From positions 62,001-126,000 of the forward strand of contig NZ_SMGD01000001.1 of NCBI RefSeq assembly GCF_004339545.1: 64,000 nucleotides of DNA, in the 5' to 3' direction. Positions 1-64,000 of the stretch are shown here, in pieces (the stretch's first letter is position 1; each line of letters begins with the position of its first letter). The translations under genes and the position numbers were made by a program. This stretch comes from Celerinatantimonas diazotrophica. GTDB taxonomy: Bacteria; Pseudomonadota; Gammaproteobacteria; Enterobacterales; Celerinatantimonadaceae. The notes below the pieces were generated by a model that saw only the letters and a program-made list of their open reading frames with translations, did not search any database and was not told where the DNA came from.

Positions 1-66
1 GAATAATAATTTTGACCACATTCAGATACGGATGACAGTCATATAGAAATCACGGAGTTTATATTG

Positions 67-519
67 ATGCGTTGGTTAAATATTTTACTTGCTTTATCAG
101 CACTAACACTGGTTACCGGGTGCACGCAAAGTGCTATCTCAAGCCATCAAACGGATGGCACAACGACCCAAAATGGGAAACAAAAAGAACTGACTGCATT
201 TGAAGATATTCCCGCAAATTCAGAGACAAAACTTGACCCAGATGCATCAATTATCATCAGTGAAGGCGATGACTGGATGGGGCGATTGGTTCTGAACAAT
301 GATATGACGCCTTTTGCAACATTTGATTACTATCGCCAACATATGCCAGAGCTGGGCTGGAACCTAGTCGCATCAGTCAAAAGCCAAAATTCGGTATTGA
401 CTTACATGAAAGGAACACGAGTTGCTACAGTGCAAATTTCAGGTAGTAAATTTGATGATAGTCGCATCACAATTACCGTTTCACCCGCAACAGGTGTTAT
501 GCCTAAAAAAGTAAATTAA
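67..519 (+). CDS. Predicted lipoprotein of unknown function
   Basis: A protein of about 150 residues with a short hydrophobic signal segment ending in the lipobox LVTGC, so it should be lipidated on Cys and held in the cell envelope. The mature part is hydrophilic and contains an ISEGDDWMGRLVL stretch and a YYRQHMPELGWNL stretch that I cannot assign to a family. A TTG three bases upstream is in frame, but ATG at 67 is better placed after the GGAG at 54-57. It stands alone. Function is not inferable. Confidence 0.8.
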   Translation: MRWLNILLALSALTLVTGCTQSAISSHQTDGTTTQNGKQKELTAFEDIPANSETKLDPDASIIISEGDDWMGRLVLNNDMTPFATFDYYRQHMPELGWNLVASVKSQNSVLTYMKGTRVATVQISGSKFDDSRITITVSPATGVMPKKVN

Positions 520-567
520 TCACTTAAAAATCATTGATCAAATTTACTTTTCTAACACTTAAAGGCA

Positions 568-580
568 CTAGGGACTGTTG
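568..580 (+). repeat. 13-bp match to the terminus of the 62-kb MITE
   Basis: CTAGGGACTGTTG is identical to the outermost bases of the terminal inverted repeat of the 268-bp element at 62152-62419. The adjoining sequence does not clearly continue the homology, so this may be a solo end left by excision or deletion, or chance. Confidence 0.4.
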
Positions 581-622
581 CAGTTGCTAAATTTAATCAA
601 TACGACGTGTCCATGAATGCCA

Positions 623-653
623 ATATTGAAAGCGTTAAGACCGCTTTCAATAT
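623..653. other. Perfect 12-bp inverted repeat
   Basis: ATATTGAAAGCG at 623-634 pairs perfectly with CGCTTTCAATAT at 642-653 around a 7-base loop, between the convergent ends of the lipoprotein and the response-regulator genes. There is no clear T-run on either side, so it may be a weak bidirectional terminator or part of a small repeat element. Confidence 0.5.
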
Positions 654-669
654 GATGGGGACAGCACAA

Positions 670-1467
670 TTAACGCAGCATATTCATTAAGATGCGCTTC
701 ACGTCAGTAATATCAAATGGCTTATCAACTAACGCTGAGACACCACTTTGGCGAACACCATTGAGTTTAGCGGTATTATCTTCTGAAGTGACCATCATCA
801 CTGGAATAGATTTAAACGCTTCACTGTGTCTTAATGCCTCAACGAAGGCTGCGCCATTCATTACCGGCATATTATAATCAGAGATCACCAAATCAGCGGC
901 ACGCGTTGCAAGTTCTTCAAGTCCCTGCTTACCATCGTTGGCTCGACGAATGTCCACCACACCGATATTCTGCAAAACCTTAGTAATATGATTTTGTGCC
1001 GTTTTACTATCATCAACAACCAATACGGATATATCTCTCAGACTTTGGAGCTCATTATCATCCTGCTCTTCTGGCTCAATGTAGCTCAGGGTTGCATTCA
1101 GCGCATTCACAAGATCTGAAAACTGAAATGGTTTGGGTAAAATGGCAACCACACCAGCTTGTTTGATCGCATCCAATGAATGAAATTTATCTTCACTGGA
1201 GATCAGCATATAAGCAGTCGATTCAAGTAATGTATTATTACGCAGTGATTCAATTAAATCAGTTGCCGTACCATCGTCAAAATACATCGGACTAATCACC
1301 AAATCGGGAAACTTAGAAACAGCAACATCATAAGCACTGGCACAATTCTCAGCGAATAGAAACTGGTCAATACCAGCCTCATGTAACCGCTTGTGAATAA
1401 TATTGCGTTGCGTCTGCGATGGCTCAACTAACAAAATAGTAAGTTCCGATAGGGATAATGATTCCAT
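670..1467 (-). CDS. Tandem-receiver response regulator (two REC domains)
   Basis: 265 residues made of two CheY-like receiver domains and no output domain. The second domain (about residues 145-265) is complete: acidic pair in LVVDDSK, phospho-acceptor Asp in LVISDYNMP, Thr in MMVTSED and Lys in VDKPF. The first domain (about 9-125) keeps the fold and the KPF lysine but has Ser where the acceptor Asp should be (LVISPMYFDDG), so it is probably not phosphorylated and may be regulatory. With no DNA-binding or enzymatic domain it likely acts by protein contact, for example in a chemotaxis-like or phosphorelay circuit. No kinase gene is adjacent. Confidence 0.85.
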   Translation of the reverse strand: MESLSLSELTILLVEPSQTQRNIIHKRLHEAGIDQFLFAENCASAYDVAVSKFPDLVISPMYFDDGTATDLIESLRNNTLLESTAYMLISSEDKFHSLDAIKQAGVVAILPKPFQFSDLVNALNATLSYIEPEEQDDNELQSLRDISVLVVDDSKTAQNHITKVLQNIGVVDIRRANDGKQGLEELATRAADLVISDYNMPVMNGAAFVEALRHSEAFKSIPVMMVTSEDNTAKLNGVRQSGVSALVDKPFDITDVKRILMNMLR

Positions 1468-1704
1468 AAATCCTCACTGAAATAACGACGTTTATTCATA
1501 AGTGCATATATGTCTGTTTTTAATTTAGCTTAATTTCTATATCCATGTAACGAATTCAGCTAAAAATCGCCCATCAACGAAACCATGCAAATAATAAATG
1601 ACCTGACAAAACAACCTAAAGCAAGCCATCATCAATCACTATGCCCTTGAAATTAGGCACCTTCACCCCCACTTCAAAGACAAAGTCACCTAAGGAATAT
1701 TTTT

Positions 1705-2562
1705 ATGTCTACAGCCGAGTATATCGTTGATATCACAATGGAAAACGCTAAATCCATTTTGATAGATCGATCGTTTGAAACCCCTGTTGTAATCGATTTT
1801 TGGGCTGATTGGTGCGAACCTTGTAAAGATCTGATGCCCATCTTGGAAAAATTAGCTAATGAATATCAAGGGGCATTTATATTAGCCAGGGTGAACGCCG
1901 ATGAGATGCAACCGTTGGCTGGACAATTTGGCATCCGCAGTTTACCAACTGTGATGATTATGCAAAATGGCCAACCTGTAGATGGCTTTGCAGGCGCGCA
2001 ACCTGAAGGAGAAATTCGGAAAATACTCGAAAAATATCTGCCCAAAGCCGAAGATATTAAACTCAAAGAAGCTCAAGAATTTATTGCAGAAGATGATTTG
2101 ACCAATGCATTAGCTAGCGCTAAAGACGCTTGGGATATTGATCCACAGCGTAGCGATATTCACTTTATGTATATTAGAGCATTAGTTGCAAATAACCGCT
2201 GGGAAGAAGCTAAAAAGTTGCTTGATCAAACCAAACTTGAAGATCAACAGTCTGAATATCACGAATTACTGAGTGAAGTTGAGTTATTAGAAAAGGCAGC
2301 TGATACCCCACAAATTAAGGCCCTTGAAAAGCAAATTGCACAAAACCCCGAAGACGATGACTTGAAAGTTCAGCTAGCAATTCAATACTCACAAGCAAAC
2401 CGTAATGAAGAAGCATTAGAACTGCTGTTTGCCATGCTGAGCAAAAATCTAGACAGTGCCAATGGCGAGGTTAAACAGACGTTTTTAGATATCATCAACA
2501 CACTCTCGGGCGACCCAATTGCATCAAAATTCCGTCGTCGCTATTTTAGCCTACTCTATTAA
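1705..2562 (+). CDS. cnoX: CnoX/YbbN-like chaperedoxin (thioredoxin + TPR)
   Basis: 285 residues: an N-terminal thioredoxin fold (about 10-115) with the active site WADWCEPCKDL, followed by tetratricopeptide-like helices to the C terminus, ending FRRRYFSLLY. This matches the CnoX/YbbN family, a cytosolic holdase that protects proteins from oxidative aggregation and hands them to GroEL or DnaK. The E. coli protein has lost the CxxC motif; here both cysteines are present, so thiol-disulfide activity is possible. The start at 1705 follows AAGGA at 1692-1696. Transcription ends at a strong hairpin just downstream. Confidence 0.9.
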   Translation: MSTAEYIVDITMENAKSILIDRSFETPVVIDFWADWCEPCKDLMPILEKLANEYQGAFILARVNADEMQPLAGQFGIRSLPTVMIMQNGQPVDGFAGAQPEGEIRKILEKYLPKAEDIKLKEAQEFIAEDDLTNALASAKDAWDIDPQRSDIHFMYIRALVANNRWEEAKKLLDQTKLEDQQSEYHELLSEVELLEKAADTPQIKALEKQIAQNPEDDDLKVQLAIQYSQANRNEEALELLFAMLSKNLDSANGEVKQTFLDIINTLSGDPIASKFRRRYFSLLY

Positions 2563-2566
2563 AAGA

Positions 2567-2598
2567 GAATCAAGGCGTATTAGATTACGCCTTGATTC
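2567..2598. terminator. Bidirectional terminator between cnoX and the ABC operon
   Basis: GAATCAAGGCGTA (2567-2579) and TACGCCTTGATTC (2586-2598) form a perfect 13-bp stem with a 6-base loop between convergent genes. A-rich and T-containing flanks suit termination from both sides. Confidence 0.8.
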
Positions 2599-2607
2599 AT
2601 TAAGTAA

Positions 2608-3360
2608 TTAAAGTATTTTCGCTAAGAATTGTTTTAATCGTGGATGGGTTGGATTATCAAAAACCGCTTGTGGAGTATCATCCACTAACAAAGCTCCTTC
2701 TTCCATGAACAAAACTCGATCGGCGACCTCTTTGGCAAATCCCATTTCATGAGTGACAATAGCCATTGTCATCCCCTCTTTGGCTAGCCCTTTCATTACA
2801 TCGAGTACCTCGCCGACCATTTCAGGATCAAGGGCTGATGTTGGCTCATCAAATAACATTAAATCCGGTTTCATCGCTAACGCTCTGGCTATTGCCACAC
2901 GCTGCTGCTGACCGCCAGACAAATGCGTTGGGTAGTTGTTCATACGATCTTCTAAACCTACCCGCTTCATCAGCGCTTTAGCGTGCTCAGACACTTCTTT
3001 ATGCGGACGTTTCGCAACTTTTAACGGCGCTAACATAACGTTCTCTAGCGCAGTTTTATGTGGAAATAAGTTAAAACTCTGAAACACCATACCGACATTT
3101 TGTCGCAACTGGTTAATATTGGTTGATTTAGAATACATATCAATGCCATCAACCATAATCGAACCAGTGCTGATTTCTTCTAGCTGATTGAGCGTACGCA
3201 AAAATGTTGATTTGCCCGAACCGGATGGTCCAATGATCACAACCACTTCACCACGATGAATGGTGGCTGAAACGGCTTTAAGTGCATGGCAACCATTTGG
3301 ATAGAATTTATCAATTTCATTGGCAACCACCATTAATTCATTATTTTGTTGATTAGTCAC
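2608..3360 (-). CDS. Polar amino acid ABC transporter ATPase (GlnQ family)
   Basis: 250 residues with every ABC ATPase motif: Walker [10 protein letters not shown] near residue 43, signature LSGGQQQR, Walker B LMLFDEP, and H-loop VTHEM. Size and sequence fit the GlnQ/HisP/ArtP group that powers periplasmic polar-amino-acid import. It is the last gene of a three-gene operon (binding protein, permease, ATPase) and overlaps the permease stop by 8 bp, so translation is probably coupled. The substrate cannot be fixed from the ATPase. Confidence 0.92.
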
Positions 3361-4297
3361 TGGCAGATAACCTCTTCTCTAACCGTTGAATGCCCCACGA
3401 CAGTGAACCGGTGACAAGCAGATACAGTGCAGCAACCGTGAACCATACTTCAAATGGTGCAAAACTTCCGCTCACCACTTCCCGCCCCGCTTTTGTCAAA
3501 TCAGTAATTGAAATAACAGAAACCAGTGAGGAATCTTTAATGAGGTTAATGAATTGCCCAGCTAATGGCGGCAAAATTTGCTTAAATGCTTGTGGCAAAA
3601 TCACATATCTCATCGCCTGCGGATAGGTCATCCCCAAAGAGCGGGCCGCTTCCATTTGCCCAGTCGATATCGATTGGATCCCAGCGCGAATAATTTCAAC
3701 TACATAAGCCCCTGTAAATACCGATAGAGCGACGACCCCAGCGGTAAATCGATCTAAATTTAAGACTGTCCCAATAAAGAAATAAACAATGAAGATCTGA
3801 ACCAGTAGCGGTGTACCACGAATCAGTTCAACATAAACGAGCGAAAGATCTCTTGCTAACTGATTTTTGGCCACCCTCATCAGACCAAAAATGAGTCCGA
3901 GAATAATTGCAAAAATTAAAGAGATAAATGATATTTCAACCGTCACCCAGAGTCCGACTGCAATCGGTCCAAATCGCCATTGATTCAGTTGAGCAACAAC
4001 ATCCCCTTCAGAAACCATATCACCGTTATGAACGGTTAACTTATCGTATTTTTTAACAATTTGCGGAGCACTCTGCCCGATAATCTGGATACTCAGATGA
4101 CCATTTTTAATATATGCGGTTCCATCACCTTGAGCACGGATATCTTGCGCTTGAGTATTGATCACATAGGGCCACAGTCGCTCCCAGTGCCAATTATAAT
4201 TGATTCGCTGACCGGACTGGTAAATCCCAAAGATCAACAAAGCCATGATCACGACAAATAAGCCATGCCCCGTCCAGCGGCTAGTTTTAGACTGCAT
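3353..4297 (-). CDS. Polar amino acid ABC transporter permease
   Basis: 314 residues. The C-terminal two thirds is a typical HisM/GlnP membrane domain with about five helices and the EAA loop ([20 protein letters not shown]), which docks on the ATPase. An N-terminal helix is followed by a periplasmic insert of about 80 residues (roughly 30-110) before the transport domain; many family members lack this. It lies between the binding-protein and ATPase genes and overlaps the latter. Confidence 0.9.
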
Positions 4298-4360
4298 TCG
4301 AACATTCTCTTTATGAAATCAAACAGGACTAGCTGAGCGTTAAGCTCAGCTAGCTTCAAA

Positions 4361-5167
4361 CTACTGGACCTGACTCAACCAACGGTTTGATTTAAACCAA
4401 TGGTCGTAAAGACGTTTATATGTCCCGTCACCTCTAGTTTGACGTAAGAAATTATTAAGGAAGTTCAAGAAATCTGGATCGCCCTGACGAACAGCCCAAG
4501 CCAGAGGTTCATAAGTAAATGGCTTCTCTATGAAAGCAACCTGTTTCTTATGTTGAGACGCATAAATTGCATTAAATGGCATGTCGTAGACAAATGCATC
4601 AGCTTTACCATTTGCAACCTGCAGAACACCATCCGCTTCTGTATCAAATAACTGTAGTTTTGCTTTAGGTATATACCGTTTTGCGGCCTGAGCGCCGGTT
4701 GTCCCTAGTTTAGAAGCAATCGTATATTTAGCATTATTTAAATCTTTATAGCTTTTAATTTTGCCCTTGAGTGAAGGTTTGATCAGAATAGTCTGACCAA
4801 TCACGATATAAGGATGAGCAAAATTAACTTTCATATTCCGCTTAGGAGTAATGGTCATCCCCCCCATGATGATATCGCATTTACCCGTTTGCAGAGCAGG
4901 AATAATCCCATCCCATGCGGTATTTACAGGCACAAATGTAACCCCCATTGCACGAGCCATCTGTTTACCCATATCGATATCAAAGCCAATAAAACGACCA
5001 TCTTTAGTTTTCATTTCAAATGGCATATAACCCGCGTCAAAACAAACTCGCAGTTTTCCGCTGTCCTGAATCTGTTCTAAAGCAGACTTAGCCATTGCCT
5101 GGGTGCTTACCAGCGCCGAACAAGCCAAAGCCAGTCCTAATGCTGCATGAGTAAAAAATTTTTTCAT
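4361..5167 (-). CDS. Periplasmic polar amino acid binding protein
   Basis: About 268 residues: a cleavable signal peptide (MKKFFTHAALGLALACSALV, cleavage after AMA) followed by a family 3 solute-binding fold with FDAGYMPFEM, GFDIDMGKQMARAMG, QTGKCDIIMGGMTITPKR and WAVRQGDPDF. It delivers the amino acid to the permease and ATPase encoded next. An in-frame ATG three codons upstream (5176) is possible; 5167 gives the standard signal peptide and has GGA about 5 bases before it. First gene of its operon. Confidence 0.9.
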   Translation of the reverse strand: MKKFFTHAALGLALACSALVSTQAMAKSALEQIQDSGKLRVCFDAGYMPFEMKTKDGRFIGFDIDMGKQMARAMGVTFVPVNTAWDGIIPALQTGKCDIIMGGMTITPKRNMKVNFAHPYIVIGQTILIKPSLKGKIKSYKDLNNAKYTIASKLGTTGAQAAKRYIPKAKLQLFDTEADGVLQVANGKADAFVYDMPFNAIYASQHKKQVAFIEKPFTYEPLAWAVRQGDPDFLNFLNNFLRQTRGDGTYKRLYDHWFKSNRWLSQVQ

Positions 5168-5176
5168 TATTTCCAT

Positions 5177-5526
5177 CTCTACTTTTTATGATTATTCACT
5201 GTAAAAATCCGATTTACAGCATATGATGTTGTGTTTTTTTGAATTAGCGAAACATGATTGCTTCGATAAGACTTTATCATAATGCGACAGACTAGTGCAT
5301 TATTTCAATAGGCCAAATGAATTAAGCCATTAATTTTTAACTAACGCGTGTTAACGCATGGGAAAAACTCCCCCATAACTCATTAATCGCCAATTCTTTT
5401 GCCGCCAGAGTTTTCAAGTATAGTTGTTTTTTCGTCGAATTTTTTCCTTCATAACACATCGATTGCTCTTGGTCTTAAAGTTACGTAATCTTGATCCCAT
5501 TCATTCATTTGAGTCAGGAAAATTAG
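5177..5526. other. Divergent intergenic region, ABC operon / aminopeptidase
   Basis: 350 bp between divergent genes. It holds no convincing coding sequence. AT-rich promoter-like tracts and a repeated GTTAACGC-like motif near 5340-5357 are visible, but I cannot assign a regulator. Confidence 0.4.
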
Positions 5527-7326
5527 ATGTCTCAAGTTATTGCCCAACGCCTGCAACAAGTTCGTGCATTCATGCAGGAAAAGAATCTGGATGCCTTCAT
5601 CATTCCAAGAGCCGACGAATATCTTGGTGAATACGTTCCAGCTTGTAATGAGCGGTTGTTTTGGGTAAGCGGTTTTACCGGGTCTGCAGGTGCCGCGGTT
5701 ATTCTTGCAGATAAGGCAGCAATCTTCGTTGATGGCCGGTACACCGTTCAGGCTCGCTTACAAGTTGATAGTCAGCTATTCAGCTTCCACCATTTAATTG
5801 AAGAACCTTATCTATTTTGGGCTTGTCAAAACCTTCATAAAAATTCACGCATTGGCATTGATTCCCGCACTTTCAGCCTCTCACAATATCGCAATATTAA
5901 AGGGCTGACAGATCACCAACATCTGGAATTAGTGGAATCAGAAAACCCAGTTGATATGTTGTGGCACGATCGACCCGCTCCCCCAAGTAATGTAGCGACA
6001 TTGATGCCAAACGATTGGGCCGGACAAACGAGTTCGGAAAAACGTCAACAAATAGCGACACAAATTCGTCACTCAGATGCACAAGCCGCCTTAATTACTG
6101 CTCCCGATTCTATCGCTTGGCTTTTGAATATTCGCGGCAGTGATATTCCATACTTGCCCGTTGCACTAAGTTATTCGATCTTATTCGCCGATGGCACCAT
6201 GAATTGGTACATTAATCCGCAGAAAATTCCTCAAGGGCTGGTTGAACATGTTGGCGGCGGTGTTACAACATATCCCGAAGAAGACTTTGAGCAAGGTTTA
6301 AGAGAATTAGGAAAAACTTGCCACAAAGTTCTTGCTGATCCATCCAGTAGTAATGCATGGAGTCAGTTAAGATTAATCGAAAATGGTGTTCAACTCGTCG
6401 AACTAGCAGATCCTTGCTTGCTCCCCAAAGCAATGAAAAATGCAAGTGAGTTAAAAGGCGCTCATGAAGCTCACCGAAGAGATGCATTGGCTGAAGTACG
6501 TTTTCTGGCATGGCTCGATCAATGTGCTCAGCAAAATAAACTACCTGACGAAGCACAGGCTGCCGATAAACTGCAACATTTGCGTTATCTAGACAAAGAT
6601 TGTGTTGATTTGAGCTTCGCAACTATCTCTGCTGCGGCCAGCAATGCGGCTATGTGCCATTACAACCATCAAAATGCAGATGTTCCAGCGCCGCTGTTAA
6701 TGAACAGTAGCTATCTGGTCGATAGTGGTGGTCAGTATCGTTTTGGTACAACTGATATTACTCGCACGGTAGCGCTAGGCACACCACCGCAAGAAACTAA
6801 AGAGCGCTTCACTCTCGTTCTGAAAGGAATGATAGCGCTCACTAAGGCTCGTTTTCCAAAAGGGACGACCGGTACTCAACTGGATGCGCTAGCCCGCCAG
6901 TATTTATGGCAACAAGGATTGGATTTTGATCATGGGACAGGGCATGGCGTCGGCCATTTCTTAAGTGTCCATGAAGGGCCTCAGCGTATTTCAAAAGCAC
7001 TCAATGATATTGCCCTTGAACCTGGGATGATCACCTCAAATGAGCCCGGTTTTTATAAAGAAAATGAATATGGCATTCGTTGTGAAAACTTACTCGTCGT
7101 TGAAAAAGCCGACCTGCCTGATGCGGACCGACCATTCTATCAATTCGCAACACTGACATATGTGCCTTTTGATAAGCGCCTGATGCAAACAAGCCTACTG
7201 ACAGATGATGAACGCACCTGGATTAACGAATATCACCAACAGGTTTTAAGATTAGTGAAACCACAAATTCCAGAAGATGAAACAGATGTTTTAAACTGGT
7301 TAGTTGAAGCCACCAGCGCTTTATAG
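5527..7326 (+). CDS. M24 family Xaa-Pro aminopeptidase
   Basis: 599 residues, the long three-domain form of aminopeptidase P: two creatinase-like N-terminal domains (about 1-300) and a C-terminal pita-bread metallopeptidase domain. Dinuclear metal ligands are visible: Asp in VDSGGQYRFGTTDITRT (two Asp), His in HGVGHFLSVHEGP, Glu in SNEPGFY and Glu in RCENLLV. It should remove an N-terminal residue preceding proline, in the cytosol (no signal peptide). The length fits the 600-residue subgroup rather than E. coli PepP (about 440). Start chosen after AGGA; single-gene unit with its own terminator. Confidence 0.92.
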   Translation: MSQVIAQRLQQVRAFMQEKNLDAFIIPRADEYLGEYVPACNERLFWVSGFTGSAGAAVILADKAAIFVDGRYTVQARLQVDSQLFSFHHLIEEPYLFWACQNLHKNSRIGIDSRTFSLSQYRNIKGLTDHQHLELVESENPVDMLWHDRPAPPSNVATLMPNDWAGQTSSEKRQQIATQIRHSDAQAALITAPDSIAWLLNIRGSDIPYLPVALSYSILFADGTMNWYINPQKIPQGLVEHVGGGVTTYPEEDFEQGLRELGKTCHKVLADPSSSNAWSQLRLIENGVQLVELADPCLLPKAMKNASELKGAHEAHRRDALAEVRFLAWLDQCAQQNKLPDEAQAADKLQHLRYLDKDCVDLSFATISAAASNAAMCHYNHQNADVPAPLLMNSSYLVDSGGQYRFGTTDITRTVALGTPPQETKERFTLVLKGMIALTKARFPKGTTGTQLDALARQYLWQQGLDFDHGTGHGVGHFLSVHEGPQRISKALNDIALEPGMITSNEPGFYKENEYGIRCENLLVVEKADLPDADRPFYQFATLTYVPFDKRLMQTSLLTDDERTWINEYHQQVLRLVKPQIPEDETDVLNWLVEATSAL

Positions 7327-7359
7327 TGTTGACTACAAACACTTTGGTGAATCATGATT

Positions 7360-7390
7360 AAGCCTTCCCATCAGGAAGGCTTTTTATTTT
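7360..7390 (+). terminator. Rho-independent terminator after the aminopeptidase
   Basis: AAGCCTTCC (7360-7368) and GGAAGGCTT (7374-7382) form a 9-bp stem, followed by TTTATTTT. It overlaps the 3' end of the convergent arnD gene. Confidence 0.85.
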
Positions 7391-8274
7391 GATACCTGCG
7401 AGGCCTGATAGCTTTGCCACTCATTCGCATTATCCGGTGCAATATTCACAATAGTATCATGCCGGAACTGAGTATGATCAGGTAATAACTGTCCTAACGG
7501 GACAATCTTCACCTGCCGCTCATGCGCCATCTCCAGCCACTGGCGAAATAATCGAAACTGTCCTTGACCTTCAATTTCAGCGTGAATATTGTAAACATTT
7601 AACTGTGCAGGTTTAATTTTAGAGAATATGACTTCGTTATAATTTTTCCGGTTAACACCTCGGGTATAAATCAACTCTTCGTAGGTTGGCAACGTCACAG
7701 GAATTTGTGGCACAGCACCAGAATCGGGGACAAAGATAGAAGAGCCCTTACAATCGCTGTTATAGCGAAATGGGAACGCCTCTTTTTCAGCTAACGAAGG
7801 CTGACTGCTGCGCCACCCAGCAGCCGCACTACAAGTGACTTCCCGACCCAATATCTGACTTAATAACTGGTAACCTTTTTCCAGCTCAGTACGAAGCTCT
7901 AACACCGACATCTGAGATGATTTGGTTGTCCATTTATGATGATCCCAAGCATGTAAACCCACTTCATGGCCGCTTTGATCGGTTTTTTGAATAATATCAG
8001 CCGCTCGCCACCCAATGACTGGCCCGCGCCAAAAAGCACCTTTAAAATGATGTTCTACCCCAGCAAAAGAGGTGCGAACGAATTGGCTTAAATAAGTGGG
8101 ATCCCACAGTCGCCAAAAGCGCCGTCCATTATTATCGGGGCCGACAGAGAAGAAAAAAGAAGCTTCTATCTGATATTTATCTAAAGCATCCAGTAATCGG
8201 GGAACACCTTCTCTTGCGCCTCGATAGGTATCTACATCAACTCGTAGCCCAACGATTGTCTGTTCTTGCTCCAT
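7384..8274 (-). CDS. arnD: ArnD-like deformylase (polysaccharide deacetylase family)
   Basis: A NodB-fold polysaccharide deacetylase closely resembling ArnD, which deformylates undecaprenyl-phosphate 4-deoxy-4-formamido-L-arabinose in the lipid A L-Ara4N pathway linked to polymyxin resistance. Diagnostic stretches: VGLRVDVDTYRGAREGVPRL, ASFFFSVGPDNNGRR, HEVGLHAWDHHKW, VTCSAAAGWR and RYNSDCKG. The catalytic Asp and metal His residues are present. The frame is open to a TTG at 8307 and an ATG at 8286; ATG 8274 gives 296 residues, the E. coli length, but no start has a good Shine-Dalgarno sequence. No other arn genes are adjacent. Confidence 0.85.
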   Translation of the reverse strand: MEQEQTIVGLRVDVDTYRGAREGVPRLLDALDKYQIEASFFFSVGPDNNGRRFWRLWDPTYLSQFVRTSFAGVEHHFKGAFWRGPVIGWRAADIIQKTDQSGHEVGLHAWDHHKWTTKSSQMSVLELRTELEKGYQLLSQILGREVTCSAAAGWRSSQPSLAEKEAFPFRYNSDCKGSSIFVPDSGAVPQIPVTLPTYEELIYTRGVNRKNYNEVIFSKIKPAQLNVYNIHAEIEGQGQFRLFRQWLEMAHERQVKIVPLGQLLPDHTQFRHDTIVNIAPDNANEWQSYQASQVSK

Positions 8275-8435
8275 ATCACAATGCATCTGAATATCAATTG
8301 GCTTCAACCAGTAAATGATTTATTGGTCCCCGGAGCACAACAACTCAATAAAAAGCGCATGCTCCTCTAATCACATTGTATGGGATTTACCTATTCAAAC
8401 TCAAAGCTAAGTTGCATTTATTTAATATAATTATA

Positions 8436-8846
8436 TTAACGAGATTTTACTTTCTCAATAAAATACATCCCTGCCAGCATTGCTATCACAAATAATCCCA
8501 AGGGCCACGCCCCACTCGTCAAACTCGTCAGAGCCGGTCCAGGACAGATCCCAACCAGCCCCCAACCGATCCCAAAAATGGCGGCACCGAACACTAACGG
8601 GGCATCAATTTTGCGATAAGCGGATAATTCGTACTTTTGACCAAGAATCGATTTCTGACGACGCTTAATCACGAGCCAATACCCTGCTGCAAAAACAATA
8701 ATAGCACCCACCATGACAAATATCAGAGTTGGGTCCCAATGGCTAGTCACATGTAAAAAACCAATGACTCTAGTCGGGTTAACCATGTCAGAAACAACCA
8801 GCCCTATTCCAAATAATAATCCTGCAATCCAAGCCACAATGATCAT
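8436..8846 (-). CDS. YeeE/YedE half-size membrane protein (sulfur transport family)
   Basis: 136 residues with about four hydrophobic helices and the family motif GICPGPAL near residue 105, whose Cys is thought to relay sulfur compounds in YeeE/TsuA-type transporters. It is the second of two half-size paralogs behind a CoA-disulfide reductase/rhodanese gene, so the pair probably forms one channel for thiosulfate or another reduced sulfur species across the inner membrane. The exact substrate is unproven. Gap to the upstream partner is 10 bp, so same operon. Confidence 0.85.
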   Translation of the reverse strand: MIIVAWIAGLLFGIGLVVSDMVNPTRVIGFLHVTSHWDPTLIFVMVGAIIVFAAGYWLVIKRRQKSILGQKYELSAYRKIDAPLVFGAAIFGIGWGLVGICPGPALTSLTSGAWPLGLFVIAMLAGMYFIEKVKSR

Positions 8847-8856
8847 TGTTAATCTC

Positions 8857-9264
8857 CTAATGGACCAGCGATGCGGTTAACATACCAAAGGCAACAAATA
8901 CACATGTGGCAACAATTGAACGAGGTGATAAACGAGCTACGCCGCAGACCCCATGACCACTGGTACAACCATTCCCTAAACGCGTTCCAATCCCCACCAA
9001 AAAACCGCCAATCACGGCAACCCATGGATTGATCTGATGAAAATCCGGCAAATAAAACCCCAGAGGTTTAATGAACCAAGGGGCCATAATTAATCCAGCG
9101 ATAAACGCACATTGCCACAGTGGAATCTTTGGCGAACGAACTAATAAAGCCGAGGTGATCCCGCTAATTCCGGCAATTTTCCCATTAAAAAACATTAAGA
9201 TAAAGGCAGCAGCACCAATCAGTGCTCCCCCTATCAAAGCCAATATCCAGCTCTGTTCCATCAT
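8857..9264 (-). CDS. YeeE/YedE half-size membrane protein (sulfur transport family)
   Basis: 135 residues, about four membrane helices, with the hallmark GNGCTSGHGVCGVARLSPRS carrying two cysteines. It is the N-terminal-half equivalent of a full-length YeeE. Its start overlaps the end of the upstream reductase gene by 4 bp, indicating a coupled operon: reductase/rhodanese, then YeeE-1, then YeeE-2. The gene set implies uptake or shuttling of sulfane sulfur that the rhodanese domain then handles. Confidence 0.87.
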   Translation of the reverse strand: MMEQSWILALIGGALIGAAAFILMFFNGKIAGISGITSALLVRSPKIPLWQCAFIAGLIMAPWFIKPLGFYLPDFHQINPWVAVIGGFLVGIGTRLGNGCTSGHGVCGVARLSPRSIVATCVFVAFGMLTASLVH

Positions 9265-10913
9265 GATTCCTCTTGGAGAGTTTCAACCCAGTCTTGATAA
9301 GTACAATAGCCACCGGCTAGATTCACCACCCGGAATCCAAGTTGACGTAACATACAACTAGCAACATGTCCTCTTAAACCAACTTGGCAATAAATCAGAA
9401 CGGCCTGAGTCGGATCTAACTCGCTAGCTCGCTCTCTTAAACTATCGAGAGGGATATTGATCGAGTCAGAAATGATGCCAGCCTTGAGCTCTTCCGGATC
9501 ACGGATATCAACAATCTGCCCGACGAAATCTTTGACATATTCACTATAAATCATATCATCATCACCGCGCAGGCAATTAGCGGCAACAAAACCAGCTTGG
9601 TTAAGCGGGTCTTTGGCACTGCCATAAGGAGGCGCATAACATAATTCAAGCTCTTCTAGATCATACACATTCATACGAGCCTGCAACGCCAGAGCTAACA
9701 CATCAATACGCTTATCGACCCCTTCTTTACCAGTGGCCTGAGCCCCTAATATCTGCCCATTTTCTTTTAAATAAAGAAGCTTGAGATGGATAGTCGAAGC
9801 ACCTGGGAAATATCCTGCATGATGGTTAGAATGAATATAGACTTTCTGATAATCAACATCAGTCTCTTTAAGTGTTTTTTCATTCACACCAACCGCCCCA
9901 ACACTCAGGTCAAAGACCCGACAGATAGCCGTCTTTTGAACCCCGCGGAAACGTCGCTTATGACCAAGCATATTATCAGCGGCAAGTCGTCCCTGACGGT
10001 TGGCAGGCCCCGCCAGTGGCAAATGAACCGGATGATTAAGAACCCAATCATATGTTTGAACCGCATCCCCAACGGCATAAATATCACTATGGCTAGTCTG
10101 CAAATATTCATTCACCTTAATCGTGCCATTAATCCCCAGTTCCAGTCCGGCCTCTTCAGCAAGCTGAGATTCGGCTTTAACGCCCACAGCGCAGATAAGC
10201 ATCCCCACTTTAACCGACTGGGAATTGTTATACTCAAGTTGAAGCCCATCATGCAGACTGTGAATTCGGCTCAAGGAGCGATTTAGGTGAAGTTCCACGC
10301 CATGCTCTAACAGATGTTGATGTACGGGAACCGCCATTTCTGGGTCAAGACTCGACATAACTTGCGACTGAGCTTCGATAAGAATAACAGGAAGATTAAG
10401 ACGTCGGAGCGCTTCGGCAACTTCCAAGCCAATAAATCCGCCCCCTAAAACGCCAATAGGTACATTCGGACGAATTTGACGTAGTCGGGCAATAATCAAG
10501 TCCATATCGGGTAAAGAACGAAGCACCAAAACACGGGGATCATCGATACCACTGATGTTCGGTAAAATGGCCTGTGCCCCTGGGCTAAGCAGCAATTTAT
10601 CATAAGTTAACGAATATTGTTCATCACCATTTGCCACCTCAACTAAGTGATGTTCAGGATCGATAGAAAGCACTTCATGACCGACACAAACGTTAACATT
10701 AAATCGCTTAGAAAATTGCTCAACGGTCTGAACTAATAATTTATCCCGTTCAATAATTTCACCACCAATATGATAAGGCAAACCACAATTGGCGAATGAT
10801 ATATAGGGTCCCCGTTCAAGCAAGGTAATCGATACTTTTTCATCCATACGACGCAATCTTGCTGCTGCAGACGCACCCCCAGCAACACCACCAACAATAA
10901 CAATATGTTTCAT
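9261..10913 (-). CDS. CoA-disulfide/persulfide reductase with C-terminal rhodanese
   Basis: 550 residues. An FAD/NAD-binding disulfide reductase module (about 1-445; GGVAGGASAAARLRR, then Cys43 in SFANCGLPYHIGG, the single active-site Cys of CoA-disulfide reductases, and IGVLGGGFIGLEVAE for NAD) is fused to a rhodanese domain (about 455-545) with active-site Cys in IYCQVGLRG. Such fusions reduce CoA persulfide or polysulfide and pass sulfane sulfur. It leads the operon with the two YeeE proteins. A palindromic AT-rich site lies just upstream. Confidence 0.92.
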   Translation of the reverse strand: MKHIVIVGGVAGGASAAARLRRMDEKVSITLLERGPYISFANCGLPYHIGGEIIERDKLLVQTVEQFSKRFNVNVCVGHEVLSIDPEHHLVEVANGDEQYSLTYDKLLLSPGAQAILPNISGIDDPRVLVLRSLPDMDLIIARLRQIRPNVPIGVLGGGFIGLEVAEALRRLNLPVILIEAQSQVMSSLDPEMAVPVHQHLLEHGVELHLNRSLSRIHSLHDGLQLEYNNSQSVKVGMLICAVGVKAESQLAEEAGLELGINGTIKVNEYLQTSHSDIYAVGDAVQTYDWVLNHPVHLPLAGPANRQGRLAADNMLGHKRRFRGVQKTAICRVFDLSVGAVGVNEKTLKETDVDYQKVYIHSNHHAGYFPGASTIHLKLLYLKENGQILGAQATGKEGVDKRIDVLALALQARMNVYDLEELELCYAPPYGSAKDPLNQAGFVAANCLRGDDDMIYSEYVKDFVGQIVDIRDPEELKAGIISDSINIPLDSLRERASELDPTQAVLIYCQVGLRGHVASCMLRQLGFRVVNLAGGYCTYQDWVETLQEES

Positions 10914-10937
10914 GACGATCCTTTACTACTTAAAATA

Positions 10938-10967
10938 ATCTAATGGACTATATATTAGATTTTTCTA
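10938..10967 (-). promoter_or_regulatory. Possible ArsR-type operator for the sulfur operon
   Basis: Upstream of the reductase gene, overlapping ATTAG/CTAAT elements occur: ATCTAAT...ATTAGAT and TATTAGATTTTTCTAAAT. This AT-rich dyad resembles sites bound by persulfide-sensing ArsR proteins (BigR/SqrR/YgaV type). No such regulator gene is in the window, so the assignment is inference. Confidence 0.4.
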
Positions 10968-10977
10968 AATTAAAAGT

Positions 10978-13900
10978 TCAATTGGTACTAAATTCATAGT
11001 ACAAATCAATCGCATTTTCTAGGCCGCTGACGACTTCTAGATAAAACTTAGGAATCAATTGATAGCGCAAAGTGATCTCATTACTGGCTTCGAACATTCC
11101 ATGTCCATACTTAAGCTGAACTCCAGGGAGCAGATAACCACTGACTTGCACCTGCGTTGCATCTCCACTACCACTGGTCGATAAGCTAAGTTGCTTAATT
11201 CCAACCCGATTCCCCAATTTAGTCACCAATTGCCCTGTCTGATTCAGCCCGGTACTTAATAACAGTGATGTTAATGCCGAACTATCACTATCGTTCGTAA
11301 TGCCATGCCCTCGTAAAAGATAAGAAAGTTGCTCATTTTGAGCCATGCTAGGATCAGAAAATAGATTTACAGTCAACTGCTTAGGCGTACCAGATGCTAT
11401 CACACCAACCGTGACATCATCGTTAGTTCTTTGTGGATCGCGAATTGCTTTAACATCAATCATTGGGCTATTAGTCGGCCCAGAAAAGGTCAGTGTTCCT
11501 GATTGGATCTCAAGATGCTGACCATAGGCAGTAAATTTTCCATCTTGAAGATCGATCTGTCCAGTGGTTTGAATCGCTTTACCCGATGTTTGTTGAACAT
11601 TGAGTTTACCCACAAGCTGAGTGGTTAAACCAAACGCATCCAAATACAACGCGTTACCTAAATCAACGGTAACATCCATATTTAGAGCTCGGGCTGCGAC
11701 ACGCTTTTGTTGTGCATCAACAATCGTCACATCCGAAGAAAGAGAAGTAGCCTGTTGTGGTAGCTTATTAACTTTTATGGTTCCTTTATTAATATTCAGC
11801 GTTCCCTGAACCTGCAGGTTGTCACGATCAACAGCCAGTTTTATATCCGGCGAAACCACCAAATTAGCGGGTGGATAATGTACCGATAGATGATTGCCTT
11901 TTAACGCCAGTTGACCACTAAGCTCCCCATTCGGCCAGCGAACACTCCCATGCCAAGTAGCCTTATGGCCCTGACTAAGAAATGAACCAGTCATATACGC
12001 TTGTTGATGTGCGAGTTTAATTTGACTACTCAGGTTATCCACTGCAAGAGGTAAATTAGGACCTGCAACTTGACCATCAGTGATAGAAAAATTGCCGCTT
12101 AGATCAGGATTATTCAACTCCCCTGCTATCTGCAAACGCCCATTCACTAGCCCATTTAATCGACTTAGAGACCCCATCAACGAGGTGTAGGGGGCCAATT
12201 TCAAATTCGATAAAATGACCTCGCCTTGAAGCGGATAATGTTGGTTTTTCGCTAAGCCAATCTGCACACTCGCTTGAGAGTCACCCAACTGTTGACTCTT
12301 TTCTTTAAGAGCCAGTTTGGCCTTCCCTGCCGAGATATCTGCATTCAAAAAAAGATTCTGATAACGATATTTTACCGACTCGCCAGAACTCACTGTTTGA
12401 ATTAACTGTCCATTTTTACTAGACAGTTCAACACTTGTTGCCAGTGGTTTTAGCCGATTTCGAGTCACTGAAAACTGGCCGTTCAAACGCCCGTCCCAAA
12501 TCAGGTTGTTAAGCCAAACTGAGGCTAATGGCGCCAGTTGAAACTGCTGAATTTTTCCATGCAAAGCCAATTGATCAGTTCCAAACACTGCCGGTTGGGT
12601 TAAACAGATGCTTCCGCTCAACCGTTGTTTCAAACATAATGGCGATAAATGTAACTGTTGCTCACTCAAAGCAATAGGGGTTGGTTTTTGCAAATTAAAA
12701 CTGCCAACCAATGAGCGAACCGTCAATTTATTGAGTTTTCCTTGCCACTGATTGAAGGTTCCCTGCCCACTTACATCCAATGCTAGCGACTGCTTAGGGT
12801 TTTTAAGCAGGACCGTCAATAGCTGATGTTCATTGGCTGAATGGCGATAATCCAAAACAGCACTAATATTTTGATATTTTTGGTAATTTGCGTTACGGAT
12901 AGCTAAAGACATGCGGCCTGGTAAATCCTTAGCAAGTCGTAAGCGAGCTGACGAACGAAATGTCCCTAACTTCATGTCATACTGACTCATTTTCCAGTTA
13001 TGACCCTTGATATGCCAACTGATCCAAGGACTTAAACGCAGACCCGACACCGCAAATTTCCCATGCAGTTGTCCCGCATCAACTCCTGGAAATGCACTTA
13101 AATTATTGAAGTTAAGCGTTCCGGATAGTGCCACGTTTTGATCCACCGCCCCTTTTACCAAAAGCTCATTATTGGCCAATTTCGCATTTACTTTTAGCTG
13201 ATTAACGTGGCTATTTTCACCTTTGATATGAAGCGCAATGGACCAAGGGTTGCTAAGCCAAGTCCCAGAGAGCTTATCGCTGTCTATCGTCCATTGTTGG
13301 TTAATAAAACTGGTATTAACCAAGCCATTAATTAAAGGCAGCGATTGGCCCGCCCATGCAGACAAATCAAGCTGATGGATATTCACTTTTGAGCGCACCA
13401 TCAATTGAGGGGACCACCGAAGCTGACCATTGGCCTGCAACAGACCGGAGCCACTTTTAGCCGTCAATGAAAACTGCGGGATCTGGCGATAATTTCCCTT
13501 AAATGATGACTCGATAGTAAGGGATTGGATACTTGTAAGCCGAGAGTGAAGCTGGCCTTGATAGCCGGTTAGCGATCCATGAACATCAAGTTTAGCCTGC
13601 ACTTTTTTTATGGGTGTAAGTACTTCGTCACTGGAATCGATCTGAAGCTGCAACGCATACGGCAAACTGCGAGAGCGCCAATTCAGGTGCCCAGTCAGCG
13701 TTGCGTTCGCTTTACCTTGATAGATGACATTCATCTTCAATGCTGAGGCTGGCCCCGCACCCTGCATAGCAACATGGCCGACATTGTGACGATACGCCTT
13801 AAAATTAAACTCAGATTGATACGGCGGAATGAACTGTTGCTTAAGTTTTCCCTGAATAGAACCTAAAGACGAATCGATAGCAAGCTGAGTGATATTCAAT

Positions 13901-14655
13901 TGCTGTGAATCCCATGAACCATGCAAGGAAGCGTTATCAATCGCAATGGATTGAGCAAGATTTAACTGACCGTTCTTCAGTTGTAAATGCTTGATATCAA
14001 TTAAATATGGTAATTGTAATTGATGTAAATAATCGGTCAAAGAATCCTTCAACTTCGATGGGACAAGCGCTGTCGGCATATTCTTTGAGTGAGTTGAAGA
14101 TGATGTTAAACCAGCATTTCCCTGATAACGCCATCCCTGAACATTCAAGGTATTTATCTGGATATGGTGCTTCACCCAACTGGCATTCAAAGAGAGCTTT
14201 TGCCACTGAATATCATGCCCATCCACCATTAAGTGCGTGTGGCGAAGGTCTATGTTTTTGAGGTGAATCGGCCAAAAAGGGGTCCAAACAGATGTCCCTG
14301 ACGACTCATCCTTTGATGTTGCTGATTGATTAGACGGTATTACGACATCAATACCAGCCGCCGTTAATCGTGTCACGCATAATTGGCTATGCAACAAACA
14401 CCGAGGACTAAGTGCGATTTTGGCATGTTTAATCTCAATATCTTGTTGCTGAGTTGAGTATTTAATCGTTTGAAATTCAAGACCTTTTAATAAAGAGCCA
14501 CTGCTACCTTGAATCGATAACCCTGGAACTTTATTGGCAAAATAACGAATCGCCCACTGGTTAACTGTAGAACTGTCAGCCGCTACAAACACACCAATGA
14601 CCAATAATACCAGCAGTGCTAGTACAATATACAAACTGCGACGCATCCACCTCAT
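10978..14655 (-). CDS. tamB: TamB, translocation and assembly module inner-membrane subunit
   Basis: 1225 residues: an N-terminal membrane anchor (about 7-27), a very long repetitive beta-rich region expected to form the lipid-binding groove across the periplasm, and a conserved C-terminal DUF490/TamB domain (FGLTTQLVGKLNV..., TLTFSGPTNSPMIDVKAIRD, ending LKYGHGMFEASNEITLRYQL). Family length is about 1250. It works with TamA in outer-membrane protein assembly and in phospholipid transport to the outer membrane. It overlaps the tamA stop by 4 bp. Confidence 0.95.
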   Translation of the reverse strand: MRWMRRSLYIVLALLVLLVIGVFVAADSSTVNQWAIRYFANKVPGLSIQGSSGSLLKGLEFQTIKYSTQQQDIEIKHAKIALSPRCLLHSQLCVTRLTAAGIDVVIPSNQSATSKDESSGTSVWTPFWPIHLKNIDLRHTHLMVDGHDIQWQKLSLNASWVKHHIQINTLNVQGWRYQGNAGLTSSSTHSKNMPTALVPSKLKDSLTDYLHQLQLPYLIDIKHLQLKNGQLNLAQSIAIDNASLHGSWDSQQLNITQLAIDSSLGSIQGKLKQQFIPPYQSEFNFKAYRHNVGHVAMQGAGPASALKMNVIYQGKANATLTGHLNWRSRSLPYALQLQIDSSDEVLTPIKKVQAKLDVHGSLTGYQGQLHSRLTSIQSLTIESSFKGNYRQIPQFSLTAKSGSGLLQANGQLRWSPQLMVRSKVNIHQLDLSAWAGQSLPLINGLVNTSFINQQWTIDSDKLSGTWLSNPWSIALHIKGENSHVNQLKVNAKLANNELLVKGAVDQNVALSGTLNFNNLSAFPGVDAGQLHGKFAVSGLRLSPWISWHIKGHNWKMSQYDMKLGTFRSSARLRLAKDLPGRMSLAIRNANYQKYQNISAVLDYRHSANEHQLLTVLLKNPKQSLALDVSGQGTFNQWQGKLNKLTVRSLVGSFNLQKPTPIALSEQQLHLSPLCLKQRLSGSICLTQPAVFGTDQLALHGKIQQFQLAPLASVWLNNLIWDGRLNGQFSVTRNRLKPLATSVELSSKNGQLIQTVSSGESVKYRYQNLFLNADISAGKAKLALKEKSQQLGDSQASVQIGLAKNQHYPLQGEVILSNLKLAPYTSLMGSLSRLNGLVNGRLQIAGELNNPDLSGNFSITDGQVAGPNLPLAVDNLSSQIKLAHQQAYMTGSFLSQGHKATWHGSVRWPNGELSGQLALKGNHLSVHYPPANLVVSPDIKLAVDRDNLQVQGTLNINKGTIKVNKLPQQATSLSSDVTIVDAQQKRVAARALNMDVTVDLGNALYLDAFGLTTQLVGKLNVQQTSGKAIQTTGQIDLQDGKFTAYGQHLEIQSGTLTFSGPTNSPMIDVKAIRDPQRTNDDVTVGVIASGTPKQLTVNLFSDPSMAQNEQLSYLLRGHGITNDSDSSALTSLLLSTGLNQTGQLVTKLGNRVGIKQLSLSTSGSGDATQVQVSGYLLPGVQLKYGHGMFEASNEITLRYQLIPKFYLEVVSGLENAIDLYYEFSTN

Positions 14656-16388
14656 AAGTCAGACCCTATCGAAAAATGGATCCGCCAGTGATCGTTTCCC
14701 TCACTTTTAACCAGTGGTTTTGCAAAATCAAGGCGCACGGGACCAATCGGAGTCAACCAGCGAAGCCCAACCCCTGCACCCGCATAAAGAGGCTCATCAA
14801 AGTTATTCGCCGCTGTGCCAGTGTCATAAAATACCGCCGCACGCCATTTATCAGCAAACCGATAACTATATTCAAGACTTCCCGTAACCAGATATTTCCC
14901 CCCAATTAGCTTTCCCGAACTATCCCGAGGGGCAATTGATTTATAACCGTAACCACGAATACTCTCATCCCCACCAGCGAAAAAGCGCATCGATGCTGGA
15001 ACATCAGAGATATGGTTAACCATAATCGCGCCACCGGTTGCTCGAGCAATGATCCGGCTACGACCAAAGCTACGTAACCATTTAGTATGCGCTTTTATCT
15101 TTGTTAAGGTCACATCGGAAAACCACCAAGGACTGGAAACTTCAGCCATTAATGATTCACTATCCCCCCAATAAGGGTCGGCTTTCGGTCCTTTCGTGCG
15201 CAGACGACTTAAGCTAAAACCAGGCATAAAAAGTAATGTCGAGTTGTTCTGTGTACCTTGTCGATAATCCTCGTAGAGTGTCTTAAAGAAAATCTGTGGT
15301 GTCCATTGAGGGTCCCAATCCCATTGCCGTAGCAACGTAATGAGGTGACTGCGACTATCAGTATCGTTATCAACCTCACGCTGATACCCTGTTTGCAACG
15401 CTATATAATCGTTCACAGGATTTGTAACGGGAATGCGATACTCTGTCGAGATAGTCTGATCAGTTTTAGATGCCTCAATGGACGCATTAAACTGATGTCC
15501 CCAGCGATTCACCCATGGATGATTCCATTTAAATTTTCCTTTAACGTCTTCATCGGTTGAATAACCAAGGCCAATACCAAAGCTATTGGCGCTCTTACGT
15601 CTGAGATCGACATTCAAGTCAACTTGACCGTTTTTGCGTTTGCCTATTTGCGGTGTGACTAAAACCGAGCGGAAATAACCCGTTTGGTTGAGTGATTGGC
15701 TGTAACTGGCCACTTTTTGTGCATTATAGGGATCGCCTAGTGAAAAGTTAGCTAAACCAGTCAGTAACTTAGTAGGCACCTCAGGGTTTGAAAAATCAAT
15801 TTTGCCAATACGGTAACGGACACCACTATCGTAGTGCAAATGGATCACGGCAGCATGCTTAGCTCGGGTTACATCCACCTTAGCTTGTGTAAAATGTCCA
15901 TCAAAATAGCCATGTGAACTGGCGTATTCATTCACCGCTGATTTAAATGCATCATAGTCACCACTATTAAAAATATCGCCCTGATGCGGTGCCTGCTTTT
16001 TGAAAAGTCGTTTAAAATCAGCCGAATCTTTTAATTGCCCCGATAGCTGCCAATCAAACTGCGTAATTCGTACGGGCTGATTCAGTATTATGTGAACATC
16101 GACCAGAATGTCGTGGTGACTACGATGAACCTTAATTTGCACCCGAGATGAAAAATATCCCAACGCCTCAAGCGCTTCACTCACTTGCTGTTGAGAATGC
16201 GCGATTATAAATTCATCAGAGTTATCATTCGATAAATTCTGGGCTTTTAAAAAAGCTTCAACATTCGCCCGTTGCGGTTGATTACCACCATCGACTTGAT
16301 AATGGATGGCAGCAATGACCGGACTACTTATCAACCAAAGAAGAAACGCAAGTCTGCGCAACAGATTTTCCTGATACAATAGAAACAC
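14652..16388 (-). CDS. tamA: TamA, Omp85-family outer membrane assembly protein
   Basis: 578 residues: signal sequence, three POTRA domains (about 25-265), then a 16-strand Omp85 barrel with the conserved RFFAGGDESIRGYGYKSI motif and a C-terminal aromatic strand (WRIHFSIGSDL). Matches TamA in length and order, and the tamA-tamB operon is the classical arrangement. Divergent from mobB with only 31 bp between the starts, so the promoters must overlap the coding ends. Confidence 0.95.
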   Translation of the reverse strand: MFLLYQENLLRRLAFLLWLISSPVIAAIHYQVDGGNQPQRANVEAFLKAQNLSNDNSDEFIIAHSQQQVSEALEALGYFSSRVQIKVHRSHHDILVDVHIILNQPVRITQFDWQLSGQLKDSADFKRLFKKQAPHQGDIFNSGDYDAFKSAVNEYASSHGYFDGHFTQAKVDVTRAKHAAVIHLHYDSGVRYRIGKIDFSNPEVPTKLLTGLANFSLGDPYNAQKVASYSQSLNQTGYFRSVLVTPQIGKRKNGQVDLNVDLRRKSANSFGIGLGYSTDEDVKGKFKWNHPWVNRWGHQFNASIEASKTDQTISTEYRIPVTNPVNDYIALQTGYQREVDNDTDSRSHLITLLRQWDWDPQWTPQIFFKTLYEDYRQGTQNNSTLLFMPGFSLSRLRTKGPKADPYWGDSESLMAEVSSPWWFSDVTLTKIKAHTKWLRSFGRSRIIARATGGAIMVNHISDVPASMRFFAGGDESIRGYGYKSIAPRDSSGKLIGGKYLVTGSLEYSYRFADKWRAAVFYDTGTAANNFDEPLYAGAGVGLRWLTPIGPVRLDFAKPLVKSEGNDHWRIHFSIGSDL

Positions 16389-16419
16389 ACATTATTATTG
16401 TTACAGAGTTTTGAATTAG

Positions 16420-16947
16420 ATGAAACCAGACTTATCGTATTGGCCAAAACCTGTCATTGCCCTGGCGGGATTTAGCGGTTCAGGTAAAACGACCTTATTA
16501 TGTCAATTGCTAGAAATTATTAGCGCACAAAATATTCGTGTGGGGGTCATAAAACATAGCCATCACCAGATTGAAATGGATAGTCCTGGCAAGGATAGTT
16601 ATCGACTCACCCACAGTGGCGCGGCACAAATGCTCTTAAGCAATCCCAACCAAACCATTTTATTTTCCAAACAGAACAATCATGATGATCTAGACAGCCA
16701 ACTACAGTGTCTTTGCTGGGATAAGCTTGATTTAGTGATTGTCGAAGGATACCGTCACAGTAATGTTCCGAAACTAGAGATTCATCGTCCTGAACTGAAT
16801 AAACCTCTATTAGCAGTAAATGATCCATGGATATTTGCCGTTGCCACAAATCAGCCACAGCAACACATTCAATTGCCACAATGGCCCTTGGATAACCCCC
16901 AAGTGATCGCTGAGAAAATTCTTTCTATTTGTCTAAAAAATATATAG
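16420..16947 (+). CDS. mobB: MobB, molybdopterin-guanine dinucleotide adaptor GTPase
   Basis: 175 residues with the P-loop GFSGSGKTTL near residue 18 and the downstream VIKHSHH and VIVEGYRH motifs of MobB. It binds GTP and assists MobA in attaching GMP to molybdopterin. mobA is not adjacent here, so the gene stands alone, divergent from tamA. Confidence 0.92.
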   Translation: MKPDLSYWPKPVIALAGFSGSGKTTLLCQLLEIISAQNIRVGVIKHSHHQIEMDSPGKDSYRLTHSGAAQMLLSNPNQTILFSKQNNHDDLDSQLQCLCWDKLDLVIVEGYRHSNVPKLEIHRPELNKPLLAVNDPWIFAVATNQPQQHIQLPQWPLDNPQVIAEKILSICLKNI

Positions 16948-16984
16948 AAAAACAGTAGCTAAGACTCTTTTTGACGGCAAAAAT

Positions 16985-17401
16985 TTAGGACATATCAACT
17001 GAATGATTCTTTAAAAACTGTTCCATTGCATTCACGGTTTCAACACTACAATGGTGTTCGATGCCTTCGGCATCGGCTTGCGCAATCTCTTGAGAGACCC
17101 CTAAACAAAGCAACGTTTTAAACACGATTTGGTGACGTTTGGCAACTTGCTCGGCCATTTGCTGCCCCTGCATAGTTAAAAAAATTCCACGATAGGGTCT
17201 CGCTTCCACCAGCCCATCTCTCTTTAAGCGGCTGATGACCTTAGAAACGGCAGCGGGGCTCACGCCAAAGCGAATTGCCAGATCACTGGAACGTGCCTCG
17301 CCATAGGTCGCATGCATTTGCGCTATCTCTTCGACATAATCTTCAACTAACTCCCGCTGATGATCTTCTTTTACTCTTTGAAAATATTGGTGTTGTGGCA
17401 C
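16985..17401 (-). CDS. mntR: MntR, DtxR-family manganese-responsive repressor
   Basis: 138 residues: N-terminal winged helix (VEDYVEEIAQMHATYGEARS, then VSPAAVSKVISRLKRDGLV) and a dimerisation/metal domain with EGIEHHCS. In the DtxR/MntR family, Mn(II) binding represses the mntH transporter, and mntH is the next gene on the same strand (upstream), which strongly supports this role. No recognisable MntR box could be picked by eye. Confidence 0.9.
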   Translation of the reverse strand: MPQHQYFQRVKEDHQRELVEDYVEEIAQMHATYGEARSSDLAIRFGVSPAAVSKVISRLKRDGLVEARPYRGIFLTMQGQQMAEQVAKRHQIVFKTLLCLGVSQEIAQADAEGIEHHCSVETVNAMEQFLKNHSVDMS

Positions 17402-17542
17402 AACCTTTACCTATTGTTATGTTTATCTGAGCCGATTAAGAGCAACCACAATGATGATATAGCCGATGATTTGGATACATACCAGCAATCCACTTAAAAC
17501 AATCTATCATAACTTGTTGTAGCTTTGTGCTCTCAGCCTTAC

Positions 17543-18817
17543 TCACTCGAAGAGGCTATAAAATAACACATAGGCATTCAGTATTATAATTAAAGTGCAT
17601 ACCGCCACACCGACAACACTCAATAAAGGACGATTCACCAAATTTCCCATCAATTTTTTATCGGCGGTAAACTTCACCAGAGGAATCAACGCAAACGGTA
17701 TTCCAAAACTTAAGATCACCTGGCTAGCAACTAATGCTTTTTGTTCAGACACACCGAGTACAATCACTACAATAGCTGGAACCATCGTAATCAGGCGACG
17801 GAGCCCAATTGGGATGTGAAAACGGACAAAGCCCTGCATCAGGATCTGCCCTGACATCGTCCCCACAATCGATGATGACAGACCGGCCAACAACAATGCA
17901 AAACCAAAAATATAACTGGCCATGTTGCCGCCCATTAACGGTGCAAGCATTTTATAGCTCTCACCTATTGAGACAATTTCCTCATAGCCATGGCGATGGA
18001 AGGTGGCCGCAGCCAAAGCCAACAAAGCCATATTAACCAAACCCGCCAAAGTCATTCCGATGATGACATCTAAGCGATAATAACGCATCACTTTATTGCG
18101 CTGACTGGGTTCAGTGCTAATACGATTCTGAGACAGTGCCGAGTGCAAATAAATCACATGCGGCATAATCGTGGCCCCTAAAATACCGGTAGCCAGATAG
18201 ACTGCATAACTATCAGGGAATGATGGAAGCAACAACCCTTTCACCATAGCCCCCTGATCAGGGTGGCTTAAAAAGAGCTCGACAAAAAATCCTCCGGCGA
18301 TAGCCATAATCATGGCACCAATAATGATCTCCATTAAACGGAAGCCAAACCGTTGTAATTGTAATGCCGCATAAGTGATGATCCCGGTTAAGATAGCCCC
18401 CTGCATCATTGACAGACCAAACAACAAGTTAAATGCTAATGCCGCTCCGAGAAATTCGGCCAGATCAGTCGCAATAGCAACTATTTCAGCCTGCACCCAG
18501 TAAAACCAAACGACCGGTTTGGGGAAACGCTCCCGAATCACTTCCGCTAAATTTTTGCCCGTTGCTAAACCGAGCCGTGCCGACATTGCCTGAATCAGCA
18601 TCGCCATGACATTGGACATTAAAACCACCCATAACAAGGCGTAGCCATAGCGTGAACCAGCTTCGATGTTAGTTGCAAAATTGCCGGGATCGACATAAGC
18701 GACAGCCGCAATGAGTGCTGGACCAAATAACACCATCCATCCGGTGCGTCCGCCTTTTCCGGATAATGTCTGTTGAGCCTGATGCTGCATCGCAGAATCT
18801 GAGATTGACTGAAGCAT
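17543..18817 (-). CDS. mntH: MntH, NRAMP divalent metal (Mn2+) transporter
   Basis: About 424 residues and 11 membrane helices. The metal-site motif DPGNFATNIEAG in helix 1 and the MPHVIYLHS motif in helix 6 define the NRAMP family, proton-coupled importers of Mn(II) and Fe(II). An in-frame ATG at 18844 adds nine residues, but ATG 18817 has TGGA 9 bases upstream while 18844 has no ribosome site. Paired with mntR downstream. Confidence 0.93.
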   Translation of the reverse strand: MLQSISDSAMQHQAQQTLSGKGGRTGWMVLFGPALIAAVAYVDPGNFATNIEAGSRYGYALLWVVLMSNVMAMLIQAMSARLGLATGKNLAEVIRERFPKPVVWFYWVQAEIVAIATDLAEFLGAALAFNLLFGLSMMQGAILTGIITYAALQLQRFGFRLMEIIIGAMIMAIAGGFFVELFLSHPDQGAMVKGLLLPSFPDSYAVYLATGILGATIMPHVIYLHSALSQNRISTEPSQRNKVMRYYRLDVIIGMTLAGLVNMALLALAAATFHRHGYEEIVSIGESYKMLAPLMGGNMASYIFGFALLLAGLSSSIVGTMSGQILMQGFVRFHIPIGLRRLITMVPAIVVIVLGVSEQKALVASQVILSFGIPFALIPLVKFTADKKLMGNLVNRPLLSVVGVAVCTLIIILNAYVLFYSLFE

Positions 18818-18844
18818 GTTGAAAATTCCAGCAAAATTAACCAT

Positions 18845-19330
18845 GGTTAATAATATATATTCGTGTTAATTAATTTCAACCCGGTAAACCTAATTACAGC
18901 TGTTAATTTTTACTGAAAAAGACAGTTTGACGTTATTTTCAGACTAAAATGAGTATAAGTATATGATTTTTAATCATTTAATTTTTATTATATTCCTTCA
19001 ATTTTATTATTGGATTATTTCAAACAGTTCAATAAGTTTTGACTATCAATAAACTCATTAAACAATTTAACTAACTGATTTAATTTATTTTTACTCAATA
19101 AACTATCTCAGCTTATTCCCGTAATGAAATAAAAAGGAATACTTTTATCTACATGATACAAAACTGCGCCCGGTATCGGTGCGGCCAGTGATATGCTGAT
19201 AGGTTCACATTGAGCTTGACACTCCGTCAATCATAACGCCCCCTAGTTAACTGTTGAATTGATCACAGTATGAATCGCAGAGTCTGAAATAGTTGATCAT
19301 TTAATAGCTGCTGTTTGCTATCTTGAGCCA
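18845..19330. other. Intergenic region without a recognisable gene
   Basis: About 490 bp, strongly AT-rich from 18840 to 19140. It presumably holds the mntH promoter; nothing else could be supported. Confidence 0.4.
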
Positions 19331-19359
19331 AAAATAAAGGGGCTATTAAATAGCCCCTT
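19331..19359 (-). terminator. Rho-independent terminator of the class I aldolase gene
   Basis: AAGGGGCTA (19337-19345) pairs with TAGCCCCTT (19351-19359). Read on the minus strand the stem is followed by TTATTTTTGG, a good U-tract. Confidence 0.85.
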
Positions 19360-19384
19360 CAATACATTATTTATCTTGCTGCGA

Positions 19385-20317
19385 TTAATTCAGATTCTTA
19401 TGAATAGATGCCTGATAAATTGAATCAACAGCAACTTTCAAGGCTAAATCAAATTCAGTATCGCTTTGAGAGGCATTAAGGTCTTGCAACAATGCACGAC
19501 TGAATGACGCAATAATGCCAGGACATTGGCTTAACTTTTCATTGGCCTCATCACGTGCATACCCACCAGAGAGCGCAACAACTCGAACCACATGAGGATC
19601 ATCTAATAACTCATCATATAGATGAGGCTCGACCGGGATCGAAATTTTAATCATAATTCTCAAATCGTCATCGGCTTGTGCTAAATGTCGTTTAAACTCA
19701 CTGAGGAGGTAATGCTCTGATTTTGCTCGATCAGGAGAATTAATATTACACTCTGGCTCAAGAATCGGGACTAACCCATGTTTGGCAATTTGCAGACCAA
19801 TATCAAACTGCTGATCAACAATCGCCCGAATCCCCGCTTCATCAAATTGATGGATCACTGAGCGCATTTTGGTGCCAAATACGCCATGGGAAACGGCTCG
19901 TTCAAGCGTGTCATCCAAACCTGAGATAGGTTTCATTAACTGCACACCACTCTCTTGTGGGGCGAGCCCTTTATCACATTTTAAAAAAGGGACGATATGT
20001 TTGCGCTGCCATAAATATTCAGCGCTCCCCAGCCCATCAATCGAACGGTCCATCGTGTCTTCAAACAAAATCGACCCCATAATCCTCTGGGAATTAAATT
20101 CATCTGAAGTGATCACACGAGTTCGCATCTGATGGACCAGATCAAACATCTTCTGGTCATCCTTTTCGCCATCAGCAGTATAGGCGGACTCATCAATACC
20201 ATATCCTCGCAACGCTTTTGGGGTCGATCCTCCTGATTGATCTAAAGCTGCGATAAATCCTTCTCCATTTCGGGCTTGCTCAAGCATTTGCTGATCTATT
20301 GGATGGCTAAAATTCAT
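19385..20317 (-). CDS. Class I fructose-bisphosphate aldolase
   Basis: 310 residues resembling the bacterial class I fructose-1,6-bisphosphate aldolase family (Staphylococcus Fda type): FIAALDQSGGSTPKALRGYG near the N terminus, KCDKGLAPQ, RAIVDQQFDIGLQIAKHGLV, PILEPECNI, and a Schiff-base-type lysine in MIKISIPVEPH. It cleaves FBP to DHAP and glyceraldehyde 3-phosphate without metal. The frame is open a further 36 codons, but ATG 20317 has a very strong GGAGG site, so the short form is correct. Confidence 0.88.
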   Translation of the reverse strand: MNFSHPIDQQMLEQARNGEGFIAALDQSGGSTPKALRGYGIDESAYTADGEKDDQKMFDLVHQMRTRVITSDEFNSQRIMGSILFEDTMDRSIDGLGSAEYLWQRKHIVPFLKCDKGLAPQESGVQLMKPISGLDDTLERAVSHGVFGTKMRSVIHQFDEAGIRAIVDQQFDIGLQIAKHGLVPILEPECNINSPDRAKSEHYLLSEFKRHLAQADDDLRIMIKISIPVEPHLYDELLDDPHVVRVVALSGGYARDEANEKLSQCPGIIASFSRALLQDLNASQSDTEFDLALKVAVDSIYQASIHKNLN

Positions 20318-20442
20318 AATTTGCCTCCTCCGAATGTTACAGAATGATTTTAAACTACTATACCATAGCGCAAATATTGCCCCAAACCGAGCAAATATCA
20401 CGTAAATAAATTCAAAATTTGTCAATTTTTTCGTTCAACCGC

Positions 20443-20474
20443 TTGACCTTGAAGTTAACTCCAACATGTAAACT
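20443..20474 (+). promoter_or_regulatory. MerR-family promoter with a long spacer
   Basis: A -35 TTGACC (20443-20448) and a -10 TAAACT (20469-20474) are separated by 20 bp. The spacer holds the near-palindrome TTGAAGTTAACTCCAA (20449-20464, one mismatch). A dyad filling an overlong spacer is the architecture of MerR/CueR/ZntR-activated promoters, where the metal-bound activator untwists the DNA. It faces the efflux permease. No merR gene is in the window. Confidence 0.75.
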
Positions 20475-20507
20475 ATTCGTATCAGTTAAATGAGAAGGAG
20501 TATCCGC

Positions 20508-21647
20508 ATGAACACAGTTATTGCCATAGGCCAGGCATTCATCGATCTGTGGCTCGATGCAGCGGTTTGGCTCATCTTAGGCTTTATTGTGGCAGGTCTA
20601 CTACAAAGCTTTATCCAAAGTGATAACTTAGGCCGACATTTACAAGGCCGAGGACTATGGCCCGCAGTGAAAGCCGCATTATTGGGCACCCCTTTACCTT
20701 TATGCTCTTGTGGTGTCATTCCTGCGGCAATGGGCCTTCGCCGAGCAGGTGCTTCAAAAAGTGCAACAACAGCATTTTTAATAGCCACTCCAGAAACAGG
20801 CGTTGATTCGATTGCTATTTCATATGCCTTACTCGGTCCCTTTATGGCAATTATCCGCCCCATTGCCGCGATTTTTTCAGCGATTGTAAGCGCAACTTTG
20901 GTGTTATTTATGGCAGAAAAGACACCTGAGCACGATGCTGCAACCAACGTCCATCATGATGAGGCAAAACATAAACAGACTTGTCATTGCAACCACGGGC
21001 AAGATCACCATGCGCATGCGGTGCCTTCTAAAGCACAATCTTGGTCAGCACGGCTTTGGCAGGGGCAACGCTACGCCTTCACTGAATTGTTAGAAGATTT
21101 ATCCATCTGGTTAATTGTTGGGTTGGTGATCTCTGCGATAGTCGTAGCCACAGTGCCGTCAGATACACTCGCACAAATCAGTCAAGGCCCATGGGCAATG
21201 ATTGTTATGGCACTCATTGGAGTTCCGATGTATATCTGTGCCTCAGCATCAACCCCGCTTGCAGCAGGTCTGATGTTAGCAGGCGTTTCACCGGGGGCAA
21301 TCTTGGTCTTTTTACTCGCGGGTCCGGCCACCAATATCGCCACATTAGGGATTGTCAACAAAGAGCTGGGAGCACGTTCTTTAATTGGTTATTTAGCGGG
21401 CGTTATCATCGTTGCGATTGGCTTTGGTTATCTAACCAATGCACTGGTTGATGTCTGGCAGATCAATATTCAAAGTGAGCTAGCCAGCAGCAATCAACTA
21501 CTACCATGGCCGATATCAGCTATAGCGGGGATTGCACTAGCGGTGTTAATAGTGATCGATCTGTACCATAAAATCAGTAGTTACTATCAGCATCGTCAAA
21601 GCGGCAAAAAATCCAGCTGTTGTCATGACTCTTGCTGCAATCATTAA
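20508..21647 (+). CDS. Metal efflux permease (SO_0444/DUF318 family)
   Basis: About 379 residues with roughly eight membrane helices in two homologous halves. Conserved motifs include TPLPLCSCGVIPAAMGLRRA with its CSCG, and MYICASASTPLAAGLMLAG. A cytosolic linker (about 150-185) and the C terminus (SSCCHDSCCNH) are rich in His and Cys, suggesting metal binding. This matches the SO_0444-type Cu/Zn efflux group related to ArsP permeases. An upstream in-frame ATG at 20490 is rejected because AAGGAG at 20495-20500 serves ATG 20508. The MerR-type promoter fits metal induction. Confidence 0.85.
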   Translation: MNTVIAIGQAFIDLWLDAAVWLILGFIVAGLLQSFIQSDNLGRHLQGRGLWPAVKAALLGTPLPLCSCGVIPAAMGLRRAGASKSATTAFLIATPETGVDSIAISYALLGPFMAIIRPIAAIFSAIVSATLVLFMAEKTPEHDAATNVHHDEAKHKQTCHCNHGQDHHAHAVPSKAQSWSARLWQGQRYAFTELLEDLSIWLIVGLVISAIVVATVPSDTLAQISQGPWAMIVMALIGVPMYICASASTPLAAGLMLAGVSPGAILVFLLAGPATNIATLGIVNKELGARSLIGYLAGVIIVAIGFGYLTNALVDVWQINIQSELASSNQLLPWPISAIAGIALAVLIVIDLYHKISSYYQHRQSGKKSSCCHDSCCNH

Positions 21648-21654
21648 TAACTGG

Positions 21655-21685
21655 AAGCCTTGATTGTGATATCAAGGCTTTTTAG
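21655..21685 (+). terminator. Rho-independent terminator after the permease
   Basis: AAGCCTTGAT (21655-21664) and ATCAAGGCTT (21671-21680) form a 10-bp stem with a 6-base loop, followed by TTTAG. Confidence 0.85.
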
Positions 21686-21985
21686 TTGAAAAAGTAACAG
21701 CCAACTTAACTCAGAACCTCTCTGAGAGTTATCACTGTATCTGCCGAACAGTGAATCACCATTTCAGATCATTCCCGGTACTATCAAAACTGCGTTGTTG
21801 AGCTTTATGGAGCTTCACACCAAAGAATATACAGTCCCTATTGAAGATTCTACCGGAGGACTCATCTGGTCTATATTTAAAATTAAATGCAACCTATTAT
21901 AATTTAGGATAAAGCTCCTCCTCGCGTAACCGCTCCCAATTTCCTTTCATTTATAGCAGATGAGCATTACAAATAACGCAGCCCT

Positions 21986-22057
21986 CTATCCATTTTTGAG
22001 TCGATATGGATTGCCCAAGTCCCCTTTGCCATAAATAGTACATTGATGCATTGTCAT
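21986..22057 (-). pseudogene. Possible relic of the 5' end of nifH
   Basis: On the minus strand a good ribosome site (AAAGGAG) precedes an ATG that opens MTMHQCTIYGKGDLGNP, then stops after 24 codons. NifH (nitrogenase iron protein) characteristically begins MTMRQCAIYGKGGIGKST; 11 of 17 positions agree, but the P-loop Lys/Ser are lost here. No further nifH sequence follows that I can recognise. A TGT-N10-ACA site lies about 100 bp upstream. I infer a decayed, truncated nifH; chance similarity is not excluded. Confidence 0.5.
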
Positions 22058-22157
22058 GTTGCTTCTCCTTTACTCAATCAGTGCAGAGATACCTGTATAC
22101 GGTTTGTACCCAAAAACATTAATAAACACATCTTATTGGTTTATATTTTTTATTTCT

Positions 22158-22173
22158 TGTAGAAACAAACACA
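22158..22173. promoter_or_regulatory. TGT-N10-ACA motif (NifA-type upstream activator site)
   Basis: TGT (22158-22160), ten bases, ACA (22171-22173): the consensus of a NifA binding site, about 100 bp upstream of the putative nifH relic start. No intact -24/-12 promoter remains between them. A 6-base match can occur by chance. Confidence 0.35.
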
Positions 22174-22304
22174 CGCGGACTAAGCCCCATAAAATCAGTT
22201 CGATGTCGTAGCCCCGCCCCCCTACAGAACAAATTGAGGTAAAAATATAGCGAATTCAGCAGATGCCATTACAATGAGACATGTTTGAATAAAAAATAGA
22301 AAAA

Positions 22305-23189
22305 ATGCAGACCCAAATTATCCCTTTGCGCAGCCACACCTATACCGATGCCCAGTTATTGGCCAATCAAGTAGGTGAAGAGGTCACTATTGCTGGCGTA
22401 TTAAGACTTGTTCACTCTCAAAATAACCCTGTCGTCGTATTACTGCATGGTTCTGGTGGATATCGAGAGTTTATCGACCACTGGGTGCTCCTGTTAAATC
22501 AACATCACTTCTCGACACTAGTCATTGACAGCTTTACTGGTCGAGGTTTAACTGATGTCGGCGCGAATCAACAGTCGTTAGGACGACTCGCCAGTATTGC
22601 TGACGCTTATGCAGCACTTGCTTATTTAAAAATGCATCCACAAGTAGACTCTCAACATATTTTCTTACAGGGATTTTCTCGTGGAGGACAGGGTGCGCTC
22701 TATGCAGCAATGCAACGTTTTGCAAAACGCTGGGGATACCACAATGATGGCTTTAAAGCTGTCGCATCTTTTTATCCAAATTGTTGTTTTGAATATTTAA
22801 GCGATACAGAAGTCATTAATAGTCCGATTCGAATATTTCATGGCATGGCTGATGACTACAATCCAATTGATGCCAGCATCAAATATGTTGAACGTGCCAA
22901 AGCCAATGGGGCTGATATTGAATTATTTCAATACCCTGATAGTCATCATGGCTTTGATGGGAAATCACTGCCGACCTTGTCTCTTTTGCCAAATGCACAA
23001 AGCACTCGCAATTGCCGAATCATCGAAACTCAGCCAGGTGTTTTAATCAACAAAGCAACAGGCCAACCTTTTACCTATCAAGACCCCCAGATCGAAACGG
23101 GCGTGCATGTCGGCTATAATGCCAAAGCGGCGACTAAAGCTCAGCAACAATTGTTAGACTTTTTCAAACAAATCAGAGATAAAAGCTAA
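22305..23189 (+). CDS. Dienelactone-hydrolase-like alpha/beta hydrolase
   Basis: 294 residues, no signal peptide. The fold is read from VVLLHGSGGYREF (oxyanion region), the nucleophile elbow GFSRGGQG (Ser about residue 128), the acid in HGMADDYNPID and the catalytic His in DSHHGFDG. This matches the dienelactone hydrolase family. The substrate is unknown; an ester or lactone is expected. The gene stands alone with a weak ribosome site and 650 bp of gene-free DNA upstream. Confidence 0.8.
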   Translation: MQTQIIPLRSHTYTDAQLLANQVGEEVTIAGVLRLVHSQNNPVVVLLHGSGGYREFIDHWVLLLNQHHFSTLVIDSFTGRGLTDVGANQQSLGRLASIADAYAALAYLKMHPQVDSQHIFLQGFSRGGQGALYAAMQRFAKRWGYHNDGFKAVASFYPNCCFEYLSDTEVINSPIRIFHGMADDYNPIDASIKYVERAKANGADIELFQYPDSHHGFDGKSLPTLSLLPNAQSTRNCRIIETQPGVLINKATGQPFTYQDPQIETGVHVGYNAKAATKAQQQLLDFFKQIRDKS

Positions 23190-23949
23190 CGGTTTTGAAT
23201 CGCTAACAATTCGTTGACCAGATGAAACCCGAATAGATCCTGCGTAAAAAGTCTATTTTTAAAATAGCCTACTACTCAGGGTCCTTTTTGCTTATAGCCA
23301 GTGCGACTATGCGTTGTAAGGAGCACAGGATAAAATAATAGTTATTCAAAACCAGTACCTTGTCTCCAGCCGAAGTAATACGAACCAGAGGAACAATACG
23401 ACGACTCAACGATTCAAGGCACTACACTCGGGTTTTAATCTTAGAGGGCATTTGGAACAAAGGTGAACTGAGCTGAAACGGCTTGAGCATCTAAATTAGC
23501 GACCGCGATCATTGACTAGATCGATATTCAGTATCTACGTTACCTGAACACTCTACTTTCCCTTGTATGGGTAGTACACAAGCAACCCACTCATGAATAA
23601 AAAAGTAAGCGGCGAAGAAGCAGGCTTCGATGGCTAATCGAGGTTTAGATAAATACCCGCTTACTTCGCATGCGCAGCATATTTAATACTATAGAATTAA
23701 TCAACTAAATTTTGACCGTTGCGGTATCCATATCTCTTTATAGTCACTCCTCGCCACAGTTATCCGTTAATCAACGAGCCACAACACGCTTAAACTAAGC
23801 GTCTCATGAATGAAAAAAACGATAACCCTACAAAGTTTAAGTCAAAAGCCATTCCCTCAACACCATTCACAGAGGTGCTGAGGTTCAGTTACACACACTT
23901 AAGTATCGACACGAAAAGCGCTCTACAACTGGATGGAACGTTATATTAA
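23190..23949. other. 760-bp gene-free region with one structured segment
   Basis: No coding sequence is supported. Positions 23603-23666 can fold: AAGTAAGCGG (23603-23612) pairs with CCGCTTACTT (23657-23666), enclosing a CGAAG/CTTCG hairpin and a TCGAT/ATCGA hairpin that overlap. It could be an RNA element, a terminator remnant or a small repeat. Confidence 0.4.
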
Positions 23950-24651
23950 TTAGTCTCCAATGTCTTTCGCAATATGCACTACTTGACCGACCACTTCAAA
24001 CTGATGCTGCTCTTGTTTTGGAATATCTAGAGGTGGATAAATCTTGTTATCACTAATTAAACGCCAATCCCCCATAAGGGTCTGATAACGTTTGATAAAT
24101 AACTCTTCACCATGACGAAACACATAGAGATTACCATCTATCGGCCGTGTTCTTGCTATATTCACCACGAGCGTATCATTGTTATTAATCGTCGGCTCCA
24201 TACTGTCGCCTTTAGCCCAGACAATCACCAAGTCTTTTTCTGAGAAACCGCGCCATGTCAACCAGTTACGACGAAAAGCAAGACAACGACACGAGGCACT
24301 CGGTGCATGATTAACGGTATCATTCTCAACCGCCTCTTCAAATCGATAACGCGGAATTAGAGTAAATTCATCATTCAACGAAGTTCGATATTCACCTGGC
24401 CGCTCTTCGATAAAAGAATCATTATAAATACCAATAAGCCATTCAACAGAAACATCAGCAGCTTTAGCAATATCTATTACTTTGTCTAGAGGCGGATATG
24501 TTTTACCCGCCAAATATTTTCTTAGCCCCGACTCAGAATGTCCGCATTTTTGTGCGAACTTGCGAACAGACGTGTTTCCAATGGCTTCTTTTAAACGCTC
24601 AGGAAAACGCGTGATTTGGCTTCCGTTAGAAAAGCGATCCGCTTTTGTCAT
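23950..24651 (-). CDS. Phage repressor, XRE helix-turn-helix plus S24 peptidase
   Basis: About 233 residues: N-terminal XRE-type helix-turn-helix (about 18-75: FPERLKEAIGN, VRKFAQKCGHSESGLRKYL) and a C-terminal LexA/CI-like S24 domain with the catalytic Ser in KGDSMEPTI and Lys in ELFIKRY. It is thus an autocleavable, SOS-sensitive type of repressor. It is divergent from a Ner-like gene across a 165-bp operator region, as in transposable (Mu-like) phages. The frame extends to a TTG at 24663, but ATG 24651 is better placed. Confidence 0.9.
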   Translation of the reverse strand: MTKADRFSNGSQITRFPERLKEAIGNTSVRKFAQKCGHSESGLRKYLAGKTYPPLDKVIDIAKAADVSVEWLIGIYNDSFIEERPGEYRTSLNDEFTLIPRYRFEEAVENDTVNHAPSASCRCLAFRRNWLTWRGFSEKDLVIVWAKGDSMEPTINNNDTLVVNIARTRPIDGNLYVFRHGEELFIKRYQTLMGDWRLISDNKIYPPLDIPKQEQHQFEVVGQVVHIAKDIGD

Positions 24652-24703
24652 CTCATACACCAATAAAATTAAATAATTTATTGAAATTTATAAAAATTTA
24701 AAT

Positions 24704-24766
24704 AAATCACATACAGACGCAAAAAATCACAAAAAAGTTGACATGCGCTTTATTGTGATCTAATTT
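24704..24766 (+). promoter_or_regulatory. Early phage promoter with repeated operator half-sites
   Basis: TTGACA (24738-24743), 17 bp, TAATTT (24761-24766) is a strong sigma-70 promoter for ner. AAATCACA occurs at 24704 and again exactly 20 bp later at 24724, and the inverted TTGTGATC sits at 24753-24760 inside the promoter. I infer a repressor/Ner operator set. Confidence 0.65.
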
Positions 24767-24828
24767 GTGTTACATAGAAGCGCAAGCTATCAAAGTTGCG
24801 CATATGAGTAACACATGAGGGTATCACG

Positions 24829-25059
24829 ATGAAGGAATCAGATCGAGATTGGCATATAGCGGATATTAAATGTGCCTTAGAAAAGAAAGGTACCAACTTT
24901 GAGCAACTTGCCCGTGAAAATGGCATTGCCGGTTCAACACTTAGAAATGCACTACGTTTTAAATATCCAAAATCAGAACGAATTATCGCCTCAGCCATTG
25001 GGGTTAAACCCGAACAAATATGGCCTTCAAGATATAATGATTCCAACAAATACGCCTGA
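24829..25059 (+). CDS. ner: Ner-like phage transcriptional regulator
   Basis: 76 residues: DRDWHIADIKCALEKKGTNF at the N terminus, a helix-turn-helix (ARENGIAGSTLRNAL), and the C-terminal signature GVKPEQIWPSRY. This is the Ner/Nlp/SfsB family; in Mu, Ner represses early and repressor promoters at the lytic switch. It is divergent from the CI-like repressor and first in a short early operon. Bacterial Nlp is related, but the phage context favours Ner. Confidence 0.9.
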   Translation: MKESDRDWHIADIKCALEKKGTNFEQLARENGIAGSTLRNALRFKYPKSERIIASAIGVKPEQIWPSRYNDSNKYA

Positions 25060-25066
25060 GGTGACT

Positions 25067-25375
25067 ATGTGGATAGCAGCTAAAGAAGTTTATGGGGTGG
25101 CAGATCTCATGAATCCCCTAAGTTATGTCAAAAATTGCCTAGATTCGTTAGTAACCCATGTTCGCAACCACTACCGAAAGCATTTAAAACCACTCCGGTA
25201 TGACGCCCGTATTCTTTCACCTCTCCCCCAGAGGGCTGCGTTTAAACGCACAAAACAAATGAGAGCAAGTCAGCCATGCTTCACCATTGTCTCCACATAC
25301 CACGAGGTCAATTACCGTAGAAGTATGCGGGACAGCATGCCAACAATATTCAATAGGGAGGTAGAAAATGCCTGA
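25067..25375 (+). CDS. Mu-like early-region protein (possible transposase N-terminal remnant)
   Basis: 102 residues from ATG 25067, whose GAGGTG ribosome site overlaps the ner stop. It opens MWIAAKEVYGVADLM, reminiscent of the MuA N-terminal DNA-binding segment (W-x-x-x-KE...), but the rest (basic, QRAAFKRTKQMRASQP) does not continue as MuA. It is probably a decayed or recombined early gene. The frame is open upstream through ner, but that part is a shadow. Its stop overlaps the next start by 8 bp. Confidence 0.5.
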   Translation: MWIAAKEVYGVADLMNPLSYVKNCLDSLVTHVRNHYRKHLKPLRYDARILSPLPQRAAFKRTKQMRASQPCFTIVSTYHEVNYRRSMRDSMPTIFNREVENA

Positions 25376-25715
25376 TTACGAACAAACTTTACAAGAAGCG
25401 GCACTTAACTTCATGTGCCGACATCAGGCAGAATACCAGCACGAAGATCTTCTGCTCTTTCAGAGCACGATCATGTTTTTGCGCAACACGATCAGTGCCG
25501 AACAACAACTAGCCACTCGCATTGTTGCACGAGCTTATCGCGAATTTAGCAGTTGTAGTAAAAAGCCTGGCTATTGGTTGGATAGAGCCAACTCCACCGC
25601 TAACGTAGCTATTATTGTGGACCCCGATGGAGTTAGCCATGCTATTGGATTGCCTTTGATTGTGCGTCAGTTCATTGAGTCTCCCCCGAAACCACGCCTT
25701 CTTGTTGTGAAATAA
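25368..25715 (+). CDS. Hypothetical phage early protein
   Basis: 115 residues following a strong GGGAGG site; overlaps the preceding gene by 8 bp. Mostly helical N-terminal half (EQTLQEAALNFMCRHQAEYQ), then a beta-like segment (VAIIVDPDGVSHAIGLPLIV). I do not recognise the family. Position in the ner operon suggests an early gene of the Mu-like remnant. Confidence 0.6.
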   Translation: MPDYEQTLQEAALNFMCRHQAEYQHEDLLLFQSTIMFLRNTISAEQQLATRIVARAYREFSSCSKKPGYWLDRANSTANVAIIVDPDGVSHAIGLPLIVRQFIESPPKPRLLVVK

Positions 25716-25723
25716 AGGGCAAC

Positions 25724-25825
25724 ATGACCACTTGAGCACCGCCGGATATCCTAACTTACATCGCTCAGCGAATGTTAGAAAAAGATATTACTCGACTCAC
25801 GACCGCTCTATTTACGGTGGATTGA
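25724..25825 (+). pseudogene. Small phage gene broken by an early TGA
   Basis: After AAAGGG, ATG 25724 opens MTT, a TGA at 25733-25735, then the frame continues APPDILTYIAQRMLEKDITR... to a TGA at 25823. The coherent helical continuation suggests one nonsense mutation in a small early gene. Confidence 0.4.
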
Positions 25826-25885
25826 ATAGCTCTAGCGTTCCTATTGATTCAAGATATGGTGAATATGAAATGCGATTTAATAAAT

Positions 25886-25921
25886 AAAAAAACCCGGTAA
25901 TAATAGGTTAAACCGGGTTTT
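25886..25921. terminator. Terminator closing the Mu-like early remnant
   Basis: AAACCCGGT (25890-25898) pairs with ACCGGGTTT (25912-25920), with A-run before and T-run after, so it can work in both directions. Confidence 0.8.
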
Positions 25922-26337
25922 GTCGAAAGCAGGACAAACAAAAATATATGTAACAAGCAATATTGATAATATTATCTATAACGATATCAAACTATGATGT
26001 ATCTCAATTTTATTTCTAATATTTTTATGGTACACACAATAATTTTTATAGGAGTTGAGAAGATTATTATACAGATCCCCTTTCGACCGATAATAGTGCT
26101 CCAGAAAGCCTCTATCATAAAATTGTCGTCATACATTGCATTGTAACAGAATGCTAGTTATCGCATATCACACGACTCATTAGATGACGGCTAACGCCCC
26201 GTGTAAAATTGAACAGCGCACCGGTACAGTGAGCAGCTAGGAAAGCTATCCACTATCAGAAGGGCCCCTCATTCTTGCTCGTACAGAGGTCGTTCGCCCA
26301 AAACGTCAAAAGAGCAAAGACAGTAACAGTTATTCTA
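25922..26337. other. Intergenic region, nothing recognisable
   Basis: About 415 bp downstream of the phage terminator. No open frame, RNA or repeat could be supported. Confidence 0.4.
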
Positions 26338-26653
26338 TTAATAATTTTCAATAACAGCCATATTGATGTAAGAAACACCTGCACTAATCGACTGAATATT
26401 AAATTCATAATAGTCAGTCCCCTCCGGAAAGGCAGTGATGGATGTTGAATCGCCTACTGTAATATTTTGATAGGTTTTTTCACCATTAATACTAAACATT
26501 AGCGATATATCAATAGAGCCAGAACCATTCAAGGAAACATTTAATTGGTCACCGACCGCATAACCATACAATTCTCCCCCACCGTTACCTTGATGCGCTT
26601 TAATGCCTGCTCCAGCTAATACTCGTTGTGAATTTCGATGCTCTTCACATTAA
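26338..26653 (-). pseudogene. 5'-truncated small beta-rich protein
   Basis: A minus-strand frame open from about 26653 to the stop at 26338 without an ATG start; the downstream TTG near 26571 is only 2 bases from GGGGGAG. It reads ...VLAGAGIKAHQGNGGGELYGYAVGDQL... and ends AGVSYINMAVIENY, a compact beta-sandwich-like pattern (NGEKTYQNITVGDSTSIT). Most likely the 3' piece of a lost gene. Family unknown. Confidence 0.4.
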
Positions 26654-26986
26654 TAATAAAAATGTTAATTAACGGTGCACTGTAGACTCAATGGCATAAA
26701 AGACAAACTGGCTCACAGCGATTCAAAGCAGTGAGTAAAACGAGCACATATATGGCTATCAGCTCTTTATCTTCACAGCGAGTTCGTCAGCGAAAACAAT
26801 CCTCATGAATTATTATAATGCTAGCCAGACATCACCAGAGGTATGTCTCAATGAGTTTGAATAAGCAATATTAAAACTATGAAAATACCACAAGAGATAG
26901 TACCAATAGGCAAAATAAGACAACTCTTTATTTGCCATAAAATCGCCTGGTAATCAAAATGTTGAGCAATTTAATCGGTCAATAAC

Positions 26987-27013
26987 AAAAGGGCTGCGTT
27001 GCGCAGCCCTTTT
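26987..27013. terminator. Phage-derived terminator hairpin
   Basis: AAAAGGGCTGCG and CGCAGCCCTTTT form a strong stem with a short loop, with T-runs in both directions. A diverged copy occurs at 37647-37678, followed by the same spacer sequence. Confidence 0.8.
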
Positions 27014-27040
27014 GTAGATCTTACAGCGTAGAACGCAAGT

Positions 27041-27180
27041 TCCATTTCCTTTGCTTCAAGGTTTATAGGGATAACCAACTTGTCGTATTTCGTCTATCAA
27101 CTCACCCCTCCCTAACGCTATCGACATACTTTAAATATGGAATAAATCTCTCAACGTGCAACTTCACAAATATGATCCCG
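27041..27180 (+). repeat. Duplicated phage spacer, copy 1
   Basis: This stretch (for example ATAACCAACTTGTCGTATTT, then TCGTCTATCAACT, CCCTCCCTAAC, CAACTT...AATATGAT) aligns with 37720-37850, the leader upstream of the decayed tail-sheath gene. Both copies follow a GGGCTGC...GCAGCCC terminator. So a second, now coding-less copy of the prophage tail region once lay here. Confidence 0.75.
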
Positions 27181-27213
27181 TTCAAAATTTTAGCGAATGT
27201 CCCTTCATCAACG

Positions 27214-27480
27214 ATAGGCTGTTGATCTTTTGAAGTTGAGTTTTATTCAAATTAAACATTTTGAACGCGACGCAGACGCAGTCTTTGCTTCCTAATGAGT
27301 TAAGCAAACAGGGACAACAGCGTTCAGGATGCGTTTAAATGAACCCAAAAGGCTGTAGCTGAGAAGGACTAATCCAACGTCAAACATTATTTGAGGCCAC
27401 TCACTACACGGCAAAACGTTTGCCCTGCCTAAATCCCACTCAAACTGCTTAAAAAACAATCAAAAGGAGCAACAGCGCCT
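27214..27480 (-). mobile_element. MITE copy A (diverged, about 267 bp)
   Basis: Aligns over its whole length with the reverse complement of the element at 62152-62419: ends GGCTGTTGATCTTTT and CAAAAGGAGCAACAGC, interior TTCAAATTAAAC, TTTTGAACGCG, GAGTTAAGCAA, TTCAGGATGCGTTTAAATGA, CTACACGGCA, AACGTTTGCC and CTGCCTAAATCCC. No transposase is encoded. Ends are more degenerate than in the 62-kb copy, so it is the older insertion. Confidence 0.85.
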
Positions 27481-27661
27481 ACTTTTTCTACCATACTCTA
27501 CTTTATAAAAAAGACGATGCAGCTAATATGATGTAACATGAAGGCTTAACCCTATCAGAGCAAAAAACAAAATAAGAACTAAAATGAAAGTAAAAATGGA
27601 ATCGTAAAAGATGAGTCCAAGGATAGAGCGTTCATTCTTATAAGCCACCATGGATTAGTAA

Positions 27662-27886
27662 ATGTCTAACCCGCTAAAATCAGCCACCGCAACAGGATTA
27701 ATCGTCATTGTGATCATTGCAACAGCGTTCTATTTCAAACACCCATTTGCAGTCACTGAAATGATCCAAGAGTTAGAGCAAACCATTGCTAATTATGTTA
27801 ACCACATATTAGCAATCATTGTAAGCCATATTCAATTTAGCATTGTAAGCCATATCAATTTCGCATTCCTTCATGAAGCCAGTTAG
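27662..27886 (+). CDS. Possible small single-helix membrane protein
   Basis: 74 residues with one hydrophobic helix near the N terminus (ATGLIVIVIIATAFYF) and a C-terminal tandem repeat (IVSHIQFSIVSHINFAF) that reflects a repeated ATTGTAAGCCATAT segment at about 27817-27861. The ribosome site is weak. No family recognised; it may be non-functional. Confidence 0.35.
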   Translation: MSNPLKSATATGLIVIVIIATAFYFKHPFAVTEMIQELEQTIANYVNHILAIIVSHIQFSIVSHINFAFLHEAS

Positions 27887-28061
27887 ATTGGGATAGCCAA
27901 ATATGACACTCCAAGAAGATAAGGTTTACCATACATCAATGCAGTGCCGATTTGGCCAGTCGCCCTCAGATGCTTGCTATCTATCAGCTACTGGTATTTC
28001 AAACATGCAACCATCCGCTCAGCATTCTTGCTTGTTAGCTTAAACATAAGAGAGCCCATAA

Positions 28062-28088
28062 AGGAAAAAGGCCACTAAATGGTGGCCT
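28062..28088 (-). terminator. Terminator for a minus-strand fragment
   Basis: AGGCCAC (28069-28075) pairs with GTGGCCT (28082-28088); on the minus strand it is followed by TTTTTCC. It lies just downstream of the coding remnant at 28115-28300. Confidence 0.65.
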
Positions 28089-28114
28089 GAGATAGGACAA
28101 AATATAAAATATTA

Positions 28115-28300
28115 TTACGTAAGATGCGTTAATCGTTGTTTTTGTAAAGAATCACCACCAGCATTATTCCGTGCACTGTTGCAATCTTTCACATCAAATT
28201 GTGTACAACTAAAAACGACCAGACTCTTTCTCATAACCTCATCGGCGAGATGTTTCTCTCCGACTTTCGTTTTTTCGCAGCCAAATAAATAATCTTCCCA
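28115..28300 (-). pseudogene. 3' remnant of an unidentified gene
   Basis: An open minus-strand frame of 61 codons without a convincing start, reading WEDYLFGCEKTKVGEKHLAD... and ending QKQRLTHLT. A terminator follows at the expected place. Probably the C-terminal end of a lost gene, perhaps phage-derived. Family not recognised. Confidence 0.35.
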
Positions 28301-28499
28301 CTACAAAACTGATTAAATCGAACATTTCGATGATCAACTTTATAGCATTTGATAAAAAATGATTAGAATATATGTAATCTATTAATACTAGAAAATAGAT
28401 TTTCAAGTTAGTATTTAAGTACTATATTTATAAGAATAAAATTCATTATATTTAATTTCTATAATTTTAATCCTAACACCAATTAGTTCTAATCTTTTC

Positions 28500-28663
28500 T
28501 GCACAGTAGTCACATTCGGCAAGGGGATGCTCATGGTTTATCGGAAAATGGTCACAGGAATTTGTAGGTTAAACTGATCAAATACAGCGCTAATCGTGAT
28601 CATCCTCTGATGTTGATACACCGTAATCCGTAGCCAGCTATCTTGTTTAGCGTACAGCTTCAT
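28500..28663 (-). pseudogene. P2-like tail protein X remnant
   Basis: ATG 28663 opens MKLYAKQDSWLRITVYQH..., continues to AVFDQFNLQIPVTIFR and a TGA at about 28538, then shifts frame to TMSIPLPNVTTVQK. The pattern (MK-x-x-A-x-Q at the start, proline-rich IPLP-V end) matches short phage tail protein X of P2-like phages. A second copy lies at 55842-56031. Broken by at least one frameshift or stop. Confidence 0.5.
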
Positions 28664-28879
28664 TGGCAATACTTCTCAAGCTACAGATTCACATCAACCA
28701 CCAGCAGGTCAACCAGCTCGCTGCTTCACATGATTGCACTGCTATCAGTTGGTGATGAGCCTTTTTCTCTTTAGCCCAGGCTATTTGTACTTTGTACGAA
28801 AATAACTCTGGCTCGCCAATAGAGATCAAGCCGGTTTTCGGTAATAACTTTCGCGGGATGCTGTTGTCATACAGAATAA

Positions 28880-29020
28880 GCTGAGCATGATTGTCAGTTA
28901 CTCATGAGCGTCTTGCTTAAACTCAACCGTATACTTCTGTTTGCTCTTTTTGTCATTTAACACCTCAATAAATAGATTATTATATTCACTATTAAAGTAT
29001 CTTGTTCAATTAGAGCAAAT
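28880..29020 (-). mobile_element. Left-end fragment of the IS3-family element
   Basis: On the minus strand this matches the left end of the element at 53643: GCTCTAATTGAAC..., TTAAATGACAAAAAGAGCAA and MTKRANRS, corresponding to the orfA start MTKRTNRS, then it decays. No right end is present nearby. Confidence 0.7.
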
Positions 29021-29024
29021 CATT

Positions 29025-30935
29025 TTATGAATCTGCCAAAATACCAGGGTATTCAACTGACAACGAATCATCAATTTCATACATTTTTATTTTTCGCCAT
29101 AGTGTTGTTTGGCTAATCCCAAGAATATATGCTGATTTTTTCTTATCACCAGCCGTTTTATTTAAAACATCGGCTATCAATCGGCTTTCTGTACGTTTAA
29201 TTAAATGGGTTTGATCTAACAAACAGGCCGACTCTTTAAGCTCACAGACTTCTGGAATATCCTCCAGAATATGCATTTGTAACAATTCACTCAGAGTGAC
29301 TTCATGGCTATCTGCTAATACAATTAATCGATTTACGAATGCTTGAAGTTGACGTACATTTCCAGGCCAAGAATAACGACGTAGGTAATTTTCTACTTCT
29401 GGAGCCAACTCGAGCTGGCACTGGTTATGTTGTAAGATCTTGCCAATGATAGGTATGATATCTTCCGGTCGTTCATTTAAAGGGGGGATATGTAATTCAA
29501 GAATATTAATTCGATAATAAAGATCTTCTCTAAACTTACCCTTTTCGACTAATTCTGAAAGTTTTTTGTTACTTGCAGTGATCAATCGAAAATCAGTATT
29601 AATCAGAGTACGGCCACCAATCCGAACGAAGGCTTTTTCCTGTAGCACTCGCAATAGCTTAACCTGCACTGAAAGTGGTGCTTCACTAATTTCATCAATA
29701 AAAATTGTCCCATGATTCGCTAATTCAAAAACGCCCGCTTTCCCACCTTTTTGGGCGCCAGTAAAGCTACCTTCGGCGTAACCAAAGAGCTCACTTTCCA
29801 ATAAACTTTCTGGAAGTGCAGCGCAGTTTACCGCAATAAAAACGCCTCGATGACGCGCACTCGCATTATGGATCCCTTGCGCAAAGAGTTCCTTTCCGGT
29901 CCCTGTCTTTCCATAAAGATTGACTGGAAAATCATATTGGGCAAACTTTTTCGCTCGTTCAAGCGATGCGGTTATTGCAGGTGAATGGCCAATAATATCG
30001 TCAAAAGTATATTTTGCCGTAAGAGCCATCCCCATGGCTGGTTTGTTATTGTTTTGTTGGTTATTACGGCTTAATTTTCCTGAAACGACAATAAAATAGT
30101 TGTTATGTCTTTTAATGTTACGTAGATCGATCAACAATTCTCGGTCTTTAATCGAAATCGGTAATTTAAAGACGTCTTTTTCCCCAATAATATAATCAAA
30201 TAATGATTTAAAGTTGGTATCCTGAAAGATATTATCTCCCACGACACAACTAAATAACTTTTCCCCAAGCGTATTAATTCTAGTGATATTACCATAGCTA
30301 CTAATACACATAACACCTTCTGAAACACAGTTAAGCGCTCCTGTCGTTTCAATTAACTTAGCGTTTTTTTGCTTCATGCATTTGAGGATATGCTTCGCTT
30401 CATTAATAGCATTCTCGATGGACAGATTGTCGGCGTCCCCCATAATGACATCAAGCCCATATTTATGTGCCATATGAGCAACTGCTAACCCGCCGATAAC
30501 GACTTTATAGCCTTGCTCCGCTAGCTCAGAGATAATGTTTTCGACATCATAATGCGTGTAAACACGACAAATTTTGAACTGTTCATGAGTTTTCTGCTGA
30601 TATTTTTGGAGCACCCGGCAATATTGAGGAAAACCAATTGCGACAATATTTTCACCATATTTTTTAGCTTCCTTAATACTCTGAGCGATACCATAGTGAT
30701 CATGTAGGATTTCGATCACCGGAATATTGAGGTGACTGCGTAACAACGCAGCGGTTCCCCCTCGGCTGATAATCACCTGAGTCCCCAGATTGATTAGCTC
30801 TTGTGCCTTCTTTAACACATCAAAGTGCTGTAGTTCATACACTGGAATGCTCTGATTTGTTTCAGAAAGAATGGTGTGAATACGCTGAGTTATGGTATGC
30901 GAGACAGAAAATATAACAATCTCATGTGAGAGCAT
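29025..30935 (-). CDS. PrpR-type sigma-54-dependent activator
   Basis: 636 residues: an N-terminal PrpR-like sensor domain (about 1-185; VIISRGGTAALLRSHLNIPV, YKVVIGG), a short PAS-like segment (about 200-285), an AAA+ domain (about 310-545) with Walker A GKTGTGKELF, Walker B GTIFIDEI and the sigma-54 contact loop GSFTGA (Ser replaces the first Ala of GAFTGA), and a C-terminal Fis helix-turn-helix (SAYILGISQTTLWRKI). Such proteins sense a metabolite and open sigma-54 promoters. It sits beside a catabolic operon whose promoter has -24/-12 elements, its likely target. Confidence 0.9.
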   Translation of the reverse strand: MLSHEIVIFSVSHTITQRIHTILSETNQSIPVYELQHFDVLKKAQELINLGTQVIISRGGTAALLRSHLNIPVIEILHDHYGIAQSIKEAKKYGENIVAIGFPQYCRVLQKYQQKTHEQFKICRVYTHYDVENIISELAEQGYKVVIGGLAVAHMAHKYGLDVIMGDADNLSIENAINEAKHILKCMKQKNAKLIETTGALNCVSEGVMCISSYGNITRINTLGEKLFSCVVGDNIFQDTNFKSLFDYIIGEKDVFKLPISIKDRELLIDLRNIKRHNNYFIVVSGKLSRNNQQNNNKPAMGMALTAKYTFDDIIGHSPAITASLERAKKFAQYDFPVNLYGKTGTGKELFAQGIHNASARHRGVFIAVNCAALPESLLESELFGYAEGSFTGAQKGGKAGVFELANHGTIFIDEISEAPLSVQVKLLRVLQEKAFVRIGGRTLINTDFRLITASNKKLSELVEKGKFREDLYYRINILELHIPPLNERPEDIIPIIGKILQHNQCQLELAPEVENYLRRYSWPGNVRQLQAFVNRLIVLADSHEVTLSELLQMHILEDIPEVCELKESACLLDQTHLIKRTESRLIADVLNKTAGDKKKSAYILGISQTTLWRKIKMYEIDDSLSVEYPGILADS

Positions 30936-31026
30936 ATGAGTACCCCAAATAGATCCTGCGGAAGACAGTATGACAAAGCCTCAAGCAAATTAACGTGACT
31001 CATATCGATCTGTGAGGAATATATGC

Positions 31027-31058
31027 CGCCATAATACTCTCAATCAAGTATTATGGCG
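31027..31058 (-). terminator. Hairpin after the catabolic operon
   Basis: CGCCATAATACT (31027-31038) and AGTATTATGGCG (31047-31058) form a perfect 12-bp stem with an 8-base loop, directly downstream of the last operon gene. The U-tract is poor, so it may be a transcript-stabilising stem. Confidence 0.6.
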
Positions 31059-31066
31059 ATCATAGG

Positions 31067-32230
31067 CTATAAAGACGGACGTCGATAAACAATCTGTCCA
31101 TCAAGAATGGTTGCACAATTTTCGATGATTTGATTAGCTTTTAGATAATTCCCCTGGCTGTCATCAAATGTGAATGGCTGATCGACCAATTTAACAATCG
31201 CTATATCGGCAAAAGCCCCTGGTTTTAGAGTTCCGATTTGGCCATCCATCTTCATCAGTCGAGCTGGTGTTTCAGTGACAGCTTTGATGATGTCGAAAAT
31301 CGGCATTCCCATATTCAGGTACTTCGACATAACCATCAATAAACTATAAACTTGGGTCGTCCTGAGGCTATTTTTCAGCGTCATATCCGTACTAATAACA
31401 TCCGGATAAAAACCTTGTTCCATGGCCGTCTGAGCGACTTTAAAATGGAAATGAGCTACGCCGTTGGAACAATCAAAAATCACGCCTCGTTGCTGAGCCT
31501 TAACGAGCTCAGGATAAACGTTCCCCTGCTCATCGAGAATGGTATTCCCTTTCCCCTGATAGCAATGCGCAAAAATATCACTTTCCCGAAAATGTTCAAT
31601 CAGTTGTGGAGCTGGCAAATGCGAATCGGTCACATGAACACAGAAATTTGTATTCAGTTGCTGAGCCATATCCACCATCGTCATGAATGGATCCTGCTTG
31701 AACGGATGATCATGAAACAACTCCTCACTATAGCGAAGTTTAAGTCCAAGGATCTGATCAGGGTTTTCTGCCAATAACTGAGCAATTTTGGCCTGATTGT
31801 AATGCGCCGGATCGATATTCTCGAGATATCCTGTGGGCCCTCCAAGGGTCGACAAACCGACACTCACCACATTCAGATAGCTCTTAATACGCACTCTTGA
31901 AGGTTCAACCACACTGCTTTTGAACAGGTTAAAGGTAGTACAACCGCTACTTCCAGCATCAACGACACTTGTCACACCATTTGGCAAGCAGATGATATTC
32001 GGGTCAACGGCGATCGCAAGGCCACCATGGAACACATGAGTGTGAAAATCGATCAATCCGGGTAAAACCCATGCACCTTCAGCATCAATCGTGGTATCGG
32101 ATTCATAATTTTCAATACCACTTAGGTCAACGATCTTATTACCATTTACTCCAATATCTTGACGAATGTATTGGCGTTGCTGAAGATCCAGTATTGTTCC
32201 ATTTTTAATTAACAAATCCAGTTTCATCAT
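31067..32230 (-). CDS. COG3964-type amidohydrolase/deacetylase
   Basis: 387 residues of the amidohydrolase superfamily: metal His-x-His in LIDFHTHVFHGG, a conserved GVTSVVDAGSSGC, Lys in LGLKLRYSEE as bridging-residue candidate, His in CVHVTDS and FAHCYQGKG, and the catalytic Asp in VISTDMT. It resembles the COG3964 group (Atu3266/EF0837 relatives), some members of which deacetylate alpha-acyloxy carboxylates. Last gene of the operon. I infer that it removes an acyl group to release a 2-hydroxy acid. The natural substrate is unknown. Confidence 0.82.
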   Translation of the reverse strand: MMKLDLLIKNGTILDLQQRQYIRQDIGVNGNKIVDLSGIENYESDTTIDAEGAWVLPGLIDFHTHVFHGGLAIAVDPNIICLPNGVTSVVDAGSSGCTTFNLFKSSVVEPSRVRIKSYLNVVSVGLSTLGGPTGYLENIDPAHYNQAKIAQLLAENPDQILGLKLRYSEELFHDHPFKQDPFMTMVDMAQQLNTNFCVHVTDSHLPAPQLIEHFRESDIFAHCYQGKGNTILDEQGNVYPELVKAQQRGVIFDCSNGVAHFHFKVAQTAMEQGFYPDVISTDMTLKNSLRTTQVYSLLMVMSKYLNMGMPIFDIIKAVTETPARLMKMDGQIGTLKPGAFADIAIVKLVDQPFTFDDSQGNYLKANQIIENCATILDGQIVYRRPSL

Positions 32231-32236
32231 AGCCCC

Positions 32237-33670
32237 CTAGAGTCCAAGAAAATGCCAATATGGCAATCCAATGAAGAGGTACACAAGGAAGTTAATTAAA
32301 ACCATCACGGTACCGATTCCCCAGAATTTTTTCTGTGGCACATAGCCACTTGAGAAGGTAATAACGCCAGCCCCATTTCCGTAATGAGTTAACAGCGCTC
32401 CATAAGCTGCCGAAAATGCTAATGATAAAGCAATTAACATCGGATCAGCACTGGTCGTCATCCCCAAGGTGAACAGAACAGGGAAGAACGAAACCACAAA
32501 AGCACTACTTGAGACAAACAAGTAACGCGCCGCGAGGCTAAAGAGTACCAATACGGCAATAGCAACATACGAATTAAGATGGGATAGATCGACGTAGTTT
32601 TTGATGACATCGACTAAGTAGAGATAAAAACCACCATGAGCCAAAGCAACCGCAATGCCGTAGAAAGCACCGTACCAAACAAACGTCTGCCAAGCACCTT
32701 TCTCATTCACCACATCTTGCCAACTCAGCACTTTAAACAACAACAAGCTAGAGAGAAAAACCAACCCAACCGAAATATATTTAATTCCAGTTAACGAACC
32801 AGTCATCCATCCAAGCACCCCAAGTACAAAGAAGATGATCAACAGTTTTTCTTCACGTTTCACAGGACCTAATTCACGTAGACCTTTCTCAGCCACTTCT
32901 CGAACGTTATCGATCACCTTGAGTTCAGGTGGATAAAGTTTATAAATAAGCAGCGGAGCAACTAACAAAATGAGTCCAGCTGGAACGATGGCCGCTTTAA
33001 ACCAAACCATCCATTCCAAATTGATGTTGAGGATCTTGTTGGCCAGTGAAACGGTAATTGAGTTCGTTGCCATCCCAGTCATAAACAGAGCCGATGTTCC
33101 CATTGATACCACGTACATCAGCATGGTCAAATAAGCCCCAAGCTTCCGGCTCCCCTGAGTTGGCGTAGAGTTTAGCGCCTCAGCAATGTTACGGAAAATA
33201 GGATAAGTGATGCCACCGGAACGTGACATATTAGAGCCGGTAGCCGGTGCTAATATCAGATCGGTAAACATCATCAGGTAGCCTAATGTAAGGGTATTTT
33301 TGCCATATCGTCTGAGCAACAGATAGGCAATCCGCTTACCTAGTCCAGTAATCACAAAAGCCTTACAAATAATAAAGGCACTGATAATAAACCAGACTAA
33401 TGGCCCCCCAAATCCGGCAAATAAAACTTTCGGCGAAATAAATAACGATGCAAATCCCAAAATGATAAGCATAATGACAGCATCAGTATAAGGCCGTAAA
33501 ACCAAGCCACATAGCATTGCTAAATATATGCCCACAATTGCCCAAGTTTGTGCAGTTAAGGCGGCTGGATGAGGTGTAAACCAAAATATTATAGGAAACA
33601 GTATAATTGGTACGAGTTTTAATAATTTCATATCTTTCACCTTGATAATTAAATGCCTCTTCCGAGGCAA
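32237..33670 (-). CDS. DASS-family sodium/dicarboxylate symporter
   Basis: 477 residues, about 11-13 membrane helices, with DASS/SLC13 features: LILAPATGSNMSRSGG and FMTGMATNSITVSLANKIL, corresponding to the two substrate/sodium hairpin motifs. The family imports di- and tricarboxylates or sulfate with sodium, or exchanges them. Its place between the aldolase-like and amidohydrolase genes suggests it imports the pathway substrate, probably an anionic hydroxy acid or its acyl ester. Separated by 6 bp from the downstream gene. Confidence 0.88.
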   Translation of the reverse strand: MPRKRHLIIKVKDMKLLKLVPIILFPIIFWFTPHPAALTAQTWAIVGIYLAMLCGLVLRPYTDAVIMLIILGFASLFISPKVLFAGFGGPLVWFIISAFIICKAFVITGLGKRIAYLLLRRYGKNTLTLGYLMMFTDLILAPATGSNMSRSGGITYPIFRNIAEALNSTPTQGSRKLGAYLTMLMYVVSMGTSALFMTGMATNSITVSLANKILNINLEWMVWFKAAIVPAGLILLVAPLLIYKLYPPELKVIDNVREVAEKGLRELGPVKREEKLLIIFFVLGVLGWMTGSLTGIKYISVGLVFLSSLLLFKVLSWQDVVNEKGAWQTFVWYGAFYGIAVALAHGGFYLYLVDVIKNYVDLSHLNSYVAIAVLVLFSLAARYLFVSSSAFVVSFFPVLFTLGMTTSADPMLIALSLAFSAAYGALLTHYGNGAGVITFSSGYVPQKKFWGIGTVMVLINFLVYLFIGLPYWHFLGL

Positions 33671-33685
33671 ATAATTAATTGCGCA

Positions 33686-34384
33686 TTAGTTATAGGTCCC
33701 GTCGATAATCTCTACCCCAGTTTCATTTATAATTCGTTTCACCCAGTCTTTATTTGCTTTACCCGCTTTGGCTGCTTCAACTTTTCCCGAATCATATTTA
33801 GAATATTCTTTAACTTGATCTAATAAATTAGATGCTTCCATCAATGGAATAACTACAATCCCATCGGTATCTGCCACAATTAAATCACCAGGACAAATAG
33901 CAATACCACTAATTGCAATAGGCGTATTTACTTCACCAGGGCCTTGCTTAAAGGGACCAGCAGGATTAGCACCAGCCGCAAATAACGGTAGTTCCATTTT
34001 TGATATTGCATCTAAATCTCGGATAGGACCATCTAAAATAATACCGCCAATATGCTTATCGTAATGCGCATAGGTTGCCATAATCTCGCCCATCAAAGCA
34101 CGGGAGCGATCACCCTCATTAGAAACGATAATAATGTCATTTTCGTTGGCCATTTCTAAAGCGGCATGCAGCATTAAGTTATCACCCGCACGAACTTTAA
34201 CTGTTACAGCAAAACCTACTGTCACCGGTTTTTTGGGTGAAGAAATTAATTTAATATCATTGCCAATCACCGAAATACGATTCATTTTATCGGCAATATT
34301 AGCCACCGGTAGTTGTTCATATTCTTCAATTAAATTAGTGTTTAATTGCGGACGTTTAGTGAAAATTCGGTTACCGATACTCAT
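33686..34384 (-). CDS. RraA-like/HMG aldolase-family lyase
   Basis: 232 residues with the RraA fold: LPVANIADKMNR, GFAVTVKVRAGDNLMLHAA, the active-site GGIILDGPIRDLDAI with conserved Arg-Asp, and DLIVADTDGIVVIP. Members include 4-hydroxy-4-methyl-2-oxoglutarate/CHA aldolases and oxaloacetate decarboxylases needing Mg(II). In this operon it probably cleaves or decarboxylates the 2-oxo acid made by the neighbouring dehydrogenase. True RraA (RNase E inhibitor) is shorter and not in such an operon. Start overlaps the upstream stop by one base. Confidence 0.85.
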   Translation of the reverse strand: MSIGNRIFTKRPQLNTNLIEEYEQLPVANIADKMNRISVIGNDIKLISSPKKPVTVGFAVTVKVRAGDNLMLHAALEMANENDIIIVSNEGDRSRALMGEIMATYAHYDKHIGGIILDGPIRDLDAISKMELPLFAAGANPAGPFKQGPGEVNTPIAISGIAICPGDLIVADTDGIVVIPLMEASNLLDQVKEYSKYDSGKVEAAKAGKANKDWVKRIINETGVEIIDGTYN

Positions 34385-35352
34385 TATTTATTCCCTCCTT
34401 CAAACCCTGGAACTGGCCAACGGGGCTCTTTTCCAGATAGCACTTCGTCGATACCTATTGCAGAATGTAGCGATGCACGATCAGTTGCTTCTCTTGTCGC
34501 TGCACCAATGTGCGGACCAATAACAAGATTATTTAAGCTAAATAACGGATCAGTTTTCTCGAAAGGTTCATGTTTTATAGTATCAACAGCGGCACCAGCA
34601 ATCAGGTGATCATTCAAAGCGTTAAATAGATCTGCTTCATTCACTACTTTACCGCGAGCAGTATTGATGAAATAGGCAGTTTCTTTCATTAAATTAAATT
34701 GTTTGTGACCAACAAAATCAAATGTTTCTTCGGTAGCTGGACAATGCAGAGAAACAATATCACTTTCTTTAAAGATGCGATCAAAGTCATCGGTTAATTC
34801 AACACCCTCTGGAATTTGCTCTTTGGTTTTATATGGATCATAACCGATGACTTTCATATTAAATCCATACATCGCTTTTTTAGCAACTCGAGAACCAATG
34901 TTTCCGACACCAATCAATCCTAATGTTTTGCCATCGAGTTCAACTTTAGGTGTTTTTAATTTCGCAAAATAAAAATCATCCAGCATTTTTTCCTGAACAA
35001 GTTTAAAATTACGAGAACAATGCAACATATAAAATATAGCTAATTCAGCAACTGACATGCTATTAGCTACGGGGCAATTTAACACCATCACTCCATGTCG
35101 TTTTGCTGATTCCAAATCAACGGTATCGTAACCGGCTCCATGGCGAGCAACGACTTTTAATTTTTTGGCAGCGTCAAATACTCGGTCAGTCATTTTGGAA
35201 AGACGAACAATAATTCCATCACAATCGGGAATATCACGAATAATATCTTCTTCTTCCATTCCTGAGCCATCAATTAATTCATATCCCCGACTTTCTAGAT
35301 ATTCACGACCTTCTGCCATAATCTCTTGCGGTAATAAAACCTTGAAACTCAT
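34384..35352 (-). CDS. D-isomer-specific 2-hydroxyacid dehydrogenase
   Basis: 322 residues: substrate-binding lobe, then the NAD fold with GLIGVGNIGSRVAKKA and the catalytic set Arg (about 233, NTARGKVVNEADL), Glu (KHEPFEKTDP) and His (IGPHIGAATREATDRAS). Matches the SerA/2-hydroxyacid dehydrogenase family, which oxidises a 2-hydroxy acid or reduces the 2-oxo acid with NAD(P). First gene of the operon, 22 bp after the predicted transcription start, with AGGAG at the ribosome site. The substrate is not deducible. Confidence 0.88.
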   Translation of the reverse strand: MSFKVLLPQEIMAEGREYLESRGYELIDGSGMEEEDIIRDIPDCDGIIVRLSKMTDRVFDAAKKLKVVARHGAGYDTVDLESAKRHGVMVLNCPVANSMSVAELAIFYMLHCSRNFKLVQEKMLDDFYFAKLKTPKVELDGKTLGLIGVGNIGSRVAKKAMYGFNMKVIGYDPYKTKEQIPEGVELTDDFDRIFKESDIVSLHCPATEETFDFVGHKQFNLMKETAYFINTARGKVVNEADLFNALNDHLIAGAAVDTIKHEPFEKTDPLFSLNNLVIGPHIGAATREATDRASLHSAIGIDEVLSGKEPRWPVPGFEGGNK

Positions 35353-35384
35353 AATTATTCTCCTATTAAAGTTGGTTATATAGG

Positions 35385-35400
35385 AGCGAGAAACGTACCA
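35385..35400 (-). promoter_or_regulatory. Sigma-54 (-24/-12) promoter of the catabolic operon
   Basis: Minus strand TGGTACGTTTCTCGCT: GG at -24 and GC at -12 separated by exactly 10 bases, 14 of the 16 bases fitting TGGCACG-N4-TTGC(A/T). It lies about 33 bp before the start codon of the dehydrogenase gene, and a sigma-54 activator is encoded at the other end of the cluster. Confidence 0.8.
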
Positions 35401-35533
35401 ATGTCATAAAAAGAATAATAAAAAAAGTTGTATCTATATGTTTTTTAAAGGTTTTATATTTATTTGTTATGTTTTAAAATTATTTTTGTCATTGAAGGCA
35501 ATCACATATTTTTAATATGGCAATTCTCAAGGT

Positions 35534-35567
35534 ATTTCATTTTGAAATCGATATTTCATTTTGAACT
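35534..35567. promoter_or_regulatory. Paired palindromes, likely activator-binding sites
   Basis: ATTTCA-TTT-TGAAAT (35534-35548, perfect) and ATTTCA-TTT-TGAACT (35553-35567) have centres 19 bp apart, so they lie on about the same helix face. They lie about 150 bp upstream of the -24/-12 promoter, the usual place for an enhancer bound by a PrpR-type activator. Confidence 0.7.
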
Positions 35568-35999
35568 AATTGATACTTATATGATTACTGCTTTTTTGCG
35601 AGCTCAGGACACTTTTATAACCGATTAAAAGTCCCCTAATGACTCGCCCTCTAGTCGGAGTTACGGTAATCAATGAAAAATAGAAGTTGTGTGGATATGA
35701 CCAAAAAAAGATAAAAGGCAAGCTAACCAACTGATAGTAATACAATCATACAAAACAATGGGTACGTTGACCGGATTGACGATGAGACGCAGTTATAACC
35801 CCAAATCAAGTGGGCGGTCGTAACCGAACATACAGTGGCAGGGTCATATAGGTTGGGGATACCTGTCCATCAGACAAGTAAATGGGGTCTTGAGGAAACT
35901 AAGTTTGTCATACTGATTTAATCAACAAGGACCCTACGTACAATAAAAATCAACAGGTTTTAATAATAGGCTCTCTATGCAATAGATGGATGAATGACT
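35568..35999. other. Intergenic region, nothing recognisable
   Basis: About 430 bp beyond the enhancer sites. No open frame or repeat could be supported. Confidence 0.4.
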
Positions 36000-36024
36000 C
36001 AAAAAGCCCTTTCAAAAAGGGCTT
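36000..36024 (-). terminator. Terminator of the 156-residue protein gene
   Basis: AAGCCCTTT (36004-36012) pairs with AAAGGGCTT (36016-36024); the minus strand continues TTTTTGAG. Confidence 0.85.
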
Positions 36025-36041
36025 AGTATCTCAATAGTTAA

Positions 36042-36512
36042 TTAAGCAGCAGAAACAATAAACTTATGGGTGTCTGATTGTGATAATCGATACTCACCCA
36101 ATGTCCCATTTTTCGCATTTTCATCGGCAGTCATCTTGTCAGATGCTAAATGCCAGTTATTGTTTGAATCATGATGGCCCTGGCCCAGGCAAATATTAAA
36201 CGAAGTCCCATTAATGACTAATACGCCTTTGATAGCGAAGTTCAACTCTTTAGGTTTATTGTCACCGCCAAGCGTATGGATCATGCGCGAATACACACCA
36301 TCCACAGAACTATTAAACCAATCAGCACAACGAGAGGTTCCATGACGCCCCGCTTTGACAGTAATAGTTAATTCATTGTTTGCCGACTTTGTTGTCACAC
36401 CATCAAAAGGTTGTCCATCAGAGACAATGTAATCATTCCCGTAGGTAAAAGAAATTTCTATATCAGATGTTTGAGCTTCAAACAGAAACTCATTGTCATG
36501 TACTGTAGTCAT
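36042..36512 (-). CDS. Hypothetical beta-rich soluble protein
   Basis: 156 residues with no signal peptide or membrane helix. Alternating polar/hydrophobic strands (DIEISFTYGNDYIV, NNELTITVKAGRHGT, KELNFAIKGVLVI) suggest a beta-sandwich, perhaps lectin-like or a small effector. A good AAGGAAA ribosome site and a clean terminator show an intact single-gene unit. It lies at the edge of the prophage-derived region. I do not recognise the family. Confidence 0.65.
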   Translation of the reverse strand: MTTVHDNEFLFEAQTSDIEISFTYGNDYIVSDGQPFDGVTTKSANNELTITVKAGRHGTSRCADWFNSSVDGVYSRMIHTLGGDNKPKELNFAIKGVLVINGTSFNICLGQGHHDSNNNWHLASDKMTADENAKNGTLGEYRLSQSDTHKFIVSAA

Positions 36513-36940
36513 TGTTTTTCCTTATAAGAAAGTAAACGTAAACAACTAACAACAAAAACATCAATAATTTTAGTTCAGGAATTCTCATTAATTGATAAAT
36601 TACATATTTTTACAATTCTCATATGCAAAAGCCACCAACTACGCCTTTGTAATCTCCCACTGCATGCACTGCTCCATGGTTAGAAATGCGGCGGTGTTAT
36701 AGATTGAGAATCAAGGTCACCTACGTATCAACCTAATTTCAATAGGATTTAAAGGCATCAGAAGTGATTGTGAGAAATTCATTGAAGACACTATAGATTG
36801 AATACTGAGTCCCAAGAGATATAACCAGCCACAAAATATCGGTATTTAATTGTTCGCCGTAGCATTTGGCTTTATACACATCTCATTAGCCTCCCTAGTC
36901 ATCGCAGCCGCTGCACATATGGCGCCATCAGTGCTTGCTT
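36513..36940. other. Intergenic region, nothing recognisable
   Basis: About 430 bp, AT-rich near 36540-36630 (probably the promoter of the preceding minus-strand gene). No further feature supported. Confidence 0.4.
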
Positions 36941-37593
36941 TGTTCTGCGCAACTCAATCAGGACACTTTTCTTAGGGAATTCTGTTCATATTCTACTGGC
37001 GACAGCTCACCATTGGCAGCATTAAGTCAAGCTTTGCCATAAGCTGTTGAACGCCATTCTCACTCACCTTAGAGCCTTCCTTGCATAACCGTTTTCTCAT
37101 CTAGCTATTTCTACATTTTCCGATGATAGCTTGGGCTCGTCGATAAAGATGAAGCGGCTCTGTTGTCATCACTTTAGCGGGGCGCTTTAGCCATGCATAA
37201 TAGGCTGAACGGCAGACTTTCTGGAAATATCGAAGAGAGCTGCTTACGTGATTTGGTTTCCTTTAGCGGGAGAACACTGGCTTTTTTAGGCTCTCTTTTT
37301 CCATCCTCAGCTCTTTATTTTCCTTGCGAAACTTCACCAATTCAGCACGTTCATCTGCGGTTAAACTGGCGCCTGACTGCTCGGCTTCAAACTTGGCCTT
37401 CCGGTTATAAAGTAGCTTATCTGTGCTCCAAAGACACTGCGGCCTTAGATACGCTATAACCTTACTCAGTGACCAATGCGACGGCTTCTTGAAACTCAAC
37501 CGCATAACTCTGTTTATTCGTTTTGTCATTTAACACCTTAATCATTGGACTATGTTCCATGATTAAAGTGTCCGGTTCAATTAGAGCAGAACA
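36941..37593 (-). mobile_element. IS3-family element with a large internal deletion
   Basis: Both ends match the 1233-bp element at 53643-54875: right end TGTTCTGCGCAACT...CAGGACACTTTTC from 36941 and left end GTCCGGTTCAATTAGAGCAGAACA-type sequence ending 37593. Recognisable orfA (FEAEQSGASLTADERAELV, RKENKELRMEKE) and pieces of orfB remain, but about 580 bp of orfB is missing and frames are broken. It cannot encode a transposase. Confidence 0.85.
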
Positions 37594-37642
37594 GTTTGAG
37601 CTGACAGGGTCACAGCAACCCGGCGAATTTACGGGTAAATAG
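37594..37642 (+). pseudogene. 3' end of a phage tail-assembly-chaperone-like gene
   Basis: Cut off by the IS end, the frame reads ...SQQPGEFTGK and stops at 37642. The same ending (WPQQPGEFTGK) closes the longer fragment at 46663-46845. The fragment is followed by its terminator. Confidence 0.55.
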
Positions 37643-37646
37643 CGAA

Positions 37647-37678
37647 AGGGCTGCATCATTTGCAGCCCTCTCTTTTTG
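37647..37678 (+). terminator. Phage terminator hairpin
   Basis: AGGGCTGCA (37647-37655) pairs with TGCAGCCCT (37661-37669), followed by CTCTTTTTGC. Homologous to the hairpin at 26987-27013. Confidence 0.8.
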
Positions 37679-37719
37679 CTCATCTGACAACTGGAACCAC
37701 CAGTTATATATTCCTTTCT

Positions 37720-37850
37720 TTCAAGGAATCATAGGAATAACCAATTTGTTGTATTTCGTCTATCAACTTAGCCCTCCCTAACACCACCGATATACTATGA
37801 GTATGTAAAAGATCTGACGATATGCAACTTTTAAATATGATTTAGCGCAA
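37720..37850 (+). repeat. Duplicated phage spacer, copy 2
   Basis: Matches 27041-27180 (AATAACCAATTTGTTGTATT, TCGTCTATCAACTTAGCCCT). Here it still precedes phage coding remnants, so it is the leader of the tail-sheath transcript. Confidence 0.7.
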
Positions 37851-37972
37851 AAACAGCGCTAATTTATGTCTACTCCTCTAACTGTACTCCCACAACTACA
37901 ACCTAAACCAGCTGCTGAAGCCTCAGCCCCTTGGCAAGGTTCCTGTGAATTCATCTTACTGCAGGAGTTATC

Positions 37973-38396
37973 CTGCCAACGGATTATCATCATGGCATGC
38001 GAGTCACCGAGATCAACGAAGGCAGTCGAGGTCATTACCACGGTTTCTTCAGCGATTATCAGTATGGTTTATACCGCAGATGATACGGATACAACGACCT
38101 TTCCGCTCAACCAACCCGTGTTTACTCACCCATATGAAAAGCGCTTTAAGCCACGCCGATGAAAAAGACACATGCGGCCAATACACTGGTTTGCAAGCCC
38201 TGCTCTCCGCCGAGGCTAAGTCCGTGGTGAAACCTCACATCTTGGGGCTCCCAGGGTTAGATACCCAACCAGTTACCGCTACATTAGTCAGTTGAGCGCA
38301 GGCACTGCGCGAGTTTGTGTATGCCAGTTGCAACTGGCGCAGAAACTATCAGCGATGCCAACCTATTAAACCGCCTCAGCCGACACTACGGTGCCA
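37973..38396 (+). pseudogene. P2-like tail sheath (gpFI) pseudogene
   Basis: The start codon is CTG in place of ATG after CAGGAG. The frame opens LPTDYHHGMRVTEINEGSR, shifts by one base near 38029 to VITTVSSAIISMVYTADD... and NQPV, shifts again to KSALSHADEK and EAKSVVKPHILGLPGLDTQP, and meets TGA at 38293 before AQALREFVYASCNW. These blocks are in order and typical of the contractile-tail sheath FI of P2-like phages. It then fuses to a gene D fragment, with the rest of FI and the genes between lost. Confidence 0.85.
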
Positions 38397-38561
38397 TGGC
38401 CAACATCAAAAACAACCACCTATTGTTCTTACCACAGGGTTCCAGCCAAAGCGTTAGTGGAACCGAACTGTCGCCCCTCACCCTGCAACGGCGATAGTCA
38501 CCGCTATCTATTAGCTAAACGCGCTACACAAAGGGAATGGGGAAAAGTAGAAATGAAGTAA
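38397..38561 (+). pseudogene. Late control gene D fragment, copy 1
   Basis: Reads NNHLLFLPQGSSQSVSGTEL, stops, then YLLAKRATQREWGKVEMK and TAA at 38559-38561. It parallels the copy at 47831 (KPLFLPNGQSQNLSGVALP ... REWGKLEMK). gpD is the tail-tip/late-control protein of P2-like phages. This copy is disrupted. Confidence 0.65.
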
Positions 38562-38592
38562 CCGTATTCTGCGCCATATAAAAGCGAACCGC

Positions 38593-38904
38593 TTAAAATT
38601 TTCGGCGTTTGTTCATATAGGCAATTAAAGATGATTGATAGCAGAGCACAAACGAAAAAATAAAGGCGATAATTAAACAGATCCCATCAGCTTGGGATCT
38701 TCCTGAGATTAAATCATAGGGTAGAATAAATCTGAGATCTTTCCAGATGGCTACATTAAAACAGATCCAATACGCCCAGTTCAACCAACCCAAAGCCTTC
38801 AATAGAAAATTCAAATTAAAGAAGCGCTGTTTAATGAAACGACACCAAAAGAACAATACGATTTCGAAAATGAGTAAGCCAATAGCAACCAAGGTATCCG
38901 TCAT
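38593..38904 (-). CDS. Small four-helix membrane protein, putative immunity paralog 1
   Basis: 103 residues, about four hydrophobic helices: MTDTLVAIGLLIFEIVLFFW, a basic loop (CRFIKQRFF), ALGWLNWAYWICFNVAIW, a PYDLISGRSQADGIC loop, and a last helix before ...YMNKRRKF. Highly similar to the three other intact copies in the array and to three broken ones. ATG 38904 is chosen because the paralogs begin at this MTD; the frame extends 14 codons further upstream. Inferred role: inner-membrane immunity to the membrane-active toxin encoded at 40695-41570. Confidence 0.75.
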   Translation of the reverse strand: MTDTLVAIGLLIFEIVLFFWCRFIKQRFFNLNFLLKALGWLNWAYWICFNVAIWKDLRFILPYDLISGRSQADGICLIIAFIFSFVLCYQSSLIAYMNKRRKF

Positions 38905-38936
38905 ATGACGCTCTATTCGATTTATTTCCTGCGCAT

Positions 38937-39233
38937 TTAGCGGCATTTACTCATGTAGACAGTAAACGGCGCCTGATATGCAATAAAAAAACAGAGGATA
39001 GAAGCAATAATCGTACACAGACCATTAGCATGTATACCACCAGCGAGATTGGAATATGGAAACAAGAACACGTGATCTTGCCAAATAAATAAATCAACAA
39101 ACAGCCAATATCCCCAGTTAATCCAACAAAGTATTTTCATAAATATATTGGATTTCAAATAACGATTTTTTAGGGATCGGCACCAGAAGAATACGACTAT
39201 CCCGATTATTGCAACAACAACTGAAATCATCAT
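38937..39233 (-). CDS. Small four-helix membrane protein, putative immunity paralog 2
   Basis: 98 residues: MMISVVVAIIGIVVFFWCRS, KNRYLKSNIFMKILCWINWG, FPYSNLAGGIHANGLC, and AYQAPFTVYMSKCR at the C terminus. Same plan as its neighbours but the most divergent intact copy in the first helix and last loop, which suggests changed specificity. Its stop lies 33 bp before the MTD start of paralog 1, and both are on the minus strand, so they may be co-transcribed. Confidence 0.75.
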   Translation of the reverse strand: MMISVVVAIIGIVVFFWCRSLKNRYLKSNIFMKILCWINWGYWLFVDLFIWQDHVFLFPYSNLAGGIHANGLCTIIASILCFFIAYQAPFTVYMSKCR

Positions 39234-39260
39234 GTATAAGTAGACCTATAGTACTCCCTG

Positions 39261-39566
39261 CTACATACCTCGCCGAGGTTTAGCCAAGAAAGGGGCTTGA
39301 AACACTATCAAGAAAGAAAAAACAAATGCAATAACCATACAAAAACTACCAACCTTAGCCCCATGAACAATAAAAGAGTATGGGAAGATAAAGCGTTGTT
39401 CATGCCAAATATCAGCACAGAAGAGCAGCCAATAAAGCCAATTAATCCAACATAAGCTTCTCAATAGGCCATTCAAACTAAGGAAGTGCCGTTTGATGAA
39501 ACGGCACCAAAAGAACAGTACAATTTCGAAAATGAGTAAACCAACAGCAACTAAGATATCCGTCAT
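39261..39566 (-). CDS. Small four-helix membrane protein, putative immunity paralog 3
   Basis: 101 residues: MTDILVAVGLLIFEIVLFFW, CRFIKRHFLSLN, CWINWLYWLLFCADIW, FPYSFIVHGAKVGSFC, and FQAPFLAKPRRGM. The first helix is nearly identical to paralog 1, and the 35 bp before the start (AATAAATCGAATAGAGC) are shared with it, showing a recent tandem duplication that included the leader. Confidence 0.75.
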   Translation of the reverse strand: MTDILVAVGLLIFEIVLFFWCRFIKRHFLSLNGLLRSLCWINWLYWLLFCADIWHEQRFIFPYSFIVHGAKVGSFCMVIAFVFSFLIVFQAPFLAKPRRGM

Positions 39567-39599
39567 ATAAAGGCTCTATTCGATTTATTCTCTGCGCAT

Positions 39600-39887
39600 T
39601 TAACCACGTTTTTCATACAAAAAGGATCCTGAGACATGATTGCCATGCCTACAATCGCAGCGACGATAATATAAAACCCACCCGATAACGCCCCCCTTTA
39701 CCAACAAAGAGTATGGATAAGCAAGTGAATCATCCGGCCAAATCCTAATATAACATACAGCCAGTAGATCCAATTGCCCCAACAGAATACTTTGAAAGGC
39801 ATCCCATATCTTAAATACTGTCTGCGTAAGACAGTAACACCATAAAGAAACAAGTATTCCGGGTATAGCTAAAATAAATTGAAGCAT
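39600..39887 (-). pseudogene. Frameshifted immunity paralog 4
   Basis: Opens MLQFILAIPGILVSLWCYCL and follows the family plan to AYPYSLLVKGGVIG, where the frame is lost near 39690; the expected tail (IIVAAIVGMAIMSQ) is readable in another frame. It is a decaying member of the array. Confidence 0.65.
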
Positions 39888-39956
39888 CTTATTTAACTGG
39901 TCTTAAATGACTCAGGCTACATACCACATTGCTTTTACCTCAGAAAGGCCCTTGAA

Positions 39957-40132
39957 AAAACACAATGAAACTAAAGATAAATGAAATGATCACACCTCCG
40001 CTATCAATTCCATGGTTTCCAATGAATAGAGAATACGGAAATACGAATTGTAAATAGCGTCTTTTCAGAAAACAGCACAAAAAATACAACTACAAATACC
40101 AATAAACCTGTATCAACAAGAAAATTATTCAT
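39957..40132 (-). pseudogene. Frameshifted immunity paralog 5
   Basis: ATG 40132 opens MNNFLVDTGLLVFVVVFFVL, then a deletion removes the middle helices and shifts frame; VFPYSLFIGNHGI and FIFSFIVFFQGPF remain in the next frame. The start overlaps the stop of a toxin remnant by 8 bp (ATGAATAA), the same arrangement as at the intact pair. Confidence 0.7.
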
Positions 40133-40226
40133 GTTGTTTCTCTTTATCGCTATTAGAGGAGAAATACGATTCAACCCAATCATATATCTCATTTGCATAT
40201 TCCCTTACGGTGGAAATTCGCCCAAA
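40125..40226 (-). pseudogene. C-terminal remnant of a second toxin copy
   Basis: In frame ...STVREYANEIYDWVESYFSS, then NSDKEKQHE and TAA. It aligns with the C terminus of the intact toxin (VSGHVEDAYDWVKEQFSSNQ) and with the remnant at 48279. The remainder of this toxin copy is deleted up to the gpD fragment. Confidence 0.7.
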
Positions 40227-40265
40227 AGGTTTAAACATTAAATATAGAAATGCAGTATACCGACA

Positions 40266-40391
40266 AATGATAGTTTTATCTATATGAATCAAAGCTGCAG
40301 CGGCCGAACTATAAACATTTAAGTTATCTGTACGCCAGCGAGAACAACGTCAAACGCGCAGCGCAACGGGAATGGGGGAAAGTAGAAATGA
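40266..40391. repeat. Cassette-boundary repeat, copy 1
   Basis: From AATGATAGTTTTATCTATAT through the gpD 3' end, this matches 41648-41768. It combines a promoter-like AT-rich segment upstream of the minus-strand toxin with the phage gene D 3' end, so a cassette boundary was duplicated as a unit. Confidence 0.75.
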
Positions 40392-40396
40392 AGTAA
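40299..40396 (+). pseudogene. Late control gene D fragment, copy 2
   Basis: Reads QRPNYKHLSYLYASENNVKR then AAQREWGKVEMK and TAA at 40394-40396. The convergent immunity gene stop begins at the very next base (40397), an exact abutment also seen at 48178/48179. Confidence 0.75.
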
Positions 40397-40702
40397 CTAA
40401 CGACGTTTTTTCATGTAGACAGTGATGGGCCCCTGAAAAAACAGAACGAATGTAAAAATAAACGCAATAAGCATACAAACACCGTCAGCTTGAGACCTTC
40501 CTGTTATCACATCATATGGAAAGATGTAGCCTTGATGCTGCCAAATGATCAAGTTAAAAAACAACCAATAAATCCAGTTAAACCAGCTCAATGATTTCAA
40601 CAGAAAATTCAAATTCAGGAAGCGTCGTTTGATGAAACGGCACCAAAAGAACAGTACGATGTTCAGAACGAGTAAACCAAAAGCTACAAAAATATCACCC
40701 AT
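40397..40702 (-). CDS. Putative immunity protein paired with the intact toxin
   Basis: 101 residues, four hydrophobic helices: MGDIFVAFGLLVLNIVLFFW, CRFIKRRFLNLN, WFNWIYWLFFNLIIW, FPYDVITGRSQADGVC and FQGPITVYMKKRR. Its ATG overlaps the toxin stop by 8 bp (ATGGGTGA, 40695-40702), so it is translated by coupling with the toxin, a common toxin-immunity arrangement. The membrane location fits protection against a pore-former acting at the inner membrane. Function is inferred from context only. Confidence 0.78.
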   Translation of the reverse strand: MGDIFVAFGLLVLNIVLFFWCRFIKRRFLNLNFLLKSLSWFNWIYWLFFNLIIWQHQGYIFPYDVITGRSQADGVCMLIAFIFTFVLFFQGPITVYMKKRR

Positions 40703-41570
40703 GCTTCTTATCTTCTTTTTGATTCGATGAAAACTGCTCTTTTACCCAATCATATGCATCCTCAACGTGTCCGGAAACCGTATTTACATCGGCGGCGATC
40801 TCCGAAACGAAGGCAGTGCGGCTTAGATCATGCCATGCTCGGTGAGTCTTATCGAGTAATCTCTGAATTGTTAATCCAAACGATTGAACCAACTCATCCG
40901 GAGCTAAGTATTTTATTTCAAATAACCCACGCGCAGAAATCGCAATATCGCTGACATCGTAAATATCATCCCCTAAAACTTTGCCAAATATTTTCTCATG
41001 CCATTGACGAAAGTAACCAGAATGCGACTTGAAACCATCCTTGAAATATAAATAAGCTTCTTCAAAGTTATTGGTGACGTGCCCAATAATGACGATTACA
41101 GCAAGCACCGCGATCGCCACAAATATCGCGACAAGAACACCTTCAAGCGATGCCGCTGCACCAATTCCTAGCCCGACACCATCAACAAATAAGTCTGCGG
41201 CGCCCAAAAAACTTAACAAGGTTCTTGGATTCGTTATCCAACCAATAATCTCTCGCCCCATATATAAGGAAGAGATAGCAGTTCCCCCGTTCGTCACGCA
41301 ATCCAAGATGAGTCTTAATTTTTGAGGATTTAATACATTTGAGATCTGCTGATAAAGTTCAATCGCTTTTGCTTTCGTCAAACGGCCATAAGCTACGAAC
41401 TCAGACATGATCTTATGCACCATCGTTTCAACATAACTGATGAAACTTTGTTGCAGTGTACCGGCGGGGATTTCTTGGCGAATCGTAGTATGAGCTTGCA
41501 TAATGGCTGCATTTGCATGCGCTTGTACTTCTGCGACATCTTCTGGCGCGACTTCTGCCACAACACACAT
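40695..41570 (-). CDS. Candidate membrane-active (pore-forming) toxin
   Basis: 291 residues. An amphipathic helical N-terminal part (about 1-90) is followed by a long glycine/alanine-rich hydrophobic stretch (about 110-160: FLGAADLFVDGVGLGIGAAA, then VLVAIFVAIAVLAVIVIIGH) that could form a membrane-inserting hairpin like those of colicin-type toxins, then a soluble C-terminal part (KYLAPDELVQSFGLTIQRLL). No signal peptide. It overlaps a small membrane protein gene, and two C-terminal remnants of sister copies lie nearby. AAGG is too close to ATG 41570, so the true start may be GTG 41561. I know no exact family; toxin is an inference. Confidence 0.65.
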   Translation of the reverse strand: MCVVAEVAPEDVAEVQAHANAAIMQAHTTIRQEIPAGTLQQSFISYVETMVHKIMSEFVAYGRLTKAKAIELYQQISNVLNPQKLRLILDCVTNGGTAISSLYMGREIIGWITNPRTLLSFLGAADLFVDGVGLGIGAAASLEGVLVAIFVAIAVLAVIVIIGHVTNNFEEAYLYFKDGFKSHSGYFRQWHEKIFGKVLGDDIYDVSDIAISARGLFEIKYLAPDELVQSFGLTIQRLLDKTHRAWHDLSRTAFVSEIAADVNTVSGHVEDAYDWVKEQFSSNQKEDKKHG

Positions 41571-41647
41571 CCTTACTTCTTTGAACCTTACACAGCCCTA
41601 ATGGCCAATAAGGTAAACATAAAATATGACGATATATTTTACTCATA

Positions 41648-41768
41648 AATGATAGTTTTATCTATATAAATCAAACTGCAGCACCTGACCTATAAACATT
41701 TAAATTATCTGTGCGCCAACGAGAACAACGCCAAACGCGCAGCGCAAAGGGAATGGGGAAAATTGGAG
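41648..41768. repeat. Cassette-boundary repeat, copy 2
   Basis: Near-identical to 40266-40391, with the promoter-like segment directed at the intact toxin gene and the gpD 3' end beyond it. Confidence 0.75.
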
Positions 41769-41774
41769 GATTAG
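41680..41774 (+). pseudogene. Late control gene D fragment, copy 3
   Basis: Reads YKHLNYLCANENNAKRAAQR then EWGKLED and TAG at 41772. The last residues differ from the other copies because the 3' junction is different here. Confidence 0.7.
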
Positions 41775-41779
41775 AATAA

Positions 41780-42061
41780 TTCGCTGTGAGAACCTATTCG
41801 GGCGAACTGCAAAGTATTATCAAAAAATACGTTAAACTAACACGAGAGCAGGCTGAATGTGACAACCTCTAAACCCTTCCCAGTCAACCGATAGCGCATG
41901 ATCAACGCATCGAGCAGGAATAGGCTCCCCATTATGAATTATCGTAATCATGTGACCGACAACCAGAACATCAGAAATCGCTTTACGAACTATTTTTTAA
42001 AATCTTTTTTAAATTGAGACGAATATCCAAGCTTATAGATGTGGGAGTTGTTCTGTACTCA
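41780..42061. other. Prophage debris without a recognisable gene
   Basis: About 280 bp. GTGACAACCTCTAAACCCTT...CGATAGC at 41858-41900 resembles GTGACAACCTCTTCTAAGCG...CGATAGC at 44100-44140, so a phage segment was duplicated on both sides of the dGTPase region. No frame can be named. Confidence 0.4.
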
Positions 42062-42207
42062 ATTCAGAGTTCGTCAGCAGACTCCACGGTAAAGTGGAGC
42101 ACCTTGCCGAACCGCAGCTGGAGGAACAGTTGCCCAGCGACACCCCGTTGACGCTCATCGACAACACCGGCCAACCAATTACCACCTGGAACGAAAATGA
42201 CGGATGA
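42062..42207 (+). pseudogene. 3' end of tail completion gene R (P2-like)
   Basis: The frame reads RLHGKVEHLAEPQLEEQLPS, then TPLTLIDNTGQPITTWNEND, ending just after the start of the next gene. The LIDNTG...TTW-x-END ending and the overlap with gpS match P2 gene R. The 5' part is missing. Confidence 0.7.
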
Positions 42208-42616
42208 TCTCACCGCCCTTGAAGACTGGGCCGCCCCCATCCTCAATAAACTAGAGCCGCGCGAACGGCGCAAACGCCTGCGCCAACTCGGCCAGCAGAT
42301 CCGCAAACAACAGCAGCAACGCATTAGCGCCCAACAAAACCCCGATGGCACACCCTTCGCCCCACGCAAAGGCAAAATCAAGCGGAAAATGTTTACCAAA
42401 CTCAAACAAGCGGAATGGATGAAGGTGGAAGTATCAGATGAAGCCGTAAGCGTGGGCTACAGTGGCCGCGTGGGACGCATCGCCCGTATTCATCAGTATG
42501 GACTCACCGACAAACCGGCTCCGAAGAGTCGGTCGATTCGGTATCAGAAAAGGGAAGTGTTGGGGGTGAAACAAAGCACCCAAAAGGTACTCCAAGAGCT
42601 ACTTTTGGGTGGATAG
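42197..42616 (+). CDS. Phage tail completion protein S (P2 gpS-like)
   Basis: 139 residues with the phage virion morphogenesis family pattern: MTDDLTALEDWAAPILNKLE, RRKRLRQLGQQIRKQQQQRI, AQQNPDGTPFAPRK, VGRIARIHQYGLTDKP and a C-terminal REVLGVK. In P2, gpS follows gpR and completes the tail. This copy is apparently intact although every neighbouring structural gene is broken; without partners it is probably non-functional. Confidence 0.88.
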   Translation: MTDDLTALEDWAAPILNKLEPRERRKRLRQLGQQIRKQQQQRISAQQNPDGTPFAPRKGKIKRKMFTKLKQAEWMKVEVSDEAVSVGYSGRVGRIARIHQYGLTDKPAPKSRSIRYQKREVLGVKQSTQKVLQELLLGG

Positions 42617-42624
42617 AAAATATT

Positions 42625-44058
42625 TTAATTAGCATCACCAGATATTTGTTTTGCAATATAAGTAGCATAGTTATCAGTCATTCCAGAAATATAATCCATT
42701 GCACGCATAAAACTTTTATAATATATTTCATCCATATCATCTATTTCTTTATCTTCTATTTGTTGAAGAACATTTGACTTATCAAAATCATCTTCCATTA
42801 GATCTAGTATACGTTTATTTTTAAATGAAATTTTTCCTTTATTTTTTATGTAATCCTCAACCGCAGGTATAAATGCATCCAATAATATTTCCATCGTACT
42901 ATAGCTTCCGACTTCAATTTCAATTTTCCTAGGGATTTTAAACACTTTTTCATTAGTTAATATTTTTAATTTTTCTAGGAGATTAGCTATTCCTTCATTA
43001 GTTTTTTCAGCCAAATCTAATAATGGGATATCACATTCACCACCCATTATTAAATCATAATTATTTATAAATTCTCGCTTGACAGCTTCAATCAAATAAC
43101 CAATAGCTTTTGATCTTATTCTAGACATTTTTGTTTTGTTTGATAATTTATCATAGTCACTAATTTCATTAAATAAAACCCTGTCTAAATTAGATTCTTT
43201 TAATATATATTCAAGATTGTTATATGTTATAGCACCAAGTTCAATTGCATCTTCAATATCAATAATTTTATAGCAAATATCATCAGCAGCCTCAACTATA
43301 AATGCTATGGGATGTCTCGCATATTCAATTTCATCAACACTTTTTTTTATCAACCCTAATTCATCTACTAGTTTATAAAATATTTCTTCTTCATCCTTAT
43401 ATATATTAAATTTCTCTTTAATTCCTGCTTTAGATATGTTGGATACCCAAGGATATTTTATCATCGCACCTAAAGTTGCATACGTTAACTGCAAACCATG
43501 TTCTTTATGAGAAATATCATAGTGGGAACAAATTCTGAAACCTTGGGCATTTCCTTCGAAAATTTTAAAATCATTCTTTTTATCTTCTTCAATATGCTTA
43601 TTTAAAAAATGATTTTGATCAGAGAACTTTGTCGAAAACCATTCTCTGATCGCATGTTCCCCAGCATGTCCGAATGGACTATTTCCAATATCATGGGCTA
43701 CACACGCGGCTTGAGCTATAGATGTCAATTTTAAAATAAACTCATCATCTTTATTCCCATCACTTGTTAAGGGAATATCTTTAGGATTATTCGTCTCGAT
43801 ATCTTTACCTACAAGGTATGCGATACTTCGACCAACCGTACTCACTTCTATTGAATGCGTTAGACGGTTATGTACATGGTCATTTTCCGCTAATGGATGC
43901 ACCTGTGTTTTTCGACCAAGCCTATGAAATGCATTGGAAAAAACTATACGGTCATAATCTCTAACATGTTCACTTCTCAAATCTGTGTCTGTACCTTTTT
44001 CAACTCCAACTCTGGTTTCTGTTAGTAACTTTGACCAGTCCATTCGATTACTACTCAT
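42625..44058 (-). CDS. dGTPase-family dNTP triphosphohydrolase (prophage cargo)
   Basis: About 477 residues of the HD superfamily dGTPase type: SEHVRDYDRIVFSNAFHRLG, KTQVHPLAENDHVHNRLTHS with the first His, and AHDIGNSPFGHAGE with the His-Asp pair. It should hydrolyse dGTP or other dNTPs to nucleoside and triphosphate. Phage-borne or island dGTPases can block infection by dNTP depletion. Its base composition (very AT-rich) differs sharply from the phage genes on either side, marking it as an insert between tail genes. ATG 44058 has GGAG six bases upstream; ATG 44070 overlaps that site. Confidence 0.88.
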   Translation of the reverse strand: MSSNRMDWSKLLTETRVGVEKGTDTDLRSEHVRDYDRIVFSNAFHRLGRKTQVHPLAENDHVHNRLTHSIEVSTVGRSIAYLVGKDIETNNPKDIPLTSDGNKDDEFILKLTSIAQAACVAHDIGNSPFGHAGEHAIREWFSTKFSDQNHFLNKHIEEDKKNDFKIFEGNAQGFRICSHYDISHKEHGLQLTYATLGAMIKYPWVSNISKAGIKEKFNIYKDEEEIFYKLVDELGLIKKSVDEIEYARHPIAFIVEAADDICYKIIDIEDAIELGAITYNNLEYILKESNLDRVLFNEISDYDKLSNKTKMSRIRSKAIGYLIEAVKREFINNYDLIMGGECDIPLLDLAEKTNEGIANLLEKLKILTNEKVFKIPRKIEIEVGSYSTMEILLDAFIPAVEDYIKNKGKISFKNKRILDLMEDDFDKSNVLQQIEDKEIDDMDEIYYKSFMRAMDYISGMTDNYATYIAKQISGDAN

Positions 44059-44235
44059 ATTTTTCTCCATTGAAATAAATTAATATTTAATCCATGAGGC
44101 GTGACAACCTCTTCTAAGCGGTTTCCCCGCACCCGATAGCACTGCGTTTTTTTGTGTCCAAAATTTGTGGGACCGAACGATTTTATGGTCGGGAGTTCTG
44201 CCGAATACAACATTTTCGGGGAATAGGCAGAGCGG

Positions 44236-44448
44236 TCTCTTAGTGAAGATGACTATCAACGCCTCGACCATGTCAAAGGCACCATCAGTTTTCTAAAATA
44301 TTTAATCCTCGACAGCGATACGGACAAACACTTCGAAGTCGACCCCGATGATCTCGCTCATTTTCTCAGCATCATCGACGGCGAACTGCAAACCGTCCTC
44401 ACTGCCGCGAACGAAAACACGCCACAAAAACCGCAGGCTGTGAAATAA
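44236..44448 (+). pseudogene. Truncated phage protein
   Basis: In frame SLSEDDYQRLDHVKGTISFL, ...HFEVDPDDLAHFLSIIDGEL, ending KPQAVK and TAA at 44446. A TAG lies just upstream and there is no start codon, so this is a 3' fragment of a prophage gene left between cargo inserts. Family not recognised. Confidence 0.5.
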
Positions 44449-44468
44449 AATAGATTCGCCAGTATGGT

Positions 44469-44960
44469 TTATACTGGCGAATTCAATAATTTATTCCAAT
44501 CAATAAATGGAGCTAGTTGTTCTAACTCAGTATATACTGCATAGCAGTTTTTAAATTTACTAACATTTTTTAATATTTCTTCACATATATTTTTTATCTG
44601 CTTTAGAACATTTGAAAAATCATAATTGGTAAACGTTTGACAGTGATTGTAGTGATCTATATTTGTTGGCAATGATATTGGATTAAAGACCCTTTTAGCT
44701 CCCCGAGGATTTCCTTGTGCAGCTACAACAAAGAATGAAAGCCCTCCTTCACAATTAGCTATCTCGATCCACCCTAATTGATAGTTTAATATTTCACCTG
44801 CTCCAATACTCTCATATTCTTTTGCCTTAATATTTGCCTTAATACTATCTGCTATATTACCCGGTATTTTAGCTATCTTTTTATCTAATTGTTCACTTAA
44901 CCATTTATCATTTATTTTAGTCTTAAAAACTGGTACACGAAACAATATATAATCTAACAT
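44469..44960 (-). CDS. Hypothetical protein (AT-rich cargo)
   Basis: 163 residues, no signal peptide or membrane helix; begins MLDYILFRVPVFKTKINDKW and contains LGWIEIANCEGGLSFFVVAA and NPRGAKRVFNPISLPTNIDH. The base composition is as AT-rich as the dGTPase gene, unlike the phage fragments. It lies between the dGTPase and a lipoprotein gene on the same strand. No family recognised; a defence or immunity role is possible from location only. Confidence 0.65.
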   Translation of the reverse strand: MLDYILFRVPVFKTKINDKWLSEQLDKKIAKIPGNIADSIKANIKAKEYESIGAGEILNYQLGWIEIANCEGGLSFFVVAAQGNPRGAKRVFNPISLPTNIDHYNHCQTFTNYDFSNVLKQIKNICEEILKNVSKFKNCYAVYTELEQLAPFIDWNKLLNSPV

Positions 44961-44974
44961 AAAACCATACCTAA

Positions 44975-45349
44975 TTAATTTGTTGTCATATTATTCGACG
45001 GCCCATCGTCTTCGAGATAACTATAATTTTCGACAACGCCATCTTTGAAGAGAACATCAAGCATTTTGCGATGCCCTTTTACAGTCACTGACATAGTGAT
45101 GAGGTAACTCTGTGCATGAGATGTCCCATGAGAATAGAGGTAAACCCATTTTTCCTGGTTATTTTCAAGAGCCGATTTACTGTAAGGTTTGCCGAACATT
45201 GCCAGTATCTGTGCTTGAGTCGTTTTCCCTTTTACAATCTGCTGGACTTCTTGGCTTGGAAAGTCACGACCAACTGAATAATTCGAAGTAGCACACCCAG
45301 AAAGAAGTAAAGCACTAACAAAAGCAACAACAATCCATTGAAGCTTCAT
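44975..45349 (-). CDS. BamE/SmpA-like lipoprotein
   Basis: 124 residues: signal peptide and lipobox (LLLSGCATS), then a domain of the SmpA/BamE-like fold: IVKGKTTQAQILAMFGKPYS, KWVYLYSHGTSH, LDVLFKDGVVENYSY. BamE itself is conserved and longer-rooted in the backbone; a divergent copy inside prophage cargo resembles small lipoproteins used for surface exclusion or host modification. Function inferred only from fold and context. Confidence 0.75.
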   Translation of the reverse strand: MKLQWIVVAFVSALLLSGCATSNYSVGRDFPSQEVQQIVKGKTTQAQILAMFGKPYSKSALENNQEKWVYLYSHGTSHAQSYLITMSVTVKGHRKMLDVLFKDGVVENYSYLEDDGPSNNMTTN

Positions 45350-45485
45350 GATTTCCTATCCTATTGACTGTTAAGTAAGATAACGTTAGCGCAAACCCTT
45401 TAAACCCACAATGGTTCGAAAGGCTTAGCCCATTGATAAACAAGCCAGTAAACTAATAACGATGAAGAAAACAAAAGGAACGACC

Positions 45486-45653
45486 ATGACAACGTCCGAG
45501 CAACCAAGCAGCGAAGAACAGGCAAAAATCGCCACCGCATGCAAAGACAACCCCGATTTACCCAAAGAACTGGTAAAATAGGCCATCAAAGCACAAGCCG
45601 AAAAACAGGCAGGTTTGTTAGCGGATTATGAGTTTGAAGAGCCGCGTTCTTAA
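45486..45653 (+). pseudogene. Small phage gene interrupted by an amber codon
   Basis: ATG 45486 after AAGGAACG: MTTSEQPSSEEQAKIATACK, ...PKELVK, TAG, then in the same frame AIKAQAEKQAGLLADYEFEE... and TAA at 45651-45653. The undisturbed continuation shows one point nonsense mutation in an acidic 54-residue phage protein. Confidence 0.55.
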
Positions 45654-45678
45654 CTCGAACACGGCGCAAAGTGATATA

Positions 45679-46599
45679 TTAAGAACGCCCCAACTGTTTA
45701 GTAACAACAGAGACGACTTTGGCAGAGGTATAACGGCCATGGAGCTGTTTCACCAACATCGATAGCTCGATAGGATGCCGTTCCCAGCTGTGGTTTTTAA
45801 TGGCTTCTTCCTGGTCGTAACCTAAAACGCCAAGAGGAACATCTGCATGGAATTGGTAACCATTGGCAATATCTTCCACATCTAATCGCACACTTCCATC
45901 TTTGGAAAAATCAGCTGCTCTTAAGAAATATTCCCCTTTAACCATCTGTTCAACTGCTTTTTCACGCGGCTTACTCACAATTTTGTTGGCCTGAACACCT
46001 GAAATCACAAAGTTGGGTTGCGGATCGTCGTTTGCAGAAGCTGCAACTTCAAGCTTATCTTCTGGGCGTAGTTTGGTGAGGATGTCAGCGCGTAACTCAC
46101 CGAGTCCTTGCATAATTTGGCTGCAGGCAATGCTGTTCTGAGCTGCTTTTTGGACTATTTCCATTTTATCTTTTTCAAGTTGCGACAACTCAATGGTTTG
46201 ATCCAGCTCTTTTTCTTTCCCTTTATGCGCGAGCCATGACCGCCAAAAAAAGGCGCTCGTTGCGCATAAGCCAAAAAATATCAGTACTAATGTAATTTCT
46301 GATGGTGTCATTTTACTTACAGCGTCCTGAAGTGTTTTGACAAGAGAGTCTTGTAGCAAGGTCTCAAAAATTGAAGAGCCATCACCGACCTTAACAACTA
46401 ACTCTAACTTTTCACGCTCTTCTTTCGTGAGATGGTGAAGATTCTCATCACCATAATTACTAATACAGTATACCTTATGAACTTCTTTCTGCAGATTCAA
46501 TAAAGCAGGCATGATCCGTGTCGGTATTGTCCCTTTAAAATCGGCACCTTGAATATGAATCACAAATTTTGGCCATGATTCTAAGCGAATAGATTCCAC
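45679..46599 (-). CDS. Membrane-anchored coiled-coil protein, possibly 5'-truncated
   Basis: At least 306 residues: a soluble N-terminal part, one membrane helix at about 100-120 (EITLVLIFFGLCATSAFFW), a basic/acidic coiled-coil region (KGKEKELDQTIELSQLEKDK) and a C-terminal soluble domain ending SVVTKQLGRS. The annotated start is GTG. The same frame continues upstream as ELALKLLAQLIDGYEIENVE with good protein character but no start before a stop near 46690, where phage sequence begins, so the true 5' end may have been lost. Family unknown. Confidence 0.6.
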   Translation of the reverse strand: MESIRLESWPKFVIHIQGADFKGTIPTRIMPALLNLQKEVHKVYCISNYGDENLHHLTKEEREKLELVVKVGDGSSIFETLLQDSLVKTLQDAVSKMTPSEITLVLIFFGLCATSAFFWRSWLAHKGKEKELDQTIELSQLEKDKMEIVQKAAQNSIACSQIMQGLGELRADILTKLRPEDKLEVAASANDDPQPNFVISGVQANKIVSKPREKAVEQMVKGEYFLRAADFSKDGSVRLDVEDIANGYQFHADVPLGVLGYDQEEAIKNHSWERHPIELSMLVKQLHGRYTSAKVVSVVTKQLGRS

Positions 46600-46662
46600 A
46601 TTTTCTATTTCATAACCATCAATGAGTTGAGCTAATAATTTAAGGGCAAGCTCTACACCTCG

Positions 46663-46845
46663 GCAGCAACTTACTGCGGCGATAACTTAACGGTGTATGC
46701 CTATATGCCGGAATGCGTGACTAACCGCCAGCCCGCAATACAGTGGCAGCAGTATCGTGTGGCGCTGCGTAATATCCCCGAGCAAGACGGCTTTCCGTTT
46801 GAGGTTACGTGGCCACAGCAACCCGGAGAATTTACCGGTAAATAA
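46663..46845 (+). pseudogene. Tail-assembly-chaperone-like fragment
   Basis: Frame ...TYCGDNLTVYAYMPECVTNR, QPAIQWQQYRVALRNIPEQD, GFPFEVTWPQQPGEFTGK, TAA at 46843-46845. The W-x-x-YR-x-AL-x-x-I...GFP...WP pattern is typical of phage tail fibre assembly/tail assembly chaperone C termini. The 5' end is missing. Confidence 0.6.
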
Positions 46846-46870
46846 AAAAAGGGCGCTCATCAACGCCCCC
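46843..46870 (-). terminator. Terminator of the cystatin-like gene
   Basis: GGGCG (46851-46855) and CGCCC (46864-46868) with an 8-base loop; the minus strand continues TTTTTTTATTT. Confidence 0.75.
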
Positions 46871-46888
46871 TCATTCATCCAATATTAC

Positions 46889-47161
46889 TTAGTATTCCAA
46901 CTGATTAATTTTAGTGATTTCGGCTTTTTCACTTGGTTTTTTATACATATCAACCATCGCCGGGAAATGCTCTTCACCTACAGAGACTAATGTTGCATTG
47001 CAAAAGAACGAATAATTTTCGCCATTGACCACTTGAGTAGCTACAGCAACCGGTGAATACCCTACGCCAGTAAAACCTTCCATACCTTCGTCGAATACTT
47101 TCTGATCTTCAGGGCTCAATTTATGGTATTCACTCCATGCGCCCATCATTCCTTCAGCCAT
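46889..47161 (-). CDS. Cystatin-like small protein
   Basis: 90 residues, no signal peptide. The central part VATQVVNGENYSFFCNATLV carries the QxVxG signature of cystatins/stefins (protease inhibitors of papain-like enzymes) followed by the expected beta strands (EHFPAMVDMYK). The N-terminal Gly-containing segment precedes it at the usual distance. A cystatin fold is plausible; inhibition of a protease is inference. Good AGAGGA ribosome site. It follows another small gene on the same strand by 60 bp. Confidence 0.65.
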   Translation of the reverse strand: MAEGMMGAWSEYHKLSPEDQKVFDEGMEGFTGVGYSPVAVATQVVNGENYSFFCNATLVSVGEEHFPAMVDMYKKPSEKAEITKINQLEY

Positions 47162-47221
47162 AATATGTTCCTCTTAATAAAGTTCTATCCATACAGCTAG
47201 ATTTTTCTATGGGTTCCGTGA

Positions 47222-47644
47222 CTACAGCATTCTTACCGGAACATTTGCCTGTGTACTCCATTCACCATTCGTTGGAGATAGGTAGTGATAAGTTGCAGTG
47301 CCTTCTTTACGGTCCTTATCTAACACCATCTGCAGCTGAAAATTACGATATTGAACAGGGAAATTACTGCCAGACGGCGCTTTGATATACGGGTAGCCTT
47401 GAAGTGAAATATTGAGCGTAACATTGGGGCCAAAGACCATTTCAGATTCACTGCCCTGAACGACTGCTTTGCAATAGACAGATTCAGGACTTTCAGCTTG
47501 AGCTTCAACCACACACAGCCCAATGACCTCCCCATCAGAGACATCTTCAGATAAAAACAAAGTACACACGGGAGCTTCTGCGATCTCACTATTTGTTTTA
47601 ATACAATAAGTTCGTGTCACGATGCTATCCGCAGCTTTAGCCAT
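47222..47644 (-). CDS. Hypothetical beta-rich protein upstream of the cystatin-like gene
   Basis: 140 residues, soluble, with alternating strands (VIGLCVVEAQAESPESVYCK, ESEMVFGPNVTLNISLQGYP, NFQLQMVLDKDRKEGTATYH). Strong AGGAGG ribosome site at the start. Probably co-transcribed with the cystatin-like gene. Family unknown. The pair sits between two phage fragments and so is likely cargo. Confidence 0.65.
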   Translation of the reverse strand: MAKAADSIVTRTYCIKTNSEIAEAPVCTLFLSEDVSDGEVIGLCVVEAQAESPESVYCKAVVQGSESEMVFGPNVTLNISLQGYPYIKAPSGSNFPVQYRNFQLQMVLDKDRKEGTATYHYLSPTNGEWSTQANVPVRML

Positions 47645-47830
47645 AAAACCCTCCTATTTTTGGTTGATGTGAGTTAACAGTTTTAACTATAGGCCAACCT
47701 TATCTCATTCATGGTGGAAATTTGATGCAACGCAAATCGGCACACCTCATGCTTATTGATAAACTACCTGAATTAGTTGGTTTTCTAGATTCAAGCGCAG
47801 CTGAAATCGATTATTATTTTTCCTAGAAGT

Positions 47831-48178
47831 GTGAAATATCCGTCATTTATCTGCGATAAACCGCTGTTTTTGCCCAATGGCCAAAGCCAAAACTTAAGCG
47901 GTGTAGCCCTGCCAACCATCACGCTCAATCGCCAAAATGGCGCCCAAAACCGTTACCTGTTAGCCAAACGCGGAAGCTACACTGGCGTAAAAACCTACGA
48001 CTACCGCACCGACCAGGCGAAACGACTCACCGCCATTGCAGGCACGGGCGATGATTACAAAGAGCTGCGTTACCGCTGGCAGCGGCCGAACTATAAACAT
48101 TTAAGTTATCTGTGCGCCAGCGAGAACAACGCCAAACGCGCAGCGCAAAGGGAATGGGGAAAATTAGAAATGAAGTAA
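47831..48178 (+). pseudogene. Late control gene D fragment, copy 4 (longest)
   Basis: Frame from GTG 47831: KPLFLPNGQSQNLSGVALPT, LTAIAGTGDDYKELRYRWQR, and KRAAQREWGKLEMK, TAA at 48176-48178. It matches the central to 3' part of P2-like gpD (late control/tail tip). The N-terminal half is absent. A minus-strand immunity remnant begins at the next base. Confidence 0.75.
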
Positions 48179-48286
48179 CTAACGACGTTTTTTCATGTAA
48201 ACAGTAAATGGCGCCTGATATGCAATTAAGAAGAAAACGAAGATACCCAAAATCAGAACCGATATGGCGACTCTAGAACTATTCAT
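48179..48286 (-). pseudogene. Internally deleted immunity paralog 7
   Basis: 35 codons: MNSSRVAISVLILGIFVFFL joined to IAYQAPFTVYMKKRR, the C terminus of the family. The middle helices are gone. Its start overlaps the toxin remnant stop by 8 bp (ATGAATAG) and its stop abuts the gpD stop. Confidence 0.7.
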
Positions 48287-48447
48287 GAGATTTTTCTTTT
48301 TTATTGTCTGAAGTAAAACCTGATTCGATCCAATCTAATGACTCAATGATATGAGATTTTGACGTTGCTAGATCAGCACCAATTTCTGCCGAAAGAGCAG
48401 TTCTACTCATACCTTGCCATACTCGATGAGTCTGGTCCAAAATCTTA
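48279..48447 (-). pseudogene. C-terminal remnant of a third toxin copy
   Basis: Frame KILDQTHRVWQGMSRTALSA, EIGADLATSKSHIIESLDWI and ...SDNKKEKSHE, TAG. Aligns with the C terminus of the intact toxin (LLDKTHRAWHDLSRTAFVSE). The N-terminal part was replaced by an IS fragment. Confidence 0.75.
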
Positions 48448-48449
48448 TG

Positions 48450-48640
48450 GACTATATTCAGCCCGGTAATCCTCAGCAAAATGCGTATATTGAGCGTTAC
48501 AATCGAACGGCAAGATATGGATGGGTTAGTAAACATTGTTTGATTCACTTGAAGAAGAACAAGACTATGCGACAGAGTGGCTATGGTTTTACGGTCATGA
48601 AAGACCACATCACCCAATGGAGGTAAGCCACGTCTAATGG
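48450..48640 (+). mobile_element. Fragment of a second IS3-family transposase
   Basis: Reads YIQPGNPQQNAYIERYNRTA, then in a shifted frame LFDSLEEEQDYATEWLWFYG and HERPHHPMEV: the C-terminal catalytic region of an IS3-group integrase-like transposase (glutamate of the DDE triad in AYIERYNRT). A different element from the one at 53643. Frameshifted and truncated. Confidence 0.75.
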
Positions 48641-48668
48641 CCGCTTAACCTTTACTTTTGAGATGTGT

Positions 48669-48697
48669 TAAAAAAGGGAGGATTACCCCACCCTCCC
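48669..48697 (-). terminator. Terminator of the dabB-dabA operon
   Basis: GGGAGG (48676-48681) and CCTCCC (48692-48697); on the minus strand the stem is followed by TTTTTTAAC. Confidence 0.75.
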
Positions 48698-48751
48698 GTA
48701 TTGCCTCTATTAACGGGGCTTTTTAAGGTGGGAGCCTAAGCCGTTTGGGTA

Positions 48752-51169
48752 TTAAACAGCTAACCATTGGCCATTTTGATAGCGACTTACCTGCTGGTCA
48801 GCATCTATGTGATAAAGGAATAACCAGCCATTATTCACCAGTGATGCAACATCGTCATGGCGCGCCATAATATCTTCAATGGCAGGTTTAGGCGCTTGAA
48901 TATAGGTGCTCAGACGAAGGGGTTGATGACGGTATTTCCGACCATCGTGCACCGATTGTTGGGATAGCCCAATGCGCAGGTCTCCGCCATTTCCTTCAAA
49001 TACTCCAATATGACCGCCGACAACATTATGTAGCAGTTTATTACCACTCCCATATTTATTGGGGAGTGCAACGGAAGCGTAATATTGCAGGTTAATCCAG
49101 TTCATCACCAACAACGGAGCGGTCATGATTTTTTCCAGCTGGGTAAACTGTGGATCCTGACTCACATGGTATTCATGTAGGAAGGCTCGCCCACCAAAAT
49201 CAAGACTACGTGTGAGTGCTCGAGGCGCGATAAACACCGCGGCGTTATTACACAATCCCCATTCCGGACGCATCTGAGCCCAGTTCGTTGCGCGTTGTTT
49301 GAAGAAACGCTTGATCTCAGATTCCGAAGGCGCTTTGGGAGCATCAAATTGCTGGGATCGGGTAAGCTGAGCCTGACGGCAACCGCGCTCGATTTTTTCT
49401 CGCCATGATGCTTTTGGAGCATCAAAGATCAAAATTTCGTCGATGGTTGTGTTGTGCATTGCAGCATAAAATTGGGTGTCATTGGGTACTGTTACGTCAA
49501 ACTGCGGCATCTGTTTGCGGACGGCTGGATCGTTGAGCAGTGATGCTAATACTTTGACATTCACTTCACCGGTTTGGCCACCACAAGCACCGCAGTCAAG
49601 GCTGGATGCAGTATGGTTGTTACAGGTTTGACTTCCATGGCCGGTCAGTAGCACGACGTTAGCTAACCTAGCTTTGATCCCCATTGCTTTGATAATCCCA
49701 GCCGCGAGTTCTGCCTTCTCAGTGACACTTAGCGGCTGCTCATCCCGTTTTAGTTCCCATTTTTCATTAGGGCGGGCATCTTTATTGACCGGGTTCTTGC
49801 TCCCTTGCTGAAGGACGGCTCGTTTAAATAGACTTACCAATTTTAGCAAGCCACTGGCTTCAATCATCCCTAGGTTTGAGTATGGTTTTTCCAAGCTGCT
49901 CTGCCAACCTAACTGCGTAAGTCGGACCCAACGGTCAGGTTGCAGACGTGTCTGCTTGGCCACCAAAGAGGGGGCCATTAAACCCGGGAGTTGCGGCCGA
50001 GTGATACTGCCATCGTGGGTTTGATAAGCAATAGGAATACCGAAGAATCCAGCAAATCCCAAGGTTTCAATCTCGCTGCCTTGCGCTTCAAGGGCTCGGC
50101 GCATGGGTTCGGAACGAACATCAATACAGAAAACGGCCTGAACTTCCGGACGTGATTGCTCGGGGGCAGGAGTCGCCTGTTTGATTTGGTTTATCCAAGG
50201 CATCTGTACGCTCAGTTCCAGCGCTCTTTGCCATACCCAGAGCGGTTGCAGCTGCTGTTCCGCTTGCTCGTAGAGGCTATTAATTCGGGTGGCCTGATGG
50301 TGCAGCATTTGGCTTAATTGAGAAGCAATTTGCGGATGGTTTTGCTGTAACCAACGCATCAGTACGCGATCCCACGCCAGTAAGATTGCGAGTAGACCAA
50401 GCGTATGAGGAATGCGTAATTGTTGCTGCTTGAGCCCTGCTTGCCAATCGAGCCAAGATTGCCAACCAGCCCAACCTGAAAGTTGATGCAAACAGCCCCG
50501 CATATAGGCTTCAGCGCCGTCGTGATCATTCCAAATCGGCTGCCAGAACTGTTCCAGTTCACTGAATAACTGCATCATTGTTGTAGGCATAGCACGAAAA
50601 TCGTTAAGCAGATCAACGCCCAGCAGTGTCTTAATGCCTTTATCGCGAGTAACAACCTCTAACCAGCTTTGGTAGAGGTGCTCACCATTTTGGCCTTCGG
50701 CTTCAAATCGTTCCGGATATTTGTGGTAGAGCGCGATAAACTGGCTGACTTGCGCAATGATCTCCTGCTCCCAGCTATGGCCTTGAGGGGATGGAATCGT
50801 CTCATCCATCAGCATCGCGAGTGTTTTCCAACGCATGTTTAGTGGGTTTTCTCGCAGTAGATATTCTTCCAGTCGGTTCTCACTAAACGGTAATTGCAGC
50901 TGTTTCAATGCTTGCTTGAGATGCTCAGATTTTATTTGCTGTTGCCACAGGCTGCGATAGTAGCTGCGATCCATCAGCCCTGTTTCACCCGTTAGTACCG
51001 CTTGTTCGGCAAAAGTACGTTCGATCGACGCGTGTCGCTGAGGCCACCATGGGTTGACTGCAACTGATTGATCCAGAGGCCACGCCGGTGCGATTGAAGC
51101 CGCTGCCAATTTAGCGATAGGCCAGGCAACAATACGATTTTTGGTTTCGACAGTGTTTGCTTCCGTCAT
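48752..51169 (-). CDS. dabA: DabA, inorganic carbon uptake subunit (DUF2309)
   Basis: 805 residues of the DabA family. The zinc-site pattern resembling beta-carbonic anhydrase is present: Cys and Asp in VFCIDVRSEP (about residue 345) and His and Cys in LTGHGSQTCNNH and LDCGACGG (about 510-530). With the membrane partner DabB it forms the DAB complex, which traps CO2 as bicarbonate using the membrane ion gradient. It overlaps dabB by 4 bp, the usual two-gene operon. Length is in the family range. Confidence 0.93.
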   Translation of the reverse strand: MTEANTVETKNRIVAWPIAKLAAASIAPAWPLDQSVAVNPWWPQRHASIERTFAEQAVLTGETGLMDRSYYRSLWQQQIKSEHLKQALKQLQLPFSENRLEEYLLRENPLNMRWKTLAMLMDETIPSPQGHSWEQEIIAQVSQFIALYHKYPERFEAEGQNGEHLYQSWLEVVTRDKGIKTLLGVDLLNDFRAMPTTMMQLFSELEQFWQPIWNDHDGAEAYMRGCLHQLSGWAGWQSWLDWQAGLKQQQLRIPHTLGLLAILLAWDRVLMRWLQQNHPQIASQLSQMLHHQATRINSLYEQAEQQLQPLWVWQRALELSVQMPWINQIKQATPAPEQSRPEVQAVFCIDVRSEPMRRALEAQGSEIETLGFAGFFGIPIAYQTHDGSITRPQLPGLMAPSLVAKQTRLQPDRWVRLTQLGWQSSLEKPYSNLGMIEASGLLKLVSLFKRAVLQQGSKNPVNKDARPNEKWELKRDEQPLSVTEKAELAAGIIKAMGIKARLANVVLLTGHGSQTCNNHTASSLDCGACGGQTGEVNVKVLASLLNDPAVRKQMPQFDVTVPNDTQFYAAMHNTTIDEILIFDAPKASWREKIERGCRQAQLTRSQQFDAPKAPSESEIKRFFKQRATNWAQMRPEWGLCNNAAVFIAPRALTRSLDFGGRAFLHEYHVSQDPQFTQLEKIMTAPLLVMNWINLQYYASVALPNKYGSGNKLLHNVVGGHIGVFEGNGGDLRIGLSQQSVHDGRKYRHQPLRLSTYIQAPKPAIEDIMARHDDVASLVNNGWLFLYHIDADQQVSRYQNGQWLAV

Positions 51170-52548
51170 TGTTTAGCCTCCGTTTTCAAAGAAAGATGCG
51201 CGTGTTGGAGTTCCAGCAGTGATTGGCTTGGCCACAATTTTAAGGTCAGCCTTGTGGCCCATTCATCCAGATAAGCACCTGCATTGAGCCAGATGAACAG
51301 CCGTTTGACCCAGCGCACGTGCGGCCAATATTGCAGAGCCATAGAGAAGACAAACAAAGCCACAAAAAACATGGCAACCAGATTATCGGCGCTATGGTTG
51401 AGTGGTGCATCAAGCCCCATCAGGACAACTAAGTGATGTTTTGCGGTGGTGTAAAAGGCCAGTAGTGCACAGGCAACCACCAAAGTGATTAGCAGCCGAA
51501 CGGCTGTTGCGCTATCTAAGCGAGTCACGCTGGGCAAAATCAGTGCGGCTAAGGCAAACAGAACCAGCATCGCCGCAGCCATACTGTTAGTGACGGTAAA
51601 CTGCCACTGAGCTAGCGCGAGGATGGCAATAGCTAACACTAGGGCAAGCGTCCAATGGCGTACTTTAGGTTTAAATTCGCCGCTGAGCTGAGTGGCTAAG
51701 TAGTTGTTTACCGCACTGCCGCTGTTGAGGAACGAATAGGCTTTATAGAATGAGTGGGCAAATAGATGGAGCAATGCCATCTCATAAAGACCCAAGGCAA
51801 TTTCAACTAGCATAAGCCCCATTTGCGAGCTGGTGGACCAGGCTAATTTTACTTTAATGCTAATTCGGGTCGTAGAAACCAAGCCTGCAATGACAGTGCT
51901 GAGCCCTGCCCACACAATGAGTAGCCAACAGGCACTCGAACTTGCAGCAAGAACCGGAGCAAAAAACAGCAGTAAGATCCCACCCAAGTTGACGATCCCT
52001 GCGTGTAGTAGTGCCGAAACCGGCGTTGGTGCTTCAACAACTTGAATCAGCCATCCATGAATGGGCAGCTGTGCGCATTTGATAAGGGCGACGACCGCGA
52101 GCAGTACTGCGGCAATTTTAAGGTCTAGATGGGACCCCGCGAAAGGCATTTGAGCGATGACTTCACTGATGTAAGACGTTTGAAAATGGTAGTGAAGCAG
52201 TAACAGAGCCACACCAAGTAGCAGTTCGCTAAGACGTGCGAGCAGAAATTTTTTATGAGCGGCTAGCTGTGCTCGTGGACGCTCGGGATAAAACAGTATG
52301 AGCCGATGCAGCGAAAGGCTGACGCTAGTCCAGGCTGCCCAGAATAACAGCATGTGATTACTGATAATCACTAAAACCACGGCGGAAATCGTCAGGGCTA
52401 ATGCCCGTAAAAAGCGCCCACGGTCAGATTGACCACTAAATGCAACCCAACTATAACGAAAAATGGTAAATCCCAGAATGGCGACTAAGCCGAGTAACAT
52501 CAGCTTTAGAGGAGTGATTAAAAACAGGGAAAACATGACCAACCTCAC
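51166..52548 (-). CDS. dabB: DabB, proton-channel-like subunit (NuoL/Mrp family)
   Basis: 460 residues, about 12 membrane helices, in the proton-conducting antiporter-like superfamily of complex I NuoL: LIKCAQLPIHGWLIQVVEAP, TPVSALLHAGIVNLGGILLL and KLAWSTSSQMGLM, carrying the key Lys and His residues. Standalone copies next to DUF2309 genes are DabB, which energises DabA. Divergent from a LysR gene across 87 bp. Confidence 0.92.
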   Translation of the reverse strand: MRLVMFSLFLITPLKLMLLGLVAILGFTIFRYSWVAFSGQSDRGRFLRALALTISAVVLVIISNHMLLFWAAWTSVSLSLHRLILFYPERPRAQLAAHKKFLLARLSELLLGVALLLLHYHFQTSYISEVIAQMPFAGSHLDLKIAAVLLAVVALIKCAQLPIHGWLIQVVEAPTPVSALLHAGIVNLGGILLLFFAPVLAASSSACWLLIVWAGLSTVIAGLVSTTRISIKVKLAWSTSSQMGLMLVEIALGLYEMALLHLFAHSFYKAYSFLNSGSAVNNYLATQLSGEFKPKVRHWTLALVLAIAILALAQWQFTVTNSMAAAMLVLFALAALILPSVTRLDSATAVRLLITLVVACALLAFYTTAKHHLVVLMGLDAPLNHSADNLVAMFFVALFVFSMALQYWPHVRWVKRLFIWLNAGAYLDEWATRLTLKLWPSQSLLELQHAHLSLKTEAKQ

Positions 52549-52635
52549 ATTTCAAAAGATAGCTGCTATTGTGATACAGCCCCAAAGTTAAGTAAAATAT
52601 ATAATATTTAAGTAATCGTTCTGTTTTATAGAATA

Positions 52636-53523
52636 ATGAGCCGACTCAATTATCATCATCTGTACTATTTTTGGCAGGTTGCGAAGCTGGGAAACCTGAC
52701 GCAGACTGCTCAGACGCTTCATATTTCACAATCCGCATTGTCTTCGCAGATTAAACAGCTTGAGCAATCATTGGATGTTCAGTTGTTTATTCGCAAAGGG
52801 CGAACGCTATCGCTTACGGAAAGTGGCTATCATGCGCTGAACTATGCGGAGGAGATTTTCAAAAATGGTGAGGAGCTGGAAAAACTGCTGACCAGTGGCG
52901 AGACTTTACCGGGAGCCACGATTCGCATCGGAATGCTGTCAACAATTTCGCGAAACTTCATCGAGCAATTCATTCAGCCCTTAATTAAGCAAAATGATTG
53001 TCGCTACACTTTACAGTCGATGAGTCAGGCGGGGTTATTAAATGCGCTCTCAGAGCTGCAGATCGATATTGCGTTAACAAATATTCCAGTTCGCGGCTCC
53101 AATAAACAGAGTTGGCAGAGCCGGCTTTTGGCTCGCCAAGCGGTGGCGATTATTGGTCAGTCAGGCTTAGATTTATCTGGCGAACTAGATGATAGTTATC
53201 GCGGTCAGCGTTGGGTTCTGCCTTATGGCGAAAACCCGCTGCGGGCAGCATTTGACGCTTTTGCGGCGCAATATGAATTGCAACCGGAGGTTGTGGCGGA
53301 ATCGGACGATATGGCGATGCTTCGACTATTGACTCGTGATACCGGAGCGCTTGCTGTGATGCCGAACGTCGTTGTAAAAGATGAATTGGATCAGGGAACT
53401 TTGAAACATTATCTTTTGCTGCCAAACGTGTATGAGAACTTTTATTCGGTGACCGTTAAACGGCGTGTGGTTCATCCGAAACTCGATATGTTGATCCAAC
53501 CTTTTTTAGATCTAAGCGATTAA
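52636..53523 (+). CDS. LysR-family regulator (NhaR-like), divergent from dabBA
   Basis: 295 residues: N-terminal winged helix (LNYHHLYYFWQVAKLGNLTQ, LHISQSALSSQIKQLEQSLD) and a C-terminal co-inducer domain (about 95-290). The HLYYFW motif is typical of NhaR-type LysR proteins. Its position immediately divergent from dabB strongly suggests it controls dabBA from the 87-bp shared region, probably in response to CO2/bicarbonate or ion stress. The effector is unknown. Confidence 0.88.
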   Translation: MSRLNYHHLYYFWQVAKLGNLTQTAQTLHISQSALSSQIKQLEQSLDVQLFIRKGRTLSLTESGYHALNYAEEIFKNGEELEKLLTSGETLPGATIRIGMLSTISRNFIEQFIQPLIKQNDCRYTLQSMSQAGLLNALSELQIDIALTNIPVRGSNKQSWQSRLLARQAVAIIGQSGLDLSGELDDSYRGQRWVLPYGENPLRAAFDAFAAQYELQPEVVAESDDMAMLRLLTRDTGALAVMPNVVVKDELDQGTLKHYLLLPNVYENFYSVTVKRRVVHPKLDMLIQPFLDLSD

Positions 53524-53707
53524 ATTTCATTCGCAGGGAATGATGCCGTTGCAACGTAACCTTTCACCAGCCCCTTATTGACAGCATAAAAGTGACGATC
53601 ATCTTCTGATCTCACATTCCCTCTTGAATGATCCAATCAAGCTGTTCTGCTCTAATTGAACCGGACACTTTAATAACGGGAATATAGTCCAATGATTAAG
53701 GTGTTAA

Positions 53708-53980
53708 ATGACAAAACGAACAAACAGAAGCTATATGACTGAGTGTATGCAAGAAGCCGTCGCATTGGTAACTGAGCAAGGTTACAGCGTATCTAAGACC
53801 GCAGCGTCTTTGGGGATCACAGATAAGCTACTTTATAACTGGAAGACCAAGTTTGAAGCTGAGCAGTCAGGCACCAGTTTAACAGCAGATGAACGCGCTG
53901 AATTAGTGACGCTTCGCAAAGAAAATAAAGAGCTGAGGATGGAAAAAGAGATCCTAAAAAAGGCCAATGCCTCCTGCTAA
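53708..53980 (+). CDS. IS3-family OrfA (transposase DNA-binding subunit)
   Basis: 90 residues: helix-turn-helix (EAVALVTEQGYSVSKTAASL, GITDKLLYNWKTKFEAEQSG) and a leucine-zipper-like C terminus (LVTLRKENKELRMEKEILKK). It binds the element ends. The AAAAAAG at 53956-53962 near the end is the likely programmed -1 frameshift site for making OrfAB. Confidence 0.9.
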   Translation: MTKRTNRSYMTECMQEAVALVTEQGYSVSKTAASLGITDKLLYNWKTKFEAEQSGTSLTADERAELVTLRKENKELRMEKEILKKANASC

Positions 53981-54858
53981 AGGGAAACCAAGTCACGTTT
54001 AAAACCATAAAGCAGCTCTCTGCGAAATTTCCAGTGAAGGCACTTTGCAGGGTAATGAAAGTCAGCCGCTCAGCGTATGATGCGTAGCTGAAGCGCCCTG
54101 CTCAAGTTATTGCAGCAGAGCAGCTTCATCTGTATCGACGAGCGAAAACTATCTTCGAACAAAGTAGAAATAGCTTGGGCTACAGAGAGCTGAGAAAACG
54201 GTTATGCAAGGAGGACTTTAAGGTAAGTGAGTATGGGGTTCAACAGCTCATGACCAAGCTTGGCCTGATTGTGACGCAACGAATTGCTTACAAGGTGACC
54301 ACCAAGCGTAAGCACAGCGATGCCGTCGCCGATAACATGTTAAACCAGAACTTTAACCCAGTTGCCCCGGATAAAGTGTGGGCTGGCGACGTAAGGTATC
54401 TGCAAACGAGTGAAGGCTGGATGTATTTAGCCATTGTGATGGACTTGTATTCCCGTCGTATCCTTGGCTGGCACATTAATAAATGTATGACCACAGACTT
54501 GGTTAGCAAGGCGATGATGGAAGCTTATCACTTACGTCAGCCACCTAAAGGGTTAGTGTTTTATAGTGATAAGGGCTCACAATATACCAGTAACCGTTAT
54601 CGCCGATTACTGAGTTATTACGGTATACGAGTTAGCATGGGCGATGTTGGAACCTGCTGGGATAATGCCGTAGTAGAACGGTTCTTCGACAGTTTAAAAC
54701 ATGATTGGCTGCTGAAAGTACCACAACTAACGCGCGAACACATGAGGGCAGATGTAACCGCATATATGCGTTATTACAACTTAGAACGACTTCATACAGC
54801 GAATGGTAATCTATCGCCAGTAGAATATGAACATAATTCCCTAAGAAAAGTGTCCTGA
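53962..54858 (+). pseudogene. IS3-family OrfB transposase, interrupted by TAG
   Basis: In the -1 frame the protein reads LLLKGNQVTFKTIKQLSAKF, ...VMKVSRSAYDA, then TAG at 54085-54087 where related proteins have Trp, then LKRPAQVIAAEQLHLYRRAK and on to a complete integrase core: DVRYLQTSEGWMYLAIVMDL (Asp), VFYSDKGSQYTS (Asp) and WDNAVVERFFDSLKHDW (Glu). A single G-to-A change explains the loss. Confidence 0.88.
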
Positions 54859-54987
54859 TTTAGTTGCGCAGAACAGGTTCTGGAGGCCGGTTACTTTATA
54901 AGTAAGGCCAAGAATTCTGGCTTTGGTCAAATATGATAATTGTTAATAATAATTAATGATTTTATCTTTATCTGAGGCAAACACACT

Positions 54988-55005
54988 TGTTACATATATG
55001 TAACA
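54988..55005. promoter_or_regulatory. Perfect 18-bp palindrome upstream of the outer-membrane gene
   Basis: TGTTACATATATGTAACA is a perfect inverted repeat 57 bp before the ATG at 55062. A possible extended -10 (GCTAGTATACA) starts 3 bp downstream, so a protein bound here would cover the -35 region. Likely an operator; the regulator is unknown. Confidence 0.6.
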
Positions 55006-55061
55006 TTGCTAGTATACAGCGCTAATTTTCTAAACATATTCATTTTATTACAAGGAATTAA

Positions 55062-55790
55062 ATGATGCAGAAAGTCATCATTACTGCTCTTCTGTTCTTA
55101 TCTGCTAGTGCTTCAGCAACAACAATGCCTACCGGCTTCTATGGCAAAATGGGTTTTGGCCAAAGTTATAGACAAAATCAAGATACGACATTAAACGACA
55201 CCCAATCCGGAATGCCTCTAGCAATTAAGGATCACCTAGATTTTAAACATAGTAATAGCTATGAAATCGCCGTAGGTTATCGATACCCTCAACTATCTTG
55301 GTTAACCACTGAATTAGCATTAAGCTATCATTCTAAAGCAAGCCTTGACGGAGACCATGTATTAATTAATGGTTCTCCAGCAGATGAGAAAACACATCTA
55401 CATTTAAAAAGTACTGCCCTAATGTTATCTGGACAAGTTGATTTGGCAACTTTGTTTAATCAAGATAATTGGCTTTTCCATCCTTACTTTGGATTAGGCA
55501 TAGGTGTAAGTCGAAATGAACTAAGCGATTTATCCACTACTTTAAACAATACCTCGTCAGAATTTAAGATTCACAATACACATACAGATTTCGCATGGCA
55601 GGGAAAATTAGGTGTCACTTACGCAGCGACCCAACATATCATTTTAGATCTGTCTTATGCCTATAATGATTATGGTAAAGCGACTTCTCGTACAGCTAAA
55701 AACCCAACCGCCGCAAGCGAGACACTCAACGGCGGTAGTATTGATTACCGTACTCAAGAAGTCATGTTAGGAATGCGCTATTTCTTCTAA
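55062..55790 (+). CDS. Outer-membrane beta-barrel protein
   Basis: 242 residues: signal peptide (MMQKVIITALLFLSASASAT, cleavage after ASA), then amphipathic strands of an eight-strand barrel (GFYGKMGFGQSYRQNQ, NSYEIAVGYRYPQLSWLTTE, FHPYFGLGIGVSRNEL, FAWQGKLGVTYAATQHIILD) and the terminal EVMLGMRYFF with C-terminal Phe required for barrel assembly. Resembles OmpW/AcfA-type small porins or surface antigens. Follows an AAGGA site. Role unknown, perhaps environment-responsive given the palindrome. Confidence 0.85.
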   Translation: MMQKVIITALLFLSASASATTMPTGFYGKMGFGQSYRQNQDTTLNDTQSGMPLAIKDHLDFKHSNSYEIAVGYRYPQLSWLTTELALSYHSKASLDGDHVLINGSPADEKTHLHLKSTALMLSGQVDLATLFNQDNWLFHPYFGLGIGVSRNELSDLSTTLNNTSSEFKIHNTHTDFAWQGKLGVTYAATQHIILDLSYAYNDYGKATSRTAKNPTAASETLNGGSIDYRTQEVMLGMRYFF

Positions 55791-55841
55791 GTTTAGCCAG
55801 AACATTATAGCTTTCAAGCAGACGCTCAGTAAGTGTCTGCT

Positions 55842-56031
55842 CTAATCCCAACTCCTCCTCATCGCAGTCGTTTGTTTATGCACACTCGCCACATCCGGTA
55901 AAGTGACTATCATCGCTTCGGGAAAGATGGCCACGCGGATTTGGGAATTACTCTAACTGATCGTTATCATCGCCCAGATTCTGATAGAGCAAATCGGTAA
56001 CCAGTTAACCTTGTTTGGCTTGCACCTTCAT
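55842..56031 (-). pseudogene. P2-like tail protein X remnant, second copy
   Basis: ATG 56031 opens MKVQAKQG, TAA, then LVTDLLYQNLGDDNDQLE, a second stop, and after a frame change VAIFPEAMIVTLPDVASVHK, ending RRSWD and TAG. The order and the PDV motif match phage tail protein X. Parallel to the remnant at 28500-28663. Confidence 0.55.
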
Positions 56032-56420
56032 TGGTGGTATTCCTCCAGTTCCAATTACACATCGGTGAGCGTCGCTTAATTCACCTCGACCATCTGGAGT
56101 GCTACTAGCTACCTCACCACTTAAACGTTCCCATTGTTTAGCCGCCCATGCTACAGTATGCCCGCCTTGTCGAATTTTACAATTCAGGCTTAATCGTGCC
56201 AAACGCGACTTATCCAGCGTATTGCCAAATAATAGCGATATGGCTTTGCCTGCTAACATCACACATTTAAGACCAAGATGTCTCATTTGTCATGGCCCCC
56301 ATACTGGTGGCGGCCACACCTAAGCCAACGACCTGCCCCGTAACTCACCGAGTTTGGCATTGCGACTTTGAATACGCCACTAAATGGCCTTACGTTTGTG
56401 CAGCTGTTGTTCATACGCAC
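56032..56420 (-). pseudogene. Prophage tail debris, tape-measure-like
   Basis: Upstream on the minus strand are short frames reading PSRGAYEQQLHKRKAI, stop, WRIQSRNAKLGELRGQ and VVGLGVAATSMGAMTNE, compatible with the N-terminal region of a P2-type tail tape measure protein, then an unassignable frame (SRLARLSLNCKIRQGGHTVA). Several stops and frameshifts. The mixture suggests a deletion that joined distant tail genes. Confidence 0.4.
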
Positions 56421-56520
56421 CACGACTCGGTGGGTTGATAAGCCACCTTATGACTGCCATCGAGGTTAAAAATGGCAAGGTTGCAACAAGTTTTAGGGAA
56501 TATCCTCAAATTTCAGGCAT

Positions 56521-56542
56521 AAAAAAACCGCCCGAGGGCGGT
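56521..56542 (-). terminator. Rho-independent terminator
   Basis: ACCGCCC and GGGCGGT in immediate succession (56527-56542); the minus strand continues into seven T residues. It closes the minus-strand gene at 56561. Confidence 0.8.
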
Positions 56543-56560
56543 CTAACTATGTGCGAAATT

Positions 56561-56821
56561 TTATCCAATTAATTTTGGGGGCAAATCTTTAATTGTTTTT
56601 ATGCTTCGAACAGTGTCGTCTGAATAAAACATATAGTTTCTATCAGTATGAATGTAATCTTTTAAATCAGACAGTTGAGTTGAAAGAGTACCAGTGAGAT
56701 CAACATACCCCATTACAGCACTAGTATCACCCAATTTGATAACTGGATTCGGCACATCTGCAAATTGAGATCCTTTCACGCAATGGGATCTATCATATTG
56801 TAGATCGCAACGGGAAGCCAA
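56561..56821 (-). CDS. Hypothetical protein or 3' fragment
   Basis: Up to 86 residues, ending YSDDTVRSIKTIKDLPPKLI-G. The first 20 codons overlap a plus-strand frame and may not be coding; an internal Met (MGYVDLTGTLSTQLSDLKDY) is an alternative start. A strong terminator follows at once, suggesting a real transcript. Family unknown; possibly the end of a larger gene cut by recombination. Confidence 0.4.
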   Translation of the reverse strand: MASRCDLQYDRSHCVKGSQFADVPNPVIKLGDTSAVMGYVDLTGTLSTQLSDLKDYIHTDRNYMFYSDDTVRSIKTIKDLPPKLIG

Positions 56822-56907
56822 AACTCACCTGGTACCATGTGAATCATCCCAGAACAATGCTCCCGAGCGAAGATGTCCCTAATTTTAGCGCTATGGATGC
56901 AATGTAA
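56767..56907 (+). pseudogene. C-terminal fragment of an unknown protein next to the integrase
   Basis: Open frame without a start: EILSRNGIYHIVDRNGKPKL, TWYHVNHPRTMLPSEDVPNF, SAMDAM, TAA at 56905-56907, three bases before the integrase start. It overlaps the start of the minus-strand frame at 56821, so only one of the two is likely real there. Confidence 0.35.
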
Positions 56908-56910
56908 TAT

Positions 56911-57927
56911 ATGCCAAGGAAGAGAACCAACCCGCAGGATTACGCCTTACCTAAGCGGGTCTATAAAGGCCGCAGCACCTATGAATGGAAACCAGCAGCA
57001 GGCGGAACAGTCCGCCTGTGCTCTTTAGAGGCTTCAATTCCAGATATATGGCAAGCCTATGAGCAGAAAGTTAAAGAAGCCGATGAAGTAGCAACAGTAC
57101 AAAGCTTAATCACCAGCTTTTTTCAAAGTGCTGACTTTCAGGAACTCGCCACGGAAACCCGCAAGGATTACCGCAAATACGCGAAAAAGGTTTTGCCCGT
57201 TTTTGGCAAAATGAACGTGAACAAAGTAAAACCTGAACATGTCCGGTTGTATATGGATAAACGCGGCTTAAGCTCACGTATTCAAGCCAACCGAGAACAT
57301 GCTTTCTTCTCGCAGTGCTTTCGCTTTGGCTACGAACGTGGGCTCTGTAAAAGCAATCCTTGTAAAGGGGTGCGTAAATTCAAAGAAACCAGTCGTAAAC
57401 GTTACATCACCGACGTGGAATATAACGCGCTATACAAAGCTGCTGATCCTGTTATTCAGGTGGCGATGGAATTGGCCTATTTATGCTGTGCCCGTCAGGG
57501 GGACATTTTAGCGATGCGTACCAGCCAAATATTAGAAGATGGTATTTTCATTGCACAAGGGAAAACTGGCATCGAACAAATTAAGGAATGGTCCCCTCGC
57601 CTACGCAAGGCCATCGCATTATCCAAGCAGTTACCGACAAAGCCCGGCGTTGTTTCTACGTTCGTTGTTTGCCAGCCCGATGGCAGCCGCTTTACCCGAG
57701 ATGGATTTAGTAGCCGTTGGCGTAAAACACGAAGCAAAGTGCGTGAAATAACAGGTTTACCAATGGATTTCACCTTCCATGACCTGAAAGCAAAAGGTAT
57801 TTCAGACCTTGATGGAACACTTCAGGAGAAACAAGAAATCTCTGGCCACAAAGATATCAGACAGACCGCAAGATACGACCGTAAAGTACATAAAGTACGT
57901 GCTGTGGATTCAAAGAAATCTAAATAA
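56911..57927 (+). CDS. Phage tyrosine integrase
   Basis: 338 residues: N-terminal arm-binding and SAM-like core-binding domains (about 55-155; LITSFFQSADFQELATETRK, FGKMNVNKVKPEHVRLYMDK) and a catalytic domain with Arg195 (CCARQGDIL), His290/Lys293 (HDLKAKG; Lys in place of the common Arg), His313 (SGHKDIRQTA) and nucleophile Tyr322 (ARYDR). It lies about 100 bp from the 3' end of tRNA-Leu, so it probably integrated its element there. Intact, while the associated prophage is shredded. Confidence 0.92.
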   Translation: MPRKRTNPQDYALPKRVYKGRSTYEWKPAAGGTVRLCSLEASIPDIWQAYEQKVKEADEVATVQSLITSFFQSADFQELATETRKDYRKYAKKVLPVFGKMNVNKVKPEHVRLYMDKRGLSSRIQANREHAFFSQCFRFGYERGLCKSNPCKGVRKFKETSRKRYITDVEYNALYKAADPVIQVAMELAYLCCARQGDILAMRTSQILEDGIFIAQGKTGIEQIKEWSPRLRKAIALSKQLPTKPGVVSTFVVCQPDGSRFTRDGFSSRWRKTRSKVREITGLPMDFTFHDLKAKGISDLDGTLQEKQEISGHKDIRQTARYDRKVHKVRAVDSKKSK

Positions 57928-57950
57928 TATTAGGAAAAATATTAGGAAAA
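57927..57950. repeat. 12-bp tandem repeat after the integrase
   Basis: ATATTAGGAAAA occurs twice without a gap (57927-57938 and 57939-57950), beginning at the last base of the integrase stop codon and about 80 bp from the tRNA 3' end. Likely integrase arm-type or excisionase binding sites of the att region. Confidence 0.55.
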
Positions 57951-58029
57951 CGAGGATTTTGATAGAAATTTAACGGACGTTAATCTTTAGGATTTTTTAA
58001 AAAGTCTTTATAAATCAGTAAGAGGAAGG

Positions 58030-58116
58030 TGGTGCCCGGGGCCGGACTTGAACCGGCACGAACTTGCGTTCGAGGGATTTTAAATCCCTTGTGTCTACCT
58101 ATTTCACCACCCGGGC
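58030..58116 (-). tRNA. tRNA-Leu (UAA)
   Basis: 87 bases with encoded CCA. Acceptor GCCCGGG/CCCGGGC, anticodon arm AGGGA-TTTAAAA-TCCCT giving UAA, long variable arm typical of tRNA-Leu, T arm GGTTCAAGTCC. Same place as E. coli leuZ (after glyW-cysT). Probable attachment gene of the adjacent integrase. Confidence 0.95.
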
Positions 58117-58130
58117 GATACCAAATTTTA

Positions 58131-58204
58131 TGGAGGCGGGTCCCGGAGTCGAACCGAGGTACACGGATTTGCAATCCGCTGCATAGCCACTCTGCCAACC
58201 CGCC
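58131..58204 (-). tRNA. tRNA-Cys (GCA)
   Basis: 74 bases with CCA. Acceptor GGCGGGT/ACCCGCC, discriminator U as usual for tRNA-Cys, anticodon loop TTGCAAA giving GCA. Between tRNA-Leu and tRNA-Gly, one cluster. Confidence 0.95.
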
Positions 58205-58218
58205 TACATTCGTTATCT

Positions 58219-58294
58219 TGGAGCGGCACACGAGGTTCGAACTCGTGACCTCGACCTTGGCAAGGTCGCGCTCTACCAACTGAGCTAGTGCCGC
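58219..58294 (-). tRNA. tRNA-Gly (GCC)
   Basis: 76 bases with CCA. Acceptor GCGGCAC/GTGCCGC, anticodon loop TTGCCAA giving GCC, D arm AGCTCAGTTGGTAGAGC, T arm GAGTTCGAACCTC. First of the cluster downstream of pgsA. Confidence 0.95.
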
Positions 58295-58433
58295 TTTATT
58301 TGATAACTTATCGACTTAGCTTTACTTTTGAGTGCTTGCCCCGTCGATGTGCTGTGCATTTTAGCGAGGTTATTTTTATCGTCAACAAGAAATTTCAAAC
58401 TTTTTGTCTGTTCGCCTGAAAAACAGTCAAATT

Positions 58434-59006
58434 CTATAAATTTCCACCTATATTGCTTTTCTTTTGTCCAGTTAGGAATGGCCAAGCAGCCCGTAAGTAC
58501 GAAACCATCGACCAAATTGTAAGCACAACAGCAATATATAGTAAAACTTTTGAAGCAAGCACCATCCACGGCTGATATTGCCATAGTAATCCGGTAATCG
58601 CAGTCATTTGAGCCGCTGTTTTATATTTCCCTAATTTACTCACCGCAACACTTGCCCGGCTCCCTAATTCGGCCATCCACTCACGAAGGGCTGAAATGAC
58701 GACCTCACGACCGATCACCACCATCGCTGGCAGACTTATCCAGATCGTATCATAATGCTCTACAAGCACTACCAGAGTGGTTGTAACCATCACTTTATCG
58801 GCAACGGGATCTAAAAATGCACCAAAAGGTGAAGTCTGTTTTAAACGTCGGGCTAAAAATCCATCAAAGTAATCAGTCACTGCCGCAACTACAAAAATTG
58901 CAGCTGAGGTAAAATAAGCCCCGTGGACAGGGATATAAAACGCAACAAGAAAGAACGGAATTAAAAATAGACGAAAAACAGTTAATATATTTGGAATTGT
59001 ATTCAT
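58434..59006 (-). CDS. pgsA: CDP-diacylglycerol-glycerol-3-phosphate phosphatidyltransferase
   Basis: 190 residues with the CDP-alcohol phosphotransferase motif split over DYFDGFLARR and GAFLDPVADK, and about four to six membrane helices. It makes phosphatidylglycerol phosphate, the first committed step to phosphatidylglycerol and cardiolipin. Slightly longer than the E. coli protein at the C terminus. Gene order uvrY-uvrC-pgsA-tRNAs is the classical one. Confidence 0.95.
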   Translation of the reverse strand: MNTIPNILTVFRLFLIPFFLVAFYIPVHGAYFTSAAIFVVAAVTDYFDGFLARRLKQTSPFGAFLDPVADKVMVTTTLVVLVEHYDTIWISLPAMVVIGREVVISALREWMAELGSRASVAVSKLGKYKTAAQMTAITGLLWQYQPWMVLASKVLLYIAVVLTIWSMVSYLRAAWPFLTGQKKSNIGGNL

Positions 59007-59052
59007 ACGGATGTCGTTCTCATAACAATTGCTTTATGTTGCCTGTTTGCAG

Positions 59053-60876
59053 TTATTCTTGCAATCGATCAACGATAGTTTGTGCGAGACTTTTGCTAAT
59101 CCCTGGCACTTTTGCTAATTCATCAGCGCTGGCACGTTTAACCTCTTGGATTCCACCCATAAATTTGAGAATACTCTGACGGCGTTTTGCACCAATCCCA
59201 GGGATTTCTTCAAGAAAGCTATGTTGCCGAGCCTTGTCTCGACGATTTCGATGTCCGGTAATCGCAAAACGATGGCTCTCATCACGAATATACTGAATCA
59301 GATGTAAAGCACTCTCATGCTTTTCAAGATGTACCGGACGCTGCTCACGGCCGATCAGTAATGTCTCTAGTCCTGGTTTGCGAGTCACCCCTTTTGCCAC
59401 GCCAACCACCAACGGCTCATTGGCAAGCTGCAGCTCATCTAAGGCAGCAAAGGCACTACTCAATTGCCCCTTCCCACCATCGATGAAAAGAATATCTGGC
59501 ATCTCGGCATCATCGCTCTGTTTGCCATAACGACGCTTTAAAGCTTGCGCCATTGCTGCATAATCATCCCCACCGGTAATCCCATCAATATTAAACCGTC
59601 GGTAGGCACTCTTTTTAGGACCATCTTGATCAAATACGACACAGGATGCGACAGTACGCTCGCCTTGGGTATGGCTGATATCAAAACACTCCATACGTCG
59701 AATCGGCTCTTCACGCGCCAAAAAGTGCTGTAAGGCAGCCAATCGAGTCGCCGCGGTCGAAGCTTCTAGCAGTTTACTGGTCACCGCATTTTGCGCGTTA
59801 TCATTAGCCAGTTTAAGAAGTCGGACTTTTTCACCGCGAGTCGGATTGTGGATTTGAACTTGATGATTGGCACGCTCAGATAAAGCCTGCTGCAAAACCT
59901 GCCATTCGTCGTTCTGATAGCCGACTAAAATCTCTTTCGGTAGCTGGCCATCACGCTGTTCAGCAAGATAATACTGAGTGACAAAGCCTTGTAGCACTTC
60001 ACTTAGCTCAGTGTCTTTGGGAACTTTAGGATAATAACTACGGCTTCCCAATAACTGCCCCTCACGAAACAGCATTAAATGAACACTGGCAATGCCATTA
60101 CGATAATCAAATCCAACGACATCTGTTTGGGTCGCATTTGTTCCTGAAACCCACTGCTGTTCCTGGATCCGTCGCAGTGCTTGGATCTGATCCCGGTAGC
60201 TCGCTGCCTTTTCAAATTCCAAGGCACAACTCGCCTGTTCCATGTCATTCACAAGGCGTTCTATCACCTCGTCGCCTTTCCCAGATAGGAACAGTGCAAC
60301 TAAGTCGGCCTGTTTACGGTATTCTTCGTCACTGACTTTATCACAGCATGGGCCACTGCAACGGCCGATCTGATATTGCAGACACGGGCGAGTTCGGTTG
60401 GCATATTCACTATCACGACACTGACGAATCGGAAAAGTCTTCTGTAATAAAATGAGACTCTCTCGCACCGATTTGCCACTCGGATAAGGCCCAAAATACT
60501 TTCCTTTCGCTCGTTTATGACCACGATGCAGCGCTAATCGAGGATGTCGATGGGCACTTAAAAGAATATATGGATAGGATTTATCATCGCGCAAGACAAC
60601 GTTATAACGAGGCCGATATTTCTTGATCAGATTATGTTCAAGAATTAAAGCTTCTGTTTCGCTATTGGTAATCGTTGTTTCAATATAAGCGATTTGCCGC
60701 ACCAAAGCGGCTGTCTTTGGACGGTCTACACGCTTACGAAAGTAACTCGACAGGCGCTTTTTTAGGGATTTTGCTTTACCAACATAGATAACCTTATCAT
60801 GGCTATCATACATTCGATAGACGCCAGGTAACGCTGGCGCCCTATTTAAAAACGCAGCTGCATCAAACTCGCTCAT
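59053..60876 (-). CDS. uvrC: UvrC, excinuclease ABC subunit C
   Basis: 607 residues: GIY-YIG nuclease domain at about 15-95 (GVYRMYD, VIYVGKAKSLKKRLSSYF), a Cys-rich region (CLQYQIGRCSGPCC), UVR domain (about 205-240), RNase H-like nuclease domain with DISHTQGERTVASCVVFD and FIDGGKGQL, and C-terminal helix-hairpin-helix repeats (LEEIPGIGAKRRQSILKFMG). Makes both incisions in nucleotide excision repair. Directly follows uvrY. Confidence 0.97.
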   Translation of the reverse strand: MSEFDAAAFLNRAPALPGVYRMYDSHDKVIYVGKAKSLKKRLSSYFRKRVDRPKTAALVRQIAYIETTITNSETEALILEHNLIKKYRPRYNVVLRDDKSYPYILLSAHRHPRLALHRGHKRAKGKYFGPYPSGKSVRESLILLQKTFPIRQCRDSEYANRTRPCLQYQIGRCSGPCCDKVSDEEYRKQADLVALFLSGKGDEVIERLVNDMEQASCALEFEKAASYRDQIQALRRIQEQQWVSGTNATQTDVVGFDYRNGIASVHLMLFREGQLLGSRSYYPKVPKDTELSEVLQGFVTQYYLAEQRDGQLPKEILVGYQNDEWQVLQQALSERANHQVQIHNPTRGEKVRLLKLANDNAQNAVTSKLLEASTAATRLAALQHFLAREEPIRRMECFDISHTQGERTVASCVVFDQDGPKKSAYRRFNIDGITGGDDYAAMAQALKRRYGKQSDDAEMPDILFIDGGKGQLSSAFAALDELQLANEPLVVGVAKGVTRKPGLETLLIGREQRPVHLEKHESALHLIQYIRDESHRFAITGHRNRRDKARQHSFLEEIPGIGAKRRQSILKFMGGIQEVKRASADELAKVPGISKSLAQTIVDRLQE

Positions 60877-61521
60877 CTACAATTTTTCGGCGTCTAAAAT
60901 ACCATGACGAATTGCTAAGTGAGTTAATTCGACATCACCACTAATATTTAATTTATTAAACAAGCGGTAACGATAACTATTAACTGTTTTTGAACTTAAG
61001 TTCAACTGCTCAGAAATATCAGTTACGCGTACCCCTTTAGTGATCATCAACATGATCTGCAGCTCTCTTTCAGAAAGCTGAGAAAAAGGATTCTCACTAT
61101 CGGAAGAAAAAGAACTCAAAGCAACTTGTTGCGCAATTTGTGGTGACAAATATCTCTGCCCACAACTGACGGTCCGAATAGCATTCAGCATTTCATCTGG
61201 GGCAGCCCCTTTTGTTAAATAACCAAACGCCCCAGCTTGCATCACTTTGCTAGGAAACGGATTTTCTGTATGAACGGTTAAAACCACAATTCGTGTATCG
61301 GGATCATAACGAAGGATTTTTCGAGTCGCTTCCAAGCCTCCGATCCCTGGCATATTCATATCCATGAGCATGACATCAGCGTGGTTCTGACGGGACCATT
61401 GGACCGCCTGTTCCCCACTTTCTGCCTCGCCAACGACTTTCATCCCTCGTGCATCTTCTATAATGCGACGAATCCCTGTGCGCACCAATTCGTGATCATC
61501 AACTAGATATACGGTAATCAA
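60877..61521 (-). CDS. uvrY: UvrY/GacA response regulator
   Basis: 214 residues: receiver domain with phospho-acceptor Asp in VMLMDMNMPG (about residue 54) and a C-terminal LuxR helix-turn-helix (SQLSERELQIMLMITKGVRV, LSSKTVNSYRYRLFNKLNIS). It is the BarA partner that activates CsrB-type small RNAs in the Csr/Rsm carbon-storage circuit. The uvrY-uvrC operon is conserved. The sensor BarA is not in this window. Confidence 0.95.
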   Translation of the reverse strand: MITVYLVDDHELVRTGIRRIIEDARGMKVVGEAESGEQAVQWSRQNHADVMLMDMNMPGIGGLEATRKILRYDPDTRIVVLTVHTENPFPSKVMQAGAFGYLTKGAAPDEMLNAIRTVSCGQRYLSPQIAQQVALSSFSSDSENPFSQLSERELQIMLMITKGVRVTDISEQLNLSSKTVNSYRYRLFNKLNISGDVELTHLAIRHGILDAEKL

Positions 61522-61919
61522 GCGTACTTCTCCGCACAGTAAAATTATCTTGTTAGACCAAATATGAACTACTTGGCCATTTTAGTATTCCAATAGCTGC
61601 CAACCCATGATACAGAACAACATTATCATAAAATTCTGTCAGCTTTTTAGGATATCGTAATGATACTATCAAGCTTTAGACAACACCGCGACTAAAACAG
61701 GCCGTTATACATGAAATCCTTTATGTTTGTATGAGCTCCTACGCATGACCCAAACGATCATGTCACCTATCTTGCTTATATAAAGAGAACGTATAGCCCG
61801 AGGAGTCTTAAGCGAAATGGAATTACCATTCCTAATGATTGGATTAACAAAGAATAAGTTTATATGCAAGCGCGAAGCAAAAAGGCCATCACATATTGTG
61901 ATGGCCTTTTCAAAATAGA
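61522..61919. other. Intergenic region upstream of uvrY
   Basis: About 400 bp; presumably holds the uvrY promoter. GATGGCC and the inverse near 61890-61910 form a small hairpin before the tRNA-Ser gene. No coding sequence supported. Confidence 0.4.
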
Positions 61920-62010
61920 TGGCGGAGGAGGAGAGATTCGAACTCTCGGTGGGCTACTAACCCACGCCGGTTTTCAAGACCGGTGCATTCAACCGCTCTG
62001 CCACCCCTCC
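61920..62010 (-). tRNA. tRNA-Ser (UGA), copy 1
   Basis: 91 bases with CCA. Acceptor GGAGGGG/CTCCTCC type, anticodon loop CTTGAAA giving UGA, long variable arm (GTGGGTTAGTAGCCCAC). Identical to copy 2 at 62593-62683. Confidence 0.95.
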
Positions 62011-62151
62011 GCAGCAGATGGGGCGCATATTAGCCATTGGCATTTAAGTTGTAAACCCCTAAAAAGAGTTTTTCCTAAAAGTTTGGCCTGTTTGGTCTCT
62101 TTTTGCGCAAAACAACGATTTATTCAACAAAATGATTCAATCGGTCAGTTC

Positions 62152-62419
62152 CTAGGGACTGTTGACCTTTTGTGATTAGTTTTGCAGAAATCTGAGAGGG
62201 ATTTAGGCAAGGCAAACGTTGTGCCGTGTAGTTATTCTCCACAAAGAACGTTTAACGCTGGATAAATTCCTCTCAGATACTGCCCTTGGGGTTCATTTAA
62301 ACGCATCCTGAACTTTGTTGCACCCTGCTTGCTTAACTCATAAGCGGCGTAAGGCGCGCCGCGTTCAAAATGCGTTTAATTTGAACAAAATTCAACCACC
62401 AAAGGTCAACAGTCCCTAG
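62152..62419. mobile_element. MITE copy B (268 bp, perfect 19-bp terminal repeats)
   Basis: CTAGGGACTGTTGACCTTT (62152-62170) and its exact inverse (62401-62419) bound 230 bp of non-coding DNA. CTAG at both edges could be a target duplication, as IS5-type elements prefer YTAR. A diverged full-length copy lies at 27214-27480. It lies between two identical tRNA-Ser genes. Confidence 0.9.
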
Positions 62420-62592
62420 TCATTGAAATGGTAGACGTATGATCTTGCCAGAAACTAAGCTGAACACGACAACATCGTTATGACAGTATTAAAGAAATTA
62501 TAGATGGCCGCCAAAAGAACTAGGGTTTATCAACAAAGAAAAAATCGGTTAAACAAACGCAGAAATGAAACTATCCGAAAAGAGAAAGGAAA

Positions 62593-62683
62593 TGGCGGAG
62601 GAGGAGAGATTCGAACTCTCGGTGGGCTACTAACCCACGCCGGTTTTCAAGACCGGTGCATTCAACCGCTCTGCCACCCCTCC
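62593..62683 (-). tRNA. tRNA-Ser (UGA), copy 2
   Basis: 91 bases, identical to copy 1, including the GGAGGAGGAGAGATTCGAAC T-arm region. A tandem duplication whose spacer later took the MITE. Confidence 0.95.
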
Positions 62684-62913
62684 GCAGCGGGAACGAATAA
62701 TACTGATAACTATCATAAACGCAACTGTTTTTTGCACCCTTTCGCTTAACCGCTCATTTTTACAACAAAAATAGTTGATAATTGGGAACTTCATCCACAT
62801 ATATATCTCTAATAAACATCGTAGTTAGTTTTTAGCTTAATAATTGTTATATTCATTTCGATAAATCTGTATACTGGGCTAATGACTTGAGTAATCAAGG
62901 GTGAGGAAACTCT

Positions 62914-63573
62914 ATGAACCAATATCGCAGTGTTGACTATAGCTCCGTTGGCACACGGACAAACGTAAATAAAGTCTTACGCAACACCTATATGCTGCTT
63001 GCTTTGACATTGGCTTTTTCAGCCGTTGTTGCTGGCTCTGCAGCTGTATTAATGTTACCCCCGCCAGGTATTATCATTACCTTAGTTGGTTTTTACGGCT
63101 TATTGTTTGCTGTAGAAAAAACTAAAAATAGTTCTGCTGGGCTGGTTTTCGTCTTTTTACTGACTGGCTTTATGGGCTATACGTTGGGGCCGATTATCAA
63201 CCTGCTGCTTAAAACGGGCGGAACTCAAATTTTAATGACCGCTTTGGGCGGCACAGCATTAACATTCTTCGCGTTATCAGCTTACGTATTGATTACACGT
63301 AAAGACATGTCATTTTTAGGCGGGATGATGACTGCAGGTTTCTTTGTCATTCTGGCTCTATTTGTGGCGAGCTTGTTCTTGCACATGCCCATTTTATACT
63401 TAGTATTAAGCGGCTTGTTTATCCTGTTTTCTTCAGGTGCAATCCTAATGAAAACCAGTGATATAATTCATGGTGGCGAAACGAATTATATCTCAGCTAC
63501 AGTGACTATTTTTGTCTCTTTATACAACATATTTTTGAGCTTGCTCAATATCTTAATGGCAGCCAGAGACTAG
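62914..63573 (+). CDS. yccA: YccA, Bax-inhibitor-1 family inner membrane protein
   Basis: 219 residues, same length as E. coli YccA, seven hydrophobic helices: KVLRNTYMLLALTLAFSAVV, LTGFMGYTLGPIINLLLKTG, ALTFFALSAYVLITRKDMSF, and the C-terminal IIHGGETNYISATVTIFVSL, typical of YccA. In E. coli it is a substrate and modulator of the FtsH-HflKC protease. GTGAGGA ribosome site. Followed by a clear terminator. Confidence 0.95.
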   Translation: MNQYRSVDYSSVGTRTNVNKVLRNTYMLLALTLAFSAVVAGSAAVLMLPPPGIIITLVGFYGLLFAVEKTKNSSAGLVFVFLLTGFMGYTLGPIINLLLKTGGTQILMTALGGTALTFFALSAYVLITRKDMSFLGGMMTAGFFVILALFVASLFLHMPILYLVLSGLFILFSSGAILMKTSDIIHGGETNYISATVTIFVSLYNIFLSLLNILMAARD

Positions 63574-63595
63574 TTTATAGATCTGTTGAAGTTTA

Positions 63596-63622
63596 AACGT
63601 CCCTTGTTGGGGCGTTTTTTTA
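63596..63622 (+). terminator. Rho-independent terminator after yccA
   Basis: AACGTCCC (63596-63603) pairs with GGGGCGTT (63609-63616), followed by TTTTT. Confidence 0.85.
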
Positions 63623-63634
63623 TCTCTTAAATTT

Positions 63635-64000
63635 ATGCAACGATTACTCGACTATTTAAAACCGCCTCGCATTGGTAACTCACAGTTTGGTATTGCCACC
63701 AAAGCAACTGTGCTAATCGTGCTATTTTTATTGGGCCACTATTTAAACTTTTCTCTCATCTATCTATCCAGTTTAGCATTTGGCGTCGTCGCAGCAGCTT
63801 TAGCAGATCATCCAGCTTTGTATGTACAGCGCATTAAAGCAATTGTCGTCATGCTCGGCTGTTTTGCGTTAGCCTCGTATTCGGTTACATTACTCTATCC
63901 ATATCCATGGTTGTTCGCAGCTGGGGTCTTTGGCTCAACATTTCTATTTATTATGTTAGCTAGCCTCGAAGTACAATTTGGCCCAATTGCGATGAGTGCT
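63635..64000 (+). CDS. YccS/FUSC-like membrane protein, 5' part only
   Basis: The frame opens at ATG 63635 and runs off the window (at least 122 residues): MQRLLDYLKPPRIGNSQFGI, then hydrophobic helices TVLIVLFLLGHYLNF, IYLSSLAFGVVAAALADHPA and IVVMLGCFALASYSVTLL. This resembles the N-terminal membrane half of YccS/YhfK/FUSC proteins (putative exporters). Family call is tentative because the C-terminal domain is outside the window. Confidence 0.65.
   Translation, partial: MQRLLDYLKPPRIGNSQFGIATKATVLIVLFLLGHYLNFSLIYLSSLAFGVVAAALADHPALYVQRIKAIVVMLGCFALASYSVTLLYPYPWLFAAGVFGSTFLFIMLASLEVQFGPIAMSA

Follow-up and report, generated by a model that had tools for sequence, protein, structure and literature searches.

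The window (the whole 64-kb stretch of DNA analysed) carries on its minus strand four consecutive genes, which encode a hydroxyacid dehydrogenase (DH), an RraA-type aldolase/decarboxylase, a DASS carrier and an amidohydrolase (AH), followed by a gene for a PrpR_N/sigma-54 activator (Table 1). The tight packing claimed in an earlier note on this DNA was borne out: DH and RraA overlap by one base, 54 nt separate RraA from DASS and 6 nt separate DASS from AH. The second of these distances is counted from the ATG at 33631, which is likely the DASS start rather than the TTG at 33670 of the listed ORF. Pfam and NCBIfam matches agree with the four families named in that note, and the PrpR-type activator that it placed after them is indeed encoded on the same strand, 131 nt beyond AH, by a gene with PrpR_N and Sigma54_activat domains. 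This last gap contains a 12-bp perfect inverted repeat, likely the end of the four-gene transcript; its window copy lacks a strong T-run and is absent from the terminator scan list. Folding placed a hairpin in the RraA-DASS gap at the same position in all 17 loci folded. Across the window the terminator scan returned 8 sites (5.3 in shuffles, sd 2.2) and the sigma-70 promoter scan 19 (22.0 in shuffles), counts so near the shuffle level that neither list counts as evidence by itself.

Table 1. Position of the genes and putative regulatory features in the window
Feature	Position	Strand	Remark
Hydroxyacid dehydrogenase (DH)	34384-35352	minus	first gene of operon
RraA-type aldolase/decarboxylase	33686-34384	minus	second gene of operon
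DASS carrier	32237-33631	minus	third gene of operon
Amidohydrolase (AH)	31067-32230	minus	fourth gene of operon
PrpR_N/sigma-54 activator gene	29025-30935	minus	3' of AH
12-bp perfect inverted repeat, AH-activator gap	31027-31058	not assigned	repeat search
Hairpin in RraA-DASS gap	33654-33669	minus	folding of loci
Sigma-54 -24/-12 promoter-like site TGGTACGTTTCTCGCT	35385-35400	minus	48 nt before DH start; GG-N10-GC kept
Weak CRP-like site TGTGATTGCCTTCAAT	35491-35506	minus	motif search, no shuffle control
Inverted repeat TTTCAAAATGAAAT	35534-35547	not assigned	motif search; candidate activator site
Second copy of inverted repeat, one mismatch	35553-35566	not assigned	motif search

Promoter and upstream sites

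Sigma-54 control, also claimed beforehand, is backed by the -24/-12 site upstream of DH. Of 18 upstream regions, all but that of the window (17) have the strict form TGGCA-N7-TGC, and 13 perfect inverted repeats were counted in these regions, against 0.12 and 0.095 expected from shuffles, respectively; both excesses are inflated by shared descent, since shuffles do not keep relatedness. The predicted promoter and its conservation in relatives point to a sigma-54 dependent operon, and the paired inverted repeats are proposed as a candidate binding site of the activator. If a single mismatch is tolerated, the repeat shows no enrichment in the 64-kb window (6 occurrences, shuffle mean 4.26). The CRP-like site is nearer to consensus in most orthologous loci than in the window, and it suggests carbon-source control. 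The stretch delimited in the earlier note ends at 35400 and also covers the sigma-54-like site.

Products of the five genes

DH contains the 2-Hacid_dh/2-Hacid_dh_C domains (PF02826/PF00389) together with Arg233, Glu262 and His281, the usual catalytic triad of D-2-hydroxyacid dehydrogenases, and belongs to that group by domains and triad alike. Its nearest solved structures are PGDH-type enzymes. A SerA role in serine synthesis was rejected, as DH scores 271.3 with the phosphoglycerate dehydrogenase model TIGR01327 (cut-off 454).

The RraA-like protein matches PF03737 (146 bits), and its Arg122-Asp123 align with Arg-123/Asp-124 of the HMG/CHA aldolase 3NOJ, the nearest solved structure. Domain and Arg-Asp pair are those of the class II pyruvate aldolase/decarboxylase superfamily, and the protein would act as a class II pyruvate aldolase or a 2-oxo acid beta-decarboxylase. 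The published description of the HMG/CHA aldolase assigns roles to both residues and presents the enzyme as an aldolase and oxaloacetate decarboxylase working through one pyruvate enolate (PMC5065237). With NF004850 (PRK06201 RraA subfamily), a model that names no function, the score of 231 equals the cut-off of 231 as printed. Regulation of RNase E was discarded, the score with TIGR02998 (47.7, cut-off 241.25) lying far under the RraA equivalog level.

The DASS carrier matches PF00939 (Na_sulph_symp) and exceeds the cut-off of TIGR00785 (354 bits, cut-off 198.6); it shares 42% identity with YbhI of E. coli, 34% with CitT and 33% with TtdT, and its family membership predicts a sodium-coupled anion carrier.

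AH contains Amidohydro_1/3 domains, and its best NCBIfam model is NF009060 (PRK12394), with 505.2 bits above a cut-off of 442. H63, H65, K164, H199, H222 and D282 form a ligand set of the binuclear type, the HxH, K, H, H, D pattern of the COG3964 (Atu3266 type) fold. In an alignment of 29 rows the two HxH histidines, the second His and the Asp are invariant and the Lys is found in 26, while H199 is kept in the first 18 rows; the remaining 11 have Glu or Asp at that position. Catalytic residues are thus intact in DH (triad), RraA (Arg-Asp) and AH (metal ligands). The predicted AH model (pLDDT 93.0) superimposes on PDB entry 8JE0, a protein of the same PRK12394 family (63% identity, Z 60.5, rmsd 1.2 over 375 residues), whose title, 'A novel amidohydrolase', names no function. 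Among the loci compared, the nearest copies of 8JE0 are those of Klebsiella cassettes (86.5-87%), so the crystallised protein probably comes from such a Klebsiella-type cassette. Searches by entry code and by topic found no paper for 8JE0, and none was found for 8WZY. The fold is also common to 2OGJ and 2ICS (Z 45.8 and 48.3, respectively), which we take to be the COG3964 enzymes Atu3266 and EF0837, the former presumably a deacylase of acetyl-(R)-mandelate; however, identity to AH is only 28-29%, and AH stays below the cut-off of the EF_0837 family TIGR03583 (217.9, cut-off 432.15).

The activator combines PrpR_N (PF06506), a sigma-54 AAA+ domain (PF00158) and a Fis-type HTH (PF02954). It shares the PrpR_N plus sigma-54 architecture with the propionate regulator PrpR, but it scores 374.9 with TIGR02329 (equivalog cut-off 499.2) and, unlike PrpR systems, the operon has no prp-type enzymes; a PrpR/propionate operon was therefore rejected.

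Distribution of the cassette and of the DH-RraA pair

An alignment-based contig scan returned 67 genome loci, whereas a scan with single-sequence peptide patterns gave no relative. The earlier note had made its reading depend in advance on conserved co-occurrence of the four families, and each of the 14 genome loci in which AH reaches 57% identity or more has all five genes with order and strand unchanged; a chance gene cluster is ruled out by this synteny. The same arrangement holds in all four plasmid loci fetched in which AH is at least 60% identical (three Pantoea plasmids and one E. coli plasmid); DH is 79-81% and the activator 49-52% identical to their copies. Four plasmid records reach this AH level, and they are also the four with the closest RraA and DH; one of them, NZ_OY970451, lies outside the fetched loci. 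A Salmonella plasmid locus (AH 38%) is without the cassette, its AH adjoining an MFS gene only. The intact set occurs in Pantoea, Klebsiella, Citrobacter, Kosakonia, Phytobacter, Pectobacterium and others. Two Enterococcus loci (L055, L062) show the order AH-DASS-DH-RraA with the activator gene in the opposed direction. A Clostridia MAG carries a CitMHS-type carrier, AH, RraA and DH on one strand, and an Acidaminococcus contig carries RraA, AH and a CitMHS-type carrier, so the association persists although the carrier family differs.

In 49 of the 67 loci (L056, L058, L063-L109), where AH is mostly 30-35% identical and some loci are short fragments, no RraA or DH match stands beside AH; in three of them (L078, L079, L089) one lies 7-8 kb away. 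L056 (AH 43%) joins DASS-AH to a CoA transferase, an HMGL-like lyase and an iron alcohol dehydrogenase, a gene content which suggests that AH products may feed other routes. AH was detected at an E-value of 1e-40 or better in 2 of 369 genomes of the class-level sample and at 1e-50 in 4 of 394 of the order-level sample, own genome included in each; two of the latter four, the own genome and G582, have the cassette ortholog.

DH-RraA pairs without this AH occur beside tricarboxylate-type carriers. Around DH relatives in other proteobacteria, DH and RraA are adjacent on the same strand in 14 of 17 loci and divergent in one. Alphaproteobacterial DH-RraA-TctCBA loci (e.g., pAt of Agrobacterium fabrum) resemble the operon in their adjoining DH, RraA and carboxylate carrier, but they have a LysR-type gene and a carrier of another family, with neither AH nor a sigma-54 activator in the stretches shown. 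Sulfolactate-type modules combine a TTT carrier with two stereospecific dehydrogenases; such a module was considered for Ldh_2 beside DH (L156, L164) and rejected, as the window operon bears no sign of sulfonate.

The maintenance of the five-gene set in many genera and its reordering in Enterococcus likely reflect selection for one task. The earlier note knew of no pathway with this exact gene set, and among open-access full texts we likewise found no paper that describes the set or names its task.

Proposed route and competing readings

On balance, we favour the view that the four genes form a sigma-54 dependent catabolic operon that has its own activator and serves a masked-acid route. We infer the order of the steps, their chemistry, the substrate and activator binding as follows. 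The PrpR_N domain would probably bind a small carboxylate, and the activator would then occupy the pair of inverted repeats that lies some 150 bp upstream of the -24/-12 site and turn on DH-RraA-DASS-AH. The carrier would import a di- or tricarboxylate-like anion, AH would cut an ester, amide or lactone bond to release a free 2-hydroxy acid, and DH with NAD would oxidise this to the 2-oxo acid. RraA, as a metal-dependent pyruvate-enolate enzyme, would cleave or beta-decarboxylate the 2-oxo acid; one product would be pyruvate or a comparable central metabolite, the other CO2 or a second acid. We support the predicted general scheme of import of a masked hydroxy acid, hydrolysis, NAD-linked oxidation and pyruvate-type aldol cleavage or decarboxylation, and the cassette probably lets plant- and gut-associated bacteria use an organic acid in masked form as food. 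The reading of the earlier note, in which deacylation of an O- or N-acylated 2-hydroxy acid would come first after import, is partly supported. Our leading guess at the substrate, though a weak one, is a tartrate- or malate-like (R)-2-hydroxy dicarboxylate that is O-acylated.

What AH removes bears on a first alternative, in which it would be a lactonase or cyclic-amide opener acting, with no deacylation, on the imported lactone of a hydroxy di/tricarboxylic or sugar-type acid. Of the 17 DH-relative loci, 7 (L151, L152, L154, L157, L158, L159, L165) have an SMP-30/gluconolactonase-type gene within their 15-kb stretch, and in L157 this gene lies directly behind RraA-DH; together with the AH-free pairs beside tricarboxylate-type carriers this makes lactone opening a live alternative, if a rather unlikely one. 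In L151, L152 and L154, however, the gene accompanies a TRAP transporter unit that Martelella has as well and that is possibly a separate operon. Dihydroorotase, allantoinase and hydantoinases are among the next fold neighbours of AH after the top four, but these cyclic amidases (Z 28.3 and below) are outranked by 2ICS and 2OGJ.

The masked-acid reading can be extended to a complete route, in which plant- and gut-associated bacteria would import an acyl-masked hydroxy di/tricarboxylate whole, unmask it inside and burn it via the dehydrogenase and the RraA-type enzyme, the DH-RraA core being reused with other carriers and hydrolases for related acids and the cassette spreading horizontally; taken together, we hold this to be unlikely. 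The acid could, for example, be of the tartrate or malate type and masked as a hydroxycinnamoyl or acetyl ester.

Its relation to 3NOJ and the retained Arg-Asp pair would also allow RraA to split, as an aldolase, a branched 4-hydroxy-2-oxo acid of the HMG/CHA type that derives from a lactone or conjugate, with pyruvate plus pyruvate or oxaloacetate as products, but RraA scores only 110.9 bits, well below the TIGR02798 equivalog cut-off of 304.5, and the operon, in contrast to the LigK/GalC-type context, has no aromatic-pathway gene, so that we find this improbable. Weaker still is a tartrate-like core, from which AH would strip an acyl group (cf. plant hydroxycinnamoyl tartrates) before DH forms oxaloglycolate and RraA decarboxylates this to a hydroxypyruvate-type product: (2R,3R) tartrate suits D-2-hydroxyacid enzymes, in A. 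fabrum a second D-2-hydroxyacid dehydrogenase and a glycerate kinase follow DH-RraA-TctCBA, and a tartrate dehydrogenase gene lies on the other strand near the Ponticoccus DH-RraA, yet the carrier is nearer to YbhI than to the tartrate antiporter TtdT, and a general glycerate-kinase/tartrate link was rejected, as among the annotated stretches it is seen in A. fabrum, and in the 17 other DH-relative stretches no frame matches that kinase or that second dehydrogenase best.

Solving the substrate of the favoured masked-acid operon would assign functions to the PRK12394 amidohydrolase, with its crystallised close relative, to this DASS carrier clade and to the DH-RraA pair of other proteobacteria. 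Regulator, likely sites and promoter are mapped well enough for a direct inducer screen.

Gene content and conservation of the cassette

The window has, on its minus strand, the five genes listed in the earlier note (table below). The dehydrogenase (DH) scored below the NCBIfam equivalog cut-off for phosphoglycerate dehydrogenase, the RraA-like protein below those for HMG/CHA aldolase and the RNase E regulator RraA, and the activator below that for PrpR. The RraA-like protein is borderline for subfamily PRK06201 (printed 231 bits, cut-off 231), a model that names no function. The cassette is an undescribed combination of known families, and searches of an open-access library found no paper on this gene combination.

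Features of the window, with family evidence
Feature	Position	Strand	Evidence or remark
PrpR_N/sigma-54 activator	29025-30935	minus	superfamily match
Amidohydrolase (AH)	31067-32230	minus	NCBIfam PRK12394 'metallo-dependent hydrolase', 505.2 bits (cut-off 442)
DASS carrier	32237-33631	minus	NCBIfam DASS, 354 (cut-off 198.6)
Hairpin, RraA-DASS gap	33654-33669		also in orthologs
RraA-like	33686-34384	minus	superfamily match
DH	34384-35352	minus	superfamily match
DabA and Proton_antipo_M partner	48752-52548		PF10070 (DabA); inorganic-carbon uptake pair
LysR-type gene	52636-53523		divergent from DabA pair
Phage-type integrase gene	56911-58294		adjoins tRNA-Leu/Cys/Gly cluster
tRNA-Ser (tga), two copies	61920-62683		about 600 bases apart

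An alignment of the window AH with three Pantoea plasmid copies and one E. coli plasmid copy was used to scan GTDB (one genome per species). It returned 67 loci, whose gene content was read by matching the five window proteins to their translated DNA. All 14 loci with an AH identity of at least 57% (L043-L054, L057 and L059) carry DH, RraA, DASS, AH and activator in identical order and strand. Their hosts are Phytobacter, Citrobacter sedlakii, Pantoea, Mixta, Klebsiella, Kosakonia, Intestinirhabdus, Pectobacterium fontis, Leminorella and Candidatus Symbiopectobacterium. Across these loci and the plasmid copies, identity to the window is 79-83% for DH, 63-70% for RraA, 75-80% for DASS, 57-64% for AH and 48-53% for the activator. 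In two Enterococcus loci (AH 50%) AH-DASS-DH-RraA is kept, a second RraA is present and the activator is opposed. A Clostridia MAG (L060) has a CitMHS-type carrier, AH, RraA and DH consecutively, and a 4 kb Acidaminococcus MAG locus (L061) has RraA-AH-CitMHS-type carrier. For 49 of the 67 loci, the window proteins found no RraA or DH adjoining AH; in one of these (L056), DASS-AH is accompanied by genes for a CoA transferase, an iron alcohol dehydrogenase and an HMGL-like lyase. Loci L058 and L063-L109 matched AH only in these searches, four fragments giving no match above 60 bits; the exceptions are L078, L079 and L089, where RraA or DH matched at a distance of 7-8 kb from the AH hit.

Concerning mobility, four of 72,556 plasmid records have an AH of at least 60% identity, the same four that have the closest RraA and DH. 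All are from Pantoea, and the cassette is intact in the three that were fetched. Among 5,426 E. coli genomes, one matched the DH-RraA stretch at the DNA level, on plasmid pEc-JB2-4, where the complete cassette adjoins an IS110 transposase gene. On a Salmonella plasmid (AH 38%) the sole neighbour gene is of the MFS type. Within the window's order, AH was detected at E 1e-50 in four of 394 sampled genomes, with at least 60% identity in two: the genome from which the window comes and G582, where the cassette is complete. In the other genome from the same genus as the window, no AH reached E 1e-50 and no RraA was close (best 29%). Judging from these genome and plasmid counts, the cassette is rare in these samples, intact wherever present, and found on both chromosomes and plasmids.

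Upstream sites and transcript

We compared 18 upstream regions (17 loci and the window). All of them have a 16-base sigma-54-like site that agrees with the consensus at 10 or more of 12 positions, 48-61 nt upstream of the DH start. The strict form TGGCA-N7-TGC occurs in 17, against 0.12 expected from shuffles that do not allow for shared descent; the window site, TGGTACGTTTCTCGCT, is the lone miss and retains GG-N10-GC. Perfect TTTCANNNTGAAA repeats number 13 across the regions versus 0.095 expected, counts that likewise ignore shared descent. The window has one perfect copy and one with a single mismatch, 19 nt apart. Perfect TTTCANNNTGAAAT occurs once in the 64-kb window, at this upstream repeat site, and with one mismatch allowed the repeat is near chance over the whole window (6 versus a shuffle mean of 4.26). 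A CRP-like site with at most two mismatches, counted without shuffle control, lies at -143 to -163 in each region and is weak in the window copy.

The transcript most likely covers the four genes from DH to AH and leaves the activator gene apart. A hairpin follows AH in all nine loci folded at that place, the window included. Another was folded in the RraA-DASS gap of 17/17 loci, some with near-identical sequences. In an alignment of 14, both-sided pair-keeping changes affect four of eight pairs and the covariation term is 0.05, so this hairpin is not strong evidence; it may perhaps serve segmental mRNA stability. Its sequence varies between conserved ATAA and AGGT flanks.

Enzymes and proposed route

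The AH model (29 sequences, pLDDT 93.0, pTM 0.93) best matched 8je0 (Z 60.5, rmsd 1.2, 375 residues), followed by 8wzy (Z 49.3), 2ics (Z 48.3) and 2ogj (Z 45.8); from Z 28.3 downwards came a wide range of amidohydrolases that includes many cyclic amidases. The AH of three Klebsiella loci (L047, L048 and L057) shares 86.5-87% identity with the 8je0 sequence, and therefore this PDB entry, 'A novel amidohydrolase', is probably a Klebsiella-type cassette enzyme. A literature search found no paper on 8je0 or 8wzy. The window AH has the complete HxH-K-H-H-D ligand set. The 11 most distant alignment rows (10 Bacteroidota-type records and one Eubacteriales) have Glu/Asp at the fourth ligand position, representing either a separate subgroup or a misaligned stretch.

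DH keeps Arg233, Glu262 and His281, Arg/Glu/His being the usual D-2-hydroxyacid dehydrogenase catalytic triad. RraA Arg122-Asp123 align with Arg-123/Asp-124 of the HMG/CHA aldolase structure 3NOJ, residues that serve pyruvate enolate stabilisation and metal binding in that aldolase, an enzyme also active as an oxaloacetate decarboxylase (PMC5065237). The carrier is 42% identical to E. coli YbhI, annotated as a putative tricarboxylate transporter, and nearer to it than to CitT or TtdT.

The best account of this anatomy is a route in which import would be followed by hydrolysis, oxidation and enolate-type cleavage, in an order that we infer. The earlier proposal of import, deacylation, oxidation and retro-aldol cleavage or decarboxylation comes close to this route and was too certain, since the hydrolysis step may act on a lactone. 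The cassette substrate is likely a charged multi-carboxylate acid, because the carrier is DASS (DASS or CitMHS in the Firmicutes sets).

The wider DH-RraA module and the window surroundings

DH-RraA emerges as a core joined to varying carriers and hydrolases. It lies in one run with TctCBA carriers on plasmids of Paracoccus, A. fabrum, Martelella and Ponticoccus. In A. vitis and a Rhizobium it occurs with Tct genes and an alpha-hydroxy acid oxidase on the opposite strand. Terrarubrum has a DH relative without RraA; in Rhizobium Pop5 and Methylobacterium nodulans the RraA relative adjoins a DUF1932 protein instead. With the A. fabrum DH as query, 71 of 398 genomes of the phylum matched, many through long SerA-type frames. 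The 17 stretches fetched were the best-scoring with frames below about 385 codons, five lower-scoring short frames being left out. In 14 of them RraA adjoins DH and shares its strand; it lies 210 bases off on the opposite strand in L159, it is 5.6 kb away in L154, and none was seen in the L156 stretch. None of the 17 has an AH match, and seven contain SMP-30/gluconolactonase-type genes. L156 and L164 contain an L-type (Ldh_2) dehydrogenase, next to which lies PdxA or HpcH/HpaI. Most carriers of the wider module are TctCBA or TRAP; MFS genes adjoin it in L157, L159 and L162, so the carrier argument for a multi-carboxylate does not extend to every locus of the module.

On A. fabrum pAt (L039, 10784-13032), genes for a glycerate kinase and a second D-2-hydroxyacid dehydrogenase come after DH-RraA-TctCBA, a hint that the acid used there is tartrate-like. 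A Pantoea anthophila plasmid (L110, 4086-9164) bears, 5.4 kb from its main cassette, a paralogous RraA-DASS-DH set that lacks AH and is accompanied by an HD-domain gene and LysR.

Between the operon and DabA, window frames 36042-36512, 40695-41570, 42625-44070 and 45679-46599 gave no Pfam match at E 0.001. The integrase/tRNA site is likely an island edge.
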